Below, one piece after another: positions 1 to 64,000 of a stretch of DNA of 64,000 nucleotides. Positions within the stretch are counted from its first letter, which is position 1, and each line of letters starts with the position of its first letter. Below the pieces are notes generated by a model. That model saw only the letters and a program-made list of their open reading frames with translations, had not been told where the DNA came from and did no database searches. This stretch comes from Synechococcus sp. PROS-9-1 (GTDB taxonomy: Bacteria; Cyanobacteriota; Cyanobacteriia; PCC-6307; Cyanobiaceae): positions 682,001-746,000 of the forward strand of contig NZ_CP047961.1 in NCBI RefSeq assembly GCF_014279775.1, in the 5' to 3' direction. Both the position numbers and the translations under genes were made by a program.

Positions 1-1
1 A

Positions 2-424
2 TGGTGCGTTCGCGACCACACCTGTGTGCTTTTGGAAGTGGCAGATCAGCCCCAAGAACAACGGCTTGGACTCATGCAACGCCCAGCCTTGCCCCCTCTG
101 AGGGGAATGTGGTTTCCGTTTAAGCCGGCACGGCCGTTGCGTTTCTGGATGCTGAATACGATTGCACCACTCGACATGGTGTTCGTGCACCAGGGCGAAG
201 TGATTGCGATCGAGGCTGAGGTTCCGATCTGTCTCGCCTTGCCTTGCCAGAGCTTTGGGCCGATGGCTGATGCGGACGGCGTGATTGAGCTAGGGACTGG
301 GGAGGCCAAGCGCCTGGGGCTTGGCGTTGGAGACGCGGTAGTGATTGAACCGATCACCCTGAAGAGCCCAAAGCAAAAAGTCGATGAGATACGTCGTAGC
401 GTCACTGGCGATACGCTGTGGTGA
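2..424 (+). CDS. DUF192 family protein, 5' end outside window
   Basis: The frame is open from the first base, so the true start lies upstream; a GTG at 26 is the first start-like codon inside the window. The readable part carries the DUF192 core: LEVAD near the start, then GLMQR, a WMLNT segment and DMVFV. DUF192 proteins are small, often exported, beta-barrel proteins of unknown biochemical role. The missing part is probably a signal peptide. Family assignment is firm; function is not known. Confidence 0.8.
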   Translation, partial: WCVRDHTCVLLEVADQPQEQRLGLMQRPALPPLRGMWFPFKPARPLRFWMLNTIAPLDMVFVHQGEVIAIEAEVPICLALPCQSFGPMADADGVIELGTGEAKRLGLGVGDAVVIEPITLKSPKQKVDEIRRSVTGDTLW

Positions 425-435
425 CGCTGGCGTGC

Positions 436-561
436 CTAGCTGAAGAATCCTTTGGATTGAAGCCACAGCCCAACGGCAAGCAACGGGCCAACACCTGCAA
501 TGAAAAGAGTGATCTTGAGGCGCAGGGGTGACACCTGGGGTTTGCGTTCTCGGATGGCCAT
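436..561 (-). CDS. 41-aa single-span membrane peptide
   Basis: An ATG-started 41-codon frame between the DUF192 gene and cobL. The first 16 residues are basic and polar (MAIRERKPQ..), followed by one hydrophobic span (ITLFIAGVGPLLAVGLWL) and a short polar tail. This is the form of small cyanobacterial thylakoid subunits, but it matches none that I recognise. Its stop lies 12 bases from the convergent DUF192 stop. Probably a real small membrane protein. Confidence 0.5.
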   Translation of the reverse strand: MAIRERKPQVSPLRLKITLFIAGVGPLLAVGLWLQSKGFFS

Positions 562-615
562 CCTGCGAGCTTCAAAGTGCTTGATTCTGCCCTTTTCTGT
601 TGAATCGCGTCAGGC

Positions 616-1881
616 TCAGTTTTGTGGGGGAGCGCTTCCCTTGAGGATCAACACCGGATTCATCGGAGCAAGCCGCGTGCCATCGGCAAGCGGTTGTCCG
701 CGCCAGGCCTGCTGCTGACTCACCTTCACTGAGTAATCGGTGGCCTCAAGCACCGGCTTCAGCTCCGCTAAGGCCTCCAAGGTGGCGAGTGGAATCACCA
801 CTTCACCCTTGGGGGCCATGCGTTGGATCACTTGCTCCAGCAGGGCCCTGCGTTTGCGGCCACCGCCACCAATCAGCACCCGGTCAGGGGCGGCTAAGGC
901 TGCAGGGAGGTTGGGGAGTTCTTCCATGGCATCCCCCTCCAGTACAGCTGCTGGTTGAACACCCAGGCGTGCGGCATTGGCGGCGATCAGGGACGATCCA
1001 CCGCTGCGCTGTTCAATGCAAAGCAACTGCAACTGCGGCCGCAGCCGCAGCGCTTCGAGGCCAACGCTGCCGGTGCCCGCACCCAGATCCCAAAGCACGC
1101 CGCGTGCTGGAAGGTTGAGCTCAGCGAGCAATTGGATCCGCACCTCCCGTTTGGTCATCAAGCCGGGGCGGTCGCTGTGTTGGAGAAACACACCATCCTC
1201 CAGGCCAAACAGTGGAAGTTGATCGGCGGGTGGAGCCGCTTGAGCTTCCGCAAGCAACACCACCAAATGCAGGGGGTGCAAATCGCTAGGCGTGGCTTGG
1301 CAGGGGGCCAGCCGTTGCACGCGCTCACTTCTGTGACCAAGCGATTCGCAGAGCCAGAGGGCATAGGCCGATTCCAGGCCGCTGCTGCGCAAGCTTTGGC
1401 GCACCTCGTCTACACCACCTCGACTGGGATCGGTGAGCACGGCCAAGGCGCTGGGGCGTTGTTGCAAGCGCAGAGAGAGTGGGGCAGGGTCACGGCCATG
1501 CAAGCTGAGCCATTGCGCGTCCTGCCAGGGCCTGCCCAGTCGGGCAAATGCCAGTTGCAAGGACGAGGGGCTTGGATGAAAGCGCAGACGTTCGCGTCCC
1601 AGGCGCTCGATCAAGATCCGGCCGATCCCGAACCACAACGGATCACCGCTGGCCAGCACTACCGCGCGCTGATCACTCCCGAGGGCCAGCAACTCCTCGC
1701 TTAGAGAGATTGGATTGTCACTGGCGATGCAACGCTGGTTTGGTTCAGAGGTGCGCCATTGCTGCAGGGCAGGCAGCATCCGTTTTGGGGCTGCCAGCAG
1801 GTGGGCCTGATCCACCAGGAGCTGAGCTCCGGGTGGGAGCGAGCCGGGAGCACCGGCGTCGGTGCCGATCACATCGATCAT
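616..1881 (-). CDS. cobL: precorrin-6Y C5,15-methyltransferase (decarboxylating), CbiE-CbiT fusion
   Basis: Fused methyltransferase of the corrin ring in cobalamin synthesis: it methylates C5 and C15 and decarboxylates the C12 acetate of precorrin-6Y. The N-terminal half (about 1-200) is the CbiE tetrapyrrole methylase domain, starting MIDVIGTDAG and containing the ASGDPLWFG loop. The C-terminal half (about 230-410) is the CbiT domain with the SAM motif LWDLGAGTGSVG. I chose the ATG at 1881 because the family begins at this point; a frame-open ATG at 1923 adds 14 unrelated residues. A second cobalamin gene, cobQ, lies at 47.6 kb. Confidence 0.9.
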   Translation of the reverse strand: MIDVIGTDAGAPGSLPPGAQLLVDQAHLLAAPKRMLPALQQWRTSEPNQRCIASDNPISLSEELLALGSDQRAVVLASGDPLWFGIGRILIERLGRERLRFHPSPSSLQLAFARLGRPWQDAQWLSLHGRDPAPLSLRLQQRPSALAVLTDPSRGGVDEVRQSLRSSGLESAYALWLCESLGHRSERVQRLAPCQATPSDLHPLHLVVLLAEAQAAPPADQLPLFGLEDGVFLQHSDRPGLMTKREVRIQLLAELNLPARGVLWDLGAGTGSVGLEALRLRPQLQLLCIEQRSGGSSLIAANAARLGVQPAAVLEGDAMEELPNLPAALAAPDRVLIGGGGRKRRALLEQVIQRMAPKGEVVIPLATLEALAELKPVLEATDYSVKVSQQQAWRGQPLADGTRLAPMNPVLILKGSAPPQN

Positions 1882-2057
1882 CACGCCATTGTGCTGCGTG
1901 CTTATTACGAGTTCGCTGATCACAATCGTGCGTTATCTGGCCAGAAGAGCTGTCAGCACCTTGCTTCGTTTGGAAACAAGCATTGAAAGGGTGGGTGCGC
2001 GGAGGCGTCAGACCTCCATCCCTTCAAGATGGCCACAACGTTTGCGGTGTGGTTGAA

Positions 2058-2327
2058 ATGTGCACCAATGGGATCAAAGAGCGCCGGCAACGTCTGCACG
2101 ACCTGCTGCTGGCCCTCGTGGCCCAACAGGGCGATCTGGAGTTGATGGATGGGGACAACCCCTCCGGTTTGGTGGGTGGGGGCAGTCGCGATGCGCCAGC
2201 CGATGCCGCGCGCTGGCTGGAGCGCAATCGACGCGTTTTGCAGCGTTATCAGGCGCTGGTGCGTACAGCGGTGACGCTCGATGCCCTGCTTGATGCGGAA
2301 GACGGCATCGCTCAGGAACCTTCTTGA
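2058..2327 (+). CDS. small hypothetical protein, 89 aa
   Basis: Start ATG at 2058 (MCTNGIKERRQR) gives an 89-residue, mostly helical, charged protein with a glycine-rich middle and an L-D-A-L-L-D-A-E-D end. The open frame continues upstream to 1983 without convincing coding character. It converges on the MFS gene and overlaps its end by 16 bases. No family recognised. Confidence 0.55.
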   Translation: MCTNGIKERRQRLHDLLLALVAQQGDLELMDGDNPSGLVGGGSRDAPADAARWLERNRRVLQRYQALVRTAVTLDALLDAEDGIAQEPS

Positions 2328-3808
2328 TGGAGCAGTTGTTGCTCGCGGCCAATGATCAACAGCAGCAAGCTGATCGCAAACAGCAGCCCCGTGATCACTG
2401 CCACGACCAACATCGTTCCTGCCAGCCCCTGGGTGTAGGCCTCCCGCAGCAGTTGCAGCAGTTGCTGAGACGCTGATCCCTCAAGCGAGATCGGGCTATT
2501 GCGTAGAAACAAACGAATCTGCTCATCGAGTTGGGGCAGATGCTCCAAGCCCAGACCCGCGGCTTGCATGCGGCTGTGCAGATCATGGAAGCCAAAACCG
2601 CTGATCATCGTTCCACTGGCGGCGAGCCCAAAGGCAAAGCCCAGCTGGCCGCTGGTGGTGCGAAAGGCCAGCACCGATCCAAAGCAATTCTCCGGTGCTT
2701 CCTGCACAAACAAGGCAGATTGCGGCACGGCTACAAAGGCCAGGCCGAGGCCGGCCAGCATTAAGGCCGGCAGTAGCTGCCAATAGGGCGTTTGCACTTG
2801 CACGATCGCGAACAGAGCTAGGCCGAGCACCAGCGCCAAGCTGCCGCCCGCCATCAACACCAAGGTGCGCCGGCCTGGACCCATCCAGCGCCCGGCGTAG
2901 ATCCCTGCTACGCCAAAACAGATCAGGAAGGGCAGCTGAGCGAAGGCCACCGCACTGGTGCTGTAACCCTGCACCAGCTGCCAGAAGTTGCTGGTTTGCA
3001 GCTGCACCACCGCTTGCGCCACATTCCAGCCGATCCCGTTGATCACCGCTGCGGCAAAGAAACCGCGCAGGTAAAGCCGAGGCGGAAAGATCGGTTTGCG
3101 GCTGCGGCGCTCAATGCTGATGTGCAGCACAAACAACAACAGTCCGCTGCAGGTGGGCAGCCAGAAGCTGGGGCTGCGCAGCCCTAAGGCGGCGTGGTTG
3201 ATGCCAAACAGAAACAGCACCATCGCGATCGCGATGCTCGCTAGGCCGGGAAGGTCGGGCTTGAGGGCGCGATTGCCTGGAATGGCAGGTACTAGCGCGG
3301 GCAACAGCAGCAGGCTGGCGCTGCAAATCAGTGGCACCAGCAAAAAGGACAGGCGCCAATCGATCGTGGCCATCCAGCCACCGAGCAGGGAGCCGCTGAT
3401 AAAGCCCACCACGATCAGCAGGTTCCAAAGGCCGAGGGCGGCGCTTACGCCAGCAGCGGGAGTCACGAAGCGCACGCTGGCAAAGGTGCTGGTGAGCACC
3501 GACCCCAGGGCGATGCCGGTGAGGGCACGGCCGAGCAGAAACAGGCCCGCCTCGCTGGACAGCATTGAGAGCAGATTCCCCAACAGAGCCAGTAGCAGGG
3601 AGGCCGCCAGCACCCGCCGCCGCCCAAAACGGTCGCCGAAAAAGCCCATCACCAACACCGCTGCGGCTTGAGCCAAGGTGGACACGCTGGCGCCGAGGGC
3701 CAACACAGCGCCATGCATTTGCAAGGCATCGCTGGCTTTCACCAAGGCGATATTGGCAACACTGGGGTCGATCAGCTGCAAGCTGGCGAGGATGCCCAGA
3801 TAGGGCAC
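2312..3808 (-). CDS. major facilitator superfamily transporter (DHA2-like, about 14 spans)
   Basis: A 498-residue, very hydrophobic protein with the MFS loop 2-3 motif (GFFGDRFGRRRVLA, about residue 55-68) and around fourteen predicted membrane spans, the length and layout of DHA2-type drug/proton antiporters. Substrate unknown. The GTG at 3808 is the only usable start codon near the N-terminus, but the frame is open upstream to about 3876 and the first span (ILASLQLIDPSVANIAL) begins almost at once, so the true start may be a few codons earlier. Divergently arranged with the GH116 gene. Confidence 0.85.
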   Translation of the reverse strand: MPYLGILASLQLIDPSVANIALVKASDALQMHGAVLALGASVSTLAQAAAVLVMGFFGDRFGRRRVLAASLLLALLGNLLSMLSSEAGLFLLGRALTGIALGSVLTSTFASVRFVTPAAGVSAALGLWNLLIVVGFISGSLLGGWMATIDWRLSFLLVPLICSASLLLLPALVPAIPGNRALKPDLPGLASIAIAMVLFLFGINHAALGLRSPSFWLPTCSGLLLFVLHISIERRSRKPIFPPRLYLRGFFAAAVINGIGWNVAQAVVQLQTSNFWQLVQGYSTSAVAFAQLPFLICFGVAGIYAGRWMGPGRRTLVLMAGGSLALVLGLALFAIVQVQTPYWQLLPALMLAGLGLAFVAVPQSALFVQEAPENCFGSVLAFRTTSGQLGFAFGLAASGTMISGFGFHDLHSRMQAAGLGLEHLPQLDEQIRLFLRNSPISLEGSASQQLLQLLREAYTQGLAGTMLVVAVITGLLFAISLLLLIIGREQQLLHQEGS

Positions 3809-3986
3809 GGTCAGCGGTGAAATGGAGTGGGCTTTGATGCCGGTGACCTTCCAGAGGATGCAGGGGCGGATGAATCAGGCGCGTACTGGCTTTGCGGCGC
3901 TCGCCACCCATCCCCTCTTTTGCTGTTAGCAAGGCCCTGGCTCTTCTGGCCAGCTCTGGCAGTCTGGAGCCACTCTCGGCCTCTGC

Positions 3987-6488
3987 ATGGCACCGCTCGG
4001 ACTGTCCGCATTGCGTTCACGGCTGAGCCGCGGCTCATCAGGGAAGGGTTGGCAACCACCAGAAGCCAGCTGGAGCCGCTCGTTTGGCTTGGGTTGGCAG
4101 ACCCCGTTCACGGTGCGCTATGCCAGCAACCTTGACGATGGCCCCTGGCATGGGATGCCCCTTGGTGGCTTTGGGGCAGGCTGCATTGGCCGCAGCTCCC
4201 GTGGTGATTTCAACCTGTGGCATCTCGATGGCGGCGAGCATTGGTACGGCAGCATTCCCGATTGCCAATTCGCGCTTTGGGAAAAACAAGGCGATCAGGT
4301 GCGTGTCCATGCCTTGGCTACAGAACCAACGCGCGATGACTCCAAGCCGGAGTCAGGCAAGCCGCTCAGCAGTTGGCAGTGGTATCCCGCCAGCACGGAG
4401 GAGACCAGCACTGGCACCTATGCCGCTCGCTACCCCCTGAGCTGGAACCACTACGACGGGGTGTTTTGCGCTGACGTGAGTTGCGAGGCGTTTAGCCCGA
4501 TCCTTCCTGGTGATTACCAACGCAGCAGTTATCCGGTGGCGGTGTTCCGCTGGACGCTCAGCAATCCCACCAACAAGCCCTTAGAGCTGTCGCTGCTGCT
4601 GAGTTGGCGCAACACGGTGGGCTGGTTTACCAACACCGATGCCTCGGCAGAGGTGCACTTCCGTGATGACGGCAGCCCCGAGCACAACTACGCCCCAGCG
4701 ATTGGAGATAGCGAGGGCCAGAGCAACCGCTGGATCGATGGCGATGGCCTGCGCGGGGTGCTGCTTGATGGCAAGCGCTCAACGCCGTTGGCAGAAGGTG
4801 AAGGGCAGTGGTGTTTGGCTCTGCCAGACACGCTGGATGGGGTGGAGCTGATGCGCTGCAGCCGCTGGGATCCCAGCGGTGATGGTGCCGAGCTCTGGCA
4901 GCCCTTTGCCGCGGGTGGGGTGATCCCCGATAGCAACAACGATCGCGCCAGCCGCAAGGGCGAACACGCCAGTGCGGCGATCGCCGTGAAATTCACCCTG
5001 GCGCCGGGTGAAACCCGAGAGATTCCGGTGGCGATCAGCTGGGATCTGCCGGTCACGAGCTTTGCCACGGGGGTGCGCGACCTGCGCCGCTACAGCGATT
5101 TTTATGGCGCCGATGGCTGCCATGCGGCGGCGATTGCGGCAGAAGCACTGCGTGATTGGCGGTCTTGGCACGAGCAAATCGAAGCCTGGCAAGCACCGGT
5201 GTTGGCGCGCAAGGAGCTTTCCGAGGAGCTGCGCATGGCGCTGTTCAACGAGCTCTACGACCTCGCCAGCGGCGGCAGCCTCTGGACGGCAGCCACGTCG
5301 AAAGATCCCTATGGCCGCTTTGGGGTGCTCGAGTGCCTCGATTACGCCTGGTACGAAAGCCTTGATGTGCGTTTGTATGGGTCCTTTGCCCTGCTGCAGC
5401 TTTGGCCTGAGCTCGATAAGGCGGTGATTCGCAGCTTTGCTCGGGCGATTCCAGCGGCGGATGCCACCCAACGGCCGATTGGTTGGTATTTCACCCAGGG
5501 CCGCGGCCGTGTGGAAGCAGACCGCAAGGTGAAAGGGGCCACACCCCACGATTTGGGAGCACCGAATGAGGTGCCGTTTGATGCCACGAATTACACCGCC
5601 TATCAAGACTGCAATCTCTGGAAAGATCTGGCCAGTGATTACGTGCTGCAGGTGTGGCGCACGTTCAAATTGGCGCCCACTGGTGAAGACCTCAGCTTTC
5701 TTGCGGAGTGCTGGCCTGCGGCGGTGCAGGCCCTGCACTACCTCAAGCAATTTGATGTGAATGACGATGGCTTGCCCGATAACGGCGGGGCGCCGGATCA
5801 AACCTTTGATGATTGGCCGCTCAAGGGGGTGAGTGCCTATTGCGGAGCGCTTTGGATTGCAGCCTTGGAAGCGGCCTTAGCAATGGCGCAACGGCTGCAG
5901 CTGGAGTTGGGATTGGAGACCGGCGACGAGCAGCACACCTTCAGTGGCTGGCTGAAGCAATCCCGCGCCAATTTCGACACGCTCCTCTGGAACGGTGAGT
6001 ACTACGACATCGATGCGGAAAGCGGCACGCCGGTGGTGATGGCCGATCAGCTCTGTGGTGATTTCTATGCGCGCTTGCTGGATTTACCGCCGGTGGTGAG
6101 TGAGGCCAATAGCCGCAGCACCTTGAAGGCGGTGAAAGAAGCCTGTTTTGACAACTTTGCAGGCGGAACGCTCGGGGTCGCCAATGGCTTGCGCCGTGAT
6201 GGCACTCCGCTGGATCCAAATGGCACCCACCCCTTGGAGGTGTGGACGGGGATCAACTTTGGAATCGCCAGCTATTACCGCTTGATGGGTGAGGGCAAAA
6301 CCGCAGAAGCGATCTGCTCAGCGGTGGTGACCCAGGTGTATGCCGGTGGCTTGCAATTCCGCACTCCAGAAGCGATCACAGCCGTGAATACCTTTCGGGC
6401 TTGCCACTACCTGCGGGCGATGGCGATCTGGGGCCTCTGGGCCACACACACCGATTGGGAAACGATTCCTGGTGCGCAGCGGGGGTAA
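3987..6488 (+). CDS. GH116 family beta-glucosidase / non-lysosomal glucosylceramidase-like protein
   Basis: An 833-residue protein of the GBA2 type: an N-terminal beta-sandwich domain (about 30-340; it opens with GMPLGGFGAGCIGRSSRGD) and a C-terminal six-hairpin (alpha/alpha)6 domain containing YGRFGVLECLDYAWYESLDV, FDDWPLKG and GTHPLEVWTGINFG. Family members hydrolyse beta-glucosides and in animals glucosylceramide. The cyanobacterial substrate is unknown; a glucosylated lipid or compatible solute is possible. No signal peptide is evident, so it is probably cytosolic. Near full family length. Confidence 0.85.
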   Translation: MAPLGLSALRSRLSRGSSGKGWQPPEASWSRSFGLGWQTPFTVRYASNLDDGPWHGMPLGGFGAGCIGRSSRGDFNLWHLDGGEHWYGSIPDCQFALWEKQGDQVRVHALATEPTRDDSKPESGKPLSSWQWYPASTEETSTGTYAARYPLSWNHYDGVFCADVSCEAFSPILPGDYQRSSYPVAVFRWTLSNPTNKPLELSLLLSWRNTVGWFTNTDASAEVHFRDDGSPEHNYAPAIGDSEGQSNRWIDGDGLRGVLLDGKRSTPLAEGEGQWCLALPDTLDGVELMRCSRWDPSGDGAELWQPFAAGGVIPDSNNDRASRKGEHASAAIAVKFTLAPGETREIPVAISWDLPVTSFATGVRDLRRYSDFYGADGCHAAAIAAEALRDWRSWHEQIEAWQAPVLARKELSEELRMALFNELYDLASGGSLWTAATSKDPYGRFGVLECLDYAWYESLDVRLYGSFALLQLWPELDKAVIRSFARAIPAADATQRPIGWYFTQGRGRVEADRKVKGATPHDLGAPNEVPFDATNYTAYQDCNLWKDLASDYVLQVWRTFKLAPTGEDLSFLAECWPAAVQALHYLKQFDVNDDGLPDNGGAPDQTFDDWPLKGVSAYCGALWIAALEAALAMAQRLQLELGLETGDEQHTFSGWLKQSRANFDTLLWNGEYYDIDAESGTPVVMADQLCGDFYARLLDLPPVVSEANSRSTLKAVKEACFDNFAGGTLGVANGLRRDGTPLDPNGTHPLEVWTGINFGIASYYRLMGEGKTAEAICSAVVTQVYAGGLQFRTPEAITAVNTFRACHYLRAMAIWGLWATHTDWETIPGAQRG

Positions 6489-6558
6489 AAAGTGGGCAAT
6501 TGAGTTAGATCTCTGCCAGTTTTTGATTCGCCAATGAATCGATTAAGTCTGCGCAATC

Positions 6559-6625
6559 ATGCAAAAGCAGTAATATGACCAGAGTTAATTGTATTAACGA
6601 TTTATAATTAGCTTGGCTTTTGCAT
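6559..6625. repeat. nested inverted repeats downstream of GH116 gene
   Basis: ATGCAAAAGC (6559-6568) and its exact complement GCTTTTGCAT (6616-6625) are separated by 47 bases. Within that loop GTTAAT-TGT-ATTAAC (6584-6598) forms a second perfect hairpin. The outer right arm is followed by T-rich sequence, so it could end the GH116 transcript. The DUF3122 gene starts 95 bases later. Confidence 0.5.
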
Positions 6626-6719
6626 CTTTTCTGCCTTCTTCTCTGATAGTTAATTGTGCTGTCTTCATCTCAGGCCTGCGGTTCCCGCAGTCCAGGCATA
6701 GAGCGTTGATGATGGCTCC

Positions 6720-7235
6720 ATGAATTGGCTTGTTCAGATGGGTGTGCTGCGTCGGCTTTTGGTTTCGTTGTTGGCGGCGGTGCTCCTGCTTCTGGTCACC
6801 CCAAACGCAGCGCTGGCCCAAGTGCATCAGCACAACGATGAGGCGGGTGCCCCAATGCTGCGCAGCCTTGAAAGCTTGCGCGATCTCGATTACGACAGCT
6901 GGCAGGCCGTTGCTTATCGCACTGGAAAGCCTGGAAACCCTGTAGTGCTGAGGATTGTGGGCTACCCCGGCAAAGTGAGGCTCGATCATCCAGTGTCTCT
7001 ATTAGTTCAGGCCGGAGTGAAGGAATGGCAATTGGACGACATCACCCTCAAGAATCCAGCCCTTGCCAAAGACGGTCGAGAAGCTGCCGCTGAATTTGCG
7101 CTCGATCCGCTCTTAACTGATCTGAGCAACAACCGTCCTTTGCGTTTGTTCCTGCCGGGTGTGTTCAATGAATTGCCTGTTCCTCCCTATGTGGTGGGCG
7201 AGTGGCGCGAAGTACAAACGCAACAGCTGAGCTGA
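6720..7235 (+). CDS. DUF3122 family exported protein
   Basis: A 171-residue protein with a clear signal peptide: basic start, a hydrophobic run (LLVSLLAAVLLLLVTP), then a cleavage-like AALA-Q near residue 34. The mature part (DLDYDSWQAVAYRTGKPG, VVLRIVGYPG) has the look of DUF3122, a cyanobacterial periplasmic family of unknown function. Its TGA shares one base with the ribD ATG, so the two are probably co-transcribed. Confidence 0.75.
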   Translation: MNWLVQMGVLRRLLVSLLAAVLLLLVTPNAALAQVHQHNDEAGAPMLRSLESLRDLDYDSWQAVAYRTGKPGNPVVLRIVGYPGKVRLDHPVSLLVQAGVKEWQLDDITLKNPALAKDGREAAAEFALDPLLTDLSNNRPLRLFLPGVFNELPVPPYVVGEWREVQTQQLS

Positions 7236-8314
7236 TGCTGTCAGGCAGCACCCGCTGGAATGTTTGGATGCGCCGGGCTCTGCAGTTGGCAGCCCTGGCT
7301 GAAGGCCAAACCAGTCCCAACCCCCTAGTGGGTGCTGTGGTGCTGGATGCTCAAGGGGCTTTGGTCGGAGAAGGCTTTCATGCCAAGGCAGGGCAAGCCC
7401 ATGCCGAGGTGGGTGCACTCGCTCAAGCTGGTGCGCGCGCCAGGGGCGGGACGATCATCGTCACGCTTGAGCCTTGCTGTCATCAGGGGCGAACGCCTCC
7501 TTGCTCGGAGGCGGTGATTCAAGCCGGCATTCAGCGCGTGGTTGTGGCACTCACAGATCCTGATCCGCGGGTGGCCGGTGGCGGCATTCAGCGCTTGCGC
7601 GATGCCGGATTGGAGGTGATCACCGGGGTGCTGGAGGCAGAGGCGGCTCAGCAAAATCGAGCCTTTGTCCATCGCGTTCAAACTGGCCTTCCTTGGGGCC
7701 TTCTCAAGTGGGCGATGAGTTTGGACGGCCGCACCGCTTTGCCGAATGGCGAAAGCCAGTGGATTAGTGCTCCTCCTGCGCGGGACTGGGTGCATCACTG
7801 GCGCGCAGGTTGCGATGCGGTGATTGTGGGTGGGGGCACCGTTCGCGCTGATAACCCCTTGCTCACCAGCCGTGGTCGGCGGTCGCCAGAGCCGTTGCGC
7901 GTGGTGCTGAGCCGGAGTCTTGATTTGCCTTCTCAGGCTCAGCTTTGGGACACAAGCCTGGCGCCAACGCTTCTGGCCCATGGGCCAGGTTGCGCTGATC
8001 GACCATGTCCTGAGGGACCGGAAACTCTCGAACTTTTGGCTAGCGAGCCGTTGGATCTCCTTCACGCTTTGGCTGCACGTGGTTGCAACCGCGTGCTCTG
8101 GGAATGCGGTCCGGCCCTAGCAGCGGCAGCGCTACAGCAGGGTTGCGTGCAGGAGTTAGCAGTCGTGATTGCCCCCAAGCTTCTTGGCGGTGATTTGGCC
8201 CGCACGCCTCTAGGTGATCTTGGCTTCACGGCGATGGATGAGGTTATGGCGCTTTCAGACCTCAATGCTCAACGTTTAGGCAGTGATCTGTTGCTGCAGC
8301 AGAGGCTGATCTAA
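7235..8314 (+). CDS. ribD: bifunctional riboflavin biosynthesis deaminase/reductase RibD
   Basis: Catalyses deamination and then side-chain reduction of the pyrimidine intermediate in riboflavin synthesis. The N-terminal domain (about 1-140) has the cytidine-deaminase zinc motifs HAEVGALAQAG and PCCHQGRTPPC. The C-terminal reductase domain begins near LKWAMSLDGRTAL and contains IVGGGTVRADNPLLTSR. I chose the ATG at 7235, which overlaps the preceding stop codon (TGATG); an upstream start at 7202 would lie inside the DUF3122 gene. Family length, 359 residues. Confidence 0.93.
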   Translation: MLSGSTRWNVWMRRALQLAALAEGQTSPNPLVGAVVLDAQGALVGEGFHAKAGQAHAEVGALAQAGARARGGTIIVTLEPCCHQGRTPPCSEAVIQAGIQRVVVALTDPDPRVAGGGIQRLRDAGLEVITGVLEAEAAQQNRAFVHRVQTGLPWGLLKWAMSLDGRTALPNGESQWISAPPARDWVHHWRAGCDAVIVGGGTVRADNPLLTSRGRRSPEPLRVVLSRSLDLPSQAQLWDTSLAPTLLAHGPGCADRPCPEGPETLELLASEPLDLLHALAARGCNRVLWECGPALAAAALQQGCVQELAVVIAPKLLGGDLARTPLGDLGFTAMDEVMALSDLNAQRLGSDLLLQQRLI

Positions 8315-8347
8315 AGCAGGCGTCCTGGGGCCTTCCAAAGGATCTAG

Positions 8348-9088
8348 CTATGGGTGTTCATTGTGTTCAGCGATGTCTTCTTCTTCCACTTGGCTGGTGT
8401 AACGACCGATCAGGACTCCCATCACCACGGCTAAATAAAGCGGTCCAATGATTCCCGTCACCATCGCCAGCATCCGCGAGACGGGCAGCACAGGTTGAAT
8501 GTCACCGAAGCCCACGGTGGTTAAGCAGATGAAGGCGAAATAGTTGATTTCAGAGAAGGCTCTCATTGACACCAGCACACTGGCGTCGGGCCCATGGGCG
8601 GATTCTTTGAGGATGTTGAGTGGTTCGAAACTGCCTGGCTGAATGGTTTCCACCGCACTCATCACCAAGCCGGCTGTTAGCCCTAAGAGCAGATAGCCAG
8701 CGGCAGCACCCATCAGCAAGCCAGCCGTAACTTTGCGTTCCTGGGAGAGTCGCTCCACCAAGCGGATCACGCTCCAGCCCACCAACACACTCCAGGTGAG
8801 CACAAGCGGAACGCCACTCACCACCCAGCGCACAGGAGTGATTTGCCACAGAAGCAGGGCAACAAGTGCCCCGAGACCTAGGAGCTGGTACAAACGGTCT
8901 TCAACGGTGAGAGACGCTTTGCGGATCATCACCAGTTGCGTGAGCAGCAAGGCGATCAAGCCATAGCCCAGGGGGCCGATCCAGCTCAGGCGCGGAAAAG
9001 CAAAGCTCACCAGCACTAATAAGCAGAGGCTTAGAAGCAGCTCATAGATTTTTTCTCGATTGCGGCGCTTTGATCTGTCAGATTTCAT
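8348..9088 (-). CDS. potassium channel family ion channel
   Basis: A 246-residue membrane protein with about six hydrophobic spans. The last pair encloses a pore loop with the potassium selectivity filter TVGFGD (about residue 195-200, in CLTTVGFGDIQPVLPVSRM). The C-terminus after the pore is short and acidic, with no RCK/NAD-binding domain. It is therefore a compact inward K+ channel-like protein; gating is unknown. The N-terminal cytosolic part is basic (KSDRSKRRNREK). Confidence 0.85.
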   Translation of the reverse strand: MKSDRSKRRNREKIYELLLSLCLLVLVSFAFPRLSWIGPLGYGLIALLLTQLVMIRKASLTVEDRLYQLLGLGALVALLLWQITPVRWVVSGVPLVLTWSVLVGWSVIRLVERLSQERKVTAGLLMGAAAGYLLLGLTAGLVMSAVETIQPGSFEPLNILKESAHGPDASVLVSMRAFSEINYFAFICLTTVGFGDIQPVLPVSRMLAMVTGIIGPLYLAVVMGVLIGRYTSQVEEEDIAEHNEHP

Positions 9089-9317
9089 CTTCAGAGCATT
9101 CCGCCAAGCTCAGGATTCCAACAATCGCGAATGCCATCGAGCCAAGCAAGGTGGTTGGTCCGCGTTTCGTCTATGGCCCTTGCTTAGACGCTGGTTGGTC
9201 CAACACCAAGGGGATGGAGCCATGCGCTGGTCTCGAGGCGTTCGGTTCTCCTCCCAGCACGCGCACCCATCAGGCAAACAACCGACTTAGTTTGGTGCGC
9301 AATTGGGAACCAGCTTC

Positions 9318-11201
9318 ATGGCGATTCGAGAGGACGACAATCGCCCTAATCGGCGCTTCGGGATCATCAATCTTGTCTTGATTGGTTTCGGAGTGTTGTT
9401 GCTGCTGAGCAGCTTCATCCCCAACCAAGGCATGCAGCAAGTGCCTCGGGTGCCGTATTCACTTTTTATTGACCAAGTCAATGATGGGGCGGTCAAGCGC
9501 GCTTTCATCACCCAAGATCAAATTCGCTACGAGCTCAGTGAGGCTGAGGAAGGAGCGCCTTCTGTGCTCGCAACCACGCCGATCTTCGATATGGATCTGC
9601 CCCAGCGCCTCGAAAGCAAAGGCGTTGAGTTTGCTGCTGCTCCGCCTAAGAAGCCCAATATCTTCACCACCATTTTGAGCTGGGTCGTTCCCCCGCTGAT
9701 TTTTATCCTCGTTTTGCAGTTCTTTGCACGTCGCTCCATGGGTGGTGGCGGTGCTCAAGGTGCACTCAATTTCACGAAGAGCAAGGCCAAGGTGTATGTG
9801 CCGGATGAGCAATCACGGGTCACGTTTGCCGATGTTGCCGGTGTGGATGAAGCCAAAGATGAGCTCAATGAAATTGTTGATTTCTTAAAAACACCCGAGC
9901 GCTATACCGAGATTGGCGCACGCATTCCCAAAGGGGTGTTGCTTGTTGGTCCTCCAGGTACGGGTAAAACACTTCTATCCAAAGCAGTGGCTGGTGAGGC
10001 AGGTGTTCCCTTCTTCATCATTAGTGGTTCCGAATTTGTAGAACTCTTCGTTGGAGCAGGTGCTGCTCGCGTTCGTGACCTATTCGAACAGGCCAAAAAG
10101 AACGCTCCTTGCATCATCTTTATTGATGAACTTGATGCGATTGGTAAGAGCCGTTCAGGCTCAATGGGTGTGGTTGGAGGTAACGATGAGCGCGAACAAA
10201 CGCTGAATCAACTGCTTACCGAAATGGATGGTTTTGCATCCACAGATAAGCCTGTGATCGTGTTGGCTGCGACGAACCAGCCTGAAGTTCTAGATGCCGC
10301 TTTGCTTCGCCCTGGTCGTTTCGATCGTCAGGTGTTGGTGGATCGACCTGATCTTTCTGGTCGTAAGACCATTCTTGAGATCTACGCCAAAAAAGTAAAA
10401 CTTGCCGAGGCCGTTGATTTAGACAAGATTGCTCAAGCGACAAGCGGTTTTGCCGGTGCCGATCTTGCCAACCTGGTCAACGAGGCAGCCCTACTAGCGG
10501 CTCGTAATTACAAAAAAGAAGTTGTACAGGGCGATCTCAATGAAGCGATCGAACGTGTTGTTGCTGGTCTCGAGAAAAAGAGCCGGGTGATGCAAGACGA
10601 TGAGAAGAAGGTCGTTGCGTATCACGAAGTTGGTCACGCGATCGTGGGTCACCTCATGCCCGGAGGCAGCAAAGTGGCCAAGATCTCGATCGTGCCCCGC
10701 GGCATGAGTGCCCTCGGCTACACGCTGCAACTCCCCACAGAAGAGCGCTTCCTCAACTCTCGCGAAGATTTGGAAGGGCAAATTGCCACCCTGATTGGAG
10801 GCCGCTCTGCAGAGGAAATTGTGTTCGGCAAAATCACCACAGGAGCTGCTAACGATCTGCAGCGGGCTACCGACATCGCTGAGCAGATGGTTGGCACCTA
10901 TGGAATGAGCGACACCCTCGGACCCCTTGCTTACGACAAGCAAGGTGGTGGTCGTTTCCTTGGAGGTAACAACAATCCCCGCCGCGCGGTGAGTGATGCC
11001 ACAGCGCAAGCGATCGATCGTGAAGTACGGGGCTTAGTGGACCGTGCCCACGACCAAGCCCTTTCGATCCTTCGTCAAAACATGGCATTGCTCGAAACGA
11101 TCTCTCAGAAAATTCTTGAAAAAGAAGTGATCGAAGGAGATGACCTCAGAGAGATGCTTTCGGCCAGCGTGATGCCTGCTGATCAATCCGTTGCTGCTTA
11201 G
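9318..11201 (+). CDS. ftsH: ATP-dependent zinc metalloprotease FtsH
   Basis: Membrane-anchored AAA+ protease; in cyanobacteria FtsH complexes degrade damaged photosystem II D1 and other membrane proteins. Two spans frame a short lumenal domain (about residues 15-140). The AAA domain has Walker A GPPGTGKT (about 210), Walker [12 protein letters not shown] and the SRH segment. The M41 protease motif HEVGH lies near residue 435. I chose the ATG at 9318 (MAIREDDNR..), with a TTG five codons upstream as a weaker option. Full family length, 627 residues. Cyanobacteria have several FtsH paralogues; which one this is cannot be said. Confidence 0.95.
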
Positions 11202-11224
11202 GCTCCCGCGCTTTCCTGAGCGCA

Positions 11225-11299
11225 GACACTGCTCAAGTAGACACTGCTCAAGTAGACACTGCTCAAGTAGACACTGATCAAGTAGACGCCGCTCAACTT
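11225..11299. repeat. 15-bp tandem repeat, five units
   Basis: Unit GACACTGCTCAAGTA occurs exactly at 11225, 11240 and 11255. It recurs with one change at 11270 (GACACTGATCAAGTA) and with several at 11285 (GACGCCGCTCAACTT). It lies 23 bases after the ftsH stop. Because the unit is a multiple of three, the minus strand reads as repeated LLEQC, but no convincing gene contains it. Confidence 0.9.
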
Positions 11300-11489
11300 T
11301 CCAGCAATTGCAATCACTGTCTCCTTCTGGGGGCAGTTTTTTTGTTGGATCGGTCAACCATCGGCCGCAAATGGTTCACTTTTTTGAAGCGTTTGGCGTC
11401 CCGAATCGCAACGTTTCCAGCACGCGGGCTCAAGAAGGCTTGACGAGCAGCCCTTTTATCTCCGATAACACTCCTTTGAAGCCGCTGGC

Positions 11490-12437
11490 ATGGATAAGGG
11501 CGTTGCTGCTGTTCTCACCTCCTTAACCGGGAGTGATTACCTGTCGTCTGCGGACATTTCTGCGCAGGAAACCCAGGCTCTGCTTGACCTTGCGCGCCAA
11601 CTGAAGTCTGGTGACCGGCGCATCGATCTCGGCAATCGGGTGCTGGGGTTGATCTTCACCAAAGCATCCACCCGCACCAGGGTGAGCTTTCAAGTGGCGA
11701 TGGCCCGGCTCGGTGGTCAAACCGTGGATCTCAATCCCCAGGTCACCCAGCTCGGTCGTGGTGAACCCTTGGAAGATACGGCCAGGGTCTTGAGTCGTTT
11801 TTGTGACGCTCTCGCTGTGCGCACCTATGCCCAACAGGAGCTCGTGGATTACGCCTACTGGGCTTCGATTCCCGTGATCAATGCCCTCACGGATCTCGAG
11901 CATCCGTGTCAGGCCTTGGCTGATTTCCTCACGATGCAGGAGGCCTTTGGTGATCTGCAAGGCCAAACCCTGGCTTACGTCGGCGATGGAAACAACGTGG
12001 CCCACTCCTTGATGCTCTGCGGGGCTCTTCTTGGCGTGAATGTACGCATCGGCTGTCCCGATGGTTTTGAGCCGTTACCCGGGGTGCTCGATCAAGCCCA
12101 TGAACTTGCTGTGGCTGGAGCTCAGATCGAGGTCACCAGTGACCCCGTTGCGGCGGTGCGCGGAGCCCAGGCGTTGTATACGGATGTTTGGGCATCCATG
12201 GGCCAGGAACAGGAGCAGGCGGAGCGCGAACAGGCTTTCAAAGGCTTTTGCTTGGATGAAGCCCTGCTGGCAGAAGCTGATCCCAAAGCGATTGTGCTGC
12301 ACTGTTTGCCTGCCCATCGCGACGAGGAGATCAGTGCCGGGGTGATGGAGAGTGCGTCCAGCCGGATCTTTGACCAAGCGGAGAATCGTCTGCATGCCCA
12401 GCAGGCTCTCCTCGCCGTTTTGCTTGGTGGTTTGTGA
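11490..12437 (+). CDS. argF: ornithine carbamoyltransferase
   Basis: Forms citrulline from ornithine and carbamoyl phosphate in arginine synthesis. The carbamoyl-phosphate site STRTR is at residues 60-64, and the ornithine-binding/catalytic motif HCLPAHR lies near residue 272. Length 315 matches the family. The ATG at 11490 fits the expected N-terminus. Its stop overlaps the GTG of the esterase gene by four bases, suggesting co-transcription. Confidence 0.95.
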   Translation: MDKGVAAVLTSLTGSDYLSSADISAQETQALLDLARQLKSGDRRIDLGNRVLGLIFTKASTRTRVSFQVAMARLGGQTVDLNPQVTQLGRGEPLEDTARVLSRFCDALAVRTYAQQELVDYAYWASIPVINALTDLEHPCQALADFLTMQEAFGDLQGQTLAYVGDGNNVAHSLMLCGALLGVNVRIGCPDGFEPLPGVLDQAHELAVAGAQIEVTSDPVAAVRGAQALYTDVWASMGQEQEQAEREQAFKGFCLDEALLAEADPKAIVLHCLPAHRDEEISAGVMESASSRIFDQAENRLHAQQALLAVLLGGL

Positions 12438-13186
12438 GCGCATCGCCCCAGGCGTTTTCACTGCCTGGGGGGGCAGTGACGGTGGTTCTCATTCATGGAT
12501 TCACCGGCTCGCCTTCTGAGCTGCAGCTCCTCGCTGAGGCCTTGAATTCCGAGGGCTATGGCGTAGAGGTTCCCCTGCTCATGGGTCATGGAACAAACCT
12601 CAATGAGTTGATGGGGGTGCATCCGCAGCAGTGGATCGACCCTCTTGATGCCTTGATCACTCGTCTGTTGTCAGAAGGTCAGAAGGTGGTGGTGGGAGGG
12701 TTGTCGTTGGGTTCGATTTTGAGCTTGCAATTGGCCTTGCGTTACCCCCAAATCAAGGCTCTCTTGCTGTATTCACCTCCTGTTCGCAGCGGAGATCCCC
12801 GCCGCTTTTTGGCCCCTGTGCTGATCCAATTCACACAATCGCTGCCAAAGCCGGCCTCTGACTTCTTTGATCCAATCGCGGCAGAGCGGCTTTGGTCTTA
12901 CGACCGCTACCCAGTGGCCACCAGTGCTCGCGTGCTTGATCTCATCTCTCGTACGCGCAGGCAGCTCCACCAGGTTCAGCAACCACTGCTGGCGATTGCG
13001 AGTCGTCGCGACAAGGTGATTTCACACAGTGGCATTGAGCTGTTGATGCGCACCGTGCAGTCCTCTCCTCGAGAGCTTCACTGGTTAGAGCGCAGTAGTC
13101 ATTCGATCACGGTGGATGCTGAATGGACAGCGGTGCGTGATCTCAGTCTCGAATTTCTACGTAAGATTTTTTCAACGTCAATTTGA
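12434..13186 (+). CDS. alpha/beta hydrolase, carboxylesterase / monoacylglycerol lipase type
   Basis: A 250-residue serine hydrolase. The oxyanion-hole region is LIHGFTGSPSE (about 18-28), the nucleophile elbow is GGLSLGS, the acid is probably the Asp in IASRRDKV and the histidine is in SSHSITVD near the end. The layout resembles thermostable carboxylesterase Est30 and bacterial monoacylglycerol lipases. Substrate unknown. It starts at GTG within the argF stop (GTGA overlap) and heads a chain of overlapping small genes. Confidence 0.85.
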   Translation: MSASPQAFSLPGGAVTVVLIHGFTGSPSELQLLAEALNSEGYGVEVPLLMGHGTNLNELMGVHPQQWIDPLDALITRLLSEGQKVVVGGLSLGSILSLQLALRYPQIKALLLYSPPVRSGDPRRFLAPVLIQFTQSLPKPASDFFDPIAAERLWSYDRYPVATSARVLDLISRTRRQLHQVQQPLLAIASRRDKVISHSGIELLMRTVQSSPRELHWLERSSHSITVDAEWTAVRDLSLEFLRKIFSTSI

Positions 13187-13189
13187 AGC

Positions 13190-13360
13190 ATGGATCAAGT
13201 CGAACGAGACAACTGGCAAAGGATTCTCGAAACCTTAGAAGCGGCGGGTGATTGCGACAGCGGCTTTTATCGCAGGGCTCAAGCCATCTGCAACGGACAG
13301 CCAGACCCCTTGCTGGAGCAGGAGCGGAAGGATCAGGAACAGAGAGAGCAGAGCTCATGA
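13190..13360 (+). CDS. small hydrophilic protein, 56 aa
   Basis: ATG at 13190, three bases after the esterase stop. It encodes a charged helical peptide (MDQVERDNWQRILETLEAAG) ending in a Glu/Gln/Arg-rich tail. The stop overlaps the next ATG (ATGA). Its place in a tightly coupled gene chain supports expression. Function unknown. Confidence 0.6.
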   Translation: MDQVERDNWQRILETLEAAGDCDSGFYRRAQAICNGQPDPLLEQERKDQEQREQSS

Positions 13361-13605
13361 GCATTGACCCGATTGAGCGTGGCTTGGAACAATCCTTTGG
13401 GCTCGAAAAGTGGGGTCGGTTCATCCGTGAGTGCGATGACATCGACACCCTGCGAGAAACGGCTCTTTCTCTGGTGCAGCAACTGGCTCAGCTCAAGGCT
13501 TCTAGTGCCTGGATGGCAACGCGTGCCTCCGAATCCGAAAACGCCAAATTGGAAATGTTGGCTGAATTGATCAAGCAAAAAAACGTCAACCAGGAGAAGC
13601 AATGA
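13357..13605 (+). CDS. small helical protein, 82 aa
   Basis: The ATG at 13357 lies inside the previous stop codon (ATGA), and its own stop overlaps the next ATG the same way. The protein is alpha-helical and acidic (IDPIERGLEQSFGLEKWGR, then LVQQLAQLKASSAW), without membrane spans or Cys motifs. It may be a conserved picocyanobacterial hypothetical; no function can be assigned. The open frame continues upstream to 13252, but that part belongs to the preceding gene. Confidence 0.65.
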   Translation: MSIDPIERGLEQSFGLEKWGRFIRECDDIDTLRETALSLVQQLAQLKASSAWMATRASESENAKLEMLAELIKQKNVNQEKQ

Positions 13606-14072
13606 GCGGTCTTTCCCTCCTGCGGATGTCCGTTCGATTGCGAACCATCGTGATCATTGGATCCACGGCCGCTGCCCTGTCGGTTGCTTCTGCATTGCCG
13701 AGTGATGCCAGCTGGGCGCCAAAACCTGAACCCAAGTTTTGGCGTGAGGTGCGCCAGCAAATGAGCGTTCAGGAAACGTCAGCACCATCGGATTGGAGGT
13801 TTCTGGAGGCGATGCAATCCCCCAAAATCGACGCGGCCGAATATTTGCGAGACCCTTTCCGTCGTGATCAGACGGTGAGCTTTCAGGCCTTGTTGTTGAT
13901 GCGTAAAGGGCAGAGCAGTCCTTGGGGAATGCGGCAGTTATCGATGCGCGCCCAGTGTCTTAAGGGGGTGTTGGAGCGACAGGATCAGGAGGGTCGTTGG
14001 AGTGTTTACCCAGGACGGAAAGGTACGGCTTCCAAGGTGAACTGGATCTGCGCTTTAGCTCCCAATCCTTGA
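13602..14072 (+). CDS. exported hypothetical protein, 156 aa
   Basis: Coupled to the preceding gene by an ATGA overlap. The N-terminus has a basic patch and a hydrophobic run (TIVIIGSTAAALSVASALP), consistent with a signal peptide cleaved near residue 35. The mature part is rich in Arg, Gln and Trp, with two Cys (AQCLKGVLER, WICALAPNP) that could pair. No family recognised. Confidence 0.65.
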   Translation: MSGLSLLRMSVRLRTIVIIGSTAAALSVASALPSDASWAPKPEPKFWREVRQQMSVQETSAPSDWRFLEAMQSPKIDAAEYLRDPFRRDQTVSFQALLLMRKGQSSPWGMRQLSMRAQCLKGVLERQDQEGRWSVYPGRKGTASKVNWICALAPNP

Positions 14073-14098
14073 GGCCCTTGCCAAATCCCCATGGAATA

Positions 14099-14112
14099 GG
14101 TACATATGTATT
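14099..14112. promoter_or_regulatory. probable LexA (SOS) operator upstream of lexA
   Basis: GGTACATATGTATT contains the perfect 10-base palindrome TACATATGTA, 20 bases before the lexA start. As I recall it, the proposed cyanobacterial LexA box is AGTACWNWTGTACT; this site differs at the first and the thirteenth positions. Its place directly before lexA fits autoregulation. It could overlap the promoter. Confidence 0.65.
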
Positions 14113-14132
14113 GACTGAATTGGATCATCCCG

Positions 14133-14750
14133 GTGACCACTGGATCCCCCGAGCCGCTCACCACTGCTCAGCAGGAGCTTTACGACTGGCTGTCGGACTA
14201 CATCGGTAGCCATCGCCATAGCCCTTCTATTCGTCAGATGATGCAGGCGATGGGGCTTCGTTCACCCGCTCCTGTGCAAAGTCGACTGCGCCATTTGCAG
14301 CAGAAGGGATGGCTCACCTGGCAGGAGGGTCAAGCGCGCACCTTGCAATTGTTGGGGGATGTGGCGTTGGGTATTCCGGTGCTGGGCGCTGTAGCGGCCG
14401 GTGGTTTGGTGGAAACCTTCGACGATGTTCAAGAACACCTTGATCTAGCTCCAGTGCTTGAAACCCGCGGCTTGTTTGCGCTCACGGTGAATGGTGATTC
14501 GATGGTGGATGCTCACATCGCTGATGGTGATGTTGTGCTTATGGAGCCTGTACTCGAGCCCCGTCGTTTGCGTCAGGGCACGATTGTGAGTGCTTTGGTG
14601 GCAGGCAGTGGCACCACCCTCAAGCATTTTCATCTTGATGGAAGTGTGGTGCGCTTGGAAGCGGCAAATCCTGCTTACGACCCCATTGAGTTGCCAGCGG
14701 AGCAGGTGCAGGTTCAAGGCAAATTAATGGCGGTGTGGCGCCAGGTTTGA
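14133..14750 (+). CDS. lexA: SOS repressor LexA
   Basis: A 205-residue repressor and self-cleaving serine peptidase. The N-terminal winged helix spans roughly residues 10-70 (SPSIRQMMQAMGLRSPAPVQ as the helix-turn-helix). The cleavage region is GAVAAGG with the Ala-Gly bond. The S24 peptidase domain has the nucleophile in GDSMVDA and the lysine in GTTLKHF. All self-cleavage residues are present, unlike some cyanobacterial LexA proteins that have lost them, so a classical RecA-triggered SOS response is likely. GTG start. Confidence 0.93.
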   Translation: MTTGSPEPLTTAQQELYDWLSDYIGSHRHSPSIRQMMQAMGLRSPAPVQSRLRHLQQKGWLTWQEGQARTLQLLGDVALGIPVLGAVAAGGLVETFDDVQEHLDLAPVLETRGLFALTVNGDSMVDAHIADGDVVLMEPVLEPRRLRQGTIVSALVAGSGTTLKHFHLDGSVVRLEAANPAYDPIELPAEQVQVQGKLMAVWRQV

Positions 14751-14814
14751 GCTCCTTGGCGGTGTAAGCTTCGCCACGACAACGAACAGGCTTGCGGGCT
14801 TTGGCGTTGTTCAT

Positions 14815-14887
14815 GGGGCCATAGCTCAGCTGGTAGAGCACCTGCATGGCATGCAGGGGGTCAGCGGTTCGAATCCGCTTGGCTCCA
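14815..14887 (+). tRNA. tRNA-Ala (GGC anticodon)
   Basis: A 73-nt cloverleaf. The acceptor GGGGCCA pairs with TGGCTCC followed by A73. The anticodon stem CCTGC/GCAGG encloses the loop ATGGCAT with anticodon GGC. The T-arm contains GGTTCGAATCC. CCA is not encoded. Its 3' part is repeated at 23093, marking it as the integration target of the island that follows. Confidence 0.95.
14837..14887 (+). repeat. 51-bp direct repeat, left copy (att site within tRNA-Ala)
   Basis: The 3' 51 bases of tRNA-Ala, from AGCACCTG to GGCTCCA, are identical to 23093-23143. Repeats of a tRNA 3' end flanking accessory DNA are the usual trace of tyrosine-integrase insertion. Confidence 0.85.
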
Positions 14888-14928
14888 CTAGGTTTTCACC
14901 AAGTGAACCATCCCCACTAGTGCAAAAG

Positions 14929-15105
14929 TCAGTGCAAGAAACTGGCGACTTCTGCGTTTTGCACTAACTCCACCCGTACGGACTCCAAGATCAGATCTTG
15001 CTGGAGCAGGTGCAGCCCTCCTCCCATCAGGGCAACGGCTTCAGCCAAGCCATTCTCTGAGATGCAGGCGCAGCATCGTGCAATCGACAGGTGATCAGCC
15101 CACAT
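14929..15105 (-). CDS. possible small protein, 58 aa (doubtful)
   Basis: An ATG-started frame directly inside the island edge. The C-terminal part (ISENGLAEAVALMGGGLHLL, then LILESVRVELVQNAEV) reads like a plausible helical protein, while the N-terminus is Cys-rich and less convincing. It may be the worn end of a larger lost gene. No family recognised. Confidence 0.3.
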   Translation of the reverse strand: MWADHLSIARCCACISENGLAEAVALMGGGLHLLQQDLILESVRVELVQNAEVASFLH

Positions 15106-15366
15106 TCACCGTTGGATTCGCGTCTCCCCAAGATGCTGTAAACGCGCCGGAATAGCTAGTTACTTCCGCCCCGTCAGCTCATCCCATTCGATCGATCCAT
15201 ATCCACCCTCTCGAAGCTGTCTCCCGCGGCGTTGCATCGCATCGAACTCTTTATCGCTGTGGTTCTCCCATCACTCGATCTACCCGCAAAATGTGCGATT
15301 GGTGAGCGTCATAGACCACACCACTGACCCACGACAGTGGGGTTAATTGGTCTTATCTTGGTTGGC
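15106..15366 (-). other. island-edge non-coding stretch with a gene remnant
   Basis: No complete gene. On the minus strand about 15155-15270 reads WENHSDKEFDAMQRRG, then GYGSIEWDELTGRK and a stop, with stop codons just upstream. The pattern loosely recalls DUF29-like proteins and is best seen as a fragment. Confidence 0.3.
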
Positions 15367-15534
15367 ATGTTGAAGACATTAAAGACAGACGCTCGGCAGC
15401 GTCGATTGGTTGAATCGCTTCAGCAGCGGTTTCGACTTGCTGAAGAAACTCGTGATGCCCGCGCCAAACAGGAGCTCTTCCGCGAAGCGGTTTATCTCGG
15501 GATTCAGCCGCAGCTGTTCACTGACCCACATTGA
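15367..15534 (+). CDS. small helical protein, 55 aa, coupled to TIM-barrel gene
   Basis: The ATG at 15367 gives a basic helical peptide (MLKTLKTDARQRRLVESLQQ) rich in Arg, Glu and Gln. Its TGA overlaps the TTG start of the next gene (TTGA), which argues for translational coupling. The frame is open for ten more codons upstream. No family recognised. Confidence 0.55.
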   Translation: MLKTLKTDARQRRLVESLQQRFRLAEETRDARAKQELFREAVYLGIQPQLFTDPH

Positions 15535-16388
15535 ATTTGAAGTTGCTGCTGTTTAAAACCCTTTGGGGTTGGCAGGACTCACTAGCCAAGGCCTGTGAAC
15601 GGTCCCAATTTGATGACTTTGATGGGTTGGAAATCAATCTTGACCACCCAGCCTTGGTCGTCTTGCCACCGTCGGAGATTCGTCGATTGTTGCAGCGGGG
15701 CCAACAGAGGCTCATTATCGAGATCGCAACAGGGGGCGGTTACACCCCATCCCTCGATTGGAGCCCAGATGATCACCTGGCTCAGTTGAGTGAAGATCTT
15801 TTACGTGCTGTTCGACTTAATCCACTGAAGATCACGTTGATTACCGGCAGCGATAGTTGGTCTGAGCCCCATCAGGACTCCTTCCTTGAGGCTGCCCTTG
15901 ATCAAATCGAGGCCTGTCCAATTCCGGTGACCCTTGAGACCCATCGCAGTCGATCCCTATTCGATCCGTGGCGTCTGTCGGCCCGGGTGGCGAAACATCC
16001 GCGGCTGCGCCTGACGGCTGATTTGAGTCACTGGTGTGCCGTAACTGAACGATTAATGACGCCTGAGTTGGCTCCTGTTCAAGCAATGGCTGGACGGGTT
16101 GACCACATCCATGCCCGTGTCGGACATGCCCAGGGGCCGTCTGTCAGCCATCCCTTCGCGCCCGAATGGGCCGAGGCGCTTGAGGCTCATCGTCTCTGTT
16201 GGCAGTTTTTTCTGGATCGATCGCTCCACCTGGATCAGCCAATCACCATCACTCCAGAGTTTGGTCCTGATGGCTATATGCCCCTCCATCCGTTTAGTGC
16301 TAACCCCCTCTCGGATGTTCAGATTCTCAATGCGGAGATGGCATCGTGGTTGCGCTCCAACTTGTTGCCCGCAGCGGTCGATAGCTGA
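15531..16388 (+). CDS. xylose-isomerase-like TIM-barrel protein (sugar isomerase/epimerase superfamily)
   Basis: A 285-residue protein with features of the AP-endonuclease/xylose-isomerase-like barrel: an early FDGLEINL strand, PVTLETHRSRSLFDPW (metal-binding Glu), RLTADLSHWC, then DHIHARVGHAQGP and TITPEFGPDGY. These acidic and His positions suit a divalent-metal site. Members isomerise sugars or small keto compounds; the substrate here is unknown. TTG start coupled to the 55-aa gene. Its 3' end overlaps the convergent Rieske gene by 70 bases. Position inside the guanidine island suggests, but does not prove, a related role. Confidence 0.75.
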   Translation: MNLKLLLFKTLWGWQDSLAKACERSQFDDFDGLEINLDHPALVVLPPSEIRRLLQRGQQRLIIEIATGGGYTPSLDWSPDDHLAQLSEDLLRAVRLNPLKITLITGSDSWSEPHQDSFLEAALDQIEACPIPVTLETHRSRSLFDPWRLSARVAKHPRLRLTADLSHWCAVTERLMTPELAPVQAMAGRVDHIHARVGHAQGPSVSHPFAPEWAEALEAHRLCWQFFLDRSLHLDQPITITPEFGPDGYMPLHPFSANPLSDVQILNAEMASWLRSNLLPAAVDS

Positions 16389-17389
16389 CTCCTATAAATC
16401 GATTGCCAGTGAAGGATCCTCTGTTCCAGTCGGTGGGGAGGCCCTGGATTGAAAGTGTCGTCGTAACCAAGCTGCGCTGATTCCACCAGGACCCGATCTT
16501 CCTCTAAAAACGTGAGTAACTGTTCGAGCCAGGCGTCTGCAGCGGCGTTGTCGACGGTTTCAGTTGGTGCGAACAGCCGTAACTGCATCGTGCAACAGCT
16601 GGGCAGATTCGGCAAAAACTCCAGCAGCGCTATTCGTCCGTCTGGCCACACAAGTAGATGGCTCCACGGAGGTAATCCAAATGTGAGAAACCGCCCCCCA
16701 TCCGGATGGGGAGTTTCCAGCAGAGTGCCGTAGCGGCTGAAGCGATGGACGTACTGGCGCACCGGGCCTTGCTCGCGGTGGAGGGTTTTTGGATGGGCAA
16801 TTGCGACGTGGTAATCGTCGAGCGTGTTGTCATGCGCGATTTTCCAATTGCAGGCCAGGCTGCGTTGGACTTGTCGCAGCTGTATCGGCGCTGCTGACCA
16901 GGGGATGTTGGAGGTGTCGTGGACGATTGCAAGCTGTTCATCGAGGGAGATTGCCTGAGCGTTCAGGGAGACCCAGATCAGTGGTCCGTCAAGACGGCAT
17001 GGGAGCTCATGCAATCCCCAGTCCCGACGATCGAAACCATGCTCAAAATCCGATTCCCGTGTTGCCGCTAGCAATTCACCTTGGAGGTTGTAGGTCCAGC
17101 CGTGATACGGGCAAATCAGACGCCGGCATGGCTTGCCAGCCTCGCCATCCGCCTGGAAGACAGCACCGCGGTGGGGGCATCGGTTTCGAAAAGCCCTTGG
17201 CTGCTCGCCCTCAGGCCAGGTCAGCAGAAGGGGTTGGTGCAGCAGGGTGATCGCCAACGACTGACCAGGTCGAAGATCAGCTGCAGCGGCCACTGGGTGC
17301 CAAAAGTGGTTCGCGTACAGCGTGCAATCCAACTGGTGTATCTCCTCGTCTCGATACAGCCATCCAGGTAGGAATGGCTGATTCAGCAC
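16319..17389 (-). CDS. Rieske non-heme iron oxygenase, alpha subunit type
   Basis: A 356-residue ring-hydroxylating-oxygenase-like protein. The Rieske 2Fe-2S ligands are C71-x-H73 (CPHRG) and C93-x2-H96 (CPYHGW). The mononuclear iron facial triad begins D191-x2-H194-x4-H199 (DDYHVAIAH), with the second carboxylate expected in the C-terminal part. Family members do hydroxylations and N- or O-demethylations using a partner reductase, which is not encoded here. GTG start overlaps the ABC ATPase stop by 7 bases, so it is the last gene of the guanidine operon. A role in oxidising or N-dealkylating a substituted guanidine is my inference. Confidence 0.85.
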   Translation of the reverse strand: MLNQPFLPGWLYRDEEIHQLDCTLYANHFWHPVAAAADLRPGQSLAITLLHQPLLLTWPEGEQPRAFRNRCPHRGAVFQADGEAGKPCRRLICPYHGWTYNLQGELLAATRESDFEHGFDRRDWGLHELPCRLDGPLIWVSLNAQAISLDEQLAIVHDTSNIPWSAAPIQLRQVQRSLACNWKIAHDNTLDDYHVAIAHPKTLHREQGPVRQYVHRFSRYGTLLETPHPDGGRFLTFGLPPWSHLLVWPDGRIALLEFLPNLPSCCTMQLRLFAPTETVDNAAADAWLEQLLTFLEEDRVLVESAQLGYDDTFNPGPPHRLEQRILHWQSIYRSQLSTAAGNKLERNHDAISALRI

Positions 17390-18138
17390 AGCGCTGGCTC
17401 CAGCTCTCTCATGGTGGTTGACAGGGAGCGACGCTTGGTGAGGAATGCGTTGCTCAACCGCAGCTGATCGAGGTTGGTTTTGTCTAGCTCGACGTCGAAG
17501 GAACGGATGATCCGGCCAGGGTTCGAGGCCATCACATGCACCTGTTGGGCTAACACCAGGGCCTCCTCTACATCATGAGTGATGAGCAACACAGTGAGGC
17601 CCGTTCGTTGCCAGAGCTTGAGCAGGAAATCCTGCATGGATTCCCGGATTTGCAAATCAAGGGCACCAAAGGGTTCATCAAGAAGCAAGATGCTTGGGTT
17701 GGTGGCGAGTGCCCGTGCAATGGCGACTCGTTGTTGCATGCCGCCTGAAAGTTCCCTTGGCAGTTTGTTAGCGGCATCACTGAGGCCGACAACTTCGAGG
17801 AAGTAGGCGGTTCGTTCTTTGATTTCCGCCGGCTTCATTCGCTGGAGACGCATTCCAAAACCAACGTTTTCGGCGGCATTGAGCCAGGGATAAAGGCTAT
17901 ATTTCTGAAACACCATTCCGCGGTCTGGACCAGGACCTCTCAATGGACTGCCATCCACCGAGATGGAGCCGCTACTGGGTTGATCTAGGCCGGCGATCAA
18001 ACGCAGAATTGTGCTTTTTCCTGATCCAGAGCTGCCAACGATCGCCCTGAAGTCACCTGACTTCATCGAGAATGTAAGGCCTTCGAGGATTGTTTTGTCC
18101 CCGAAACGCTTGCAGAGATTGTTGACAATCAGTTCCAT
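17383..18138 (-). CDS. ABC transporter ATPase, NitT/TauT/SsuB type
   Basis: A 251-residue nucleotide-binding subunit: Walker A GSSGSGKST, signature LSGGMQQR, Walker B ILLLDEPFGALD, and the switch His in LLITHDVEEAL. The start at 18138 follows the permease stop by two bases and removes five extra codons of the longer frame. Resembles NrtD/SsuB/TauB ATPases. With the permease and binding protein upstream it should power import; the riboswitch and hydrolase in the same operon point to guanidine as the substrate. Confidence 0.88.
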   Translation of the reverse strand: MELIVNNLCKRFGDKTILEGLTFSMKSGDFRAIVGSSGSGKSTILRLIAGLDQPSSGSISVDGSPLRGPGPDRGMVFQKYSLYPWLNAAENVGFGMRLQRMKPAEIKERTAYFLEVVGLSDAANKLPRELSGGMQQRVAIARALATNPSILLLDEPFGALDLQIRESMQDFLLKLWQRTGLTVLLITHDVEEALVLAQQVHVMASNPGRIIRSFDVELDKTNLDQLRLSNAFLTKRRSLSTTMRELEPALC

Positions 18139-18140
18139 GG

Positions 18141-18968
18141 TCAGATGGCCCACTTACAGCTCAGCCGCAGCAGCAGGCGAAAACCCATGTCAATGGCAAA
18201 GCCAATGAGGCCAAGCACAATGAGTTCGGCAAAAATTTGGTCGGTGCGGAAGAACCGTTGGGCTAGTTGGATGCGTTTGCCAAGACCCACTTCAGCGGCG
18301 ACGAGCTCCGCCACCACCACCAGGTTCCAGGAGGTTGCGATATTGATTCGCAACGTATCAATAATGCTGGGAAGGCTGTAGCGGGCCACGACCTGTACCA
18401 GCAGTTGACGGCTTTTCCCTCCCAGCGTGAGTGTGGTTTCAATCAATTCCTTGGGAACAAACTTCACTGCATCCATCACCATCAGAATGTTGAAATAAAC
18501 CGTGCCAATAAAGATCAGGGCGATCTTTGGTTCTTCGCCGATACCGAGGTAGATGATCAGTAAGGGAATAAAGGCTGCCGCCGGCATGTAGCGCAACATG
18601 GCGATGAGCGGCTCACAGAGAGCGCAGATCGCTGGGTAGACCCCCATACATATGCCAATGGGTACAGCAAGAAGCGTGGCCAAAAGAAAGCCGCCGAACA
18701 CACGACCTGTGCTTGCGACGATGTCTTGGAACAAAATGCCGCTCTCTGCCATTGCGGCCAGTGATCGGAACACGGCCTGGGGCGAAGGAAGAAACTTCTC
18801 ATCCACTAGACCCAAGGATGCGATGGCGGTCCAGAGCAGGAGGGGCAGCAGGAGGGATGCCACCTGCAGGCCGCCACGCATGGCCTTGGATGGCATGGCA
18901 CCCAAGGTGAACAGAGAGAGAAGCTTGGAGTTTCTCTCCTTGCTGACAGCGGCGGCCGTGGCAGTCAT
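18141..18968 (-). CDS. ABC transporter permease, NitT/TauT type
   Basis: A 275-residue inner-membrane subunit with about six spans and the EAA-like coupling loop (VPKELIETTLTLGGKSRQLL). The ATG at 18968 shares one base with the stop of the binding-protein gene (TGATG on the minus strand). Belongs to the BPD_transp_1 permeases of nitrate, taurine and sulfonate importers. Expected to form a homodimer with two ATPases. Confidence 0.87.
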   Translation of the reverse strand: MTATAAAVSKERNSKLLSLFTLGAMPSKAMRGGLQVASLLLPLLLWTAIASLGLVDEKFLPSPQAVFRSLAAMAESGILFQDIVASTGRVFGGFLLATLLAVPIGICMGVYPAICALCEPLIAMLRYMPAAAFIPLLIIYLGIGEEPKIALIFIGTVYFNILMVMDAVKFVPKELIETTLTLGGKSRQLLVQVVARYSLPSIIDTLRINIATSWNLVVVAELVAAEVGLGKRIQLAQRFFRTDQIFAELIVLGLIGFAIDMGFRLLLRLSCKWAI

Positions 18969-19969
18969 CAAGAAGCTGCGATCTTCTTGATGAAGCTGTC
19001 ATCAAACAGCTCGCTCATATCTGGCTTTTCAGGCAGAAAACCGACCGAGACCATGAAGTCAGCCATCGATTCCGCTGCATAAGGCATGTGTTGCATGCCA
19101 TCCCCCTGGCTGAAGGCCTCAAGGTTTTCCTTGATTGAGAAGAACCGGGTGCCGTCTTTGTACTGCTCATACTCAGCGGTAGGTATGCCAGCACGTTTGG
19201 CCATGATCGCCTCAGACTTTTCAGGGTTTTTGGCCATGAACTCCCGAACCTCCCACCAGGTTTGGACGATTTTCTGAACATCGTCGGGGCGTTCTTTAAT
19301 CAGATCACCACTCAGGGTGAGCAGATCGGGAATCGCGCCTGGGTATTCCTTGGAGCTGGCAATCACGCGGGCGCCTTCTCGCTTCATTGCCGTTCCGGTG
19401 TATGGCGGGAATGCACCCACGGCATCGACCTGGCCAGCGGCGAAGGCCGTTGCAGCTTGGTCGGTCGGCATGCCTTTAATCACAACATCATCACGGCTCA
19501 GGCCAGCGTCTTTTAACGCAAGGCTGAGCAGGTAATCGTCAACAACACCCTCTTCAACGGCAACGGTCTTGCCCTTGAGTTCAGCGACGGATTTAATCGA
19601 AGCATCTGCAATGATCTGGTCATTGCCGGATGAGTTGTCGTTTACTAGCACCACAACTTCACCGCCGTTCTCACCAGGCAGGAAGGAGATGGTGTCGTTG
19701 AGGGTCTGGGAGTTGCCGTCGATCTTGCCGGCGGCAAATGTTTCCATCGACTGCAGGTAGCCGTCGAACCATTTCATTTCTACGTTCACGCCGTTCTTTT
19801 CGAACAGCTTTTCCTCAACGGCTATCGCCCAAGGCCACCAACCGGCCCAGTTGCTGTAGCCGATCACGATGGGAGTGCCCCCCACCGTGGGGGTTGGTGG
19901 CTTGGAGCAGGCGACGGCTAAAACGATGGCTAGGCCGGCGATGAGAAGGTTGCGCAGTTGTTTGGTCAT
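18968..19969 (-). CDS. ABC transporter substrate-binding lipoprotein, NMT1/TauA-like
   Basis: A 333-residue periplasmic binding protein. The start at 19969 gives a lipoprotein signal (LLIAGLAIVLAVAC, lipobox Cys at about residue 21). The mature part has the NMT1/SsuA-like fold signature (VIGYSNWAGWWPWAIA near the N-terminus, then ELKGKTVAVEEGVVDDYLL). Several Trp and acidic residues would suit a small cation, but the ligand cannot be read from sequence. Operon context suggests guanidine or a derivative. Confidence 0.85.
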   Translation of the reverse strand: MTKQLRNLLIAGLAIVLAVACSKPPTPTVGGTPIVIGYSNWAGWWPWAIAVEEKLFEKNGVNVEMKWFDGYLQSMETFAAGKIDGNSQTLNDTISFLPGENGGEVVVLVNDNSSGNDQIIADASIKSVAELKGKTVAVEEGVVDDYLLSLALKDAGLSRDDVVIKGMPTDQAATAFAAGQVDAVGAFPPYTGTAMKREGARVIASSKEYPGAIPDLLTLSGDLIKERPDDVQKIVQTWWEVREFMAKNPEKSEAIMAKRAGIPTAEYEQYKDGTRFFSIKENLEAFSQGDGMQHMPYAAESMADFMVSVGFLPEKPDMSELFDDSFIKKIAAS

Positions 19970-20004
19970 GGCATGGGCGAGATAAAAAAGCAGGTTCGGT
20001 TCGC

Positions 20005-20709
20005 TCAGGCAGCGGCCAGAGCAGGGGCGGTTGTGGACCGGTTGGCAAGGGCTTGTAGAACCCACCGGTGCCAAGCATCGAGGCCTTCACCGGTGATTGC
20101 GGAGACCTCGATCACGGTTGCGTTGGGATTGATGCTGAGGATGTTGTGGCGAATCGCAGCGAGATCAACGGGGAGATGGGGAAGCAGATCAACCTTGGTG
20201 ATCAGCACCACATCTGCATTGCGGAACATCAGCGGATATTTGAGTGGTTTGTCGTCTCCCTCCGTGACACTCAGCAGCGCCACCTTGAGGTGTTCACCCA
20301 CATCGAATTCAGCTGGGCAAACGAGATTGCCCACGTTTTCAACCAAGAGAAGGTTCAATTCCGCAGGATCGAGCCGTTGTTGCAGCAACCTGAGCCCACC
20401 ACTGACCATCGCCGCGTCCAAGTGGCATGCACGTCCAGTGGTGATGGGAACAACTGGAATGCCGACAGCTTCCAGGCGATCAGCATCGAGTTGGGTGGTC
20501 ATATCGCCTTCTAAAACTGCCACCCGCAGATCGCTAGCTAGTGAGGGGAGTGAGCGTTCGAGCAACGCTGTTTTTCCTGCACCCGGACTGCTCATGAGGT
20601 TGAGGCAGAGCAGGTCCCAGCGCTCGAGCTGTTGGTTGTTGTGTTCGGCTTGATGAGTGTTGGCGGCTAGAAGGTTGAGGCCAAGCGTGTCCTCGAGTGG
20701 CATGTGCAT
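20005..20709 (-). CDS. ghaB: HypB-like GTPase, nickel insertion for guanidine hydrolase (GhaB-like)
   Basis: A SIMIBI-class GTPase: P-loop SSPGAGKT, then [17 protein letters not shown], and a base-recognition ITKVDLL. In hydrogenase systems HypB delivers nickel with HypA. In Synechocystis the hypA/hypB-like neighbours of the guanidine hydrolase are needed for its nickel loading (Funck et al. 2022, from memory). No hydrogenase genes are in the window. I start it at 20709 ([10 protein letters not shown]), because upstream codons overlap the HypA-like gene and do not resemble HypB. Confidence 0.85.
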
Positions 20710-20731
20710 CAGAAAAGGGGGGTATTGGTTT

Positions 20732-21130
20732 TCAGCGACGACGCTGGATTGACATCGACTCAACGACAGCTGCTGCGTCGCTGCGGTAATCGATGCTGCG
20801 GATGCGCAATTCCCTGCCGCTCTCGATTTCCTCAAGCGGGTGATCGCAACAGGGCGAGCGATAGGCGTTCTCCGGGACGGGGACGTAGGAGCTGTTGCAG
20901 CTCAGACATCGACCAACGAAGGGAATCTCCGTGATCGTGAGTTTGGATCCATCGAGCCAACTGCCCTGCACTACAGCGTTGTAGGTGGTTACGAGCTGAT
21001 CGGGTTCGACGCAGGTGAAGCGACCCACATCGAGGTGAACGGTCTCGACCATCACCGAGGAGTCATCACGTTGTTCGCGCCATTCATTCAGAGAGATCAG
21101 AAGGCACTTGGTCATGTCGACTTCATGCAT
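20732..21130 (-). CDS. ghaA: HypA-like nickel metallochaperone (GhaA-like)
   Basis: A 132-residue protein that begins MHEVD, with the nickel-binding His2 and Glu3 of HypA. It carries a zinc site of four Cys: C75-x2-C78 and the adjacent pair C94-C95. In canonical HypA the second pair is CxxC, so the adjacent Cys pair is a departure. It lies three bases after the hydrolase stop and just before the HypB-like gene, in keeping with a dedicated nickel-loading pair for the hydrolase. Confidence 0.82.
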
Positions 21131-21133
21131 GGG

Positions 21134-22324
21134 TTATCTCCACTTCTGATCGACGTTCATGTTGCATTCGTCACTGATCCATGCCGGTTTGCCCTTGCGG
21201 GGCAACTGGCCACTCACCACGAGGTGAGCCATGGAGTCGCAAATAACACGGGTTGCCATCAGTGATGTCATGTCGCTGATGTCGTACGGAGGTGATACTT
21301 CAACGATTTCAAGCCCGCAGACGGGAACATTGCGCACGATCAACTCGAGCAGCTTCAGCGCTTCTCGAGGCATCAATCCGCCTGGTTCTGGCCAGCCGGT
21401 TCCCGGTACGAAACCAGCATCAATGCAATCGATATCGAACGAGATGTAGACGCAGTCGGTGCCGTCAGTCGCGCGTTCAATGGCGTATTGAGCCGCAGCT
21501 TCCAAGCCCATTTCGGTGATGTCGGTGACCGTGAGCACGTTTGTGCCTCGTTCCCGGCAAACTTTCACCCCTTCCCTGGGGACCTGCCAGCCACCGATGC
21601 CGAGCTGCACCAGGTTCACGGCCGGAGCATTGGCCATGTTTGTTGCGTGGAACCATGGACAAGTGTGCATCCGCTCATCCAAGTCAATCTCCTGGGTGTC
21701 GACGTGACGGTCGAAGTGGATGATTCCAACCTTTTTGTCGCCGAGATGGCGGCAAACCCCTCGAACGGTGGGGAAACCAATGGAGTGGTCACCGCCGAGG
21801 ATGATCGGGAAGGCCCCGCTGGAGAACACGTGGGCGATGCCCTTAGAGATTTGATCGAAGCTCTTTTCGTTATTCGCGGGAATCGTGAAGATGTCACCCA
21901 CATCGCACAGGGTGATCTGTTCCCGCAGATCCACCCCCATTTCGTAGTTGTAGGTGGTGTATAGAGCAGAGATGCGGCGGATGCCCTGGGGGCCGAAGCG
22001 CGTACCAGGGCGATAAGTCGTACCGCAGTCGTGGGGTACGCCAACAATGGCGACGTCGTACTTGCCGACCTGACTCACGTCTTCCAGGTAGGGCGCCTTC
22101 ATGAAAGTGTTGATGCCGGCGAAGTGCGGCAATTCACCTCGAGAAAACGTGGAGATGTTGCGATCAACGATGCTCTCAGCTGCTTCCAGGCCTAGACGCT
22201 TGGCTTGATCAACTTCCTGTTGCCAACCCGTGAGGGGAAGTTTTCGTTCTTTTTCGAGAGCTTGCATCCCTTCGCTTGGATGCGAGCGTTGGAATAGTCC
22301 GGATGGATCCGTAGGAGACGACAT
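21134..22324 (-). CDS. gdmH: Ni-dependent guanidine hydrolase (arginase/agmatinase family)
   Basis: A 396-residue ureohydrolase, longer than agmatinases and close to the 390 residues of Synechocystis Sll1077, which splits guanidine to ammonia and urea. Metal-site motifs are GGDHSIGFP, DRHVDTQE and SFDIDCIDAGFVPGTGW. The usual agmatinase DAHxD reads DRHVD here, and the common GTGTPEPGG reads GTGWPEPGG, the Trp suggesting a smaller pocket. An N-terminal extension of about 80 residues precedes the barrel. The ATG at 22324 is chosen because the longer frame would run through the riboswitch. First gene of the operon. Agmatinase activity cannot be excluded by reading alone. Confidence 0.88.
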   Translation of the reverse strand: MSSPTDPSGLFQRSHPSEGMQALEKERKLPLTGWQQEVDQAKRLGLEAAESIVDRNISTFSRGELPHFAGINTFMKAPYLEDVSQVGKYDVAIVGVPHDCGTTYRPGTRFGPQGIRRISALYTTYNYEMGVDLREQITLCDVGDIFTIPANNEKSFDQISKGIAHVFSSGAFPIILGGDHSIGFPTVRGVCRHLGDKKVGIIHFDRHVDTQEIDLDERMHTCPWFHATNMANAPAVNLVQLGIGGWQVPREGVKVCRERGTNVLTVTDITEMGLEAAAQYAIERATDGTDCVYISFDIDCIDAGFVPGTGWPEPGGLMPREALKLLELIVRNVPVCGLEIVEVSPPYDISDMTSLMATRVICDSMAHLVVSGQLPRKGKPAWISDECNMNVDQKWR

Positions 22325-22350
22325 TGAACGGGGGTTTCGGGTTGGGGCGG

Positions 22351-22440
22351 TCTCCCGGGCTTTTATCCCTCCGTGTGCCGACATCGTCGACTGAAATCTC
22401 TTGGACCAGACATCCCGGAGGACCGGAACCCTAGATTTCT
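22351..22440 (-). promoter_or_regulatory. guanidine-I riboswitch (ykkC subtype 1)
   Basis: On the minus strand, in order: CTAGGGTTCCG (from 22434), CTGGTCCAAGAGA (from about 22409) and ACACGGAGGGATAAAAGCCC followed by GGGAG (22376-22352). These are the conserved blocks of the guanidine-I aptamer, in the right order and spacing. It ends about 27 bases before the gdmH ATG, so it is a direct leader for the operon and should switch expression on with free guanidine. A distinct terminator is not obvious; control of translation or a compact expression platform is possible. Confidence 0.93.
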
Positions 22441-22739
22441 TCCGCAACATCACTATTGACGTTGATGTTGACCTCGTATGTGTGACTTGATACAAAATCT
22501 GGATCTGATCTACAGCTTTATCGGACCGTCTAATTGATGCATCTGCTGGATTTATTTTAAAACTGCAGGTAATAATAATTTCGCCTTTGAGCTCACATTA
22601 TGCTCATTTAGGTTAAGCAAAATGCCGTCTATTTGATAAATAATTAAGGCTAAATTGCTCGGCTGTGTCTTGAAACTGGCTCGCCCAATTCTGCATCAAC
22701 TCAATTGTGTGCTGAGCCCCACTCAATCGAAAGGATGAG

Positions 22740-22916
22740 TCACATTGCTCTTTGGATTGGCGCTGTCCCTTCATCTGTTCGTCTTCTAAACACGCCATAT
22801 TGTCTAAGCAAATAGAGCCACTCAGGTGACCAGCAGCAACTGCTTCTCGTATAAGCAAGCTCCTCAATACCGAGCATGAGGCAATCCAAGTAGCCCTCAG
22901 CACAAGCTAAAGCCAT
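22740..22916 (-). CDS. possible small ORF of the GIEELGRDVAAE family (doubtful, perhaps frameshifted)
   Basis: An ATG-started 58-codon frame whose beginning (MALACAEGYLDCLMLGIEEL) aligns with the small gene at 24134-24286. After GIEEL the similarity moves to another frame (EAVAAGHLSG), so an indel may have broken it. A competing frame at 22613-22903 covers the same DNA. The 22443-23092 stretch holds nothing else recognisable. Confidence 0.3.
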   Translation of the reverse strand: MALACAEGYLDCLMLGIEELAYTRSSCCWSPEWLYLLRQYGVFRRRTDEGTAPIQRAM

Positions 22917-23092
22917 CCAGATCGACGCCAGATCTCAGAACAATCAACCCGCGCTGGGCAGAGTCAGCTCGCAAGAGATACAGGAGGAAGGGCTTTGGAC
23001 ATCCGCTTCCCATCATCTTTGCTCTAAAAACTGCTCTAAATAAATGGTTGATTCTTCTTTAGGCCAGTTATATCAGTTGGTTTGAGTCATGA

Positions 23093-23143
23093 AGCACCTG
23101 CATGGCATGCAGGGGGTCAGCGGTTCGAATCCGCTTGGCTCCA
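23093..23143 (+). repeat. 51-bp direct repeat, right copy (partial tRNA-Ala, att site)
   Basis: Identical to the last 51 bases of tRNA-Ala (14837-14887); the 5' 22 bases of the tRNA are absent, so it cannot make a tRNA. A terminator hairpin follows 10 bases later, which would have served the tRNA before insertion. Confidence 0.88.
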
Positions 23144-23413
23144 TTGAATGAATCCCTTCCACTGGAGGGGCCTTTTAGTTTTTGGGTCTATATGCGCAGT
23201 CTTTAAAAAAGCGTGTTTAGCGCGATTTTTAACACGAATTTGCTGTGCTCCACGGGTGAAGGTCGTTTTCCGCTTGTCCTTAAGCTCGTTCAGTTCGCTG
23301 ACATCCATATGCGGTACATCGGCCCACTGGGCCTTAGCCGCAGTGGTGCATGAGCCCCTAACCCAAACTAGAGACAGCAATCCCAACAGCTGGCCAGCTG
23401 ACCAATGTCTCAA
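23117..23413 (-). CDS. exported hypothetical protein, 98 aa
   Basis: An ATG-started frame with a hydrophobic N-terminus (LLGLLSLVWVRG) followed by a basic, helical mature part (MDVSELNELKDKRKTTFTRG). Its last codons run into the partial tRNA copy, so the C-terminus may have been created by the island boundary. It overlaps the start of the opposite-strand broken gene at 23405 by nine bases. No family recognised. Confidence 0.45.
   Translation of the reverse strand: MRHWSAGQLLGLLSLVWVRGSCTTAAKAQWADVPHMDVSELNELKDKRKTTFTRGAQQIRVKNRAKHAFLKTAHIDPKTKRPLQWKGFIQWSQADSNR
23154..23180 (+). terminator. Rho-independent terminator, former tRNA-Ala terminator
   Basis: CCCTTCC-ACT-GGAGGGG forms a 7-bp stem with a three-base loop, followed by CCTTTTAGTTTTT. 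It lies just after the displaced tRNA 3' end. Confidence 0.65.
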
Positions 23414-23589
23414 CGCAACAGCTTTCGATCTCCAAGCGCAGCATCAGAGATAGCAGAAGCCAACAGCCCCAACGAGAGACGACGCAGCATGGAGCGTTTA
23501 TTAGATGCCGTAACGATGCCTCGCTTGTGCTGCTGCTGCTCGCTGCAGTAGGCAGTTTCAGCTTTGCTGCTATTCGGTGGGCAATATAA
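23405..23589 (+). pseudogene. frameshifted small membrane protein gene
   Basis: The ATG at 23405 opens MSQRNSFRSPSAASEIAEAN and continues to RRSMERLLDAVT, but this frame soon turns into a Cys run and stops at 23551. The next frame from about 23507 reads NDASLVLLLLAAVGSFSF, then AAIRWAI and a stop at 23589, a good transmembrane end. Joining the two at GCCGTAACGATGCC needs a single-base change, so this looks like one roughly 60-residue protein with a recent indel or sequencing error. Confidence 0.5.
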
Positions 23590-23608
23590 AACCCCGCTAG
23601 TGGCGGGG
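23587..23608 (-). terminator. orphan hairpin, minus-strand orientation
   Basis: On the minus strand CCCCGC-CACTA-GCGGGG is followed by TTTTAT. A near-identical hairpin occurs in the opposite orientation at 26025. The nearest minus-strand gene upstream ends at 24134. It may be bidirectional, also ending the frameshifted plus-strand gene. Confidence 0.5.
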
Positions 23609-23694
23609 CTCCTTCATAAACTTTAGAAGCCTTAAATACATAAGGAAGTCAACCTCCCGCATAAGCTTTAGTTGAGTATTACCAAAACAAGCCA

Positions 23695-24033
23695 ATGGGA
23701 CTAAAGACTTTCAATAAACGAATAGCTCTTTGGGTTACAGAGAAGGTTGGCACGATGTGGTGTGCTTATGCATTCTGTTTCCTTGCATTAATCTCTTTGC
23801 CTGAAGCATTGGCTTCGCAAGACCCCTTGAAGATCGTCTCCTGGGTGGCACAGACTTTTCTCCAGCTTGTACTACTTCCAATCATCATTGTTGGACAGAA
23901 TATTCAAAGTAACATTGCTGAACAGCAGGCTGAAACAGACAGCAAAACACTTATTGCTATTAGGCAGCTAGCAGAGGAGATACATGAAGCAACATACAAG
24001 CCAAGCACTGCACTCCTTGAATTGAACGACTAA
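23695..24033 (+). CDS. small membrane protein, DUF1003-like layout, 112 aa
   Basis: Two hydrophobic spans (WCAYAFCFLALISLP and FLQLVLLPIIIVGQ) are followed by NIQSNIAEQQAETDSKTLIA and a helical tail. The order of two spans, an Asn/Gln-rich turn and a charged helix resembles DUF1003 membrane proteins, but the match is only by eye. No obvious partner genes. Confidence 0.6.
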   Translation: MGLKTFNKRIALWVTEKVGTMWCAYAFCFLALISLPEALASQDPLKIVSWVAQTFLQLVLLPIIIVGQNIQSNIAEQQAETDSKTLIAIRQLAEEIHEATYKPSTALLELND

Positions 24034-24133
24034 TCAAAAGAGAAGCCTGAGATTTTTTAATTCTTGATAGTCTCCAATTGACTTGTGTTTTGATCAAAAA
24101 TAAAATCAATTTATTCGTCTGGGTAGGTACCAT

Positions 24134-24286
24134 TTACTCAGATTCAACCTCAGCAGCTACATCCCTCCCAAGCTCTTCAATACCGAGCACCAGCCAAGAC
24201 TTGTAGCAATCAGAGTCAATTGCCCTGAGTGCCATCATTAGCTCTTGAAGCAGAGGCATTCTTGTCTTTGTAATTGTTGATGTCAT
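24134..24286 (-). CDS. 50-aa protein with GIEELGRDVAAE motif
   Basis: The ATG at 24286 opens MTSTITKTRMPLLQELMMAL; the C-terminal half reads CYKSWLVLGIEELGRDVAAE before a stop. The motif IEELGRDVAAE recurs in the plus-strand gene at 31244, with mainly silent third-base differences (CTT/CTC, GGA/GGG, GCG/GCT). This conservation argues that both are translated. Function unknown. Confidence 0.6.
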   Translation of the reverse strand: MTSTITKTRMPLLQELMMALRAIDSDCYKSWLVLGIEELGRDVAAEVESE

Positions 24287-24340
24287 ATGACCCAAGCATT
24301 TTTAGCAAGGATATATCCTTTTCCATGAGTAAATCAGACC

Positions 24341-24637
24341 CTAATGCCAGTCGGGCTTGCTTCCATCGCCATTTTTCATACAAAGGAAAACCTCGGATCC
24401 TCTGTCTGCTCCTTTTCGCAAGCTGAACCAATAAAGATCTCCTCCAGTTGGGTTTATGTTGTCAAAATTTAATCCAAGAATTTTAGCTTTTGAGATGCAG
24501 CTTTGAAGTGCTGAAATTGGAATTGAGATGTCTTTATAACCTTCAGCATTTGCCAAGTGAGGGCTCATTAACATGCTTGCGCAGTATCCAGCAACTGTTG
24601 AGGTAAATGTCGATGTCAAGAGGTTTTGTGCAAACAT
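24341..24637 (-). CDS. exported hypothetical protein, 98 aa
   Basis: A likely signal peptide (about residues 1-30, ending PHLANA-EG) precedes a small mature domain with two Cys (ALQSCISKAKILGL, SEVFLCMKNGDG) that may pair. Typical of the many small secreted proteins of this accessory region. No family recognised. Confidence 0.55.
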   Translation of the reverse strand: MFAQNLLTSTFTSTVAGYCASMLMSPHLANAEGYKDISIPISALQSCISKAKILGLNFDNINPTGGDLYWFSLRKGADRGSEVFLCMKNGDGSKPDWH

Positions 24638-24710
24638 GCTTATCTAGAACTGCTTCAAATTTATACTACACAACGCGTCGAAAATCAATTTCCAGGGACA
24701 TTGATCTGTC

Positions 24711-25091
24711 ATGCCTCAAGCTCACCCAGTCCATCACCAAGAATTTTTCAGCTCGCTCCGAAGCTTTCCTCTATCCAGTAGAGGCATTCTTATCGTCTCA
24801 ATTGTTGCCTTTGGGACTACATCAATAGCCAAGGCAGGTGATGGTTTTTTTGTTAATTGTGAACGCAAAGATAACTACCCATTGCAAGCACGTATATATC
24901 ACCAGCGCGGTGGAATGGAAATTCACTGGGCAAGCGGAATGGTCAACAGGCTATCTATCGTCAACTTTGACAATTCCATTTATAAAGATCAGCATGGCAG
25001 TGCCTGGAGCGAGCAATCGACTGGATTAAACAAATTCATGCTCAAGCGGAATGACTTCACTTACAACTGCTCAATACTTGATAGGTTTTGA
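24711..25091 (+). CDS. exported hypothetical protein, 126 aa
   Basis: A signal sequence (ILIVSIVAFGTTSIAKA-GD) precedes a beta-rich mature domain with two Cys (FFVNCERKDNYPLQAR near its start, FTYNCSILDRF at the end). It is followed by a strong terminator at 25159. The start may be internal to the first 25 residues. No family recognised. Confidence 0.6.
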   Translation: MPQAHPVHHQEFFSSLRSFPLSSRGILIVSIVAFGTTSIAKAGDGFFVNCERKDNYPLQARIYHQRGGMEIHWASGMVNRLSIVNFDNSIYKDQHGSAWSEQSTGLNKFMLKRNDFTYNCSILDRF

Positions 25092-25158
25092 CCGCTTAGG
25101 GGCTATGGCAGGAGTCTGAATTGTGCGCTTTTCGCCACAATTGGTTTGGTGTAAGCAG

Positions 25159-25188
25159 GGGCTAACCGTTGGAGGTTGGCCCTTTTTT
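25159..25188 (+). terminator. Rho-independent terminator
   Basis: GGGCTAACC (25159-25167) pairs with GGTTGGCCC (25174-25182) in a 9-bp stem, followed by six T. It ends the 24711-25091 transcript. Confidence 0.85.
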
Positions 25189-25297
25189 GTCCCACTTCCG
25201 AGTTATTACAAACTTTCTGCCCTTACCGCTGTAGTAGTTACAGACGTGCAAGTGGGCGACTTGGTTAAGAGCTTGCACACTAAAATTAGCCGAATAT

Positions 25298-25855
25298 CTA
25301 CTCGGTTTGTTCGTAATAATACCCTTCATCGTCCTCGCTAATTCTGTAAAAGCCAGGCTCTTCAGAGCCTAGGGTCATAAACTTTACTTTGCAGGCGAGA
25401 CTTTCATTTGTTTCAAGGATCTTTCTGGGATCATTGTCTTTCGGAAAGACTGTGTCACCAAGAAACTTGCCAATAGTTTTTCCTGAATTTTTTGATGCTT
25501 CCTGGGCGGCAGAAATGGCAACCATGCCCATGAAGCCAGAGCCATAAACAGCTTGGGCAACTAACTTGTCGTTTGATATGACTTTGAACTCTCTTTCATC
25601 GTTTAATTGATAAAGAATCGCCGCCCCATCTTTGGATCGTGTGATGAAATTTGTAAATCTTCCTCCATTTTCACCTGCACCATCATATGAAATTTGAAGA
25701 ATATTACTAGCGAGTTCGTCGCATTTTTTGTACGACTCAGAAGATGTTTCCTGGATAAGTGGATTCTGCGGATAGTCTTCAAGTAGAGAGCAGGACGCAG
25801 TGCCTATGCCTGCCAAGGACAAGGTAAGGAGGGTTTTGGCGAAATCTTTGGCCAC
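25298..25855 (-). CDS. lipoprotein of unknown function, 185 aa
   Basis: The N-terminus has a lipoprotein signal (LLTLSLAGIGTASC, lipobox Cys near residue 22). The mature protein includes a small-residue stretch (SGFMGMVAISAAQEASKNSG) and an acidic, Tyr-rich end (SEDDEGYYYEQTE). It converges on the terminator of the previous gene. No family recognised. Confidence 0.65.
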   Translation of the reverse strand: MAKDFAKTLLTLSLAGIGTASCSLLEDYPQNPLIQETSSESYKKCDELASNILQISYDGAGENGGRFTNFITRSKDGAAILYQLNDEREFKVISNDKLVAQAVYGSGFMGMVAISAAQEASKNSGKTIGKFLGDTVFPKDNDPRKILETNESLACKVKFMTLGSEEPGFYRISEDDEGYYYEQTE

Positions 25856-26024
25856 AGTTTATTAGAGTCGTTATCGCATTATCCCTTAAAAACTCTAAAA
25901 GTGCTTTTTTCTGTGTTTTTTTAATAGGTTTGCTTCCTTGTCGGATTGACAGGGCTTTTATTTCTTGAATCACTGCCTAATAACCCCGATAGGTATCCTA
26001 TACCTGGCACTAATTAATATTTGG

Positions 26025-26045
26025 CCCCGCCACGAGCGGGGTTTT
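26025..26045 (+). terminator. orphan hairpin, plus-strand orientation
   Basis: CCCCGC-CACGA-GCGGGG followed by TTTT. No plus-strand gene lies upstream between 25856 and 26024, so either it closes a short non-coding RNA or it is a repeated element; compare 23587-23608. Confidence 0.55.
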
Positions 26046-26130
26046 GATTGCAGCCAGAATGTTTTGGGCAGATACTACTCACAAACTACCCTCGACACAC
26101 AGATGACGAACGGCCTCTTGCAGGGGAAAG

Positions 26131-26754
26131 TTAAAAGGCAACTGCCTTCTGGGAGTTGGCATGGACATGGTCTGCTTCGTCTTTGACGATGGATTCAACG
26201 ACGTCTCTCATTGAGGTTGGTTGGTTATCGCCTCTTACCTTCCACATGCTGTTTGGCTTGTTCCAATAATGAACAGCGGTGGAAACAGCAGGTTGGCTCA
26301 ACCACTCATCTGACTGCTCAATCAGCATCCTTTTGTACGTCTTCACTGCCTCCACTTCCACTGCTTCACCCAACAGAGCAGCAAGCTCGTGATCGATAAG
26401 GGTGATGATGGCGAATGCCCAGTAGATGATGACAGCAATGTGACGTGCCAAGAACCTGTCACCCCAGTTCTTCAATCCATTGAGGTCTCGGGCAAAGATG
26501 TCTTCATGGGTTTGTTCGTTTGTGTCCTGGTAGCGAGCCAGTTCCAACGTCTCTCTGATGTTGCCTTTTCGATCTAGTCCAATCGTTTCCAGGTAATGGC
26601 AGGCACTCTCTTCTGCGGTGTAAGCAGTACGAGCAATGATTTCCAGTGATGCTGCCCTTCTCTCATCAGCCTTGCTCCAAACAACATTCAATAAGCTCTC
26701 TCCTGTTTCAATGATTTTGTGAGCAATCTCAGCCTTTCTCGTTTTAGTTTCCAT
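26131..26754 (-). CDS. alternative oxidase / PTOX-like diiron protein
   Basis: A 207-residue protein with all six expected diiron ligands of alternative and plastid terminal oxidases: E56 (HYLETIG), E80 and H83 (TNEQTHED), E133 (GEAVEVEAVKTY), E193 and H196 (DEADH). WGDRFLARHIAVIIYWAF matches the membrane-bound helix region. Such enzymes oxidise quinol and reduce oxygen to water, giving marine cyanobacteria an electron safety valve at the thylakoid. It is shorter and more divergent than typical PTOX, so substrate and activity are less certain. Confidence 0.75.
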   Translation of the reverse strand: METKTRKAEIAHKIIETGESLLNVVWSKADERRAASLEIIARTAYTAEESACHYLETIGLDRKGNIRETLELARYQDTNEQTHEDIFARDLNGLKNWGDRFLARHIAVIIYWAFAIITLIDHELAALLGEAVEVEAVKTYKRMLIEQSDEWLSQPAVSTAVHYWNKPNSMWKVRGDNQPTSMRDVVESIVKDEADHVHANSQKAVAF

Positions 26755-26891
26755 ACGATAAAAACGTCTTACTTCCTTTCTAGATCGCTCTCCATCAAAT
26801 GTTGTGAATCCATTGTGAAGGTTTTGTTATTTATTCTATTTATTATTTCTATGAAAATAAGAAGGCTAGCAGTGGTGTTGACTGTTTATAA

Positions 26892-27308
26892 TCATCCACC
26901 GTCAACTTGGCAGCCAACCAACGCGCCTGCCGCTGCACCTACGGGAACTCCTACCCAACGTCCTTGATCTCTAGATAACGCAGCTCCAACTCCAGCACCT
27001 AAAAGTCCCCCAATAACGCTTCCCTGTTTGCAATCGTTGTTATCCACTTTCGGCTGTGATACCGAAGATGGAGAGCCCTGGCATGCGATCTCTACTTTCT
27101 CTGTCCAGTTTCGGACGTATCCAGGACGAGCCTTCGTTCCAGGCACATATTCCTCTCGATATTCATCTCGGAAGCACTGAGTACTCCGCGAATAACCAGC
27201 CTGGGACTCGGTTTGCGCATTCCCAGGACAGCCGATAGCAAGAGCTGCGCCGGTGAGTAGAAGGGCGGTCATTTGAGTGCGGAATAAGGCCATCGATGTT
27301 GCTTGCAT
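26892..27308 (-). CDS. exported protein with glycine-zipper segment, 138 aa
   Basis: A signal peptide (about 1-30; ALLLTGAALAIGCPGNAQ) precedes a Cys-containing mature region (QCFRDEYREEYVPG). The C-terminus is a glycine-zipper double span (SVIGGLLGAGVGAALSRDQG, then VGAAAGALVGCQV), as in 17-kDa surface-antigen-like outer-membrane proteins. Probably anchored in the outer membrane. Alternative ATGs at 27293 and 27272. Confidence 0.7.
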   Translation of the reverse strand: MQATSMALFRTQMTALLLTGAALAIGCPGNAQTESQAGYSRSTQCFRDEYREEYVPGTKARPGYVRNWTEKVEIACQGSPSSVSQPKVDNNDCKQGSVIGGLLGAGVGAALSRDQGRWVGVPVGAAAGALVGCQVDGG

Positions 27309-27710
27309 GTTGAGAATCTACCCACCTCACCAAGTAATGCAAGCTATGGGCACTGACCTGGAAAAAGGAGTTCGGTTGAGCATCCGAGGCAGGTTAATTG
27401 AGTGGCTCCAAGTGGAAATGAAGTGTGGATTTATCCAATAGTCAGTTGGACGTGAAGGAAATTTCAGTTGTCTTCTTCTATAGGCAATCAACAATCAACT
27501 ACTCACTCAGCTAAATCATGTTGGTCCTGTCCACTAAAGTCAAAAAGCACATTCCAGCCATGTTTTTACCAGGCGCTGTTGCAATTAAGGTATTAGCTGG
27601 ACAGTTGGATTGAGGGATTAACCGCCGTTCTCTAACGAGCTTCCAATTTGACTTCAATGCACCGTTGTGAATATGGTGGTAGGAATACTCTCTACTTTGT
27701 GGATCTTCTG
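27309..27710. other. 402-bp gap, at most tiny ORFs
   Basis: Two 31-codon frames on the plus strand are the only candidates: one near 27347 beginning MGTDLEKGVRLSIRG, and one at 27518-27613 beginning MLVLSTKVKKHIPAMF. Neither has supporting context. Probably holds the promoter of the secreted protein that follows. Confidence 0.4.
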
Positions 27711-27962
27711 ATGCGCTCTTTGCTATTAGCCCTTCTACCCCTCATAGTGGTTCCTTCGGCAGCCTTGGCTCAGAAGGAGATTCCTAAAGCGGAAGATCAT
27801 GACCAATGCCCTTTGGGATACGTGAATACTCTTGGATCGACTTGCGTATCCCCTATTTATTACGAAGTAGCTCCTACATATGGTAAAGCATGCCTTTCCG
27901 GTTGGATGAATATTGGTGCGGGCTATTGTAAGAAGAAGAAAGGCCCCCTTGGGATCTTTTAA
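27711..27962 (+). CDS. small secreted Cys-containing protein, 83 aa
   Basis: The ATG at 27711 opens a clear signal peptide (MRSLLLALLPLIVVPSAALA-Q). The roughly 60-residue mature part has four Cys (DQCPLGY, STCVSP, GKACLSG, GYCKKKKG), enough for two disulfides, and a basic C-terminus. The frame is open 21 codons upstream, but that part is not signal-like. Function unknown. Confidence 0.65.
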   Translation: MRSLLLALLPLIVVPSAALAQKEIPKAEDHDQCPLGYVNTLGSTCVSPIYYEVAPTYGKACLSGWMNIGAGYCKKKKGPLGIF

Positions 27963-28575
27963 AACTACAGAACTAATAATTAGTCCTTCCAATTATTGAT
28001 GCGCTACACACCTGCCTTCGCACCATAAAGGAAGCTTTGAGCCTTTCTTGCTGTGTTTGGCGTGTGATTCCGTTCGGCTCGCCAAGCTCGCGATATCTAT
28101 CAACGATCAGCCCCTTGATTGGGGTTTGCCTGGTACGGCGATAAACGCACCAAGGTGGCTCAACTCCGCCGGTCTTCAATGCACCATCGACCAGAAGGTG
28201 TGGCAGAAACAGCTGCTTCTCATCCTCCTGATTCCTCCGCTAGACGTAATGGTTTGAGCGGTTGTTGCCAGGTGTAGACGAGGTGCGTTTGGAGACTCTG
28301 CGGACCAGTGCAGTGCTGACCACCTTCAGTGGCCATTGAGTCGATCGTCGTGCATCTCGCTAGCTCGATCTAAGTTGAGACCTAATAGGTGGAAACCTCG
28401 ATGGTCTTGGCCTTGAGGGTGCGATCCTTGGTGGCCTCGATGATTGGCCCCGGTCAGCAACGTGAAAGGAGTGGGACCCGCACTAGGGCAACATCACGCC
28501 TAGGCAGTTCAGTCTCAACAGAATCTTGCGAAAGGAACTAGTGACCATCAGAATTACAACAACTGCATTTGCGAA
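27963..28575. other. 613-bp gap with gene remnants
   Basis: No intact gene that I trust. A 68-codon minus-strand frame (27973-28179, with PPWCVYRRTRQTPIKGLIVD) and a minus-strand fragment near 28390-28450 (IEATKDRTLKAKTIEVSTY then stop) look like leftovers of coding sequence. Confidence 0.35.
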
Positions 28576-29580
28576 ATGACATTGGCCTCGATGATCTTAT
28601 TGCAGATTGGAATAGGCGCCTTATGCACTTTTGTGATTTGGTTGTTATGCGTCAGGATTCTTCCTAAATTAGCTCGTCATTCAGCTACTAGTTTTGATGA
28701 TTTTATATTGAAGTGTTTTGCCGATCTAGCGGTTCCTTTGGGAGTAGTTGTGGCGCTCACCTTGATTCGCGATGATTTGCCATTGAACCAGAGTCTAAAT
28801 TCAACCTATGGAAATTTAGTTCATTTTGCCATTTTTGTAGTGGCTGTGCGCTTTGTCAATCGCATCGCTGTTCGATTTATGCAGGGACTCGTACGCCGTG
28901 CTGAGGATGAGCTTCAAGTGATGTATTTGTCGCTTATGCCCCTGATGCGTGCCTTGGTTTGGGTTGTGGGTACTCTGCTTTATCTACAAAGCCTAGGAAT
29001 GCAGTTGGCAGCAATATGGGCTTTGCTTAGTGCGGGTGGTATTGGAATTGGCTTAGCTCTCAAAGATCCAGCTATGGAATTGTTTGCTTATTTTATGATT
29101 CTGCTGGATAAACCATTTCGTGTTGGGCAATTCATCAATATTGGTCCTACATGGGCAACAGTTGAAAAAATTGGTGTGAGGTCTACTTGCTTGCGAAGCT
29201 TGCGCGGTGAAATTGTTGTAATGAGTAATTCATCGCTAATCAGTTCAGTGATATCTAATTTTGCCGATATGCCTAGACGTCGAATTATTTATACAATAGG
29301 CGTAACCTATGATACCAGTGCAGAGGTAATGGCAAAGGTGCCTAGTTTGATTTCTTCGGCTGTTAATAGGGCTGAGCATGCAGTTTTTGACCGTTGTCAT
29401 TTTGTTGAATTTGCTCAGTCAAGCTTGAATTTTGAGGTCGTTTATTTCATAGACACCAAGGACTATGGGGTGGCAATGGACTCTCAACAAAGTATAAACC
29501 TTTATATTATGAAATTGTTTGAGGAGAACGGTATTGATTTTGCATTCCCAACGCAAACAATACACATAGGGAGTTCATGA
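28576..29580 (+). CDS. MscS family mechanosensitive channel
   Basis: A 334-residue membrane protein with about four N-terminal spans, the pore-lining helix (AAIWALLSAGGIGIGLALKD) and the MscS beta domain (LDKPFRVGQFINIGPTWATV, EKIGVRSTCLRSLRGEIVVM). Such channels release solutes on sudden osmotic downshift. Several paralogues are usual in cyanobacteria; which solute or stress this one serves is unknown. Confidence 0.88.
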   Translation: MTLASMILLQIGIGALCTFVIWLLCVRILPKLARHSATSFDDFILKCFADLAVPLGVVVALTLIRDDLPLNQSLNSTYGNLVHFAIFVVAVRFVNRIAVRFMQGLVRRAEDELQVMYLSLMPLMRALVWVVGTLLYLQSLGMQLAAIWALLSAGGIGIGLALKDPAMELFAYFMILLDKPFRVGQFINIGPTWATVEKIGVRSTCLRSLRGEIVVMSNSSLISSVISNFADMPRRRIIYTIGVTYDTSAEVMAKVPSLISSAVNRAEHAVFDRCHFVEFAQSSLNFEVVYFIDTKDYGVAMDSQQSINLYIMKLFEENGIDFAFPTQTIHIGSS

Positions 29581-29991
29581 TCTTATTGTGCTTAATCCTT
29601 CTTGGAGAGGTGACTGCATTGTTTCTTTAATTCCAGCTGTTTTGGCGGGCACTGCAACAGAAGAATCCTGGTGCAGTTGCTTCCTGCCTCAAACTACTCG
29701 ACTTGATGACGGTCTTGGGCGTCAAGTCAATCGCTGGTGGCACTACTCAGCACAGACGTTGAATTTATTGCAGCTGGCACCAAAGTAAGTATTTCTTTTC
29801 GTGAAGCGTCACCTGTCAGTAATATTCGCAGCGAACAAAATTGGATAGAACCTGGTTTGCTAATGAAAGGATCATTTATTCGATTAACTCGCCCTTCACT
29901 TCTTTGGGATTGTCGTCGCTTGACAACATCGCAAGTGATGCATCAGATGATCTTACCTCCTAGGGAAGGCCAGGAAGAACGAAGTCATGTC
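29581..29991. other. 411-bp gap, no convincing gene
   Basis: Two plus-strand open frames (29588-29788; and the upstream extension 29737-29991 of the next gene) have no signal, motif or consistent coding character. It may be worn coding sequence. Confidence 0.4.
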
Positions 29992-30231
29992 ATGCCTCTT
30001 ACATGCTTTCTTCTATTGCTGCCGTTACTGCTGACTTCTCCCGTACTGGCAGATGGTCAAGAACGAGAGATGTACCTCTCCATGCAGCAATTTGACAGGA
30101 CGGTTGATCATGCGCATGCGCAGTGTGCATCTATTGATCTTGAATTTACACAGAAATTCTATGATTGCTTTGATAGAATGATGAAAGGAATCTATGTCGA
30201 TAGCAGCACTATTAACTTACCAAGTGAGTAA
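29992..30231 (+). CDS. small secreted protein, 79 aa
   Basis: The ATG at 29992 gives a strong signal peptide (MPLTCFLLLLPLLLTSPVLA-D). The mature part is helical with two Cys (HAQCASIDLEFTQKFYDCF). The longer frame upstream to 29737 would bury the signal and is rejected. Function unknown. Confidence 0.6.
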   Translation: MPLTCFLLLLPLLLTSPVLADGQEREMYLSMQQFDRTVDHAHAQCASIDLEFTQKFYDCFDRMMKGIYVDSSTINLPSE

Positions 30232-30265
30232 CTAAAAGCCGTTTAATTTATTCTGGTCTTTATGG

Positions 30266-31048
30266 TCAATTCCCTACGATGACCGGCGTAGTTGAACCAT
30301 TAATACTAGGAACAACTTTTGTAGTGCCATCCCACTTGTCCAGGAACAACTTATACAACACCTTATTGTTTAATCCTCTGTTGAGAGTTTCAAATTTGAG
30401 AGCTTCTTGCTCTGCAATCTTCACTTCGGTTTTGGCTCTTAGGAGTTGTTGCTCGGCAATTTGTTTTTGTTCAATGGCTGACCGATATTCTTCTGCGATC
30501 TGAAGGCCAGTAAGGTCTAGACCTTGAACCGCAACATAATCAAACTTATTAAGCTCTTCTGCCACACTTTCTTCTACTAGCTTAGATATGTTGTTCCAGT
30601 CGGTGGCGATTGTATTCAGTTCATACTTAGAGAATACTGACTTCAGCGACTTAAGAAGAGAGGGCTGTATCACTCGGCTGTATATACCAACATCACTGAT
30701 TGCGATTGTGCTATATATGCGGGGTGCTTCATCGGGCTTAACAGCATATTTAATGGTTGCAGTTGCCTCAATTACCTGAAGATCCTTGGTGAGGGTAGAG
30801 AAATTTTCAGGAACAACCTGTGTGCGTATACTAAATAAGTGTGAACTTTGAATCAAAGGCAACTTAAGATTCAGTCCAGGGACTCGTGGCTTTTTCGCTA
30901 CCTTCCCAAGAGTGGTTACAACTCCAACCTTCCCAGCGGGAACTACAAATACGCTTGAAAGAATCAAGATACCGCCAGCTACTGCCCCGGAAATTCCTAA
31001 TACAGTCTTTGAAACTTGCTGGCTTTGTCCTTGCGGAAAAGATTTCAT
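30266..31048 (-). CDS. prohibitin / SPFH-domain membrane protein
   Basis: A 260-residue protein: one N-terminal span (GISGAVAGGILILSSVFVV), then the SPFH/Band-7 domain beginning VPAGKVGVVTTLGKV and containing TKDLQVIEATATIKYAV, and a coiled coil rich in Glu, Ala and Lys (IAEQQLLRAKTEVKIAEQEA). Prohibitin-like proteins form ring-like membrane scaffolds and often modulate FtsH-type proteases. No partner gene is adjacent; ftsH is 20 kb away. Confidence 0.85.
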   Translation of the reverse strand: MKSFPQGQSQQVSKTVLGISGAVAGGILILSSVFVVPAGKVGVVTTLGKVAKKPRVPGLNLKLPLIQSSHLFSIRTQVVPENFSTLTKDLQVIEATATIKYAVKPDEAPRIYSTIAISDVGIYSRVIQPSLLKSLKSVFSKYELNTIATDWNNISKLVEESVAEELNKFDYVAVQGLDLTGLQIAEEYRSAIEQKQIAEQQLLRAKTEVKIAEQEALKFETLNRGLNNKVLYKLFLDKWDGTTKVVPSINGSTTPVIVGN

Positions 31049-31210
31049 TTAACGATTATCTTTTTTACACGCTAGCGCGAATCGACGGCCGTCGTTGGTG
31101 TCGCTTTACCTTTCAGGGTTGATCTCTAAAAGGCGGTAGATCTCCTGAAGATGGTCGTAGGGCGTGTCTGCCCTCGGCTTTTCTTCAGGTATCTCAGTGA
31201 GAGCAGATTT

Positions 31211-31268
31211 TCCCCTTAAAGGGGTGTTCTTGTTCTGCCACCTATGAAGACGATCTGGACGGCTTCGG
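31211..31268. repeat. dispersed repeat, copy 1
   Basis: About 58 bases similar to 33632-33690, the shared core being GTTCTTGTTCTGCCA, CGATCTGGA and GGCTTC. On the minus strand both copies read PDRLxxWQNKNxPL with silent third-base changes (CGT/CGA, CTT/CTC, CCT/CCC), hinting at an origin as coding sequence on that strand. Neither copy has a start codon there. Confidence 0.55.
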
Positions 31269-31423
31269 ACCTAGCAGATTGCAAGCCGGTTTGTCTCATG
31301 CTTGACATTGAAGAGCTTGGAAGGGATGTAGCGGCTGAGCTTGAAACGGAGTTGATGACTCCTTTGTTGCTAGAAGAACAGCAAGAGAGGTTGATGGCTT
31401 GGCAGTTAGGAGTAAATCTCTAA
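31244..31423 (+). CDS. 59-aa protein with DIEELGRDVAAE motif
   Basis: The ATG at 31244 opens MKTIWTASDLADCKPVCLML, followed by DIEELGRDVAAELETELM and a Glu/Gln/Leu-rich end. The central motif is shared with the minus-strand gene at 24134-24286. The first codons fall inside a dispersed repeat. Probably a small soluble helical protein; function unknown. Confidence 0.55.
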   Translation: MKTIWTASDLADCKPVCLMLDIEELGRDVAAELETELMTPLLLEEQQERLMAWQLGVNL

Positions 31424-31498
31424 TCCTTTTGGGGTATGGCTCAGCAGAGATGTGGAACTGTGATGCTAATCAGTGATAGATAGAACGAGCGACTCTCA

Positions 31499-31711
31499 AT
31501 AAAAGCACTTCTTTCAATTTCAGCGCTCCTGATACTTCTTTGGCTCTATTGGGGGGCATATGCAGGTTCAGCGACAGCACAGGCCATGATCAAAGTAGTT
31601 TCGACAAGTCGAGCCATTGGCAAAGTCCCCAAAGGTAAAAAAGTGTCCGACACTTCGGGCCTATTGATTCAGATGGGGATGTCTGTGATACCGCTTTTCG
31701 CTATACAGTAA
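31499..31711 (+). pseudogene. exported small protein ORF lacking a standard start codon
   Basis: A 71-codon open frame reads like a secreted protein: KALLSISALLILLWLYWGAY, then AGSATA-Q and a basic mature part (VVSTSRAIGKVPKGKKVSD). The codon where ATG is expected is ATA, and an in-frame TAG lies six codons upstream. Either the start was lost by one substitution or an unusual start is used. Confidence 0.4.
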
Positions 31712-32086
31712 CCTGGGCATAATAAATCAAAGATTTCAGAAGTTCATTAAGCTATAAACCCAACTTTCGTTGGTATGACTCAATGATGTTGCGATTGAAC
31801 ATCCATAAATGAGGATCAGTATTGGCCTGCTCAACCACGAATATTAGAAAGAGGTGCGGTGTGAGCTACCGCTCCTTTTTTTATGTATGGTGGTCTTCAA
31901 GAAGGTTATCTTGCCTGCCAACATTAAGTATTAAAGTTGTTAATTGTAGACACATTCTCTGTAACCTAAGGCGTGTTTCTGCATCTTAATTCAGCACTGG
32001 ACAGATTTCTTCTTTTATTGGTATCGAAAGTAGCGAAGGCAGAACCCATAAAGTGAGAAAGTTCGAAGGAGTTAAAGCGATTCAAA
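31712..32086. other. 375-bp gap; only a terminator seen
   Basis: No gene recognised on either strand. It contains the terminator-like hairpin at 31853-31882. Confidence 0.4.
31853..31882 (+). terminator. Rho-independent terminator
   Basis: GGTGCGGT (31853-31860) pairs with ACCGCTCC (31868-31875) with one mismatch and is followed by seven T. It follows the start-less ORF by about 140 bases. Confidence 0.7.
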
Positions 32087-32296
32087 GTGTTCTTAACATC
32101 GATTGTCATGTTGGCCACCATTCCTTTGACAGCTCCTGAACAAGTACGCCCCGACCCGGTCATCTCTGGTCCCTCGATTTGTCGATACCACTACGGGGAG
32201 AAGAAGCCTCAATCTCCCGACTGGATTCAAGTTGGAGAGGAAACCGACGCATCAGGCAATATCACGCCCATTTACACAGAGTGCAGACCTGTCTGA
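32087..32296 (+). CDS. small exported protein, 69 aa
   Basis: A GTG start at 32087, or an ATG at 32108, precedes a short hydrophobic run (LTSIVMLATIPLTAP). The mature part has two Cys (ICRYHYGEKKPQSPDW, YTECRPV). Typical of the small secreted proteins nearby. Function unknown. Confidence 0.5.
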   Translation: MFLTSIVMLATIPLTAPEQVRPDPVISGPSICRYHYGEKKPQSPDWIQVGEETDASGNITPIYTECRPV

Positions 32297-32339
32297 TCCG
32301 TTGGACTGCTTCAGCCCAATCTCAACGATCAGCCAAGTT

Positions 32340-32465
32340 CTAGATAGGGTAGTGTCGATTGGCCATTTCGCGAATCACTGCAGCTGCAGCTCGGCCATTG
32401 CTGAAGGCGCGATAGATGGCCAGTTGGTTATTCAAGTCTTGGCATCTTGTGATGTTGTGGTCCAT
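32340..32465 (-). CDS. 41-aa helical protein
   Basis: An ATG-started frame (MDHNITRCQDLNNQLAIYRA, then GRAAAAVIREMANRHYPI) with coherent amphipathic helices. The convergent plus-strand frame over the same DNA has no such character. No family recognised. Confidence 0.45.
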   Translation of the reverse strand: MDHNITRCQDLNNQLAIYRAFSNGRAAAAVIREMANRHYPI

Positions 32466-32809
32466 GCAGCAAACAAGGATATGAACTGAATCAATCGTGG
32501 CCCCGTTTCAATAGCTCGTGACGTGAAATGCAACGCCAAATTAATATGTGGTTCGCACCTGCTTTTCGTGGATCTGCTTGGTGCATCCGTACGATTGAGT
32601 GGGCGCAATCAGATTGGATGACCTGATTGGGATGAGGTTATTTGCTCGGCAGACTGGACTGACAGCAATCAAGCCTTCATGCCGATCCCATGGGGGCTGC
32701 CTCTCGAAACATCCCGCGGTATTGAGACGATCGGTCAGTAAGTCGTGACTTGAGCAGTATGTCCAAAATGTACTGGCTAACAAAAGATTGCCCTTCTCCT
32801 TTGCCCACC
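32466..32809. other. 344-bp gap, nothing recognised
   Basis: Open frames here are overlapping shadows without motifs. Probably the upstream region of the DUF3303 gene. Confidence 0.4.
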
Positions 32810-33127
32810 ATGCAGATGTATCTCGCGGACTGTGTTTTTCCGGATATTGAAGGCCAGCTCGCTGCTTACAAGAGTTTTTGTGAGTTGTGGGATTCAGGGG
32901 AGATGGCAAAGGCAGATAACTTTCCAGGCTTTGAAATGCTGTTTCGAGTCCATGCACCAGGTGCTGGTCGGGTGACGTGTTTGTTTAAAGCCGGAAGTGA
33001 TGCACAGATTTTTGAGCACTTTGCTCCCTGGCGCGCTCAATACGGCATTGAGATCGACCTCACCCCTGTGATCGGCTGCCAAGACGTTGTGGACCATCAC
33101 AAAAAGCTGTTCGCAAAAATGGCCTAA
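32810..33127 (+). CDS. DUF3303 family protein
   Basis: A 105-residue protein starting MQMYLADCVFPDIEGQLAAY. The FEMLFRVHAPGAGRVTCLFK and IFEHFAPWRAQYGIEIDLTP segments recall DUF3303, a small ferredoxin-like alpha/beta fold common in marine cyanobacteria and of unknown function. The start at 32810 drops 20 upstream codons that do not resemble the family. Confidence 0.7.
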   Translation: MQMYLADCVFPDIEGQLAAYKSFCELWDSGEMAKADNFPGFEMLFRVHAPGAGRVTCLFKAGSDAQIFEHFAPWRAQYGIEIDLTPVIGCQDVVDHHKKLFAKMA

Positions 33128-33241
33128 GTACTCCAGTCATGTAGCTGGAATTTGTCATCTATGGGGCCAGCACCTCGCTTTGGTCCCACGATCCAGGGCA
33201 TTGGAGAACACGATCTGGCGATAGCCACCGGCTGACCTGTT

Positions 33242-33304
33242 GTGGTGCCTGAGAAAAAACCGACACTTAAACTGAAATTCCCGACCACCAACACCAACCT
33301 TTGA
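33242..33304 (+). CDS. possible 20-aa leader peptide coupled to next gene
   Basis: A GTG-started frame encodes a basic, Thr/Pro-rich peptide (VPEKKPTLKLKFPTTNTNL). Its TGA overlaps the TTG of the following gene (TTGA), the arrangement of a translationally coupled leader. It is very short, so chance is possible. Confidence 0.3.
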   Translation: MVPEKKPTLKLKFPTTNTNL

Positions 33305-33627
33305 GCGAATCCACTGGTCGTGCTGAAAAAGCACAGTTTTTTGCTTACTTAGTAACTCTCGCTTACGGCGAAAAGGATGAACCAACACTCGCTCAGGTCG
33401 TTTTCCTGAGTCCTAAAGAGGGTGAAGACACGAGGATGGTTGCGAAGGCTCTGCTGGAGAACGCCAAAAACACAGCTCCACAGACTCCGAGGTTCGACTG
33501 GTCGACTCTCAAGGTGCAAGGAAGCCAAACCTTGAACGACAAAGAGCTGACGAAGTTGGTGGATGCGGCTTCACAAGGTCAGGTCGGTGTCGGACGCGTT
33601 TCTCGGTTGAAGCTCTCTCCAGACTGA
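33301..33627 (+). CDS. hypothetical protein, 108 aa
   Basis: A TTG-started soluble protein (AEKAQFFAYLVTLAYGEKDE, VVFLSPKEGEDTRMVAKALL) with alternating strands and helices. The TTG is the only start near the conserved-looking beginning and overlaps the leader peptide stop. No family recognised. Confidence 0.6.
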   Translation: MSESTGRAEKAQFFAYLVTLAYGEKDEPTLAQVVFLSPKEGEDTRMVAKALLENAKNTAPQTPRFDWSTLKVQGSQTLNDKELTKLVDAASQGQVGVGRVSRLKLSPD

Positions 33628-33631
33628 ATAC

Positions 33632-33690
33632 TGCTCTTTAAGGGATTGTTCTTGTTCTGCCAGCTCTGGAGTCGATCTGGATGGCTTCAA
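33632..33690. repeat. dispersed repeat, copy 2
   Basis: Similar to 31211-31268 (shared GTTCTTGTTCTGCCA and CGATCTGGATGGCTTC versus CGATCTGGACGGCTTC). In this copy the ATG of the 59-aa gene is CTG. Confidence 0.55.
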
Positions 33691-33785
33691 GACCAATTAA
33701 TCCAAGGTCCTCCTCAACTGACATGAATGACATGAACTTGTCTTTTGAGCTTCCAATGGCTAATTGGCATGGAGTGCTCAAGTGA
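33681..33785 (+). pseudogene. decayed relative of the 59-aa gene, 34 codons
   Basis: The frame IWMASRPINPRSSS follows the same upstream repeat as IWTASDLA of the gene at 31244 and then diverges to a stop at 33785. The original start position is CTG; an ATG at 33681 is available downstream. Probably a relic. Confidence 0.3.
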
Positions 33786-33815
33786 TCGACGTTTGATCTA
33801 GCGATTGTGTTATGA

Positions 33816-33998
33816 GTGGATCACGCCAAAGTGCCCGATAAAGAGCCCACTGCGCGAGAACAGATAACCGTTTTTTCAATGAACCAAAAAACACTGCCGA
33901 TAGAGCTGGGCCCCGTAGCTTCGAGACCAAAGGCATCCACGACAACCAAAAAGCAATCAGAATTAATCACCTGGGAAGAGCTGATTGGCAAGCGCTAG
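33816..33998 (+). CDS. small hypothetical protein, 60 aa or less
   Basis: GTG at 33816, or ATG at 33879 (MNQKTLPIELGPVASRPK), gives a basic, Thr/Lys-rich protein ending ITWEELIGKR. The stop codon overlaps the first of two twin hairpins. No family recognised. Confidence 0.45.
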   Translation: MDHAKVPDKEPTAREQITVFSMNQKTLPIELGPVASRPKASTTTKKQSELITWEELIGKR

Positions 33999-34042
33999 AT
34001 ATGGCGCTTGAAGATCACGATCAAGCGCTAGATATGGCGCTT
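33989..34042. repeat. twin hairpin repeat
   Basis: CAAGCGCTAGATATGGCGCTT occurs exactly at 33989 and again at 34022, starting 33 bases apart. Each copy folds as AAGCGC-loop-GCGCTT with an eight-base loop. There is no T-run after either copy. The 34043-34264 stretch after it holds no recognisable gene. Confidence 0.75.
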
Positions 34043-34264
34043 AATGCATCAGGCCCTAGCCACTCTCGGAGAGCACATCGCTTTCAAACCGCTGGGAGTT
34101 TCAACAAGCATCAGCAATTGAAGGATTCCTAAGGGGCGTCATCGTTGAGCTCAATGTCCAAACCTGGCAAGTTATTGGCGTTTTGCCTGCCCTCCACGGC
34201 GTTCGCATTCTGCCGCTGATTAGTGCGCACGTTTGCGTGCATCAACTATGACCTTTGTATTCAC

Positions 34265-34744
34265 CTAACCATCGAGCCCAATACCTGAATATCCACCGAC
34301 GATCCATTCCTCTTCAAGTTCGTAGAAAGACAGGAACCATTCTTTCTTCCATTCTTCTGGGATGGTGAGGCTCCAGAAATTAGGAACGACAAGACAAGTC
34401 ACAAGGTGCCCTGTATGCCGAGTGACCTGACCCGTTTCTTCCATGTGAGGTTGATCTGCTGCTTCTGGAAGAAGGTGGCGACATTGAGGAAGCACAACGA
34501 ATTGAAAGAGACGCTCCCTATCGCCGCCGCTCTTGATGTCAGCGCTTGCAGCCGCCGAGAAGTCTCTCCAAAACTGGTTATTGATGTACTCGAGCACGAT
34601 TTCTTTACTCCATCGAGTTGCGCTGTTGAAGTTGTCTAGGTAATCGCCACTGTCCTCTAAGTATGCGCAAACATTGCTGAACAACTCAACCTTCTGGTGA
34701 TCGCTGAGAGCCTCCACGAATTCGCGCTGCAGATGGAAGGACAT
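34265..34744 (-). CDS. hypothetical protein, 159 aa
   Basis: A soluble acidic protein (MSFHLQREFVEALSDHQKVE, then VCAYLEDSGDYLDNFNSATR) with many aromatic residues toward the end (EEWKKEWFLSFYELEEEW). No signal, span or motif recognised. The + frame over the same DNA lacks coding character. Confidence 0.6.
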   Translation of the reverse strand: MSFHLQREFVEALSDHQKVELFSNVCAYLEDSGDYLDNFNSATRWSKEIVLEYINNQFWRDFSAAASADIKSGGDRERLFQFVVLPQCRHLLPEAADQPHMEETGQVTRHTGHLVTCLVVPNFWSLTIPEEWKKEWFLSFYELEEEWIVGGYSGIGLDG

Positions 34745-34806
34745 TCAGTGGTAAAGACATCCCACCAATTGTCTCCAATCATCAGCCCGGCTTTGAATAA
34801 GGCCGA

Positions 34807-35016
34807 TCAACTCTTTTGCCGAATTTCTGAATTGGGGTCCCAGATCGGTTTCGCGTATGTACCCGTCAACTCGTGCTGTGGTTGCTGAATCCCAAGTTCT
34901 TCGTGGCACTGCCTAGCGACCAAAATTGATTTTTTGTGGAACTCCGTCCAAGGCACCAGTTTGTTGCCATCCCAAATGGGAGGAAGACCCGTCTCTCTAA
35001 AAATCTGATCCAACAC
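34807..35016 (-). CDS. hypothetical protein, 69 aa
   Basis: An ATG-started soluble protein (MLDQIFRETGLPPIWDGNKL, VARQCHEELGIQQPQHELTG). It lies 62 bases upstream of the 159-aa gene on the same strand and may share its transcript. No family recognised. Confidence 0.5.
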   Translation of the reverse strand: MLDQIFRETGLPPIWDGNKLVPWTEFHKKSILVARQCHEELGIQQPQHELTGTYAKPIWDPNSEIRQKS

Positions 35017-35097
35017 CTCAAACTGTCTAGGCAGGTCTTATGGGGTTATCACAGCTGCCAGCCTCACCCACGGCTATTCCCTGCCCTTGCGATTGGT

Positions 35098-35253
35098 TCA
35101 AGCCTCAGGCTTAGAGATATAGCGTTTTATGGAGGTGCTTCGCCCTTCAGCGCTGCATGCTTTGACGAGAGGTTGAGCGGAGGAGAGTTGAATCTCTTCT
35201 GGGGTCGCTTCCTTGACGTCTTCTGAGCAAGCCCAAGCTTGGCTAGTCGTCAA
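35098..35253 (-). CDS. possible small protein, 51 aa
   Basis: The only start is TTG at 35253. The product (SQAWACSEDVKEATPEEIQL, VKACSAEGRSTSIKRYIS) reads as a plausible soluble peptide, more so than the plus-strand frames over the same DNA. The rest of 35017-35374 holds nothing recognisable. Confidence 0.35.
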   Translation of the reverse strand: MTTSQAWACSEDVKEATPEEIQLSSAQPLVKACSAEGRSTSIKRYISKPEA

Positions 35254-35374
35254 TGTGTCTTGGAAGTGTCCTTAACACCGATAGGCATCGGCCTGATCAG
35301 AGCGTGTAAAAACTTGGAACAGGAGCTGGGCTACAACGACAGCGCCCACGATGAATTGTGGATGTACTCATTGA

Positions 35375-35569
35375 TCAGGAGAGCAAGTGACCAAAGGGCT
35401 GAAGCATCGTTGCATCAACTTCAGCCTCTGGATTGAGCTTCAAAACCATCCATAAAAGCATTGCTGAACAGGCCTTGTCATCTGCTCCATAGTCGTATTT
35501 CCAGTCTTTGACCATGTTGACGACCTCATGTTGAGCATTAGTGATGAACTCATCAGTCCATTCCTGCAT
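35375..35569 (-). CDS. hypothetical protein, 64 aa
   Basis: The ATG at 35569 opens MQEWTDEFITNAQHEVVNMV, followed by KYDYGADDKACSAMLLWMVL and a helical end. Small soluble helical protein; no family recognised. Confidence 0.55.
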   Translation of the reverse strand: MQEWTDEFITNAQHEVVNMVKDWKYDYGADDKACSAMLLWMVLKLNPEAEVDATMLQPFGHLLS

Positions 35570-35684
35570 AACCAAATCTTTTAAGCAATGATTGGCTTCA
35601 CAGATTAGCTGCGGTACTGGAGTCGTCTGACTGGGCTGGCTAGGTTATTTTCTTCGGCTACTGAGACCTATCCCGTTGATGATC

Positions 35685-36086
35685 TCAGCGCCTTGAGTCC
35701 GCGTCCTCTTGCAGCAATTGGGCTACCCCATTCCCAAAAGACCAGTCCTCGGGTTGTGTCGGAGTAATACTGATAAACAGGTCTTCCTTCCTCACACCTT
35801 GTTTCTCAAGCTCTTCAGCAAGCACCCGGAACAACTCAACTTTTAATGCTTTACTCCTGGGTGAAGACGTGATTTGAAGAAGTAGGGGTGGCTGTTCAGA
35901 TCGATTGATACCCCACATGGTGCGACTGATGCGCATTCGTGATTTTGGCCGTTCGTTAATGATGTAAACCCCACCATTGTTTGGAATTCCCCATGCTTTC
36001 ACGAAGCATGAGTGAATCGTGCTTTGGATCTGATCGAGGGCTTCTTCAGTCATCCCTTCTGTAATGTTAATTGTGGTGAGTGGCAT
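35685..36086 (-). CDS. tautomerase superfamily protein
   Basis: A 133-residue protein that begins MPLTTINITEGMTEEALDQI; Pro2 would become the catalytic N-terminal proline after Met removal. Two beta-alpha-beta units suit the trimeric tautomerase/cis-CaaD-type fold (KSRMRISRTMWGINRSEQPP; QGVRKEDLFISITPTQPEDW). Substrate unknown. The start at 36086 is chosen for Pro2; the frame is open 13 codons further. Confidence 0.75.
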   Translation of the reverse strand: MPLTTINITEGMTEEALDQIQSTIHSCFVKAWGIPNNGGVYIINERPKSRMRISRTMWGINRSEQPPLLLQITSSPRSKALKVELFRVLAEELEKQGVRKEDLFISITPTQPEDWSFGNGVAQLLQEDADSRR

Positions 36087-36239
36087 CCTATAATTTGAAT
36101 TTAATGCTCCTCTGAAAGCATACATCTTTTGCTGGATATCATCTTATTTGTCGTCTCTATGTTCAAGCTTTCTTGAAATCCTAAATTTATTATTCTTGTC
36201 GCTTGTATTGCCAAACCGAAGTTTAGTTTTGCTTGGTTC

Positions 36240-36425
36240 TTATTCTCCTTCTTCAACTTTGGGGTTTTCTGCTGTCCATGCTCGCTCGAGTGCATTTACC
36301 TTTGCATTTCTTTCAGTAGACTCAACAATGACGTTGAGGTTGCGCTTGGCAAGGATCAAGCGAACGAGAGAAACCAAGAACCAGTATGCGGTCGCAATAA
36401 GCACACTGAAGTAGACGAAACGCAT
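36240..36425 (-). CDS. single-span membrane protein, 61 aa
   Basis: The ATG at 36425 opens MRFVYFSVLIATAYWFLVSL, one membrane span, then a charged helical tail (RNLNVIVESTERNAKVNALE). N-in or N-out orientation cannot be told. No family recognised. Confidence 0.55.
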   Translation of the reverse strand: MRFVYFSVLIATAYWFLVSLVRLILAKRNLNVIVESTERNAKVNALERAWTAENPKVEEGE

Positions 36426-36525
36426 TCTCCCTCCATCCGTAATCAATCAGATTTTAAGGGGACTGTGTGGGGCATTGCGGCCCAGCTAAGCCGTTTTGTT
36501 GCATGTTGCTTGAGAACCGTCTCCC

Positions 36526-36876
36526 TTGACCAACGCCTTGGTGACGAGTTTGATAGAGCACTTTGTGATGGCAGCGATGCAGGACGATGCTCTTAAAGCG
36601 TTGATCTCTGATTTGGGAGAGGGGATCGTGATTGATCCAGAGCTGCTTGAGGGTTGCTCGGTTGCCGCCCATGACCTCGACGACATGGATGCTGTTCAAG
36701 CTGCTGAGGTTGCAGCTCATGTGTTTCTCACAATGTTTGAAACCAAGGTTTTGGAGCAGACCGGTGAGAGTGCAGAGCCTGAAGAGGGTGAATGGTCTGG
36801 CTTCGTCAATGGGTTTCGCTTTGTCATTGAACGCGATGGAGATGGTGACCTTGTGGTTGATTTCAGTGATGCTTGA
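36526..36876 (+). CDS. hypothetical acidic protein, 116 aa
   Basis: A helical acidic N-terminal part (AAMQDDALKALISDLGEGIV, DDMDAVQAAEVAAHVFLTMF) is followed by a short beta hairpin (GFVNGFRFVIERDGDGDLVV). TTG at 36526 is the first start; GTG at 36541 or ATG at 36568 are alternatives. No family recognised. Confidence 0.6.
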   Translation: MTNALVTSLIEHFVMAAMQDDALKALISDLGEGIVIDPELLEGCSVAAHDLDDMDAVQAAEVAAHVFLTMFETKVLEQTGESAEPEEGEWSGFVNGFRFVIERDGDGDLVVDFSDA

Positions 36877-36936
36877 GGTTGAGCCCAACGGCGCGTCAGA
36901 GTTCGTCTATGACAGCTAGAGCCTCAAGGACGTGGC

Positions 36937-37089
36937 ATGCGGATTGAGAAAGTTGAGCAGGTTGCTGCCTTGATCATTACGGCCGGACTCGTGCTTGGAA
37001 ATTTTGTGATGTTCACTCCATGGAGGAATGACCAAGATCCTCGCAATCACCAAGCGCCTCCGCTTCAGTCACAGTCTGAGCGACCTTGA
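36937..37089 (+). CDS. single-span membrane protein, 50 aa
   Basis: ATG at 36937, 60 bases after the acidic protein gene. MRIEKVEQVAALIITAGLVL leads into one span, then a polar, Gln/Pro-rich tail. Frame and composition are convincing although it is short. Function unknown. Confidence 0.55.
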   Translation: MRIEKVEQVAALIITAGLVLGNFVMFTPWRNDQDPRNHQAPPLQSQSERP

Positions 37090-37195
37090 TTCCGATCTGA
37101 TGATTGGGATTGGTGCTGAAGGTTTGGCACGCGCTGCAGCGCGTTGTGATCACGGCTAGAAACCTATATGCTCTGAGTTCTGGGAGATTGAACTT

Positions 37196-37327
37196 TTGGG
37201 AGATTACACAGTTGCCATTCTTGCCACCATTGGCCTCGTAATTGTTTTTACTGTTCCTGTTGTTTGGCAGTTTTTGCAGCCCAACGATGACGATTTTGGC
37301 GATATCAGTAAAAAGCCAAGGCAATAA
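37196..37327 (+). CDS. single-span membrane protein, 43 aa
   Basis: A TTG start gives GDYTVAILATIGLVIVFTVP, one span, then an acidic and basic tail (NDDDFGDISKKPRQ). The frame is open eleven codons upstream (CSEFWEIELLGDY) without a better start codon. Function unknown. Confidence 0.5.
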   Translation: MGDYTVAILATIGLVIVFTVPVVWQFLQPNDDDFGDISKKPRQ

Positions 37328-37425
37328 TATTAATAATGGTTTATGCGATATGAATGTTGATATTCTTGTCTTCGATTCTCAATTTTCTCTATTTAGCAGC
37401 AACTGATTCCGTTTGCTCCAACTTG

Positions 37426-37647
37426 TTAGTTTTCTTTTTCGGAATCGTTTGACACTCTCTCTTCTGGGGTTAGATATTCTTTAATGATTGGGGATTCTTC
37501 GCCTGCTTCCAGGGCCTTAATATCTCGTTCGATGTTGTCGATGAAGAGTGTGTTCCCATTCGCTTTGGCAATGCTTAGTACTTTCTTTAATCCCTCTAGC
37601 AGTTGCTCGTAGTCGCTCACGGATCTTTTCTGGCTATCGCTGAGCAT
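37426..37647 (-). CDS. hypothetical helical protein, 73 aa
   Basis: The ATG at 37647 opens MLSDSQKRSVSDYEQLLEGL and continues as charged helices to an acidic end (TPEERVSNDSEKEN). The longer frame to 37827 (QFVPAITDWHRCKGALPN) is less convincing but may be the remnant of a longer protein. No family recognised. Confidence 0.55.
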   Translation of the reverse strand: MLSDSQKRSVSDYEQLLEGLKKVLSIAKANGNTLFIDNIERDIKALEAGEESPIIKEYLTPEERVSNDSEKEN

Positions 37648-37834
37648 TGATGAACATTTGGCTTCAGAGCCTTCGTGATTACAGCCATACAGCTTTGGAT
37701 GCTTTTGCTGGTTTGGCAATGCGCCTTTACACCGATGCCAGTCGGTGATGGCTGGCACAAACTGTAGATATTGAGATCGGAGGCGCTTTGACAGACGACA
37801 CTCCACCTGAGTTTGCAGCCGAAGCAAGCTGACC

Positions 37835-37860
37835 TCAAATCCCTGGAAACAGGGATTTGA
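37835..37860. repeat. perfect 11-bp hairpin with GAAA loop
   Basis: TCAAATCCCTG (37835-37845), GAAA, then CAGGGATTTGA (37850-37860). A perfect palindromic stem with a stable tetraloop and no T-run. It lies 80 bases upstream of the 37940 gene, so it could be a leader element or a relic of a mobile repeat. Confidence 0.7.
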
Positions 37861-37939
37861 CCGGCATCAATCACTGAGCTCGGCTGTCGTTTCATTGAGA
37901 GGGCGGCCTGCTTACGTTTCCGAAATTTGGAGAATCTTC

Positions 37940-38239
37940 ATGAACAAAGCTGCGATGACCACCTCCCAGACTCAGCCTTCCCTGATGTCCGTTGGAGCGG
38001 CCTCTGAATGTCGTTCGCGAAATGATCGTCAAACGTATTTTTCGATCACGAGAAGCCTGGTTCAAGCTCAGTTCAAGCTTGATGATCGGGAGTTGTCTCG
38101 TCGCCTGTGGCAGGAGGTTGCCGACCGTGATCTTGAAGTTGGTCGGATTATTAATCTGATGTATGGATGTTGGTTCCACCAGGATGAGGATGAAATGATT
38201 GAAGTTGATCATCGCCATCTTTCGTTATTTGTTGACTAG
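37940..38239 (+). CDS. hypothetical protein, 99 aa
   Basis: The ATG at 37940 opens MNKAAMTTSQTQPSLMSVGA. The C-terminal half is helical (SLVQAQFKLDDRELSRRLWQ, DLEVGRIINLMYGCWFHQDE). The antisense frame over the same DNA is rejected. Followed by a terminator. No family recognised. Confidence 0.6.
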   Translation: MNKAAMTTSQTQPSLMSVGAASECRSRNDRQTYFSITRSLVQAQFKLDDRELSRRLWQEVADRDLEVGRIINLMYGCWFHQDEDEMIEVDHRHLSLFVD

Positions 38240-38251
38240 CTTTATGGCCTT

Positions 38252-38272
38252 AGTCCTAATAGGGACTTTTAT
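38252..38272 (+). terminator. Rho-independent terminator
   Basis: AGTCC (38252-38256) pairs with GGACT (38263-38267), followed by TTTATCC. Short stem, 13 bases after the stop of the previous gene. Confidence 0.55.
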
Positions 38273-38405
38273 CCATTGGCTTGATAATTTCTCGGCTTTA
38301 AACCGTCGCGGTTTGTTCGTGTGGATGAATATTTATCTGTATTGATTTGCCTTGATCTTGTGTGCTCCCTTGCCGCGGTAGCGTCATTGAAGCTTTTGTG
38401 CCGTG

Positions 38406-38651
38406 ATGGTGTCACATCGTTCTGCTTTATTCTTATCAATTAATAGCTTCTTGATTAAGATCGGGATTTATTGGATTGCAGAGTTGGTTGTTTGTCAGCT
38501 AGATAGAAGTAGGCTTATTTGCAAACTTATTGGTAAGGGATTCTTGCCTTGTGTTGTTAGCTTTGCAATTATGGATTTCATCGTTTTGCCCCAGATACGC
38601 AATGCCCTGAAGCGTAGGAGACACCGACTTGATTCAAAAGAGAAAATATAA
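38406..38651 (+). CDS. membrane protein, 81 aa
   Basis: Two hydrophobic segments (ALFLSINSFLIKIGIYWIAE and FLPCVVSFAIMDFIVLPQ) with a basic C-terminus (LKRRRHRLDSKEK). The ATG at 38406 is preferred over the GTG at 38403. No family recognised. Confidence 0.5.
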   Translation: MVSHRSALFLSINSFLIKIGIYWIAELVVCQLDRSRLICKLIGKGFLPCVVSFAIMDFIVLPQIRNALKRRRHRLDSKEKI

Positions 38652-38798
38652 GGTGATGATTCCCGGCTTGTATTAGATGAATGAGCTAGAAATCATTTTT
38701 GGTATTTTGCACACCTTTTTCTCGTCTTGATTATTCGATGTATCCAAGATTGAATAACGGATATCTTTTGTGTAATCGTCTAAATCTTTGCGGCCGAG

Positions 38799-39074
38799 CT
38801 AGGCACATCTTTGCTGATGATGAGATTGGGTGGTTGCATATCGCCGACCTGCTCTATGGGCCTCGCTTACGGATCTGAAGTTCCCGACGTGGTCGTAATG
38901 AACGCCATTTGTCGTTGCAGAGACTGAATAGAGGCTTGATGTAACCTTTTGAACACACCAGTGCATGAAGCAGGATGGTCCGTTTTCGAGGGAATTCATT
39001 GTGTTTGCGACCTTGAATGTGTTGAAAGTAAGATAGTATTCTTTGGTTGAGGCCCCTCCTTCACGAAAGTCCAT
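38799..39074 (-). CDS. hypothetical protein, 91 aa (uncertain)
   Basis: The C-terminal half (SLYSVSATTNGVHYDHVGNF, SVSEAHRAGRRYATTQ) reads like a small beta domain followed by a helix. The N-terminal half is less clear. No family recognised and no context support. Confidence 0.4.
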   Translation of the reverse strand: MDFREGGASTKEYYLTFNTFKVANTMNSLENGPSCFMHWCVQKVTSSLYSVSATTNGVHYDHVGNFRSVSEAHRAGRRYATTQSHHQQRCA

Positions 39075-39248
39075 TCGGCTTAAGTTTCTCTTTAGAATTG
39101 CCGGCGATGTTCGTTGTTTGCCTTGTGTGCATGCGGCCCTATTGCTGACAATGCTGTTTCAGATTTAGTTCTTCTATGGCGTGCTCGTTTCCATACTGCC
39201 TAAATCCCATTGACCTCATCATTGTTTGGCGCTGCTTAGGTTTTTCCC

Positions 39249-39464
39249 ATGGCTCTTGATCAACTCAAGGCTTTTCTCATCAAGATGCAAGATGACGAGG
39301 GTCTGAAATCCACTGTTCTTTCGGCATCAACAGCGGATGATGTAGCAAAAATTGCTGCCAAGCTTGGTTATGAGTTTTCTGGAGATGAGTTGCTACGTCA
39401 ATCGGGGAAAAAAGTGGGACGTGTGACCGTCTCTAAGCAAGAAACGCCCGGTGAATACAATTAG
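39249..39464 (+). CDS. Nif11-like leader-peptide family protein
   Basis: A 71-residue protein with the Nif11 helical domain (LDQLKAFLIKMQDDEGLKST, then ADDVAKIAAKLGYEFSGDEL), followed by a short basic core-like end (GKKVGRVTVSKQETPGEYN). Nif11-type leaders can precede lanthipeptide cores in picocyanobacteria. Here there is no Gly-Gly cleavage motif, no Cys-rich core and no synthetase nearby, so it is probably a stand-alone Nif11 protein. Confidence 0.75.
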   Translation: MALDQLKAFLIKMQDDEGLKSTVLSASTADDVAKIAAKLGYEFSGDELLRQSGKKVGRVTVSKQETPGEYN

Positions 39465-39489
39465 TTGAGCGTTGAATTGATGCACTTAT

Positions 39490-39741
39490 TTATTCTATCG
39501 GCTCTCTATCGATGCTGATTTCAAATTCAATCCCGAATCGATGTGCTGTAGACCTAAATCGTTTTGCTAGTTCAATAAATAATCTTTTGACCAATTCATC
39601 GTCAAATTCATAAATCTCTAAATTTGCTGTTTTTGACATCGCTTGTAGATCTTCAATCAATTTTTCTACTCTTGTTGAAAATACTTTTCCAAACCGAGCT
39701 CGTTTTTCTGTTGACGAATTGAAATCAGGCACATTTGTCAT
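39490..39741 (-). CDS. hypothetical helical protein, 83 aa
   Basis: A charged helical protein (KVFSTRVEKLIEDLQAMSKT, DDELVKRLFIELAKRFRSTA) ending in an acidic strand (FGIEFEISIDREPIE). Convergent with the Nif11 gene, 25 bases apart. No family recognised. The 269 bases beyond it, up to the gap stop, hold nothing recognisable. Confidence 0.6.
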   Translation of the reverse strand: MTNVPDFNSSTEKRARFGKVFSTRVEKLIEDLQAMSKTANLEIYEFDDELVKRLFIELAKRFRSTAHRFGIEFEISIDREPIE

Positions 39742-40010
39742 GGTGTGTTCTCAATCCTCACGGTGCTCAATGGCTAGTTTTGCATGTTTTGTGTTAATTC
39801 GTGCTCTTCGGGCCGATATCTTTTTGAAATATCTCTAGCTTGCACAAATTCATGGGATTATCTTTTGTCTTTTAGTATTTGAGAATTGTTTGAGAAGGTT
39901 TGTGTTGATGCTCGCTGAGGTTTTGAGATATCCCGTTTCAACTAGTCATTCCAGTTTGATTTGAAATGGTGCTTTAATCGACTGGAATGATTGTTTTGGC
40001 CTGTATAAAG

Positions 40011-41042
<1,032 letters not shown>

Positions 41043-41149
41043 TTATAGGTGCTGTGCATCCCTTTGCCTCTCTGCATTTGAGGATGCTCACATGTGATTG
41101 AGTATTGTCACTCAGTATTGGCATCTTTGAAGTTAGCCTGTTGCTGTTT

Positions 41150-41806
41150 TCAGCGATTACAAGGTTGCTTTGATGTCACGACAACTTTATCGCCAAGATT
41201 GATACTCCTTATGAGTTTGTTGATATCTTTGTTTTGCATATTGATGCAGCCACCTGTAATGCTTTGCCCGATTCGTGTTTCATCATTTGTTCCATGAATT
41301 GCAAAGCTATACCATCGGTAAATTCCATCATATTTATTAAAAGTAAATGGCTGTGGTGTTGAAGGTACTGGGGTTAGGCTGATATACCCTGATCCATATT
41401 CACCTGTTTCTCCATCACCTTTAAAGTCTATGGAGTTCATATTATTGAATAAATTTTCTGACAGATAGCTTTTGGTTTTTCCTGATTGCTGGATCAGTGC
41501 TTCATCCATTTCGAATCTGTCTTGACTCATGATCGCATTGACTTTGAAGGTGCCGAGTGGTGTAACACCCTCCACAAATGTGCTGCCTATGCATCCAACA
41601 CCATTCTTCCCATATCCCACCTCAAACACCATCTCTTTGCCTTCGTTTGCAGTGGTCCCTTTGCTCTCTTGTGGCGTCACTTGATTGAGTTCGATCTTGA
41701 TGGGCCCCTCTGCTTGTGAGGAGACCTTTGTCGTTTTCGGTTGCTGCATGCATCCTGAAAGCATGAGAGCTGATGCCGTGACCATCAGCATCTGTGCTAC
41801 ACGCAT
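41150..41806 (-). CDS. L,D-transpeptidase (YkuD domain) lipoprotein
   Basis: A 218-residue protein with a lipoprotein signal (MVTASALMLSGC, lipobox Cys at about residue 19) and a C-terminal YkuD catalytic motif HGTNDETRIGQSITGGCINM (about 175-194), with the nucleophilic Cys and its His. Such enzymes cross-link peptidoglycan 3-3 or attach lipoproteins to it. The peptide between anchor and domain is short. Convergence or co-regulation with gap1 is not evident. Confidence 0.82.
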   Translation of the reverse strand: MRVAQMLMVTASALMLSGCMQQPKTTKVSSQAEGPIKIELNQVTPQESKGTTANEGKEMVFEVGYGKNGVGCIGSTFVEGVTPLGTFKVNAIMSQDRFEMDEALIQQSGKTKSYLSENLFNNMNSIDFKGDGETGEYGSGYISLTPVPSTPQPFTFNKYDGIYRWYSFAIHGTNDETRIGQSITGGCINMQNKDINKLIRSINLGDKVVVTSKQPCNR

Positions 41807-41832
41807 GATCGTTTTGGTGGGTTCTCCTCATC

Positions 41833-41982
41833 ATGGCGTGGTTTGATTCAACTGCCTGTAAAGATGAACATGCTCTGAATGTTTTGGATTTGAAGCTTCT
41901 AATTGCGGCTGCTTTACTTCTTGGTCTATTGGCCCTCACTCAGTTTCTTGTTCGCAGGGCAATGTCGAGTGGCGATGAGTAG
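41833..41982 (+). CDS. single-span membrane protein, 49 aa
   Basis: The ATG at 41833 gives MAWFDSTACKDEHALNVLDL, then one span (LLIAAALLLGLLALTQFLV) and a short basic/acidic end. It lies 95 bases upstream of psaK on the same strand. Function unknown; a photosynthesis-related small subunit is possible but not supported by motif. Confidence 0.5.
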   Translation: MAWFDSTACKDEHALNVLDLKLLIAAALLLGLLALTQFLVRRAMSSGDE

Positions 41983-42077
41983 CTAAACAGTTTGAATATC
42001 GTCCATTTGAAGCCTTTTTACGAAATGGTTCCAGGTGATGCAATTGGCCTGATGATGAGCCAAATTCACTTTTACCC

Positions 42078-42335
42078 ATGGCTTTTCACCTTTTAGCGGT
42101 CGCTTCTCCAGAAACCTTCAGTTGGTCTCCAAAGGTGGGGCTCTTGATGGTGTTGTGCAACATTTTTGTTATCTTTATAGGCTCAAAAATCTTCCAGGCA
42201 GGGGAAGGCACTCAGCTTCCTAATCCTAAATACTTTGGTGGCTTGGGCTTAGAGGCTTTACTCGCTACAACCAGTCTTGGTCATGTGATTGGCTTTGGTG
42301 TCATCCTCGGTGTTGGAGCTGCAGGTCTTCTTTAG
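42078..42335 (+). CDS. psaK: photosystem I subunit PsaK
   Basis: An 85-residue peripheral, chlorophyll-binding PSI subunit with two spans (LLMVLCNIFVIFIGSKIF and LGHVIGFGVILGVGAAGLL) joined by a loop with LPNPKYFGGLGLEALLATTS. PsaK binds at the edge of the PSI core and takes part in state transitions and high-light acclimation. Length and layout match cyanobacterial PsaK. Confidence 0.88.
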   Translation: MAFHLLAVASPETFSWSPKVGLLMVLCNIFVIFIGSKIFQAGEGTQLPNPKYFGGLGLEALLATTSLGHVIGFGVILGVGAAGLL

Positions 42336-42490
42336 TTTGTAAGATCTTTGGTCTTCGCTGTACAGAATCAGTCCAGAAGTATGGCTCGGTAGCTGGTTGA
42401 TTACAGCTATTGAGCGCTTCTGGGTTTGTTCTTGTTATGGTTTCATGCTTCGTATTGTCCATAGTGATATCTGCCAGGTTGGTGCCTTTT

Positions 42491-43132
42491 TTAAGAATTT
42501 TTTCTTTGATATTTTTTCACAGCTCCAGAAATTATTGCTAGTGCAAAAACTCCTAGTAGTGCGACGCCAAGCATTAATTTACCACCGCTAAAGACCCCAG
42601 CTCCTAATGCCACGATTGGTGGATCACTTAGCGCTACGCTAATGATGAGGGCTGGAGTAAATGTTTTCCACTTTGTCCCCCCAAGGCCAGCTGCATAACT
42701 CACAAAATCAAACAGACCTGTCATTAAAAGGCCTGTTAATAAAAATGGATTTCCTTCTATTTGTGCTTGATTAAAGCTTGCAATGCGTTTGCTTGCTTTC
42801 TCTCCTACGAGTGCCTGCACTGGTTTTTGCCCATAGCGTTTTGCCACAGCAAATGCGATCTGGCAAAAAACGACATCGGTGATAAAGATCGTGATCAGAC
42901 CTGTCTCAAACCCTAGGAGTGCTCCGGCAAGCAGTGAATACGCAGTGCTTGGTAGGGCTGGAAGGAGAATGCTGATCCCCCTAAGCGCCACAATCCCAAG
43001 CGGTGCCCATAGACCCATACCCTCAACCTGCGCGCGCAGGGGCTCGAGAGCATGGGTGTGGGCGAGATGGAGAACAACAATGGCCAGAGCAACAACAACG
43101 CTGACCCCAATGATTTTGCGTAGTCGCTGCAC
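42491..43132 (-). CDS. TVP38/TMEM64 (DedA-like) membrane protein
   Basis: A 213-residue protein with about five spans and the VTT-domain pattern: GIVALRGISILLPALPSTAY, then GALLGFETGLITIFITDVVF and FDFVSYAAGLGGTKWKTF. Members are linked to lipid scrambling or membrane homeostasis; precise role unknown. It converges on psaK. Confidence 0.8.
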   Translation of the reverse strand: MQRLRKIIGVSVVVALAIVVLHLAHTHALEPLRAQVEGMGLWAPLGIVALRGISILLPALPSTAYSLLAGALLGFETGLITIFITDVVFCQIAFAVAKRYGQKPVQALVGEKASKRIASFNQAQIEGNPFLLTGLLMTGLFDFVSYAAGLGGTKWKTFTPALIISVALSDPPIVALGAGVFSGGKLMLGVALLGVFALAIISGAVKKYQRKNS

Positions 43133-43500
43133 TTAGCCCTGATTGAATTTGATCGTTGCTTACTTTTGCACCATTTAATCGCTAGTGCCAATTCCCATTC
43201 GATGTGGAATGTGTTGTTACAGCTTCTTTGTTGGTATTTTCTTCTTTGTGTTTATAGCTTTTAAGTGATATTTAATTCATTAATGAAGACTTTTTCTATG
43301 GCTTTGGCTGTATTCATGTGCTCTTGATGGTCATAACACTGGTGCTGGATCCTCTTCTCCTTCTCGGCCATACCTTGCTGCTTGCGAACTTCACCAGTAC
43401 TTTCCACTGCTTCGTCGCGCTGATCCACAGCTTTTCTTTGGGATTGGCTTGATGTTGATTGCTTTGTCAGCGTTAACTTTCCGGCAAATGCCCGGTCCCT

Positions 43501-43680
43501 ATGGATTCGACTGATCTCGAAGTTGTGAATGTTCTGGTTTTCCAGCAGCTTCTGGAATCCGTTGAAAGCGAATCCTGGGCCGAGGCCGCCATGGCTCTTT
43601 ACAAGCTTTACGACATTGAGGCAGGCCAAACTTTTCTTGATCAAGACGACGTTGAGGACCAACAACTCTTGGCCGCTTGA
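43501..43680 (+). CDS. small acidic protein, 59 aa
   Basis: An ATG-started acidic helical protein (MDSTDLEVVNVLVFQQLLES; then EAAMALYKLYDIEAGQTFLD). It overlaps, on the opposite strand, a longer frame (43261-43665) that I judge weaker. Its stop lies seven bases from the convergent MFS remnant. No family recognised. Confidence 0.5.
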   Translation: MDSTDLEVVNVLVFQQLLESVESESWAEAAMALYKLYDIEAGQTFLDQDDVEDQQLLAA

Positions 43681-43686
43681 TCCCGC

Positions 43687-43935
43687 TCAGACCGTTTGTG
43701 CCTGAGCTTGCTTCAGTAAAGGTTTGAACGCCGTCTCTCTTGTGAAGAAGGCAGCCGTTACAAAGGTGCATAGACCACTGAGCCCCACCCAAACTCCCAG
43801 ATAGATGGGGTTTCCGCTGGCGCGAGCAATCAGCACGGCGGCAATCAACGGCGTTGTTCCACCAAACCAACCCTCGGCAAGGTTGTACGCCAAAGCTATC
43901 CCTGTACAGCGCACTTCTGCTGGCATGAGTTCCAC
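43687..43935 (-). pseudogene. C-terminal remnant of an MFS metabolite/H+ symporter (ProP-like)
   Basis: Only about 82 codons remain. MELMPAEVRCTGIALAYNLA and WFGGTTPLIAAVLIARASGN match the late MELFPAEVR..FGGTTP region of ProP/MHS-family symporters, followed by two spans. The preceding ten or so spans are missing; upstream DNA belongs to the 43997 gene's side. A truncated relic. Confidence 0.75.
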
Positions 43936-43996
43936 TTTGGACGACCGGTAAGTTTGAATTCACGTTGCTAAAGAGTGTTTAGTCTCCCTCACGCTG

Positions 43997-44284
43997 ATGT
44001 GCTTTCTGGCTGCTCTAGGCCTATTCGCTCCCAGGTTGATCCTAATTCTGCTCTGGTTTGTGAACGCGCCCTTTGTGCTCGGACCCTTCAGTGACTTACC
44101 TCTTCCTGATTTTGTTGCACCCTTGATTGGTTTGGTGATGTTGCCCACCACCACCTTGGGGTACTGCTGGGCTAGTGCTTCCTATGGCGGAATGAGTTCG
44201 TTCAGTGGGCTTTTAATCGTTGGTATTGGTTTATTAATTGATTTTGGTTTGATCGGCGGTGGGCGAGGAATTGCCCGTCGTTAA
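43997..44284 (+). CDS. membrane protein, 95 aa
   Basis: About three spans (FLAALGLFAPRLILILLWFV; FVAPLIGLVMLPTTTLGYCW; LLIVGIGLLIDFGLIGGG). The ATG at 43997 begins immediately with a span. Conserved-looking picocyanobacterial small membrane protein; no function assigned. Confidence 0.65.
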   Translation: MCFLAALGLFAPRLILILLWFVNAPFVLGPFSDLPLPDFVAPLIGLVMLPTTTLGYCWASASYGGMSSFSGLLIVGIGLLIDFGLIGGGRGIARR

Positions 44285-44303
44285 AAATGCGGCTTAAATT
44301 TAA

Positions 44304-44483
44304 TTAGGGAGAGCCCAATCCTTCAATGCAAATCGTACTGGCTTTGGGTTGCCATGCCTTGATCAATGTGGCGTTGGCTTCGCATTGCTCTCTCGACGTT
44401 TGTGGAACCTTCTCCAGTGCCGCAGTGGTGCGATGGGCTCCATAGGTGGCCCAGGTGATGATCAGCCAAGTGATTGGTTCCAT
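44304..44483 (-). CDS. 59-aa membrane-anchored protein with CEANATLIKAWQP motif
   Basis: The ATG at 44483 gives one span (MEPITWLIITWATYGAHRTT) followed by a polar part with two Cys (TSREQCEANATLIKAWQPKA, STICIEG). Such SREQCxxNA..WQP peptides look like a recurring small family in marine Synechococcus, as far as I recall. The same frame continues upstream without stop to 44558. Confidence 0.5.
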   Translation of the reverse strand: MEPITWLIITWATYGAHRTTAALEKVPQTSREQCEANATLIKAWQPKASTICIEGLGSP

Positions 44484-44558
44484 GAAGAGTGAAGCAAATT
44501 CACCTTCTAGCTTGGCGTCTAGTGCTGCCCAGATGTGGATTTCCTCTTTGTTTTTGGC

Positions 44559-44726
44559 TTACACAAGGATGTCATCTTCGATCAGCCAGCCTTTGAGGAT
44601 CAGTTCTGCTTTTTTTGGTTCAACGTTTGAGGCTGGTACATCAACCATCAAAAACACACCATTGCGGTTGCAATAAAGCCGTCTGAGTCCAATCACGTGA
44701 GCGGCTCCTGCTTGTGTTCTACCCAT
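44559..44726 (-). CDS. small hypothetical protein, 55 aa
   Basis: The ATG at 44726 gives MGRTQAGAAHVIGLRRLYCN, then FLMVDVPASNVEPKKAELIL and GWLIEDDILV before a TAA. It is in the same frame as the 59-aa gene downstream, with only 25 open codons between, so the two may have been one protein split by a nonsense change. No family recognised. Confidence 0.45.
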   Translation of the reverse strand: MGRTQAGAAHVIGLRRLYCNRNGVFLMVDVPASNVEPKKAELILKGWLIEDDILV

Positions 44727-44789
44727 GCTGTTGAGGGTTGCCTGAATCTTCAGTAGCGGCTGAGACGAAGTACGGATTGTTCGATTGAA

Positions 44790-45440
44790 TCAGCTGTCGC
44801 TGATGTCATGCAATCTGTCGATCAACAGGTCAACATCGGTTGCATTCCCACCATCCTCAGCCCAGGCTTCGGGATGAATCCTGTCCTGTATTTGTTGATT
44901 CAGTCGCGTTGCGTTGCGCAGATTGAGCAGGGTTTGGTTGCTGGCTATCTGGGTTGTTGTGGTTTCACGCGTTGGCGTTGCCTGCTGGTCTCCGATCAAG
45001 TGGCAAGCGATCCGTCTCGTGCTTCCGAGCTGGCGATGCTCCCAGAGATACACCGCTTGCCAAGTGCCCAGCAGCAAGCGACCGTTTTGAACGCTGAGCG
45101 TCATCGTCTGACTGGTGAGTGCCGTTCGGATGTGCGCAGGCATGTCGTCATCTCCTTCATCGTCATGGAGATAACGGCGACGTTGGCCTTGAGCATCCAC
45201 TGGTCCTCTCCCATCCTGTGGCACGACAGCCTCCATCCAGGCGGCTAAATCACTGAGGACGCGTGGATCTGCGTTTTCGTTGATCGTGATGCTGCAGCTG
45301 GTGTGCAGACAGGTGAGGTGCAACACCCCTTGCTCGATCTCCTTGGTCCCGAGCCAGGTTTCAATCCGCTCATTCAGTCGGGTGAACCCTTTCCCTTTGG
45401 TTTGGATCTCGAGTTGAGTCAAGGTCTGTGCAAGGGCCAT
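44790..45440 (-). CDS. YjbQ family protein (UPF0047) with C-terminal extension
   Basis: A 216-residue protein. The first about 140 residues match YjbQ: GVLHLTCLHTSCSITINENA, GRLLLGTWQAVYLWEHR with its conserved His positions. YjbQ proteins are described as secondary thiamine-phosphate synthases; their main role is unclear. The last 75 residues are an added helical segment (LLNLRNATRLNQQIQDRI). The ATG at 45440 is preferred over the GTG before it. Confidence 0.85.
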   Translation of the reverse strand: MALAQTLTQLEIQTKGKGFTRLNERIETWLGTKEIEQGVLHLTCLHTSCSITINENADPRVLSDLAAWMEAVVPQDGRGPVDAQGQRRRYLHDDEGDDDMPAHIRTALTSQTMTLSVQNGRLLLGTWQAVYLWEHRQLGSTRRIACHLIGDQQATPTRETTTTQIASNQTLLNLRNATRLNQQIQDRIHPEAWAEDGGNATDVDLLIDRLHDISDS

Positions 45441-45460
45441 CACAGCACGTCCAGAGATAT

Positions 45461-46219
45461 CTACGGTTTAGCTGTGTTGACTCTGTCTTGGCTTTCAGCG
45501 TGCGTTTCTAGCTTGAAAGGTTCTCCAGGTACTGGGATCACAACGCGTGGATCATGCTGCTCTTTGATCTCCGCCCCACTCAGGAGGGCACTGATCAATC
45601 CGGTGAAGGTCACATCTCCGCCGGTTGTACTTGCCAGCACCGTGCGGGGAGTGAAGCGTTGAATCAAGTCTGGAAGCACGCTGGCACCAGTAATGAAGTC
45701 ACCGGCCAGTGGTAACCCAAGGTCGACCACCGGAGTAATCACGGTGTCGACAGGACGGGAGGCCAGCTTTGGATCGAGAACTCCGTGGGGCTCGAGATAG
45801 AGAGACCCACCGGCCCAATCAAGGAGATATCCGTTTTCCACATTGGGAACCGCCGCTCCTGCTGTGGCCTCGATACTCAGAGCTTTAACGGTGCAGGTCT
45901 CACCAGGCTTGAGGGTTTCAATGTGTTCAAAACCCAAGCGAGCCACCACTTTTGCGGCGGCTGTTGAGCCCACCACCGGGAGGTTGCGCGGCAGCAGTTT
46001 CAAGCTGGGTTGGTGGGAATGATCCGCTAATCCTTGCGTTAGGAGGAGAAGGTCAAGATTCTCCGGAACAGGCCAAGGGTGCGGTAGTTCACCGCGCAAC
46101 ATCCAGGCGCCAGGTGGGAACACCAAGGGGCCACTGAGCCAGGGGTCGACCAGCACTCGACAATCAGCGATTTCCAAAAGCCAGCCATTGGCCCCGAAAT
46201 ACGTTGCTTGAGGCCTCAT
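45461..46219 (-). CDS. metallo-beta-lactamase-fold hydrolase
   Basis: A 252-residue protein of the UlaG/YycJ-like MBL superfamily: start YFGANGWLLEIADCRVLVDP, LLLTQGLADHSHQPSLKLLP (a variant HxHxDH region that retains only D-H-S-H), later EPHGVLDP. The reduced metal motif means activity is uncertain. Its ATG overlaps the stop of the small membrane gene upstream. Confidence 0.75.
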   Translation of the reverse strand: MRPQATYFGANGWLLEIADCRVLVDPWLSGPLVFPPGAWMLRGELPHPWPVPENLDLLLLTQGLADHSHQPSLKLLPRNLPVVGSTAAAKVVARLGFEHIETLKPGETCTVKALSIEATAGAAVPNVENGYLLDWAGGSLYLEPHGVLDPKLASRPVDTVITPVVDLGLPLAGDFITGASVLPDLIQRFTPRTVLASTTGGDVTFTGLISALLSGAEIKEQHDPRVVIPVPGEPFKLETHAESQDRVNTAKP

Positions 46220-46344
46220 GACTGCTCTGTGGGTGGGGTCTGAAGTGATTCGTCAAGGCCAAGATCGATCTCGCCGATCCAAGCCACCATGGCCAAAAGG
46301 GCAAGAACGGAGCCGATTAGTGGAACCAAACGGCGCGCTTTCAT
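46216..46344 (-). CDS. single-span membrane protein, 42 aa
   Basis: The ATG at 46344 opens MKARRLVPLIGSVLALLAMV, one span, then an acidic tail (GEIDLGLDESLQTPPTEQS). The stop overlaps the MBL gene start (ATGA), which supports translation. Function unknown. Confidence 0.6.
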   Translation of the reverse strand: MKARRLVPLIGSVLALLAMVAWIGEIDLGLDESLQTPPTEQS

Positions 46345-46396
46345 GAATGCTTCGTGAGTGACTGAACCGTAGAAGGGCGGTGGCCTGTCCCGCGAG

Positions 46397-47269
46397 TTAG
46401 GCGAGAACGGCCAAAGCAATGCCGCTCACGGCCAGGAGTGATGCACACACTCCGGCTGCTCGTGGATGGTCGCCTTCCGGTCCAGCCACCAACAAAGCCA
46501 TCACTGGGGCTGTGCTTAGAACCGTGATGCCGATGCCAAGTGGTAATTGCTTCAACACCACTTGCTGCAACACAATCCCCACATTGGTGCCGAGCAGGGT
46601 GGCTAACAGAACTCTTGGCCAGCGCCTGTGGTTTGGATGAGGCTTGGGAAACAACATGCGGATCCGAAGCCATGGCAGCAGGAGTAGCAGCCCTCCCAAC
46701 AGGCGAGTGGCTGCGCTTTGCCATGCCGTTAAATCTGTGCTGATTAAAACGCTGCGGGATAGGGCTGCTCCGCTCACTCCACACAACACGGCGAGTAGGG
46801 CAAACAGAATCCCTTGCCATTGCACGTTGCGACCGCGGTCCCGCTCGCGCGTGCCGTCCGGGGGACTCTGACGCGCCACAAGCAAAACCGAGACAGACAC
46901 CATCGCAGCGCCTAGCCAAGCTTGTCCTTCTATCCTTTCGCCCATCACGACAAGGCCGCCGAGGGCTGCGATCAAGGGTGCAAGCGACTCAAGCGTGAGG
47001 GTGCGTCTTGTGCCAAGACGACGCAGGGCTGCCAGATAAAAGCTGTCTCCTAAGGAGATGCCGAGCCCACCGCTGATCAACAGCCAGAGCAGTGCTTGGC
47101 TCTCTTGTGTCCATGGCAGGAACAAGAGCACCGGAAGCAATAAGGCACAGGCGATCGCGTTCTTGAGCCCGTTCAGTTCGAGCGCCGTGAGTGAGGTGGA
47201 GAGTCCACGCCAGATGCTGCTGGCCAGGGTCCAAGCCAGCGCTGCGACCAACCCCGCGATCACGCCCAT
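46397..47269 (-). CDS. EamA / DMT superfamily permease
   Basis: A 290-residue membrane protein with ten predicted spans in two EamA repeats (first ending around LGAAMVSVSVLLVA, second beginning GILFALLAVLCGVSGAALSR). Drug/metabolite transporters of this type export amino acids or nucleosides; substrate unknown. Its stop is 52 bases upstream of the small gene's ATG. Confidence 0.85.
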   Translation of the reverse strand: MGVIAGLVAALAWTLASSIWRGLSTSLTALELNGLKNAIACALLLPVLLFLPWTQESQALLWLLISGGLGISLGDSFYLAALRRLGTRRTLTLESLAPLIAALGGLVVMGERIEGQAWLGAAMVSVSVLLVARQSPPDGTRERDRGRNVQWQGILFALLAVLCGVSGAALSRSVLISTDLTAWQSAATRLLGGLLLLLPWLRIRMLFPKPHPNHRRWPRVLLATLLGTNVGIVLQQVVLKQLPLGIGITVLSTAPVMALLVAGPEGDHPRAAGVCASLLAVSGIALAVLA

Positions 47270-47274
47270 TTATT

Positions 47275-47529
47275 TCATGACCAATAGGGGTCTGTGGCGA
47301 ATTCCACGGAGAGGGATCCAGAGGTTGATGCAGGCACCGTGCTGATGCAGGCACGCACGACCTGACCATTCACTTCGATTTCGCAGGCGCCACAACTCCC
47401 CCCTAAGCAACCCGTTGGAATGTGGACTCCTGCCGCTTGAGCAGCCCCGAGCCAGTCATCACCTTTGGAGCAATGGCTTTGGCTTCCGTTTGGCCATTGG
47501 ATCGTGATGGCGGACTGTTTGTTCTCCAT
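47275..47529 (-). CDS. 2Fe-2S ferredoxin
   Basis: An 84-residue plant-type ferredoxin with the cluster motif C-x4-C-x2-C (GCLGGSCGACEIEVNGQVV) and the fourth Cys in RACISTV. It is shorter and more basic than photosynthetic PetF, so a specialised electron carrier is likely. It starts downstream of cobQ on the same strand and may be co-transcribed with the permease that follows. Confidence 0.88.
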   Translation of the reverse strand: MENKQSAITIQWPNGSQSHCSKGDDWLGAAQAAGVHIPTGCLGGSCGACEIEVNGQVVRACISTVPASTSGSLSVEFATDPYWS

Positions 47530-47625
47530 CGCTGGGTTACAGGCAAAACCGCACCCCTTTGCGGATGCAGAGCGCCCTGTTTGATTGTTGAAATCACCTT
47601 AACGAGCCTTTGAAACAACAAGGTT

Positions 47626-49152
47626 TCAAGCTTTTGTGCTGCTGCTGAGTAGGGGCTCGATGTTGATGTGTTGCTCGAAGGCATCAGCGAGACGATCGAG
47701 TAGAGCTTCCCGCTGCCGGCTGTGGTGCGGTTGTTGTTCACTGAGCGGTGGCAATCCCTTGCCTGCTCTCAACTGATTCAGCCAGCGTCGCCGCCAAGGG
47801 CCACTTTCAAACACCCCATGCAGATAGGTGCCTGCCACAAGACCTCCTAGCTCGCCGATGGGACTCACCCAGCCAAGCTCTGCATCAAGGCACAACGGTT
47901 GGCACGTTTCAGATGCTGTGGTGGCGGTGCGGCCGTGGTGGAGCTCAAATCCTTCGAGTTTTAGAGCGGAGCTTCCATCTGGCCATCGGGCCACACTGCT
48001 GCGCTGCCGTAGCGCCTTGTCTGCGGAAAACACGGTACGAAGCGGCAGAAGGCCTAGGCCTTCATGCCTGTTGTTGACGGATGGGGCACCGCCTTCCAGA
48101 CCCTCCGGATCGCATAGCTCCTCTCCCAGCATTTGCATGCCACCGCAGATGCCAAACACATGGCCACCGCCTCTGCTGTAGGCCTGTAATTCGGCACTTA
48201 GTCCACTTCTGTGAATGGCGGAAAGGTCACGGAGGGTTTGTTTGCTGCCTGGGATCACAACGGCATCTGGCCAGCCCAGTTCCTCGCCCGGGGCGACCCA
48301 GCGCAACTGAACCGTGGGTTCGGCTTCTAGTGGATCGAGATCAGAGAAGTTGCTCAGGGACGGCAGCTTGAGCACAACAATCTCGAGTTCGGCGCTGCGT
48401 TTGCGCCCGCGTCGTTCGAGGAGGTCGAGGGAATCCTCCGGTGGGAACAGCTCATCTAGCCATGGCATCACTCCCAACACCGGGACACCTGTATGGGCCT
48501 CAAGCCAGCGTTGACCCTCATCAAACAGTTCACGCCGGCCGCGAAAACGATTGATCAACAGCCCTTTGATGAGAGGGCGCTCCACCGGGCGGAGCAGGTT
48601 CAGCGTGCCCACGATTTGCGCGAACACTCCTCCCCTTTCAATGTCTGCGACCAGAACACAGTGAGCTCTTAAATATTGAGCAAGGCGCAGGTTGGTGAGA
48701 TCACGCCGTTGAAGATTCACCTCCACCGGGCTTCCAGCTCCCTCGAGCACGAGGCGACCGCCTGGATGACTGCTCTGCAATGCCTCTAAGCCCTCACGAA
48801 TCGCCTTCCAGCCGGGTTTGAACCAGTCGCGGTAGTAGTGCTCAGCGCGAGCGGATCCCACACTCTGGCCGAGGTGAATGAGCTCACTGGTGGAATCGCC
48901 CTGAGGTTTGAGCAACACGGGGTTCATCGCGCAGACAGGCTCCAACCCAGCAGCCCATGCCTGAAGAGCTTGGGAGTAGGCCATCTCACCACCGGTTGGA
49001 TCGACCCAGGCGTTGTTGCTCATGTTCTGCCCTTTGAACGGCAGCGGCGTTTCTCCTCTGCGACGCAGAACCCTGCAGAGCGCAGCAGTCATCAGCGATT
49101 TTCCGGCACCGCTGGAGGTGCCCAGCACCATGAGAGCAGGGGGAGTACTCAC
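47626..49152 (-). CDS. cobQ: cobyric acid synthase
   Basis: A 508-residue ATP-dependent amidotransferase that amidates four corrin side chains in cobalamin synthesis. The N-terminal P-loop-like domain starts [20 protein letters not shown] and has [12 protein letters not shown]; the C-terminal glutamine amidotransferase has the nucleophilic Cys in [14 protein letters not shown] and the His in [12 protein letters not shown] start, overlapping the stop of the next gene upstream by four bases. Confidence 0.93.
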
Positions 49153-49550
49153 AGGCGTGGCCGATGTCGGCGTAGCCAGTGATGCACGATTTGAAGGGCG
49201 TCTGCCGTTGGGATTTCACCCTGCCAACCATCGAGGAGGTCTCGTCCCATCGGAGTGAGGCGCACCCGTTCGGTTAGCCCTTGGCCATCCACTTCCCGAC
49301 GCAGCACTCCCACTTGGATCAACCAGATCAGGTCATCCTCTGTGCTCGAGCGAGAGAGAGGCTTGCGGCTGATGGCCATCCAGTTCTTTTGGCTGCTGAG
49401 CTGTGTGCTGCTTAAGGCTTCGTGTTCCAGTTCGTCATAAAAGGCGCGGCGAAACGGCAAACAGCGCATGGCCTGCTGCGCCCGTTGTAAGGCTCGTGCC
49501 GATACCAGGGTGGTGGATGAGGTCAACGACCTTGCTGCTTCGTGACTCAT
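49149..49550 (-). CDS. Npun_F0494-like conserved cyanobacterial protein
   Basis: A 133-residue protein with [20 protein letters not shown] and the very conserved-looking [21 protein letters not shown] recall this pattern from the Npun_F0494 family, a winged-helix-like cyanobacterial protein of unknown function. Coupled to cobQ by a four-base overlap. Confidence 0.7.
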
Positions 49551-49608
49551 TCTCCTCCCGCTTCCCCCCGAGCGTGTCTGTGACCACCATCAAACTGAAG
49601 GACGTTGC

Positions 49609-50220
49609 GTGTTTGTTGTGTTGCTGTTGGCATCCGCGTCTCCAGCCAGGCGCCGTTTATTGGAGCAAGCTCAGATTGATCATCAGGTGATGGTGAGCGG
49701 AGTGGATGAAGATCAGATTCAGCACTCTGATCCAGCCCAGTTGGTGCAGTTGTTGGCTGAGGCCAAGGCATCAGCGGTAAAGCTCAAAGTTGATCAGAGC
49801 GCGGAGCTCACCCCATCAATCAAGGCCGTGCTCGGTTGTGATTCGGTGCTCGCGTTTGAGGGCGAAGTGTTTGGCAAGCCAAGGGATGAGGCAGAGGCCA
49901 TCGCGCGCTGGCAACGGATGCGCGGGAGGTGGGCTGAATTGCATACCGGGCACTGTTTAATGCCACCATCATTTGCACTTTCAAGAGAAGGTGGAGCCGC
50001 TGAGATGCAGCGCACGTGTGTCACGACCCGTGTGCTGTTTGCCGATCTCACGGATGCGGAAGTGAAGGCTTACGTCGCCTCAGGCGAACCTTTGCAGTGT
50101 GCTGGAGGTTTTGCGCTTGAAGGACGCGGCGGCTGCTGTGTGGAGCAACTCCATGGCTGCTATTCGAATGTGATCGGCCTTAGCTTGCCGCTGCTCCGAC
50201 GTTGGCTTCCGCTCTGCTAG
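49609..50220 (+). CDS. maf: Maf family nucleoside triphosphate pyrophosphatase
   Basis: A 203-residue house-cleaning enzyme that hydrolyses modified or canonical dTTP/UTP. It has the N-terminal [17 protein letters not shown], the acid in [19 protein letters not shown], and the C-terminal [23 protein letters not shown] start; a TTG or GTG a few codons downstream would fit equally well. Confidence 0.88.
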
Positions 50221-50282
50221 TGCCGTTGTCATTGCCCTCTGGTTGTAGCTAATTCAAAGACAGTTCTTGCGTCGCGCGCATC

Positions 50283-50537
50283 ATGACCCGTCTGCTTTTC
50301 CGCTGCTTTTCATTGATGATCGTGACGGCTGGAGTGGTTCCTGCGTTTGCCTTTGAACCCCTTCAAAAATCCTTTGATCCAACGCCTCAAGAAGCATCCA
50401 GTGAGCTCAGTGTTGAGGACGTGAATTTCTCCTCTGACGAGCTGAGGCAGGCGGAATCCTTAACGGTGACTCCAGCAGCTCCTGGAGAAAAAGGCCGTGC
50501 TCCGAAGGGATATTCTTTGTTGGATGTTGGTTTTTGA
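50283..50537 (+). CDS. small exported protein, 84 aa
   Basis: A signal peptide (LLFRCFSLMIVTAGVVPAFA-F) precedes an acidic, Ser/Glu-rich mature region with no Cys (SSELSVEDVNFSSDELRQAE) and a basic end. Probably periplasmic. It converges on the psbC terminator. Function unknown. Confidence 0.6.
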   Translation: MTRLLFRCFSLMIVTAGVVPAFAFEPLQKSFDPTPQEASSELSVEDVNFSSDELRQAESLTVTPAAPGEKGRAPKGYSLLDVGF

Positions 50538-50611
50538 GCCTGTATCAGTGAAAACGATGAGCCTCTTTCTGTTGGGGTTGAGTGCTGACTTATATCGCTG
50601 CGCTTGGCCAA

Positions 50612-50640
50612 TAAAAAACCCTCACCTTGCGGCGAGGGTT
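50612..50640 (-). terminator. terminator of psbD-psbC
   Basis: On the minus strand AACCCTCGCC pairs with GGTGAGGGTT (one mismatch) and is followed by TTTTTTAT. It lies 23 bases after the psbC stop. Confidence 0.85.
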
Positions 50641-50662
50641 GAGACACGTGATCAGTAAATGA

Positions 50663-52051
50663 TCAGTCGAGGTCAGGCATAGCCAAGGTGGGCTCTGCTT
50701 GACGATCGATTCCTTTTTCGAAACCAGCAGCGGCAGCGCGGGCGCGGCCTGCATGCCAGAGGTGACCAACAAGGAAGAAGAAGGCAAGGATGAACTGCGT
50801 CGCGGCAAGCCACTGACGGATGTTCACGAAGTTCACCGAGTTGGGCTCGGTGATGATGCCTCCAACGGAGTTGATCGACGCGTTAGGAGCGTGGGTCATG
50901 TATTCAGCGGCGCGGCGAACCTGCCAAGGCTGAATATCGTTCTGAAGCTTGTCGAGGCTGAGGCCGTTGGGTCCACGAAGGGGCTCCAACCAAGGACCAC
51001 GGAAGTCCCAGAAACGCATCGTTTCACCACCAAAGATGATCTCACCAGTTGGTGAACGCATCAGGTACTTACCAAGACCCGTTGGGCCCATGGCCGAACC
51101 GATGTTGGCGCCCATGCGTTGGTCACGCACGAGGAAGGTGAAACTTTGGGCCTGGGAGGATTCGGCGTTGGTCGGGCCGTAAAACTCCGAGGGGTAAGCG
51201 GTGTTGTTGAACCAGATGAAGGCAGAGCAGATGAAGCTCATGAAGCTCAGAGCTCCAAGGCTGTAGCTCAGGTAGGCCTCACCATTCCAGATGAAGGCGC
51301 GTCGCACCCAGCCGAAAGGCTTGGTGATCACGTGCCAGATTCCACCGAAAATGCAGGTCAAACCAAGCCAGATGTGGCCACCGATGATGTCCTCCATGGA
51401 GTTCACACCGATGATCCAGCCTTCGCCACCAAAAGGTGCCCGGAACAGATATCCGAAGATCACACCGGGGTCGAGGGTGGGGTTCGTGATTAAACGAACG
51501 TCTCCACCACCTGGAGCCCAGGTGTCATAAACGCCACCAAAGAACATGGCCTTGAAGACCAGGAGCAGGCAGCCAACACCCAGAAGGATGAGGTGATAAC
51601 CAATGATGTTGGTCATCTGGTTTTTGTCGCGCCAATCCTGGGAGAAGAAAGTGGAGTAGTTCTCCAAAATCTCTGGACCACGAAGAGCGTGATACAGGCC
51701 GCCGAGTCCAAGCACGGCAGAACTGATCAGGTGCAGAACACCAACAACAAAGAAGGGGTAGAGGTTGGTGACCTCTCCGCCAGGACCAACGCCATAGCCA
51801 AGCGTGGCCACGTGTGGGAACAGGATCAAGCCCTGCTCATACATCGGCTTATCGAAGGTGAAGTGACTCACCTCGAACAGCATCATGGCGCCAGCCCAGA
51901 ACACCATCAGACCAGCGTGGGCCACGTGGGCACCTAGCAGTCGGCCAGACAGGTTGATGAGACGAGCATTACCAGCCCACCAGGCAAAGCCGGTGGAGTC
52001 GAGGTCTTTACCGCCAGTGGCGATAAGACCGGAATTAAAGGGCGTTTCCAC
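50663..52051 (-). CDS. psbC: photosystem II CP43 protein
   Basis: A 462-residue, six-span chlorophyll-binding inner antenna of PSII. It begins [20 protein letters not shown] at the GTG at 52051, the standard cyanobacterial start inside the psbD end (17-base overlap). It includes [20 protein letters not shown] and [20 protein letters not shown], the large lumenal loop bearing the Mn-cluster-ligand region. The upstream extension to 52129 is psbD sequence in another frame. Confidence 0.97.
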
Positions 52052-53090
52052 GGGGCAGAACCTCTTCAGGGAAGACGAAGTTTTCGTGCGGCTGATCAGC
52101 CGGTGCCATCCAGGCACGCAGACCTTCATTCAGAAGAATGTTCTTCGTGTAGAAGGTTTCAAATTCAGGATCCTCAGCAGCGCGGATTTCCTGTGACACG
52201 AAGTCATAGGCACGCAAGTTGAGTGCAAGGCCGATGATGCCGATGGAACTGGTCCACAAGCCCATCACTGGCACAAACAGCATGAAGAAGTGCAGCCAAC
52301 GCTTGTTGGAGAACGCAATTCCGAAGATTTGGCTCCAGAAACGGTTGGCGGTAACCATTGAATAGGTCTCTTCTTCTTGGGTGGGTTCGAACGCCTTAAA
52401 GGTGTTCGACTGTTCACCATCCTCAAAAAGGGTGTTTTCCACGGTCGCGCCGTGAATGGCGCAAAGCAGTGCACCGCCAAGAATGCCGGCCACTCCCATC
52501 ATGTGGAAGGGATTCAGGGTCCAGTTATGGAAGCCCTGGAGGAACAACAGGAAGCGGAAAATTGCAGCCACACCAAAGGAGGGTGCAAAGAACCAGCTGC
52601 TCTGTCCCAAGGGGTACATCAGGAAGACACTGACGAACACCGCAATCGGACCTGAGAAGGCGATGGCGTTGTAAGGACGAATGCCGACGAGACGAGCAAT
52701 TTCAAACTGACGCAGCATGAAGCCGATCAGTGCAAAGGCGCCGTGGAGAGCAACGAAAGCCCAGAGGCCTCCAAGCTGAATCCAGCGGACAAAATCACCC
52801 TGGGCTTCTGGGCCCCAGAGCAACAGCAAGCTGTGACCCATCGCATCAGCGGGGGTGGACACAGCAGCGGTCAAAAAGTTGCAACCCTCGAGGTAGGACG
52901 ACGCAATGCCGTGGGTATACCAGGAAGTTACAAAAGTGGTTCCCGTTAACCAGCCACCAATCGAGAGGTAGGCCGTGGGAAGAAGGAGAATGCCGGACCA
53001 GCCGACAAAAACAAATCGGTCGCGTTTGAGCCAGTCATCGAGGACGTCGAACCATCCCCGCTGCGGCATGCGACCTGCAGCGATCGTCAT
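52035..53090 (-). CDS. psbD: photosystem II D2 protein
   Basis: A 351-residue reaction-centre protein that binds P680, pheophytin and the primary quinone QA. The ATG at 53090 opens [20 protein letters not shown]. It contains the five spans with [20 protein letters not shown] (chlorophyll/quinone region) and [20 protein letters not shown] near the end. The longer frame to 53144 is untranslated leader. Confidence 0.97.
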
Positions 53091-53309
53091 GAATTGAACG
53101 GTGCGGTTAACCCGCATGCATTGGGTTCCTGGGGACCTTAACAATCTTGTTGGGTCATTCGGGGCTTAGATGGCCCAGCTGAAACCCGTTGTATCGGAAT
53201 GCATCTTCTGGGTTTCTTTCGATTTGCGTCCTCGTTTCGTGGCAATGCTTTGTAGCGGGCTCAGCTGAATGGCTTCGCAGTCCAAAATGACCTTTGATTT
53301 TGGGCTTTG

Positions 53310-53846
53310 ATGGCCGCTGAACTGCTCGAACAACCCGTCCTCGGCTCGCGCCGGCTTTCGAACATTCTCGTTGCCTTGATGGTGACGATTGGCGGTATTG
53401 GTTTTCTGTTTGCTTCTCTTTCCAGCTACTTGGGTAGGGATCTCCTGCCACTGGGCCATCCCGCTGGCTTGGTGTTTGTTCCTCAGGGATTGATCATGGG
53501 GCTGTATAGCCTTGCGGCAGCCCTTCTCGCCACCTATCTCTGGGCCGTGATCACGATCAACGTTGGCTCGGGTAGCAACCGTTTTGATCGCTCCGCTGGT
53601 GTGGTGACAATCTCGAGGCGTGGATTTCGTAAGCCGATCAGCGTTGAAATTCCCATCAAGGACATTCAGGCGGTGAAAGTTGAGGTGAGGGATGGCTTCA
53701 ATACGCGACGCCGGGTTTCGCTTCGTGTTCGCGGAAGACGAGACATGCCCCTCACCCGTGTTGGCGAACCCCTTCCCCTGGCCCAGTTGGAACAGGACGG
53801 AGCCGAGTTGGCACGTTTTTTAGGCGTGAATCTCGAAGGACTTTGA
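53310..53846 (+). CDS. ycf4: photosystem I assembly protein Ycf4
   Basis: A 178-residue thylakoid protein with two N-terminal spans ([40 protein letters not shown]) and a soluble C-terminal part ([20 protein letters not shown]). Ycf4 helps assemble PSI. The ATG at 53310 is used; a TTG precedes it. Divergent from psbD, sharing the 219-base intergenic region. Family length. Confidence 0.92.
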
Positions 53847-53860
53847 TCTTCTTTCCTCTT

Positions 53861-54559
53861 ATGCAGCGCTCAATCCTGCGGACGCTTTTATCTCTTGCCG
53901 TCTGCTTGCCCCTTCTCGTTGGTTGCTCTCAGTCCAATACAGCGTCAACAGCTTCAGTCCCTATGGGCTGCAGCCAGGCCAGTAGTCCCTGTCTTCAAGG
54001 CAAGGCCAAGGTGGAGCTCACGACCAGCCGTGGGGTGGTCAAGCTTGAACTCGATGGTGACGCGGCACCTGTGACCGCTGGGAATTTTGTGGACCTTGTT
54101 AAAAGAGGTGCTTACGACGGCACCGTGTTCCACAGAGTGATTCGTGAGCCTGTGCCTTTTGTGGTGCAGGGTGGTGACCCCACATCCAGTGATCCGAACA
54201 CCTCGAAATCTGAGTACGGAACGGGAAGTTTCGTTGACCCAGACAGTGGGCAGGCGCGATTCATTCCCCTTGAGCTGTCCTATCAAAATGAAGATCAGCC
54301 GCGTTATAGCCGCCAGAGCACCAATCCCAGTGATCTGCAGCAGCTCAAGCTGAGTCATGAACGTGGAGCCCTTGCCATGGCTCGCTCCCAATCTCCTGAT
54401 TCGGCCAGCGCTCAGTTTTATATCGCCCTAAAGCCTCTGCCTGAGCTGGATGGCAGGTATGCCGTGTTCGGTCGTGTGACCGACGGCTTGGATGTGGTGG
54501 ACACGATCGAACAGGACGACAAATTGCTTAAGGCGAAGCTGCTCACCCCAGGGCTTTGA
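53861..54559 (+). CDS. cyclophilin-type peptidyl-prolyl isomerase, lipoprotein
   Basis: A 232-residue protein with a lipoprotein signal (LLSLAVCLPLLVGC, Cys near residue 19) and a cyclophilin domain (VELTTSRGVVKLELDGDAAP; YDGTVFHRVIREPVPFVVQG, with the catalytic FHR). Probably acts on periplasmic or lumenal proteins. It starts 14 bases after the ycf4 stop on the same strand. Confidence 0.88.
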   Translation: MQRSILRTLLSLAVCLPLLVGCSQSNTASTASVPMGCSQASSPCLQGKAKVELTTSRGVVKLELDGDAAPVTAGNFVDLVKRGAYDGTVFHRVIREPVPFVVQGGDPTSSDPNTSKSEYGTGSFVDPDSGQARFIPLELSYQNEDQPRYSRQSTNPSDLQQLKLSHERGALAMARSQSPDSASAQFYIALKPLPELDGRYAVFGRVTDGLDVVDTIEQDDKLLKAKLLTPGL

Positions 54560-54568
54560 AAGCAGCCA

Positions 54569-55099
54569 TCAAGCGAGAACTCTCTCGCCGCTGATGGCTG
54601 CTTTCAGCAATTCGGTGTTCACCCCTGATGCCCGTTCCAGGGCCACCTTTCCTGTTCGGGCAATTTCCAGGATTCCGTAAGGAGCCATCAAGCGTTCCAG
54701 TGCCACCAATTTGCCTGGATCTCCCACCACTTCCAGGGTGAGAGCGTCATCGGCAACGTCCACCACCTTGGCGCGGAAGACCTGTACCAATTCAAGAATG
54801 GCGCTGCGTTGTTCCGCCGGTGCTGACACCTTCATCAGCATCAGCTCCCTTTCCACCGCAGGCAATTGCGAGAGATCGAGTACCTGAAGCACGTTCACCA
54901 GCTTGTCGAGCTGCTTGCTCATTTGCTGCAGGGTGTGTTCATCGCCTTCCACCACCATGGTGAGCCGAGATTGGCCGTTGGTTTCAGCAGGACCTACAGC
55001 CAGGCTGTCGATGTTGAAGCCTCGTCTAGCGAAGAGTCCGGCGATACGGCTCAGTGCGCCGGATTCGTCCTCCACCAGGACGGACAGGGTGTGCTTCAT
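54569..55099 (-). CDS. ilvH: acetolactate synthase small subunit
   Basis: A 176-residue regulatory subunit of branched-chain amino acid synthesis. The ACT domain comes first ([37 protein letters not shown]), then a C-terminal domain with [19 protein letters not shown]. It binds valine for feedback inhibition in the family. ATG at 55099 overlaps the preceding gene's stop. Confidence 0.93.
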
Positions 55100-56076
55100 G
55101 CCCGTTGCTGTGCTTCCAGCGCGCTTGTTCTTCCTAAATTAAGGTCCAGCCAGCGCAAAAGCTCTTGATGGAAGTGTTCGGGGCTTTCATCGTGGGGGCA
55201 ATGCCCACTGCCGTCGAGGATGCGTAGCTTCAGCCAGGAATGCTGTTGCTGCAGTTTTTCACCGATGAGTAAGGGCACAAATCGGTCCTGTCGGCCCCAG
55301 ATCAGCAGGAGGGGCTTGGGCTGATCATGCTTGGCTAAGCGCTCCAGCAGCGCGGGTGCTGTGGCCCCCCGTGGACGTAAGGCCATGCCAATGCTCATGG
55401 CACGGAGGCTGCGTGCGGCGGTAGGGCGACGGGCTGGGCTGGCAATCAGCTGATGTAGTTCCCGGTCGTGGCGGATGGAGCGTGAATAGGCCCCTTGGAG
55501 CCCTATGCGCAGCAGAGCCGTGCGGCTGATCAAGGGGACAAGAAGTTCTAGAGGTAGCAATCGGCAGAGCAGCTCTACCGTGCGCCTTTTGAGTTGGCGC
55601 AGTCGGCGTGGTTGTCGTCTCGGCAGTGGCTGCATCAATGCGGGGTCCGGCAGCGGTGCCGCAACCACTGCTGTGACCCATTCAGGACGAAAGGCCGCGG
55701 TGGTGAGCGCGGTGAGGCCTCCCAAGGAATTGCCTACCAATACAGCGGGTTGTTGAACCACCTGCTCGAGAAAGCCTGCTACCTGCCGCGCCCAAAGACG
55801 ATTGTCCAAGCGGATATGGGGATGAAGGCCTGGTTGTTCAGAGCGGCCGAAACCGATCAAATCAAGTCCGTAGACCCGGTATCCAGCCTTCGTGAGAGGC
55901 GCTGCGTTGTGACGCCAATGGCTGCTGCTGGCACCGAACCCATGCAGCAGAATCATCGCGGGAGCTTTGGGATCCCCGAGCACGCGCCAGTGACAGCGAT
56001 ATCCCTTCCAGATCCATACCGCGCTTTCGCCCCAATCGGCACCGTTGGAGGCAGGCTGAAGAGCAGTTGCTTGCAC
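55096..56076 (-). CDS. alpha/beta hydrolase
   Basis: A 326-residue hydrolase. Oxyanion region [20 protein letters not shown], nucleophile elbow [12 protein letters not shown], acid in [13 protein letters not shown] and His in [14 protein letters not shown]. Such proteins in cyanobacteria are often annotated haloalkane dehalogenase-like or pheophytinase-like; the substrate is not clear. Stop overlaps the ilvH ATG by four bases. Confidence 0.85.
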
Positions 56077-56089
56077 GTGCCTGACGGAG

Positions 56090-57295
56090 TTGAACGCTCA
56101 CTATCGCGAAGGGATGGCGTCGGTGCGGACCGGGGCTGGTTTCTTTCGTCCCGACTCCCGACCGGCGAGAGATCTCTCCGTGTTGGTCGCCGCCTCAACC
56201 TTGGAGGGCGCTTCCAGGGAAGGTCCCCTGCGCTGGCTGGACCTTATGGCTGGCTGCGGGATCCGTTCTCTGCGCTGGGGACTGGAGGCGAGGGGCGCGT
56301 CCCACCAGCCTGTGGAACTTTGGGCGAATGATGCGGATCAGGAGCGTGGGCCCCTTCTAGCCGCCAATCTCGAACCGTTGCACGCCTGTGATGGGGTCTC
56401 GCTCAACCTGAGCCATCAACCGGCGGAGCGGCTGCTGCGCGAGGCCTATCTCGAGCATCGTTTTTTTGATCTGATCGATCTCGATCCTTTTGGCTGCCCG
56501 AATGTTTTGCTCCAGTCCACGCTCCAGGCGATGCGGTTTGGAGGTGTGCTGTTGCTTGCGAGCACCGACGGTCGATCACCCACGGGGCATGACCGGTTTG
56601 CGGCCGTGCGTCGGTTTGGAGCAGCGGCTCGTGCCCACCCATCGAGTTGGGAGTTGGCGCTGCGTCTGCAATTGGCTGCTGTCGCCCGTGAGGCTTGGCT
56701 GCTGGGAAGGGGTCTTGAGCCCTTGTTCAGCTTCAGCGATGGCCGCACGTTTCGTGTAGCGGTGCGCATGCGCCAACGGATCCGTTCGGGTGAGGAGCAG
56801 CAGCTGGGCTTTTTAGCCCGTTGTGAGCGCTGCGGGGATCAGGCGGTGCAAGCGATGTTGGACCTGCAGGGCTGGAGACCCTGTGCCTGTACCGATGGCT
56901 GCGGACGCTGGGCGGTGAGTGGTCCGCTCTGGATTGGTCCACTCCAAGATGTTTCCCAGATCAATGGGCTCTTGGAGATCAGTAACAGCTTGGATGCAGC
57001 GTTGAGCATGGGGTTGCGTGAGGGGCAAGACCTCACCCTTTCCCCTCGCAGCAGGCGGATGCTCGATGGTTTGATAGCGGATCCCGGTCAACCGGCCTGT
57101 TGCTGGTCAACGGCTGAATTATCCCGACGGCTACAGCTCAAAGGGCCGCCGGCGATCGAGCCTTTGGTTGCAGCTCTTCGGGCCTGCGGGCATAGCGCCT
57201 CGGTGAGTGGTGTGATGACTGGGCAGGTGCGAACCAATGCGCCTCTCGGCATCTTGTTACGACGATGCACCGAATTTGGCGGGAAAGATCGTTAA
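56090..57295 (+). CDS. trm1: tRNA (guanine-26-N2)-dimethyltransferase, Trm1 type
   Basis: A 401-residue methyltransferase. It has the SAM region LDLMAGCGIRSLRWGLEARG, the DLIDLDPFGCPNVLLQS catalytic motif, and a zinc-binding Cys cluster (RCERCGDQ with CACTDGCG). It modifies G26 of tRNAs. TTG start at 56090 is chosen because the RxGxGFFxPDSR segment needs its upstream helix; an ATG at 56114 is the alternative. Divergent from the hydrolase gene. Confidence 0.85.
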   Translation: MNAHYREGMASVRTGAGFFRPDSRPARDLSVLVAASTLEGASREGPLRWLDLMAGCGIRSLRWGLEARGASHQPVELWANDADQERGPLLAANLEPLHACDGVSLNLSHQPAERLLREAYLEHRFFDLIDLDPFGCPNVLLQSTLQAMRFGGVLLLASTDGRSPTGHDRFAAVRRFGAAARAHPSSWELALRLQLAAVAREAWLLGRGLEPLFSFSDGRTFRVAVRMRQRIRSGEEQQLGFLARCERCGDQAVQAMLDLQGWRPCACTDGCGRWAVSGPLWIGPLQDVSQINGLLEISNSLDAALSMGLREGQDLTLSPRSRRMLDGLIADPGQPACCWSTAELSRRLQLKGPPAIEPLVAALRACGHSASVSGVMTGQVRTNAPLGILLRRCTEFGGKDR

Positions 57296-57322
57296 ATAGA
57301 TGCTGATTGTGAATCCCGCTTC

Positions 57323-57421
57323 ATGGCTTCGGAAATTTTCGGAATTGCTGTCGTGTTCTGGGTGTTGATTCCCGTGGGCCTCGCTGGTGGTGCCTTGCTT
57401 TTGAAACTTCAAGGCGATTGA
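57323..57421 (+). CDS. petM: cytochrome b6-f complex subunit VII
   Basis: A 32-residue single-span protein ([20 protein letters not shown]; then [11 protein letters not shown]). Length and sequence fit PetM, a peripheral one-helix subunit of the cytochrome b6-f complex. It starts 27 bases after trm1 and precedes the ycf39 gene. Confidence 0.85.
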
Positions 57422-57476
57422 TCGGCGCGGCTGGCCTTTGCTCCCTTTAGGCTCCACGCTTGCAATGACTGACCCG

Positions 57477-58439
57477 ATGCAGGTTCTGGTGGTTGGTGGG
57501 ACAGGAACGCTTGGTCGTCAAATCGCAAAACAAGCGATTGATGCTGGCCACAAAGTGCGTTGCGTAGTGCGCTCACCTCGAAAGGCAGCCTTTTTACAGG
57601 AATGGGGTTGTGAGCTCACGCGGGGTGATCTTCTTGAGCCGGCCAGCCTTGATTACGCACTTGATGGCATGGATGTGGTCATCGATGCCGCCACCAGCCG
57701 GCCAACGGACCCCAACAGCATTTACGTGACTGATTGGGAAGGAAAGCTCAATCTGCTCAGGGCTTGCGACAGAGCCGATGTGAAGCGGTTCGTGTTTCTC
57801 TCCCTCCTGGGTGCTTCCAATCACCGCAATGTCCCTTTGATGGACATCAAGCACTGCACCGAGCGCTTGCTCGAAGAGTCGGATTTTGATTACACAATCC
57901 TGCAAGGAGCGGCGTTCATGCAGGGCGTGATCAGTCAATTTGCGATTCCGATTTTGGAAAGCCAAACGGTTTGGGTGAGTGGAAGTCCAACCCCGATCGC
58001 TTATATGAACACGCAAGACATGGCTCGTTTTGCTGTTGCGGCTGTCGAACATCCAGAAACGATTCGTTGTTCATACCCCGTCGTAGGACCCAAGGCCTGG
58101 AACACCGGAGAAGTGATTCAACTCTGTGAGCTGGCGAGTTCTAGGTCGGCAAGGGTGTTTCGCGTGCCTGGAGCCTTGCTCAATCTGATGCAAGGCATCT
58201 GTTCGTTTTTTGAGCCAGCCGTGAACGTGGCAGAGCGCCTCGCCTTTGCTGAAGTCACAGGTGGAGGTGGCTCTCTTGATGCACCGATGGAGGCCAGTTA
58301 TCGCGCCTTTGGCCTTGACCTCGATGAAACCACGCAGATGGAGACCTACATCCGTGAGTACTACGACACGATCTTGAAGCGCCTCAGGGATATGGAGGCC
58401 GATCTGGACAAGAACGCCAAGAAAAAGCTGCCCTTCTAG
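57477..58439 (+). CDS. ycf39: Ycf39 (NAD(P)H-binding, PSII assembly)
   Basis: A 320-residue atypical short-chain dehydrogenase with the Rossmann motif VLVVGGTGTLGRQIAKQAID and a later DYTILQGAAFMQGVISQFAI. In Synechocystis Ycf39 works with high-light-inducible proteins in delivering chlorophyll to newly made PSII reaction centres. The ATG at 57477 begins at the usual family start; an ATG at 57465 adds four residues. Confidence 0.88.
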   Translation: MQVLVVGGTGTLGRQIAKQAIDAGHKVRCVVRSPRKAAFLQEWGCELTRGDLLEPASLDYALDGMDVVIDAATSRPTDPNSIYVTDWEGKLNLLRACDRADVKRFVFLSLLGASNHRNVPLMDIKHCTERLLEESDFDYTILQGAAFMQGVISQFAIPILESQTVWVSGSPTPIAYMNTQDMARFAVAAVEHPETIRCSYPVVGPKAWNTGEVIQLCELASSRSARVFRVPGALLNLMQGICSFFEPAVNVAERLAFAEVTGGGGSLDAPMEASYRAFGLDLDETTQMETYIREYYDTILKRLRDMEADLDKNAKKKLPF

Positions 58440-58511
58440 GCGCCTTGACGGAACGAGTGGTGTATTTGTACTATTCACTCGCTAGGATTGGTTTGTTTTT
58501 GGATCGTCGTT

Positions 58512-58727
58512 ATGTCTGTCGCCCAAGTCAAAAATCTTCAGCGACGGCTCGACAATCTCGCCAGAGAAGCGGAAACCGAGCTCAATCGTGCCTGTGGTCA
58601 TGAGCTCTGGCAAAGCGTTGGCTTTGATGCCTTTGATGGCATCGAGGACATCGATCGCCGTGCCAGTGCGAATTATTACTACGGTCAGTGGCAAACTGTT
58701 CGTGAGCTACAGGATGTTTTGGGCTAA
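58512..58727 (+). CDS. hypothetical protein, 71 aa
   Basis: The ATG at 58512 gives a helical protein (MSVAQVKNLQRRLDNLAREA, then FDAFDGIEDIDRRASANYYY). The promoter region contains TGTATTTGTACTATT, which resembles half of a LexA box, but the left half is poor. No family recognised. Confidence 0.6.
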   Translation: MSVAQVKNLQRRLDNLAREAETELNRACGHELWQSVGFDAFDGIEDIDRRASANYYYGQWQTVRELQDVLG

Positions 58728-58765
58728 GCCTGGTTAAGTATTTGATTCGGCCTTAAATCTTGCCT

Positions 58766-59551
58766 ATGGCGTCTTGTTGCGGAGATAACTCATTGTCACT
58801 GGATCAAACGCAGGCGGTAGAGGACCGTTATGGCGCTGCTGCAGCGGTACAAGAAGCTTGCCTCTGCACTCCAGTGGCGTTTGATCCCTCCTTGCTGAAA
58901 CCCATCCCCCAAGAAGTGGTGGACAGGGATTATGGCTGTGGTGACCCCACCCGTTGGGTGCGGTCTGGAGATGCGGTGTTGGACCTCGGAAGTGGAAGCG
59001 GAAAAAATGCCTTTATTTGTTCCCAGGTGGTCGGGGCAACAGGTCGAGTGATTGGTGTTGACCGCAACGCGGACATGCTGGCCCTCTCGCGTTCTGCAGC
59101 ACCCGTCTTGGCAGAGCGGATTGGTTACGCCAATGTTTGCTTTCTTGAGGGTGCGATTGAGGCGCTTGATGCCAATGATGCTGAGGGAGAGCCCCTGGTG
59201 GCTGATGCCAGCGTTGATGTGGTGCTCAGCAACTGCGTGCTGAATCTGGTGAATCCATCCGCGCGTCAGCAGCTGTTGCAGAACATTCGGCGCGTGCTTC
59301 GGCCTGCTGGTCGCGTTGCAATCAGCGACATCGTGTGTGATCGCCCGGTGCCGATGGCTCTTCAGCAGGACGCCGAGCTTTGGAGTGGCTGCATTAGCGG
59401 GGCCTGGTTAGAGGAGGATTTTCTGGAGGATTTCCGAGCGCTGGGGTTTGAGCAGGTTCAGTACGCCGAGCGCTCTGAGACTCCTTGGAGAGTTGTTGAG
59501 GGCATTGAATTTCGCGCTGTCACCCTGACCGGTGCGTTGTCGAACGGCTAA
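58766..59551 (+). CDS. arsM: ArsM-like arsenite methyltransferase
   Basis: A 261-residue SAM methyltransferase. SAM motif VLDLGSGSGKNAFICSQVVG. The three conserved arsenic-binding Cys of ArsM have counterparts in YGCGDPTRW, SNCVLNLV and SGCISGA; a Cys pair (MASCCGDN) opens the protein. ArsM makes methylated arsenicals and can feed arsenosugar synthesis in marine phototrophs. Its end overlaps the convergent pseudouridine synthase by 32 bases. Arsenic specificity is inferred from the Cys pattern. Confidence 0.8.
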   Translation: MASCCGDNSLSLDQTQAVEDRYGAAAAVQEACLCTPVAFDPSLLKPIPQEVVDRDYGCGDPTRWVRSGDAVLDLGSGSGKNAFICSQVVGATGRVIGVDRNADMLALSRSAAPVLAERIGYANVCFLEGAIEALDANDAEGEPLVADASVDVVLSNCVLNLVNPSARQQLLQNIRRVLRPAGRVAISDIVCDRPVPMALQQDAELWSGCISGAWLEEDFLEDFRALGFEQVQYAERSETPWRVVEGIEFRAVTLTGALSNG

Positions 59552-60284
59552 GCAGCCGCTGCAAGCGCTGATCTTCTGCGCTGGTGACCTCGCGCCACAT
59601 CCCTGCACTGAGGCCTTTGAGGCTCAACGTCGTGTCTCCATCCATCAAGTCGATGGAGTGACGAATCAGCCTGAGTGTGGGCAGGCCCACGGCTGCGGTC
59701 ATCCGACGCACTTGGCGGTTGCGTCCTTCGCGAAGTTCAAGACAGAGCCAGCAGGTTGGAATCGAGCGACGTTCCCGAATCGGCGGATTGCGATCGCCGA
59801 TGGTTTGTCTCTCGTGATCCGACAGGATCCTTGCTTTGGCAGGCCTGGACAGGCGCCCTTGAATCATTACTCCCCGCTGGAGTTGATCCAGTTGGTTGTC
59901 GTTCGCGCAACCCTCCACTTGAACCCAGTACTGCCGCCAGTGCCCAAAGCGAGGATCGGTGAGACGTTGTTGCAGACGACCGTTATCGGTGAGCAATAAC
60001 AGCCCCTCACTGTCGGCATCGAGACGCCCAGCAGCGTAAACATTTGGAATTGGCACCCACTCCGCTAGGCATCCCCAGCGGCTCTGAGGTTCAGGTGTGA
60101 ACTGACTCAGAACCCCATAGGGCTTGTGCAGAAGAAGGGTCAGTTGTGAGCTCCATAGCAGAGCAACCGTGGATCTCCCCAACGAAACGCGTTGTTGAGA
60201 TGGTCGTTGTACAGATGCTTGATGTTGTCTGCTTGCATCTTCATCAGAGAGGCTTGGTTGAAACGTGCCCTTTCTCAGAAGCAA
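59520..60284 (-). CDS. RsuA/RluE family pseudouridine synthase
   Basis: The core begins LTLLLHKPYGVLSQFTPEPQ and has the catalytic Asp motif AAGRLDADSEGLLLLTDNG and the C-terminal LELREGRNRQVRRMTAAVGL. No S4 domain is present, so it resembles RluE, which modifies 23S rRNA. The start is unclear: only TTG at 60284 or an internal TTG near 60179 is available, and the core begins about 45 residues in. Confidence 0.85.
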   Translation of the reverse strand: MLLRKGTFQPSLSDEDASRQHQASVQRPSQQRVSLGRSTVALLWSSQLTLLLHKPYGVLSQFTPEPQSRWGCLAEWVPIPNVYAAGRLDADSEGLLLLTDNGRLQQRLTDPRFGHWRQYWVQVEGCANDNQLDQLQRGVMIQGRLSRPAKARILSDHERQTIGDRNPPIRERRSIPTCWLCLELREGRNRQVRRMTAAVGLPTLRLIRHSIDLMDGDTTLSLKGLSAGMWREVTSAEDQRLQRLLSRSTTHRSG

Positions 60285-60414
60285 GTTTCAAAATGTGGGC
60301 TGGTGTGGGTGCCTGGCGCACCTGTTCCCGCAGCTCACAATCGGATTGAATCAGAGAAGTGAAAGCAGCCAGAGCTGATTCAGACACAGAAGCACTTCAG
60401 AACTTGCAAACAAG

Positions 60415-60504
60415 CTAATTCGCATTTTGACGGTTACGCCAGAGATTTACTGCCCCGATAGAAATAAGCAACAGGCCCAGGTCGAGGGAAAGCGGGGGGA
60501 GCAT
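60415..60504 (-). CDS. possible 29-aa single-span peptide
   Basis: In the 332-base gap before infA, an ATG-started minus-strand frame encodes one span (LPPLSLDLGLLLISIGAVNL) with a basic end (WRNRQNAN). The topology suits small thylakoid peptides, but it is very short. The rest of 60285-60616 holds nothing recognisable. Confidence 0.35.
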   Translation of the reverse strand: MLPPLSLDLGLLLISIGAVNLWRNRQNAN

Positions 60505-60616
60505 CAAAGGGCTGTTAGTAGAGGCGCTGACCCTAAAGAGAGTGACGGCGTAATGGTGGAAATGCTTTGGAGGTGGCCTCCTAAACTGATTTCAATGAAG
60601 ACGATGACCCTGGCGC

Positions 60617-60886
60617 ATGATTGAGACCTCGGGTGTGATTGAAAAAGAGCAGGGGAACGGGTTTTACCTCGTAACCCTGGAGCAGCCCGCTGGTCACCAG
60701 TGCTTGTGCCGCGCCGCTGGAAAGCTCACGAAATTCCGCATCAAATTGCTCGCAGGTGACAAGGTTCTGGTGGAAATCAGTCCCTATGACCTGACCCGTG
60801 GCCGGATCACTTACCGCGAGCGCAATGCGGGTGCACCGGGTGGACGTCCAGGCGGGAATCGTCCTGGTGGCCCACGCCGCCGTTAA
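60617..60886 (+). CDS. infA: translation initiation factor IF-1
   Basis: An 89-residue S1/OB-fold protein with GVIEKEQGNGFYLVTLEQ, then RIKLLAGDKVLVEISPYDLT and GRITYRE. A Gly/Pro/Arg-rich tail after residue 73 (GAPGGRPGGNRPGGPRRR) is an extension over bacterial IF-1, consistent with picocyanobacterial homologues. Convergent with ntrC. Confidence 0.93.
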   Translation: MIETSGVIEKEQGNGFYLVTLEQPAGHQCLCRAAGKLTKFRIKLLAGDKVLVEISPYDLTRGRITYRERNAGAPGGRPGGNRPGGPRRR

Positions 60887-60902
60887 GTCATCGGTTCTGG
60901 AG

Positions 60903-62267
60903 TTAGTGGCTCTTAAGAAGGGCCTCGATCGCACCTTTGAATTCACTGCGCTGTTTCACGCCGCGCCATTGCTGTTGGAGGGACTTGTCATAAAACAACT
61001 GGACCGTTGGGGTGCCGTTAACGCCTGCCTGTTCGGCAATGTCTTGATCGGCTTCGATGTCAATTTCGATGCCTTGAGCCTGTCCATTCAGTTCTGAAAG
61101 CACCCGTTTGAGCTGCGGCTTCAGCACATGACAGGGGCCACAGCTTGGGGAGCTGTAAATCACGAGCAGGGGCTTGTTGCTGTCGTGATACAGCTTGCGC
61201 AGGGCATAACTGCCCTTTTGCCATTCAGCATTGGCGTCGTAGGTGGCTTCCGTGGTCGCTTCTATGGCTTGTGGCGCCTTGGCTTTTTGAGGTTCAACCA
61301 CCTCACGACTCACAAGCGTGGCCAAATCGTGATGGCTTAACCAGCGTTCTGCGGCAAGGGCCGCTTGGCAACCACTGCCTGCGGCAGTAATCCCTTGGCG
61401 CCACTCCGCATCGGCGACATCACCCGCTGCAAACACGCCTTCCAAGGAGGTCTCTGGCCTGCCGGGTTGGGTGACGAGGTAACCGCTGCGATCGCAATCC
61501 AGTTGGTCTTTCAACAGGTCTGTATTCGGAGTGTGGCCAATGGCGTAAAACATCCCCCGCACGGCCAATGATTCCTCCTTGCCGCTGTCTCGGTTACGCA
61601 GTCGTAAGCCGTTCATCCAGTCCGTTCCCTCGACGTCGAGCACCTCGGTGTTCCAGTGCACCGTGATTTGGGGATTGGCTTCAACGCGGTCAGTCATGGC
61701 CGCACTGGCGCGCAAGCGGTCTGAGCGCACCAACAGGTGCACATGACTGCCGTACTTGGTGAGATACACCGCTTCCTCGCAAGCGGAATCTCCTCCTCCG
61801 ACCACTGCTAACTCCTCATTGCGGAACTGGGGAGTTGCACCATCGCAAATGGCGCAAGCGCTGATTCCCTGGCTCCAGAAGCGATCTTCGTTGGGTAAGC
61901 CCAAGCGGTTGGCGCTGGCGCCAGTGGCGATGATGATCGATTGGGTTTGGATCGTCTTGCCGTCCGCATGAATCCTGTAGGGGCGTTGGCTCAAGTCGAT
62001 CACGTCAGCATCGGCTTCGAGCAGCTGAGTGCCCCAGCGCTCCGCCTGCGCCTTCATGAGATCCATTAGATCGGGGCCAAGGACCCCATCTGGAAAGCCG
62101 GGGAAATTTTCAACATGGGTGGTGGTCATCAGTTGACCACCAGGGATCCCGCCGCGCTGAAAACCCGTGATCAAGAGTGGGTTGAGGTTGGCTCTGGCCG
62201 CATAAATGGCTGCCGTATACCCAGCCGGGCCAGATCCGACGATCACTAGGTTCTCGCTTGCGCCCAT
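60903..62267 (-). CDS. ntrC: NADPH-thioredoxin reductase/thioredoxin fusion (NTRC)
   Basis: A 454-residue fusion. Residues about 1-320 are an FAD/NADPH thioredoxin reductase ([20 protein letters not shown]; redox CAIC near 137; [20 protein letters not shown]). After a linker, residues about 345-454 are a thioredoxin with active site CGPC. NTRC passes NADPH electrons to 2-Cys peroxiredoxins and photosynthetic targets. This is the chloroplast-type fusion, common in picocyanobacteria. Not the nitrogen regulator of the same abbreviation. Confidence 0.95.
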
Positions 62268-62395
62268 GGCTTATGCGTATTGACTATGATTTGAATCTAA
62301 ACGGATCCTGTTAGCGATCGCTTTGTTTTTAATGCTCAGCGTTTGTGAGATTTGGACAGAAAGATGTGTCGCAAAAGCAAGATTTAATAATTTGT

Positions 62396-62644
62396 TCAGA
62401 TTCCGACCGAATCTTCCGCCCCTTCTTCGAGATCAAGGCCTTGTCGGTTTTCTGAAATTTGGCCCACGCTCATCACAGATTCAGCAAAAAGTTCCGGACT
62501 TTCGCCGATACATGTGATCCATTCCCTGAATTCTTGGGTCAATGCGTAGCTGTCTTCATAGCGCTCAGCGCTGTCCAGGGCTTTGATTCTGGTTGTTGCC
62601 CAGCAGGTGGCAACACTGACTCGGCGTTCAAGTGCTGCGTCCAT
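62396..62644 (-). CDS. hypothetical protein, 82 aa
   Basis: The ATG at 62644 (MDAALERRVSVATCWATTRI) gives a helical acidic protein with two Cys (WITCIGESPELFAESV). The open frame runs on to 62710, but those codons are weaker. It lies between the helicase and ntrC on the same strand. No family recognised. Confidence 0.5.
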   Translation of the reverse strand: MDAALERRVSVATCWATTRIKALDSAERYEDSYALTQEFREWITCIGESPELFAESVMSVGQISENRQGLDLEEGAEDSVGI

Positions 62645-62740
62645 GACTGACTCCCAGATTGAGACCACACTGCCTGTTGGAGTGCCAACTTCGTGTGTGA
62701 TTTCGCACAACGTCGCATTTTTATTTCTACAGAGAAGTTT

Positions 62741-64000
62741 CTAATGATGCAAAAACTTGGGTAATTCGGGAGTTTTGAGTCGAATGACGGCACCGGCTCC
62801 ATCGTTGACGGCTTCCAAGGGCAGGCTTGGACCCCTCCATGAGCTGGACTGCAGTGGGTCATCAGAATCCGCCTCCTGCGGTTGGGCTTGAATCCGATAG
62901 GGCTCTGAAAGCGACCAACTGCGCGCGTAGCTCATCAGCAACGGGTCCGCTGGAGCAAACACATAGGACGGGTCTCTTGGCACTGTTTCAGTTGCTGCCC
63001 TCGTGCTGCACATCCGCACGGCGCGGGTGATGCCTTGCACGAAGCGACTGCGGGTCACGACAGTGGTGAGGTAGGCGACAACACGCAACCTTGGGGCGTC
63101 GAAGCCTTCGGCGCACATGTCGATGCTCACAAGCCAGTCGGCACCCCCCTCTTGAAAGCTGCTGAGTCGTTCAGCAGCCTCTGGATCTTGCGAGTGGACG
63201 AGGTCCACCCGATCGCCCTGTTCTCTCAGCAGGGAGCTGATCGATCGGGCGTGAGCAATGTCTTTGGCGATCACAAGACCGCCAGCACTCGGGTGTTGTT
63301 CACGCACCTGATCCAGCTTGCGTCTGGCCCTAATCAAGAGTTGCTGCGCAATGCTGCTGCTATCGGAAAGACGGATTGCCCGACGCAAATTGCGTGCTCT
63401 CCAACTTTCACGCACCTCTTCAGAGAGTGGCGACACATCGCGATCAGGCTTCCCTGGATGGCTGTGCTCCACCCAACCGTCTTGGAAGCGAAATTCCAGT
63501 GGTCGCACATCGCCCGCCGCAATCAGCTCTCGGGGTTCAACGCAGAGGTCAGGGCTGATCTGTTCCACCAGCTGACCACCCTCCTGGATACGGATCCGTC
63601 TCGCAGCACAAAAGGCGAGATTGTCGGCCCTAAAGGGTGTCCCTGTGAGTCCCAGCCTCAGTCGAGCCTGGCTGCTGAGTTCTAAAAACGTGCGTCCCCA
63701 GACGGGACCATCTGGCTCGTCCGGGTCCACACCGAGGTGATGCGCTTCGTCCGCAATCGCTAAGAGTTGATCACCAGCCCATGACTCGAGCGCCTGTTTG
63801 AGCCCCTCGATCTGGCTCGCTGCCCCTTGGTAGGTGATCAGCCAACCATCGGCGTTCTGGATGGTTTGGCTCTGGATGTTGGGGGTCGATTCATTCCAGT
63901 GCTCGAGGCGTAGCCCCAGCCGTTCGGCTGATGTGCGCCATTGGCTGAGGATCGATGTGCGGTGACACATCACCAAAAAGCACTTCAGCTTGCCCTCTTG
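62741..64000 (-). CDS. SF2 DEAD/DEAH-box helicase, N-terminus outside window
   Basis: The frame is open to the window edge, so the beginning, including Walker A, is missing. Visible are motif Ib/II context with the DEAH box (LLAIADEAHHLGVDP), motif III (GLTGTPFRADNL) and, in the C-terminal RecA domain, LVSIDMCAEGFDAPRLRVVA and QGITRAVRM (motifs V and VI). The layout resembles type III restriction/XPB-like helicases. Role unknown. Confidence 0.85.
   Translation of the reverse strand, partial: QEGKLKCFLVMCHRTSILSQWRTSAERLGLRLEHWNESTPNIQSQTIQNADGWLITYQGAASQIEGLKQALESWAGDQLLAIADEAHHLGVDPDEPDGPVWGRTFLELSSQARLRLGLTGTPFRADNLAFCAARRIRIQEGGQLVEQISPDLCVEPRELIAAGDVRPLEFRFQDGWVEHSHPGKPDRDVSPLSEEVRESWRARNLRRAIRLSDSSSIAQQLLIRARRKLDQVREQHPSAGGLVIAKDIAHARSISSLLREQGDRVDLVHSQDPEAAERLSSFQEGGADWLVSIDMCAEGFDAPRLRVVAYLTTVVTRSRFVQGITRAVRMCSTRAATETVPRDPSYVFAPADPLLMSYARSWSLSEPYRIQAQPQEADSDDPLQSSSWRGPSLPLEAVNDGAGAVIRLKTPELPKFLHH

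Follow-up and report, generated by a model that had tools for sequence, protein, structure and literature searches.

Why would an operon for the use of guanidine carry a Rieske oxygenase, and how far does the gene set to which that oxygenase belongs extend? The question is raised by the window, the 64,000-nucleotide stretch of the Synechococcus sp. PROS-9-1 chromosome analysed here. The locus is very probably a guanidine-utilisation operon on a tRNA-Ala-bounded cassette, in which the Rieske oxygenase and a TIM-barrel protein take part in the same metabolic unit.

The operon is preceded by a Guanidine-I riboswitch aptamer (22350-22445, minus strand). A preceding sequence-only reading had placed this element at 22351-22440; the Rfam covariance model RF00442 matches at 22445-22350 (-) along its full length (1-107 of 107), scoring 80.8 bits where the gathering score is 63 (E 8.4e-13). 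This score, taken with the conserved gene order described below, is far beyond chance. The search for an expression platform found none: the operon strand shows no terminator, and shuffled sequences fold as stably as the 156-nt stretch does (z 0.68). An exact NtcA-type box is missing from the upstream region of the window; among 46 non-redundant upstream regions, 10 have NtcA-like boxes ahead of the riboswitch.

Following the riboswitch, family profile matches give the minus-strand order GdmH-HypA-HypB-binding protein-permease-ATPase-Rieske, with gene starts picked by eye and then translated. The first gene (21134-22324) encodes a GdmH-type guanidine hydrolase of the arginase family, with Ni2+ dependence predicted by homology. 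Its best score, 766.9 bits, is to 7esr/7oi1, which we take to be the structure of Sll1077; it reaches 572 bits to 9fek and at most 171 to other ureohydrolases. Sll1077 has been shown to be a guanidinase, according to the part of a review consulted (PMC12186494). The hydrolase might instead be an agmatinase and the operon devoted to polyamine breakdown: it just passes the agmatinase model TIGR01230 (179.5 bits for a cut-off of 174.3), and 7esr and 9fek are entered in the PDB as 'probable/putative agmatinase 2'. However, all other entries named agmatinase stay at or below 134 bits, and a guanidine riboswitch stands ahead of the operon. Agmatinase identity was rejected on the scores, and is extremely improbable. 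By scores alone (767 versus at most 171 bits) the protein is far closer to the solved guanidinases, in line with the GdmH features noticed earlier, and is predicted to be a guanidinase.

The HypA-like nickel chaperone (20732-21130, minus strand) matches PF01155 and stays below the cut-off of TIGR00100 (74.3 versus 88.1 bits); it is the single HypA match of the genome. It is followed on the same strand by a HypB-like nickel-insertion GTPase of the HypB/CobW type (20005-20709; TIGR00073, 272.5 bits, cut-off 121.2), then by the importer: a substrate-binding lipoprotein of the SsuA/NMT1 family (18968-19969; TIGR01728, 277.8 bits, cut-off 163.5), whose ATG start at 19969 and lipobox were both read by eye, and, from family profiles, a permease (18141-18968) and a NitT/TauT/SsuB-type ATPase (17383-18138). 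These family assignments and coordinates bear out the earlier description of a minus-strand operon with small gaps and overlaps that joins HypA/HypB-like chaperones, an ABC importer and a Rieske oxygenase. The oligotrophic marine lineage named in that description is a presumption; the nearest named match is a metagenome-assembled genome, Synechococcus sp. BS30m-G31, with a Rieske protein 99% identical. In the proposed scheme, free guanidine would bind the riboswitch and turn the operon on, the NitT/TauT-type importer would bring guanidine in, HypA and HypB would load nickel into GdmH, and GdmH would convert guanidine into ammonium and urea, the latter being passed to the urease of the genome, whose alpha gene is present. 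What the sequence itself shows is the riboswitch, the gene families and their order, the urease alpha gene, the conserved linkage and the flanking repeat; import specificity, induction, nickel loading and hydrolysis we infer.

The seventh gene (16319-17389, minus strand) encodes a Rieske non-heme iron oxygenase with a single alpha subunit (Pfam PF00355 and PF00848, Ring_hydroxyl_A). Its start codon, a GTG, lies in a 7-base overlap with the end of the ATPase gene, and no reductase is among the families matched in the operon. Residues C71, H73, C93, H96, H194, H199 and D298 are invariant across 11 aligned rows; the first four are presumably the CxH/CxxH ligands of the Rieske centre, and the last three the 2-His-1-carboxylate ligands. 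Residue 191, which we take to be the usual position of the bridging acid, is Asp in picocyanobacterial rows and Cys in the other lineages aligned. The best fold and NCBIfam matches are enzymes of quaternary ammonium compounds: carnitine monooxygenase CntA (TM up to 0.80), then stachydrine demethylase Stc2 (up to 0.81 on the query), both at 19-22% identity, and GbcA, at 85.8 bits, below the equivalog cut-off of 670. In a tree of 29 rows, picocyanobacteria separate from other cyanobacteria; as it holds no Rieske enzymes from outside, this tree is no proof that there is one guanidine clade.

The sequence-only reading had ended the set at 16319, which proves too narrow. A convergent plus-strand gene (15531-16388), which shares 70 bp with the 3' end of the Rieske gene, encodes a xylose-isomerase-like TIM-barrel protein (AF2 pLDDT 91), whose Foldseek matches are sugar epimerases. 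The window protein is unmatched by PF01261, while 18 of 34 aligned relatives match at E<=1 (best 1.1e-10). The gene travels with the Rieske gene: it is found in 79 of 400 genomes of the family, 76 of them Rieske-positive. By this linkage it belongs to the set. Prochlorococcus-type loci keep the Rieske gene and miss the TIM-barrel gene; the gene downstream of their Rieske gene (L066 8578-9441, L076 2543-3397) was considered as a relative and rejected, with a 19-20% alignment and the motifs absent.

Linkage to guanidine degradation is conserved well beyond the window. Of the 69 named loci that bear GdmH, all of them fetched by their Rieske gene, 68 have the seven genes in the same order (39 non-Prochlorococcus and 29 Prochlorococcus-type loci); the exception is L120, with no binding-protein match. 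Among family genomes not selected in this way, the Rieske gene is present in 88/124 GdmH-positive versus 4/276 GdmH-negative ones, and lies less than 6 kb from GdmH in 82 of the 88. It is missing from the other 36 GdmH-positive genomes and is thus dispensable for guanidine use. In other cyanobacteria, 16 of 17 Rieske genomes have GdmH or a guanidine-carboxylase-like gene, and the Guanidine-I riboswitch occurs at 9 of 16 extracted Rieske loci; none was found in the remaining seven extracts, three of which are short or incomplete. The Rieske gene adjoins the riboswitch in L196 and L201-type loci, and control by the riboswitch is not evident there. The earlier claim that free guanidine governs all of these genes through the riboswitch fits the window and fails family-wide: no riboswitch is detected in any of the 25 Prochlorococcus-type loci having upstream sequence, nor in either of the two genomes with a split operon. 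A permissive cmscan of three such upstream stretches (L066, L067, L068; split or Prochlorococcus-type) returned chance-level matches to other families only.

The Rieske and TIM-barrel proteins would most likely work upstream of guanidine, taking as substrate a related N-substituted compound that enters by the same importer; the Rieske enzyme may be an oxidative N-demethylase. The reactions proposed for both proteins are hypothetical. It is possible, if tentative, that N-methylguanidine, or some other N-alkylguanidine, is the substrate: the Rieske enzyme would hydroxylate it using O2 and electrons from ferredoxin, yielding guanidine and formaldehyde, and the TIM-barrel protein would either hasten the decay of the hydroxylated intermediate or deal with the aldehyde. 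The Rieske gene co-occurs with each of the two guanidine-degrading routes, frequently at loci that have a guanidine riboswitch, and guanidine is the metabolite common to the two routes; the nearest folds, CntA and then the N-demethylase Stc2, point the same way, although the low identity, the Asp/Cys difference at residue 191 and the Prochlorococcus-type loci without the TIM-barrel gene speak against it. In the portions of the literature drawn on, the comammox guanidinase released no urea from methylguanidine, which is said there to match findings on the cyanobacterial enzyme (PMC11410670), so that a prior step would be needed, and MgdH/MgdL of Vreelandella offer a functional parallel (PMC12508155). 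Conversely, the Gd-I riboswitch of Vreelandella binds guanidine and not methylguanidine (PMC12508155), and methylguanidine alone might therefore not induce the operon.

A second possibility is that the Rieske gene serves methylamine. In Cyanobium-type operons, an enzyme resembling glutamate-methylamine ligase would make gamma-glutamylmethylamide, which the Rieske enzyme would oxidise to glutamine and formaldehyde. The GS-III-like protein encoded within operons scores best against the glutamate--methylamine ligase 9qur (374.5 bits), then against the type III enzyme 7cql (330), and at most 265 against other glutamine synthetases; of the 39 complete non-Prochlorococcus named operons, 30 include its gene, which also lies near the Rieske gene in 7 of 16 extracts from other cyanobacteria (L198-L201, L204-L206). 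Yet the genome of the window holds no GS-III-like match at E<=1e-60, the operons of L099-L106, L115 and the Prochlorococcus type lack the gene and keep the Rieske gene, and 9 of 60 genomes with the in-operon GS-III-like type are without Rieske. This route is very unlikely.

The two proteins might also act on another imported amine or sulfonate, sharing only the importer with guanidine use. The binding protein does belong to the SsuA family, and in G186, whose operon is split, 163 kb separate GdmH-HypA-HypB from the importer, Rieske and TIM-barrel genes, which lie together, and no riboswitch was found at either half; in G273, the Rieske and TIM-barrel genes are 145 kb from GdmH. On the other hand, L198-L200 have GdmH on another contig and still carry a guanidine riboswitch ahead of GS-III, importer and Rieske, and a separate substrate seems unlikely. 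Returning to demethylation, its broadest form is doubtful: the Rieske enzyme, with the TIM-barrel protein in most non-Prochlorococcus picocyanobacteria, would oxidatively dealkylate N-methylated guanidines and release guanidine for the hydrolase or the carboxylase route, as a second solution, unrelated to MgdH/MgdL and cassette-borne in this lineage. If the Rieske enzyme does make guanidine from methylated precursors, it would provide a source, and a test, for a nitrogen source of unclear natural origin in widespread picocyanobacteria; its linkage to two degradation routes already makes a well-posed question of an unassigned gene.

The idea of an island cassette gains support from the flanks. 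A perfect 51-bp direct repeat of the tRNA-Ala(GGC) 3' end lies on both sides of the operon: the left copy (14837-14887, plus strand) is the end of an intact tRNA-Ala gene (14815-14888, plus strand; ARAGORN, Rfam tRNA 66.8 bits) that forms the left boundary, and the identical right copy (23093-23143, plus strand) is a partial tRNA-Ala (29.4 bits). In six same-genus genomes without the operon, the alignment ends at base 14887, within the tRNA. No integrase or tyrosine recombinase was recognised in 14888-23093 among the proteins scanned, which are those of the longer ORFs; to the right of the segment, the scan covered nine proteins of the low-GC stretch. Among 17 other loci scanned, one (L105) has a tRNA, again tRNA-Ala(GGC), beside a TIM-barrel remnant, and a search of that locus for the final 25 bases of the repeat found nothing. 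We infer from these boundaries that the cassette would be mobile. Together with the riboswitch absence in Prochlorococcus-type loci, they point to the way a nitrogen trait gets moved and rewired.

The guanidinase operon of Synechocystis (GdmH, HypA2, HypB2, ABC importer) is presumably sll1077-sll1082. It shares with the window the guanidinase, nickel accessory genes, importer and guanidine-I control, as far as the cited part of PMC12186494 goes; the TIM-barrel partner and the tRNA-Ala boundary set the window apart, as does the Rieske gene, absent from the Synechocystis cluster in the account of PMC10119275. The operon type is not new: the same paper describes this cluster, with HypAB, TauABC-like importer and Rieske gene, from both Synechococcus and Prochlorococcus, and with the riboswitch in Synechococcus. 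Its Syn-eCAG_001 and Pro-eCAG_004 are the same cluster, including Rieske CK_00002251, and the window operon is one more member. The main text of PMC10119275 mentions no isomerase, glutamine synthetase or NtcA, and no printed account of the points beyond the known operon type was found in the open-licence literature. The additions made here are the tRNA bounds, the TIM-barrel partner, the Rieske gene at riboswitch loci with either route, and the riboswitch absence in Prochlorococcus-type operons with the NtcA-like boxes. Tycheposons, tRNA-integrated elements with nitrogen cargo (second-hand, from part of PMC10872708), have the tRNA boundary and nitrogen cargo in common with the cassette, whose tRNA-end repeat is the perfect 51-bp one; unlike them, it has no tyrosine recombinase among the scanned proteins. 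In the passages used of PMC12508155, MgdH/MgdL of Vreelandella boliviensis also place an oxygenase in a guanidine-riboswitch operon upstream of guanidine breakdown, an analogy of function only: MgdH is a 2-oxoglutarate enzyme and MgdL is modelled with a beta-barrel, whereas the window combines a Rieske oxygenase with a TIM barrel.

The guanidine operon lies on the minus strand of the window, with the layout proposed by the sequence-only reading borne out by gene families and coordinates. The Guanidine-I covariance model matches an aptamer at 22445-22350 (80.8 bits against a gathering score of 63, E 8.4e-13). The GdmH gene (21134-22324) starts 25 bases after it and is followed by those of HypA, HypB, a binding lipoprotein, a permease, an ATPase and the Rieske oxygenase (16319-17389). 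The proposal that the hydrolase is GdmH-like rather than agmatinase-like also holds: it scores 766.9 bits to 7esr/7oi1, 572 to 9fek and 171 to the next ureohydrolase. 7esr and 9fek, which carry the depositors' name "agmatinase 2", are taken here to be the Synechocystis and comammox guanidinases; these aside, entries named agmatinase reach at most 134 bits. Both identities agree with the accessible parts of PMC12186494 and PMC11410670. The genome (2.27 Mb, one contig) yields a single urease alpha match and a single match to HypA, namely the copy in the operon; this agrees with nickel chaperones that would serve GdmH.

A draw of 400 genomes of the family contains 124 positive for GdmH (E<=1e-100), 92 for the Rieske protein (E<=1e-30) and 79 for the convergent gene at 15531-16388 (E<=1e-20). 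The latter encodes a predicted TIM barrel (pLDDT 91) with structural likeness to sugar epimerases; PF01261 matches 18 of 34 aligned family members and gives no match to the window protein itself. The Rieske gene is present in 88/124 GdmH-positive versus 4/276 GdmH-negative genomes, and 76 of the 79 TIM-barrel carriers possess it, Fisher values for such co-occurrence overstating the evidence because related genomes are counted separately. The three exceptions are G035 (partial copy) and the drafts G138 and G350 (74% and 58% complete). Sixteen Rieske genomes lack the TIM-barrel gene, 13 of them in the Prochlorococcus-size group g18. Where Rieske and TIM-barrel genes share a contig (n=74), the matched stretches overlap in 21 cases; another 41 pairs are separated by no more than 500 bp and 12 by a longer distance. 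In 11 members of this last group, the TIM-barrel gene is instead at most 360 bp from GdmH, on its upstream side in the loci viewed. Among the named loci, the seven operon genes keep an identical order in 68/69, and the TIM-barrel gene occurs in 39/39 complete non-Prochlorococcus operons (a fragment in L105) and 0/29 Prochlorococcus-type ones; having been fetched via Rieske, these loci are uninformative on how often Rieske is absent. The L105 fragment (11176-11286, genome G049) is a decayed copy with two stops, and a GdmH match in G063 (C81) has an internal stop. L103, from a contig titled Acidiferrobacteraceae MAG, carries a Synechococcus-type operon whose GdmH is 97% identical; a binning error is the probable cause.

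GdmH and Rieske lie within 6 kb in 82 of the 88 genomes having both, on separate contigs in 4 and distant in 2. The distance is 163 kb in G186 and 145 kb in G273, the latter split being known from the GdmH and Rieske positions. The second cluster of G186 (L068) comprises importer, Rieske and TIM-barrel genes; there, Rieske thus goes with the importer and not with the hydrolase. No riboswitch reaches the gathering score in loci L067, L068 and L080, nor do permissive scans of L067 and L068 find one.

A custom model built from 16 riboswitches was run over loci L099-L178 having GdmH and 200 bases upstream, four truncated loci being left out. It finds the element in 39/40 non-Prochlorococcus loci (L115 at only 19.5 bits) and in 0/25 Prochlorococcus-type loci with upstream sequence (within L136-L178). 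In the overlapping set L063-L082 it is present in 15/19, the exceptions being two Prochlorococcus-type and two split-operon loci. GTA-N8-TAC, which we take as the NtcA consensus, is found no more than 150 bases ahead of the riboswitch in 10/46 non-redundant sequences (<80% identical, from 63; e.g. L065, L101, L102, L105), some of the ten being from related genomes. Shuffling gives a mean of 0.43 and a maximum of 4 in 2000 shuffles, and other spacings give 0-2. The window's own upstream region holds no exact box. In Prochlorococcus-type loci, an exact box, mostly GTATGAAATGCTAC, stands ~375-446 bases upstream of GdmH in 19/25. In one relative (L069), a Glutamine-II riboswitch at 1003-1064 precedes the guanidine riboswitch by ~0.8 kb.

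Across 194 genomes of the class, a profile search detects Rieske proteins of this type in 20. Three belong to the window's family; the remaining 17, G408 excepted, gave one stretch each, 16 in all. L204 and L205 read GdmH-HypA-GS-III-HypB-importer-Rieske, GS-III being a glutamine-synthetase-III-like protein, which L207 lacks in the otherwise same order. L198-L200 read riboswitch-GS-III-importer-Rieske, with GdmH on another contig. L196, L197 and L202, devoid of GdmH, hold importer, Rieske, riboswitch, DUF1989, biotin carboxylase and amidase (families tested in L196 and L202), and L201 and L206 a riboswitch and, by sight, a DUF1989-like pair adjoining Rieske, GS-III and importer. L208 and L203 (a cut stretch) have importer and Rieske only, and L209-L211 Rieske alone. 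DUF1989 and biotin carboxylase presumably represent the guanidine carboxylase pathway. The riboswitch is found in 9/16 stretches (7/9 in the first set, 2/7 in the second); L203 and L204 are cut ahead of a possible one, L211 is a short contig, and it is truly absent from stretches L205, L208, L209 and L210. In L196 the Rieske gene ends 72 bases before the riboswitch and is therefore adjacent to it, but control is not evident. GdmH is present at >=80% identity in 11 of these 17 Rieske-bearing genomes; five others have a whole carboxylase-like gene instead (split in two in G508), and a carboxylase fragment is all that was found in G464 (68% complete). Guanidine being the element common to both degradation routes, the Rieske enzyme, judged from gene content, may work upstream of it.

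The predicted Rieske structure (pLDDT 87.9) is nearest in fold to carnitine monooxygenase CntA, then to stachydrine demethylase. The residues to which we ascribe Rieske-cluster and iron-ligand roles are conserved in the alignment, while residue 191 is Asp in picocyanobacterial rows versus Cys in the others. The GS-III-like gene, present in 30/39 complete non-Prochlorococcus named operons, encodes a protein scoring nearest to glutamate--methylamine ligase (one example compared); such a ligase-like gene sits inside guanidine operons of Cyanobium-type genera (L063, 4026-5378, and relatives). As far as the accessible texts go, the comammox guanidinase fails to hydrolyse methylguanidine (PMC11410670), and V. 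boliviensis demethylates this compound by means of a 2-oxoglutarate oxygenase together with a lyase, both from a guanidine operon (PMC12508155). Together, the folds, the guanidinase range, the V. boliviensis parallel and the GS-III-like gene point to methylated nitrogen compounds as candidate substrates.

The operon and its partner gene lie between tRNA-Ala(GGC) (14815-14888) and a partial copy of it: the 51 bases of its 3' end (14837-14887) are repeated at 23093-23143 with 0 mismatches, and the last 21 occur nowhere else in the window with 3 mismatches allowed. Six same-genus genomes (G283, G101, G332, G075, G034 and G213) match 12434-14887 at 88-91% and stop there, and none has a GdmH match (G332 being 58% complete). 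G123 carries the operon at 148-156 kb and its counterpart of 14096-14991 near 1.89 Mb. No integrase was recognised among the proteins scanned within the segment. The same tRNA type adjoins the TIM-barrel remnant of L105 (titled Aphanocapsa feldmannii MAG), and the tRNA scan found none in the 16 other loci. Right of the copy, 23434-23610 and 24126-24258 match many sites in same-genus genomes, e.g. G034, and are possible small repeated elements. GC is 0.42-0.49 per 2 kb over 22000-44000 against 0.53-0.62 on both sides; besides short ORFs with no assignment, this stretch encodes an alternative-oxidase-like protein (26131-26754) and GAPDH (40011-41039). An IsrR antisense RNA matches 51448-51634 (163.4 bits).

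The system singled out by the sequence-only reading is sound, and its core is already published. The accessible part of PMC10119275 describes, in Synechococcus and Prochlorococcus, a cluster with guanidinase, HypA/B and a TauABC-like importer, with a ykkC riboswitch upstream in Synechococcus, so that this system was already in print. No description of the partner gene, the cassette boundary or the linkage to two pathways was found in the open literature searched; these three features make the Rieske question testable. It is by the Rieske gene that the same source, in that part, sets the Synechococcus and Prochlorococcus cluster apart from that of Synechocystis.
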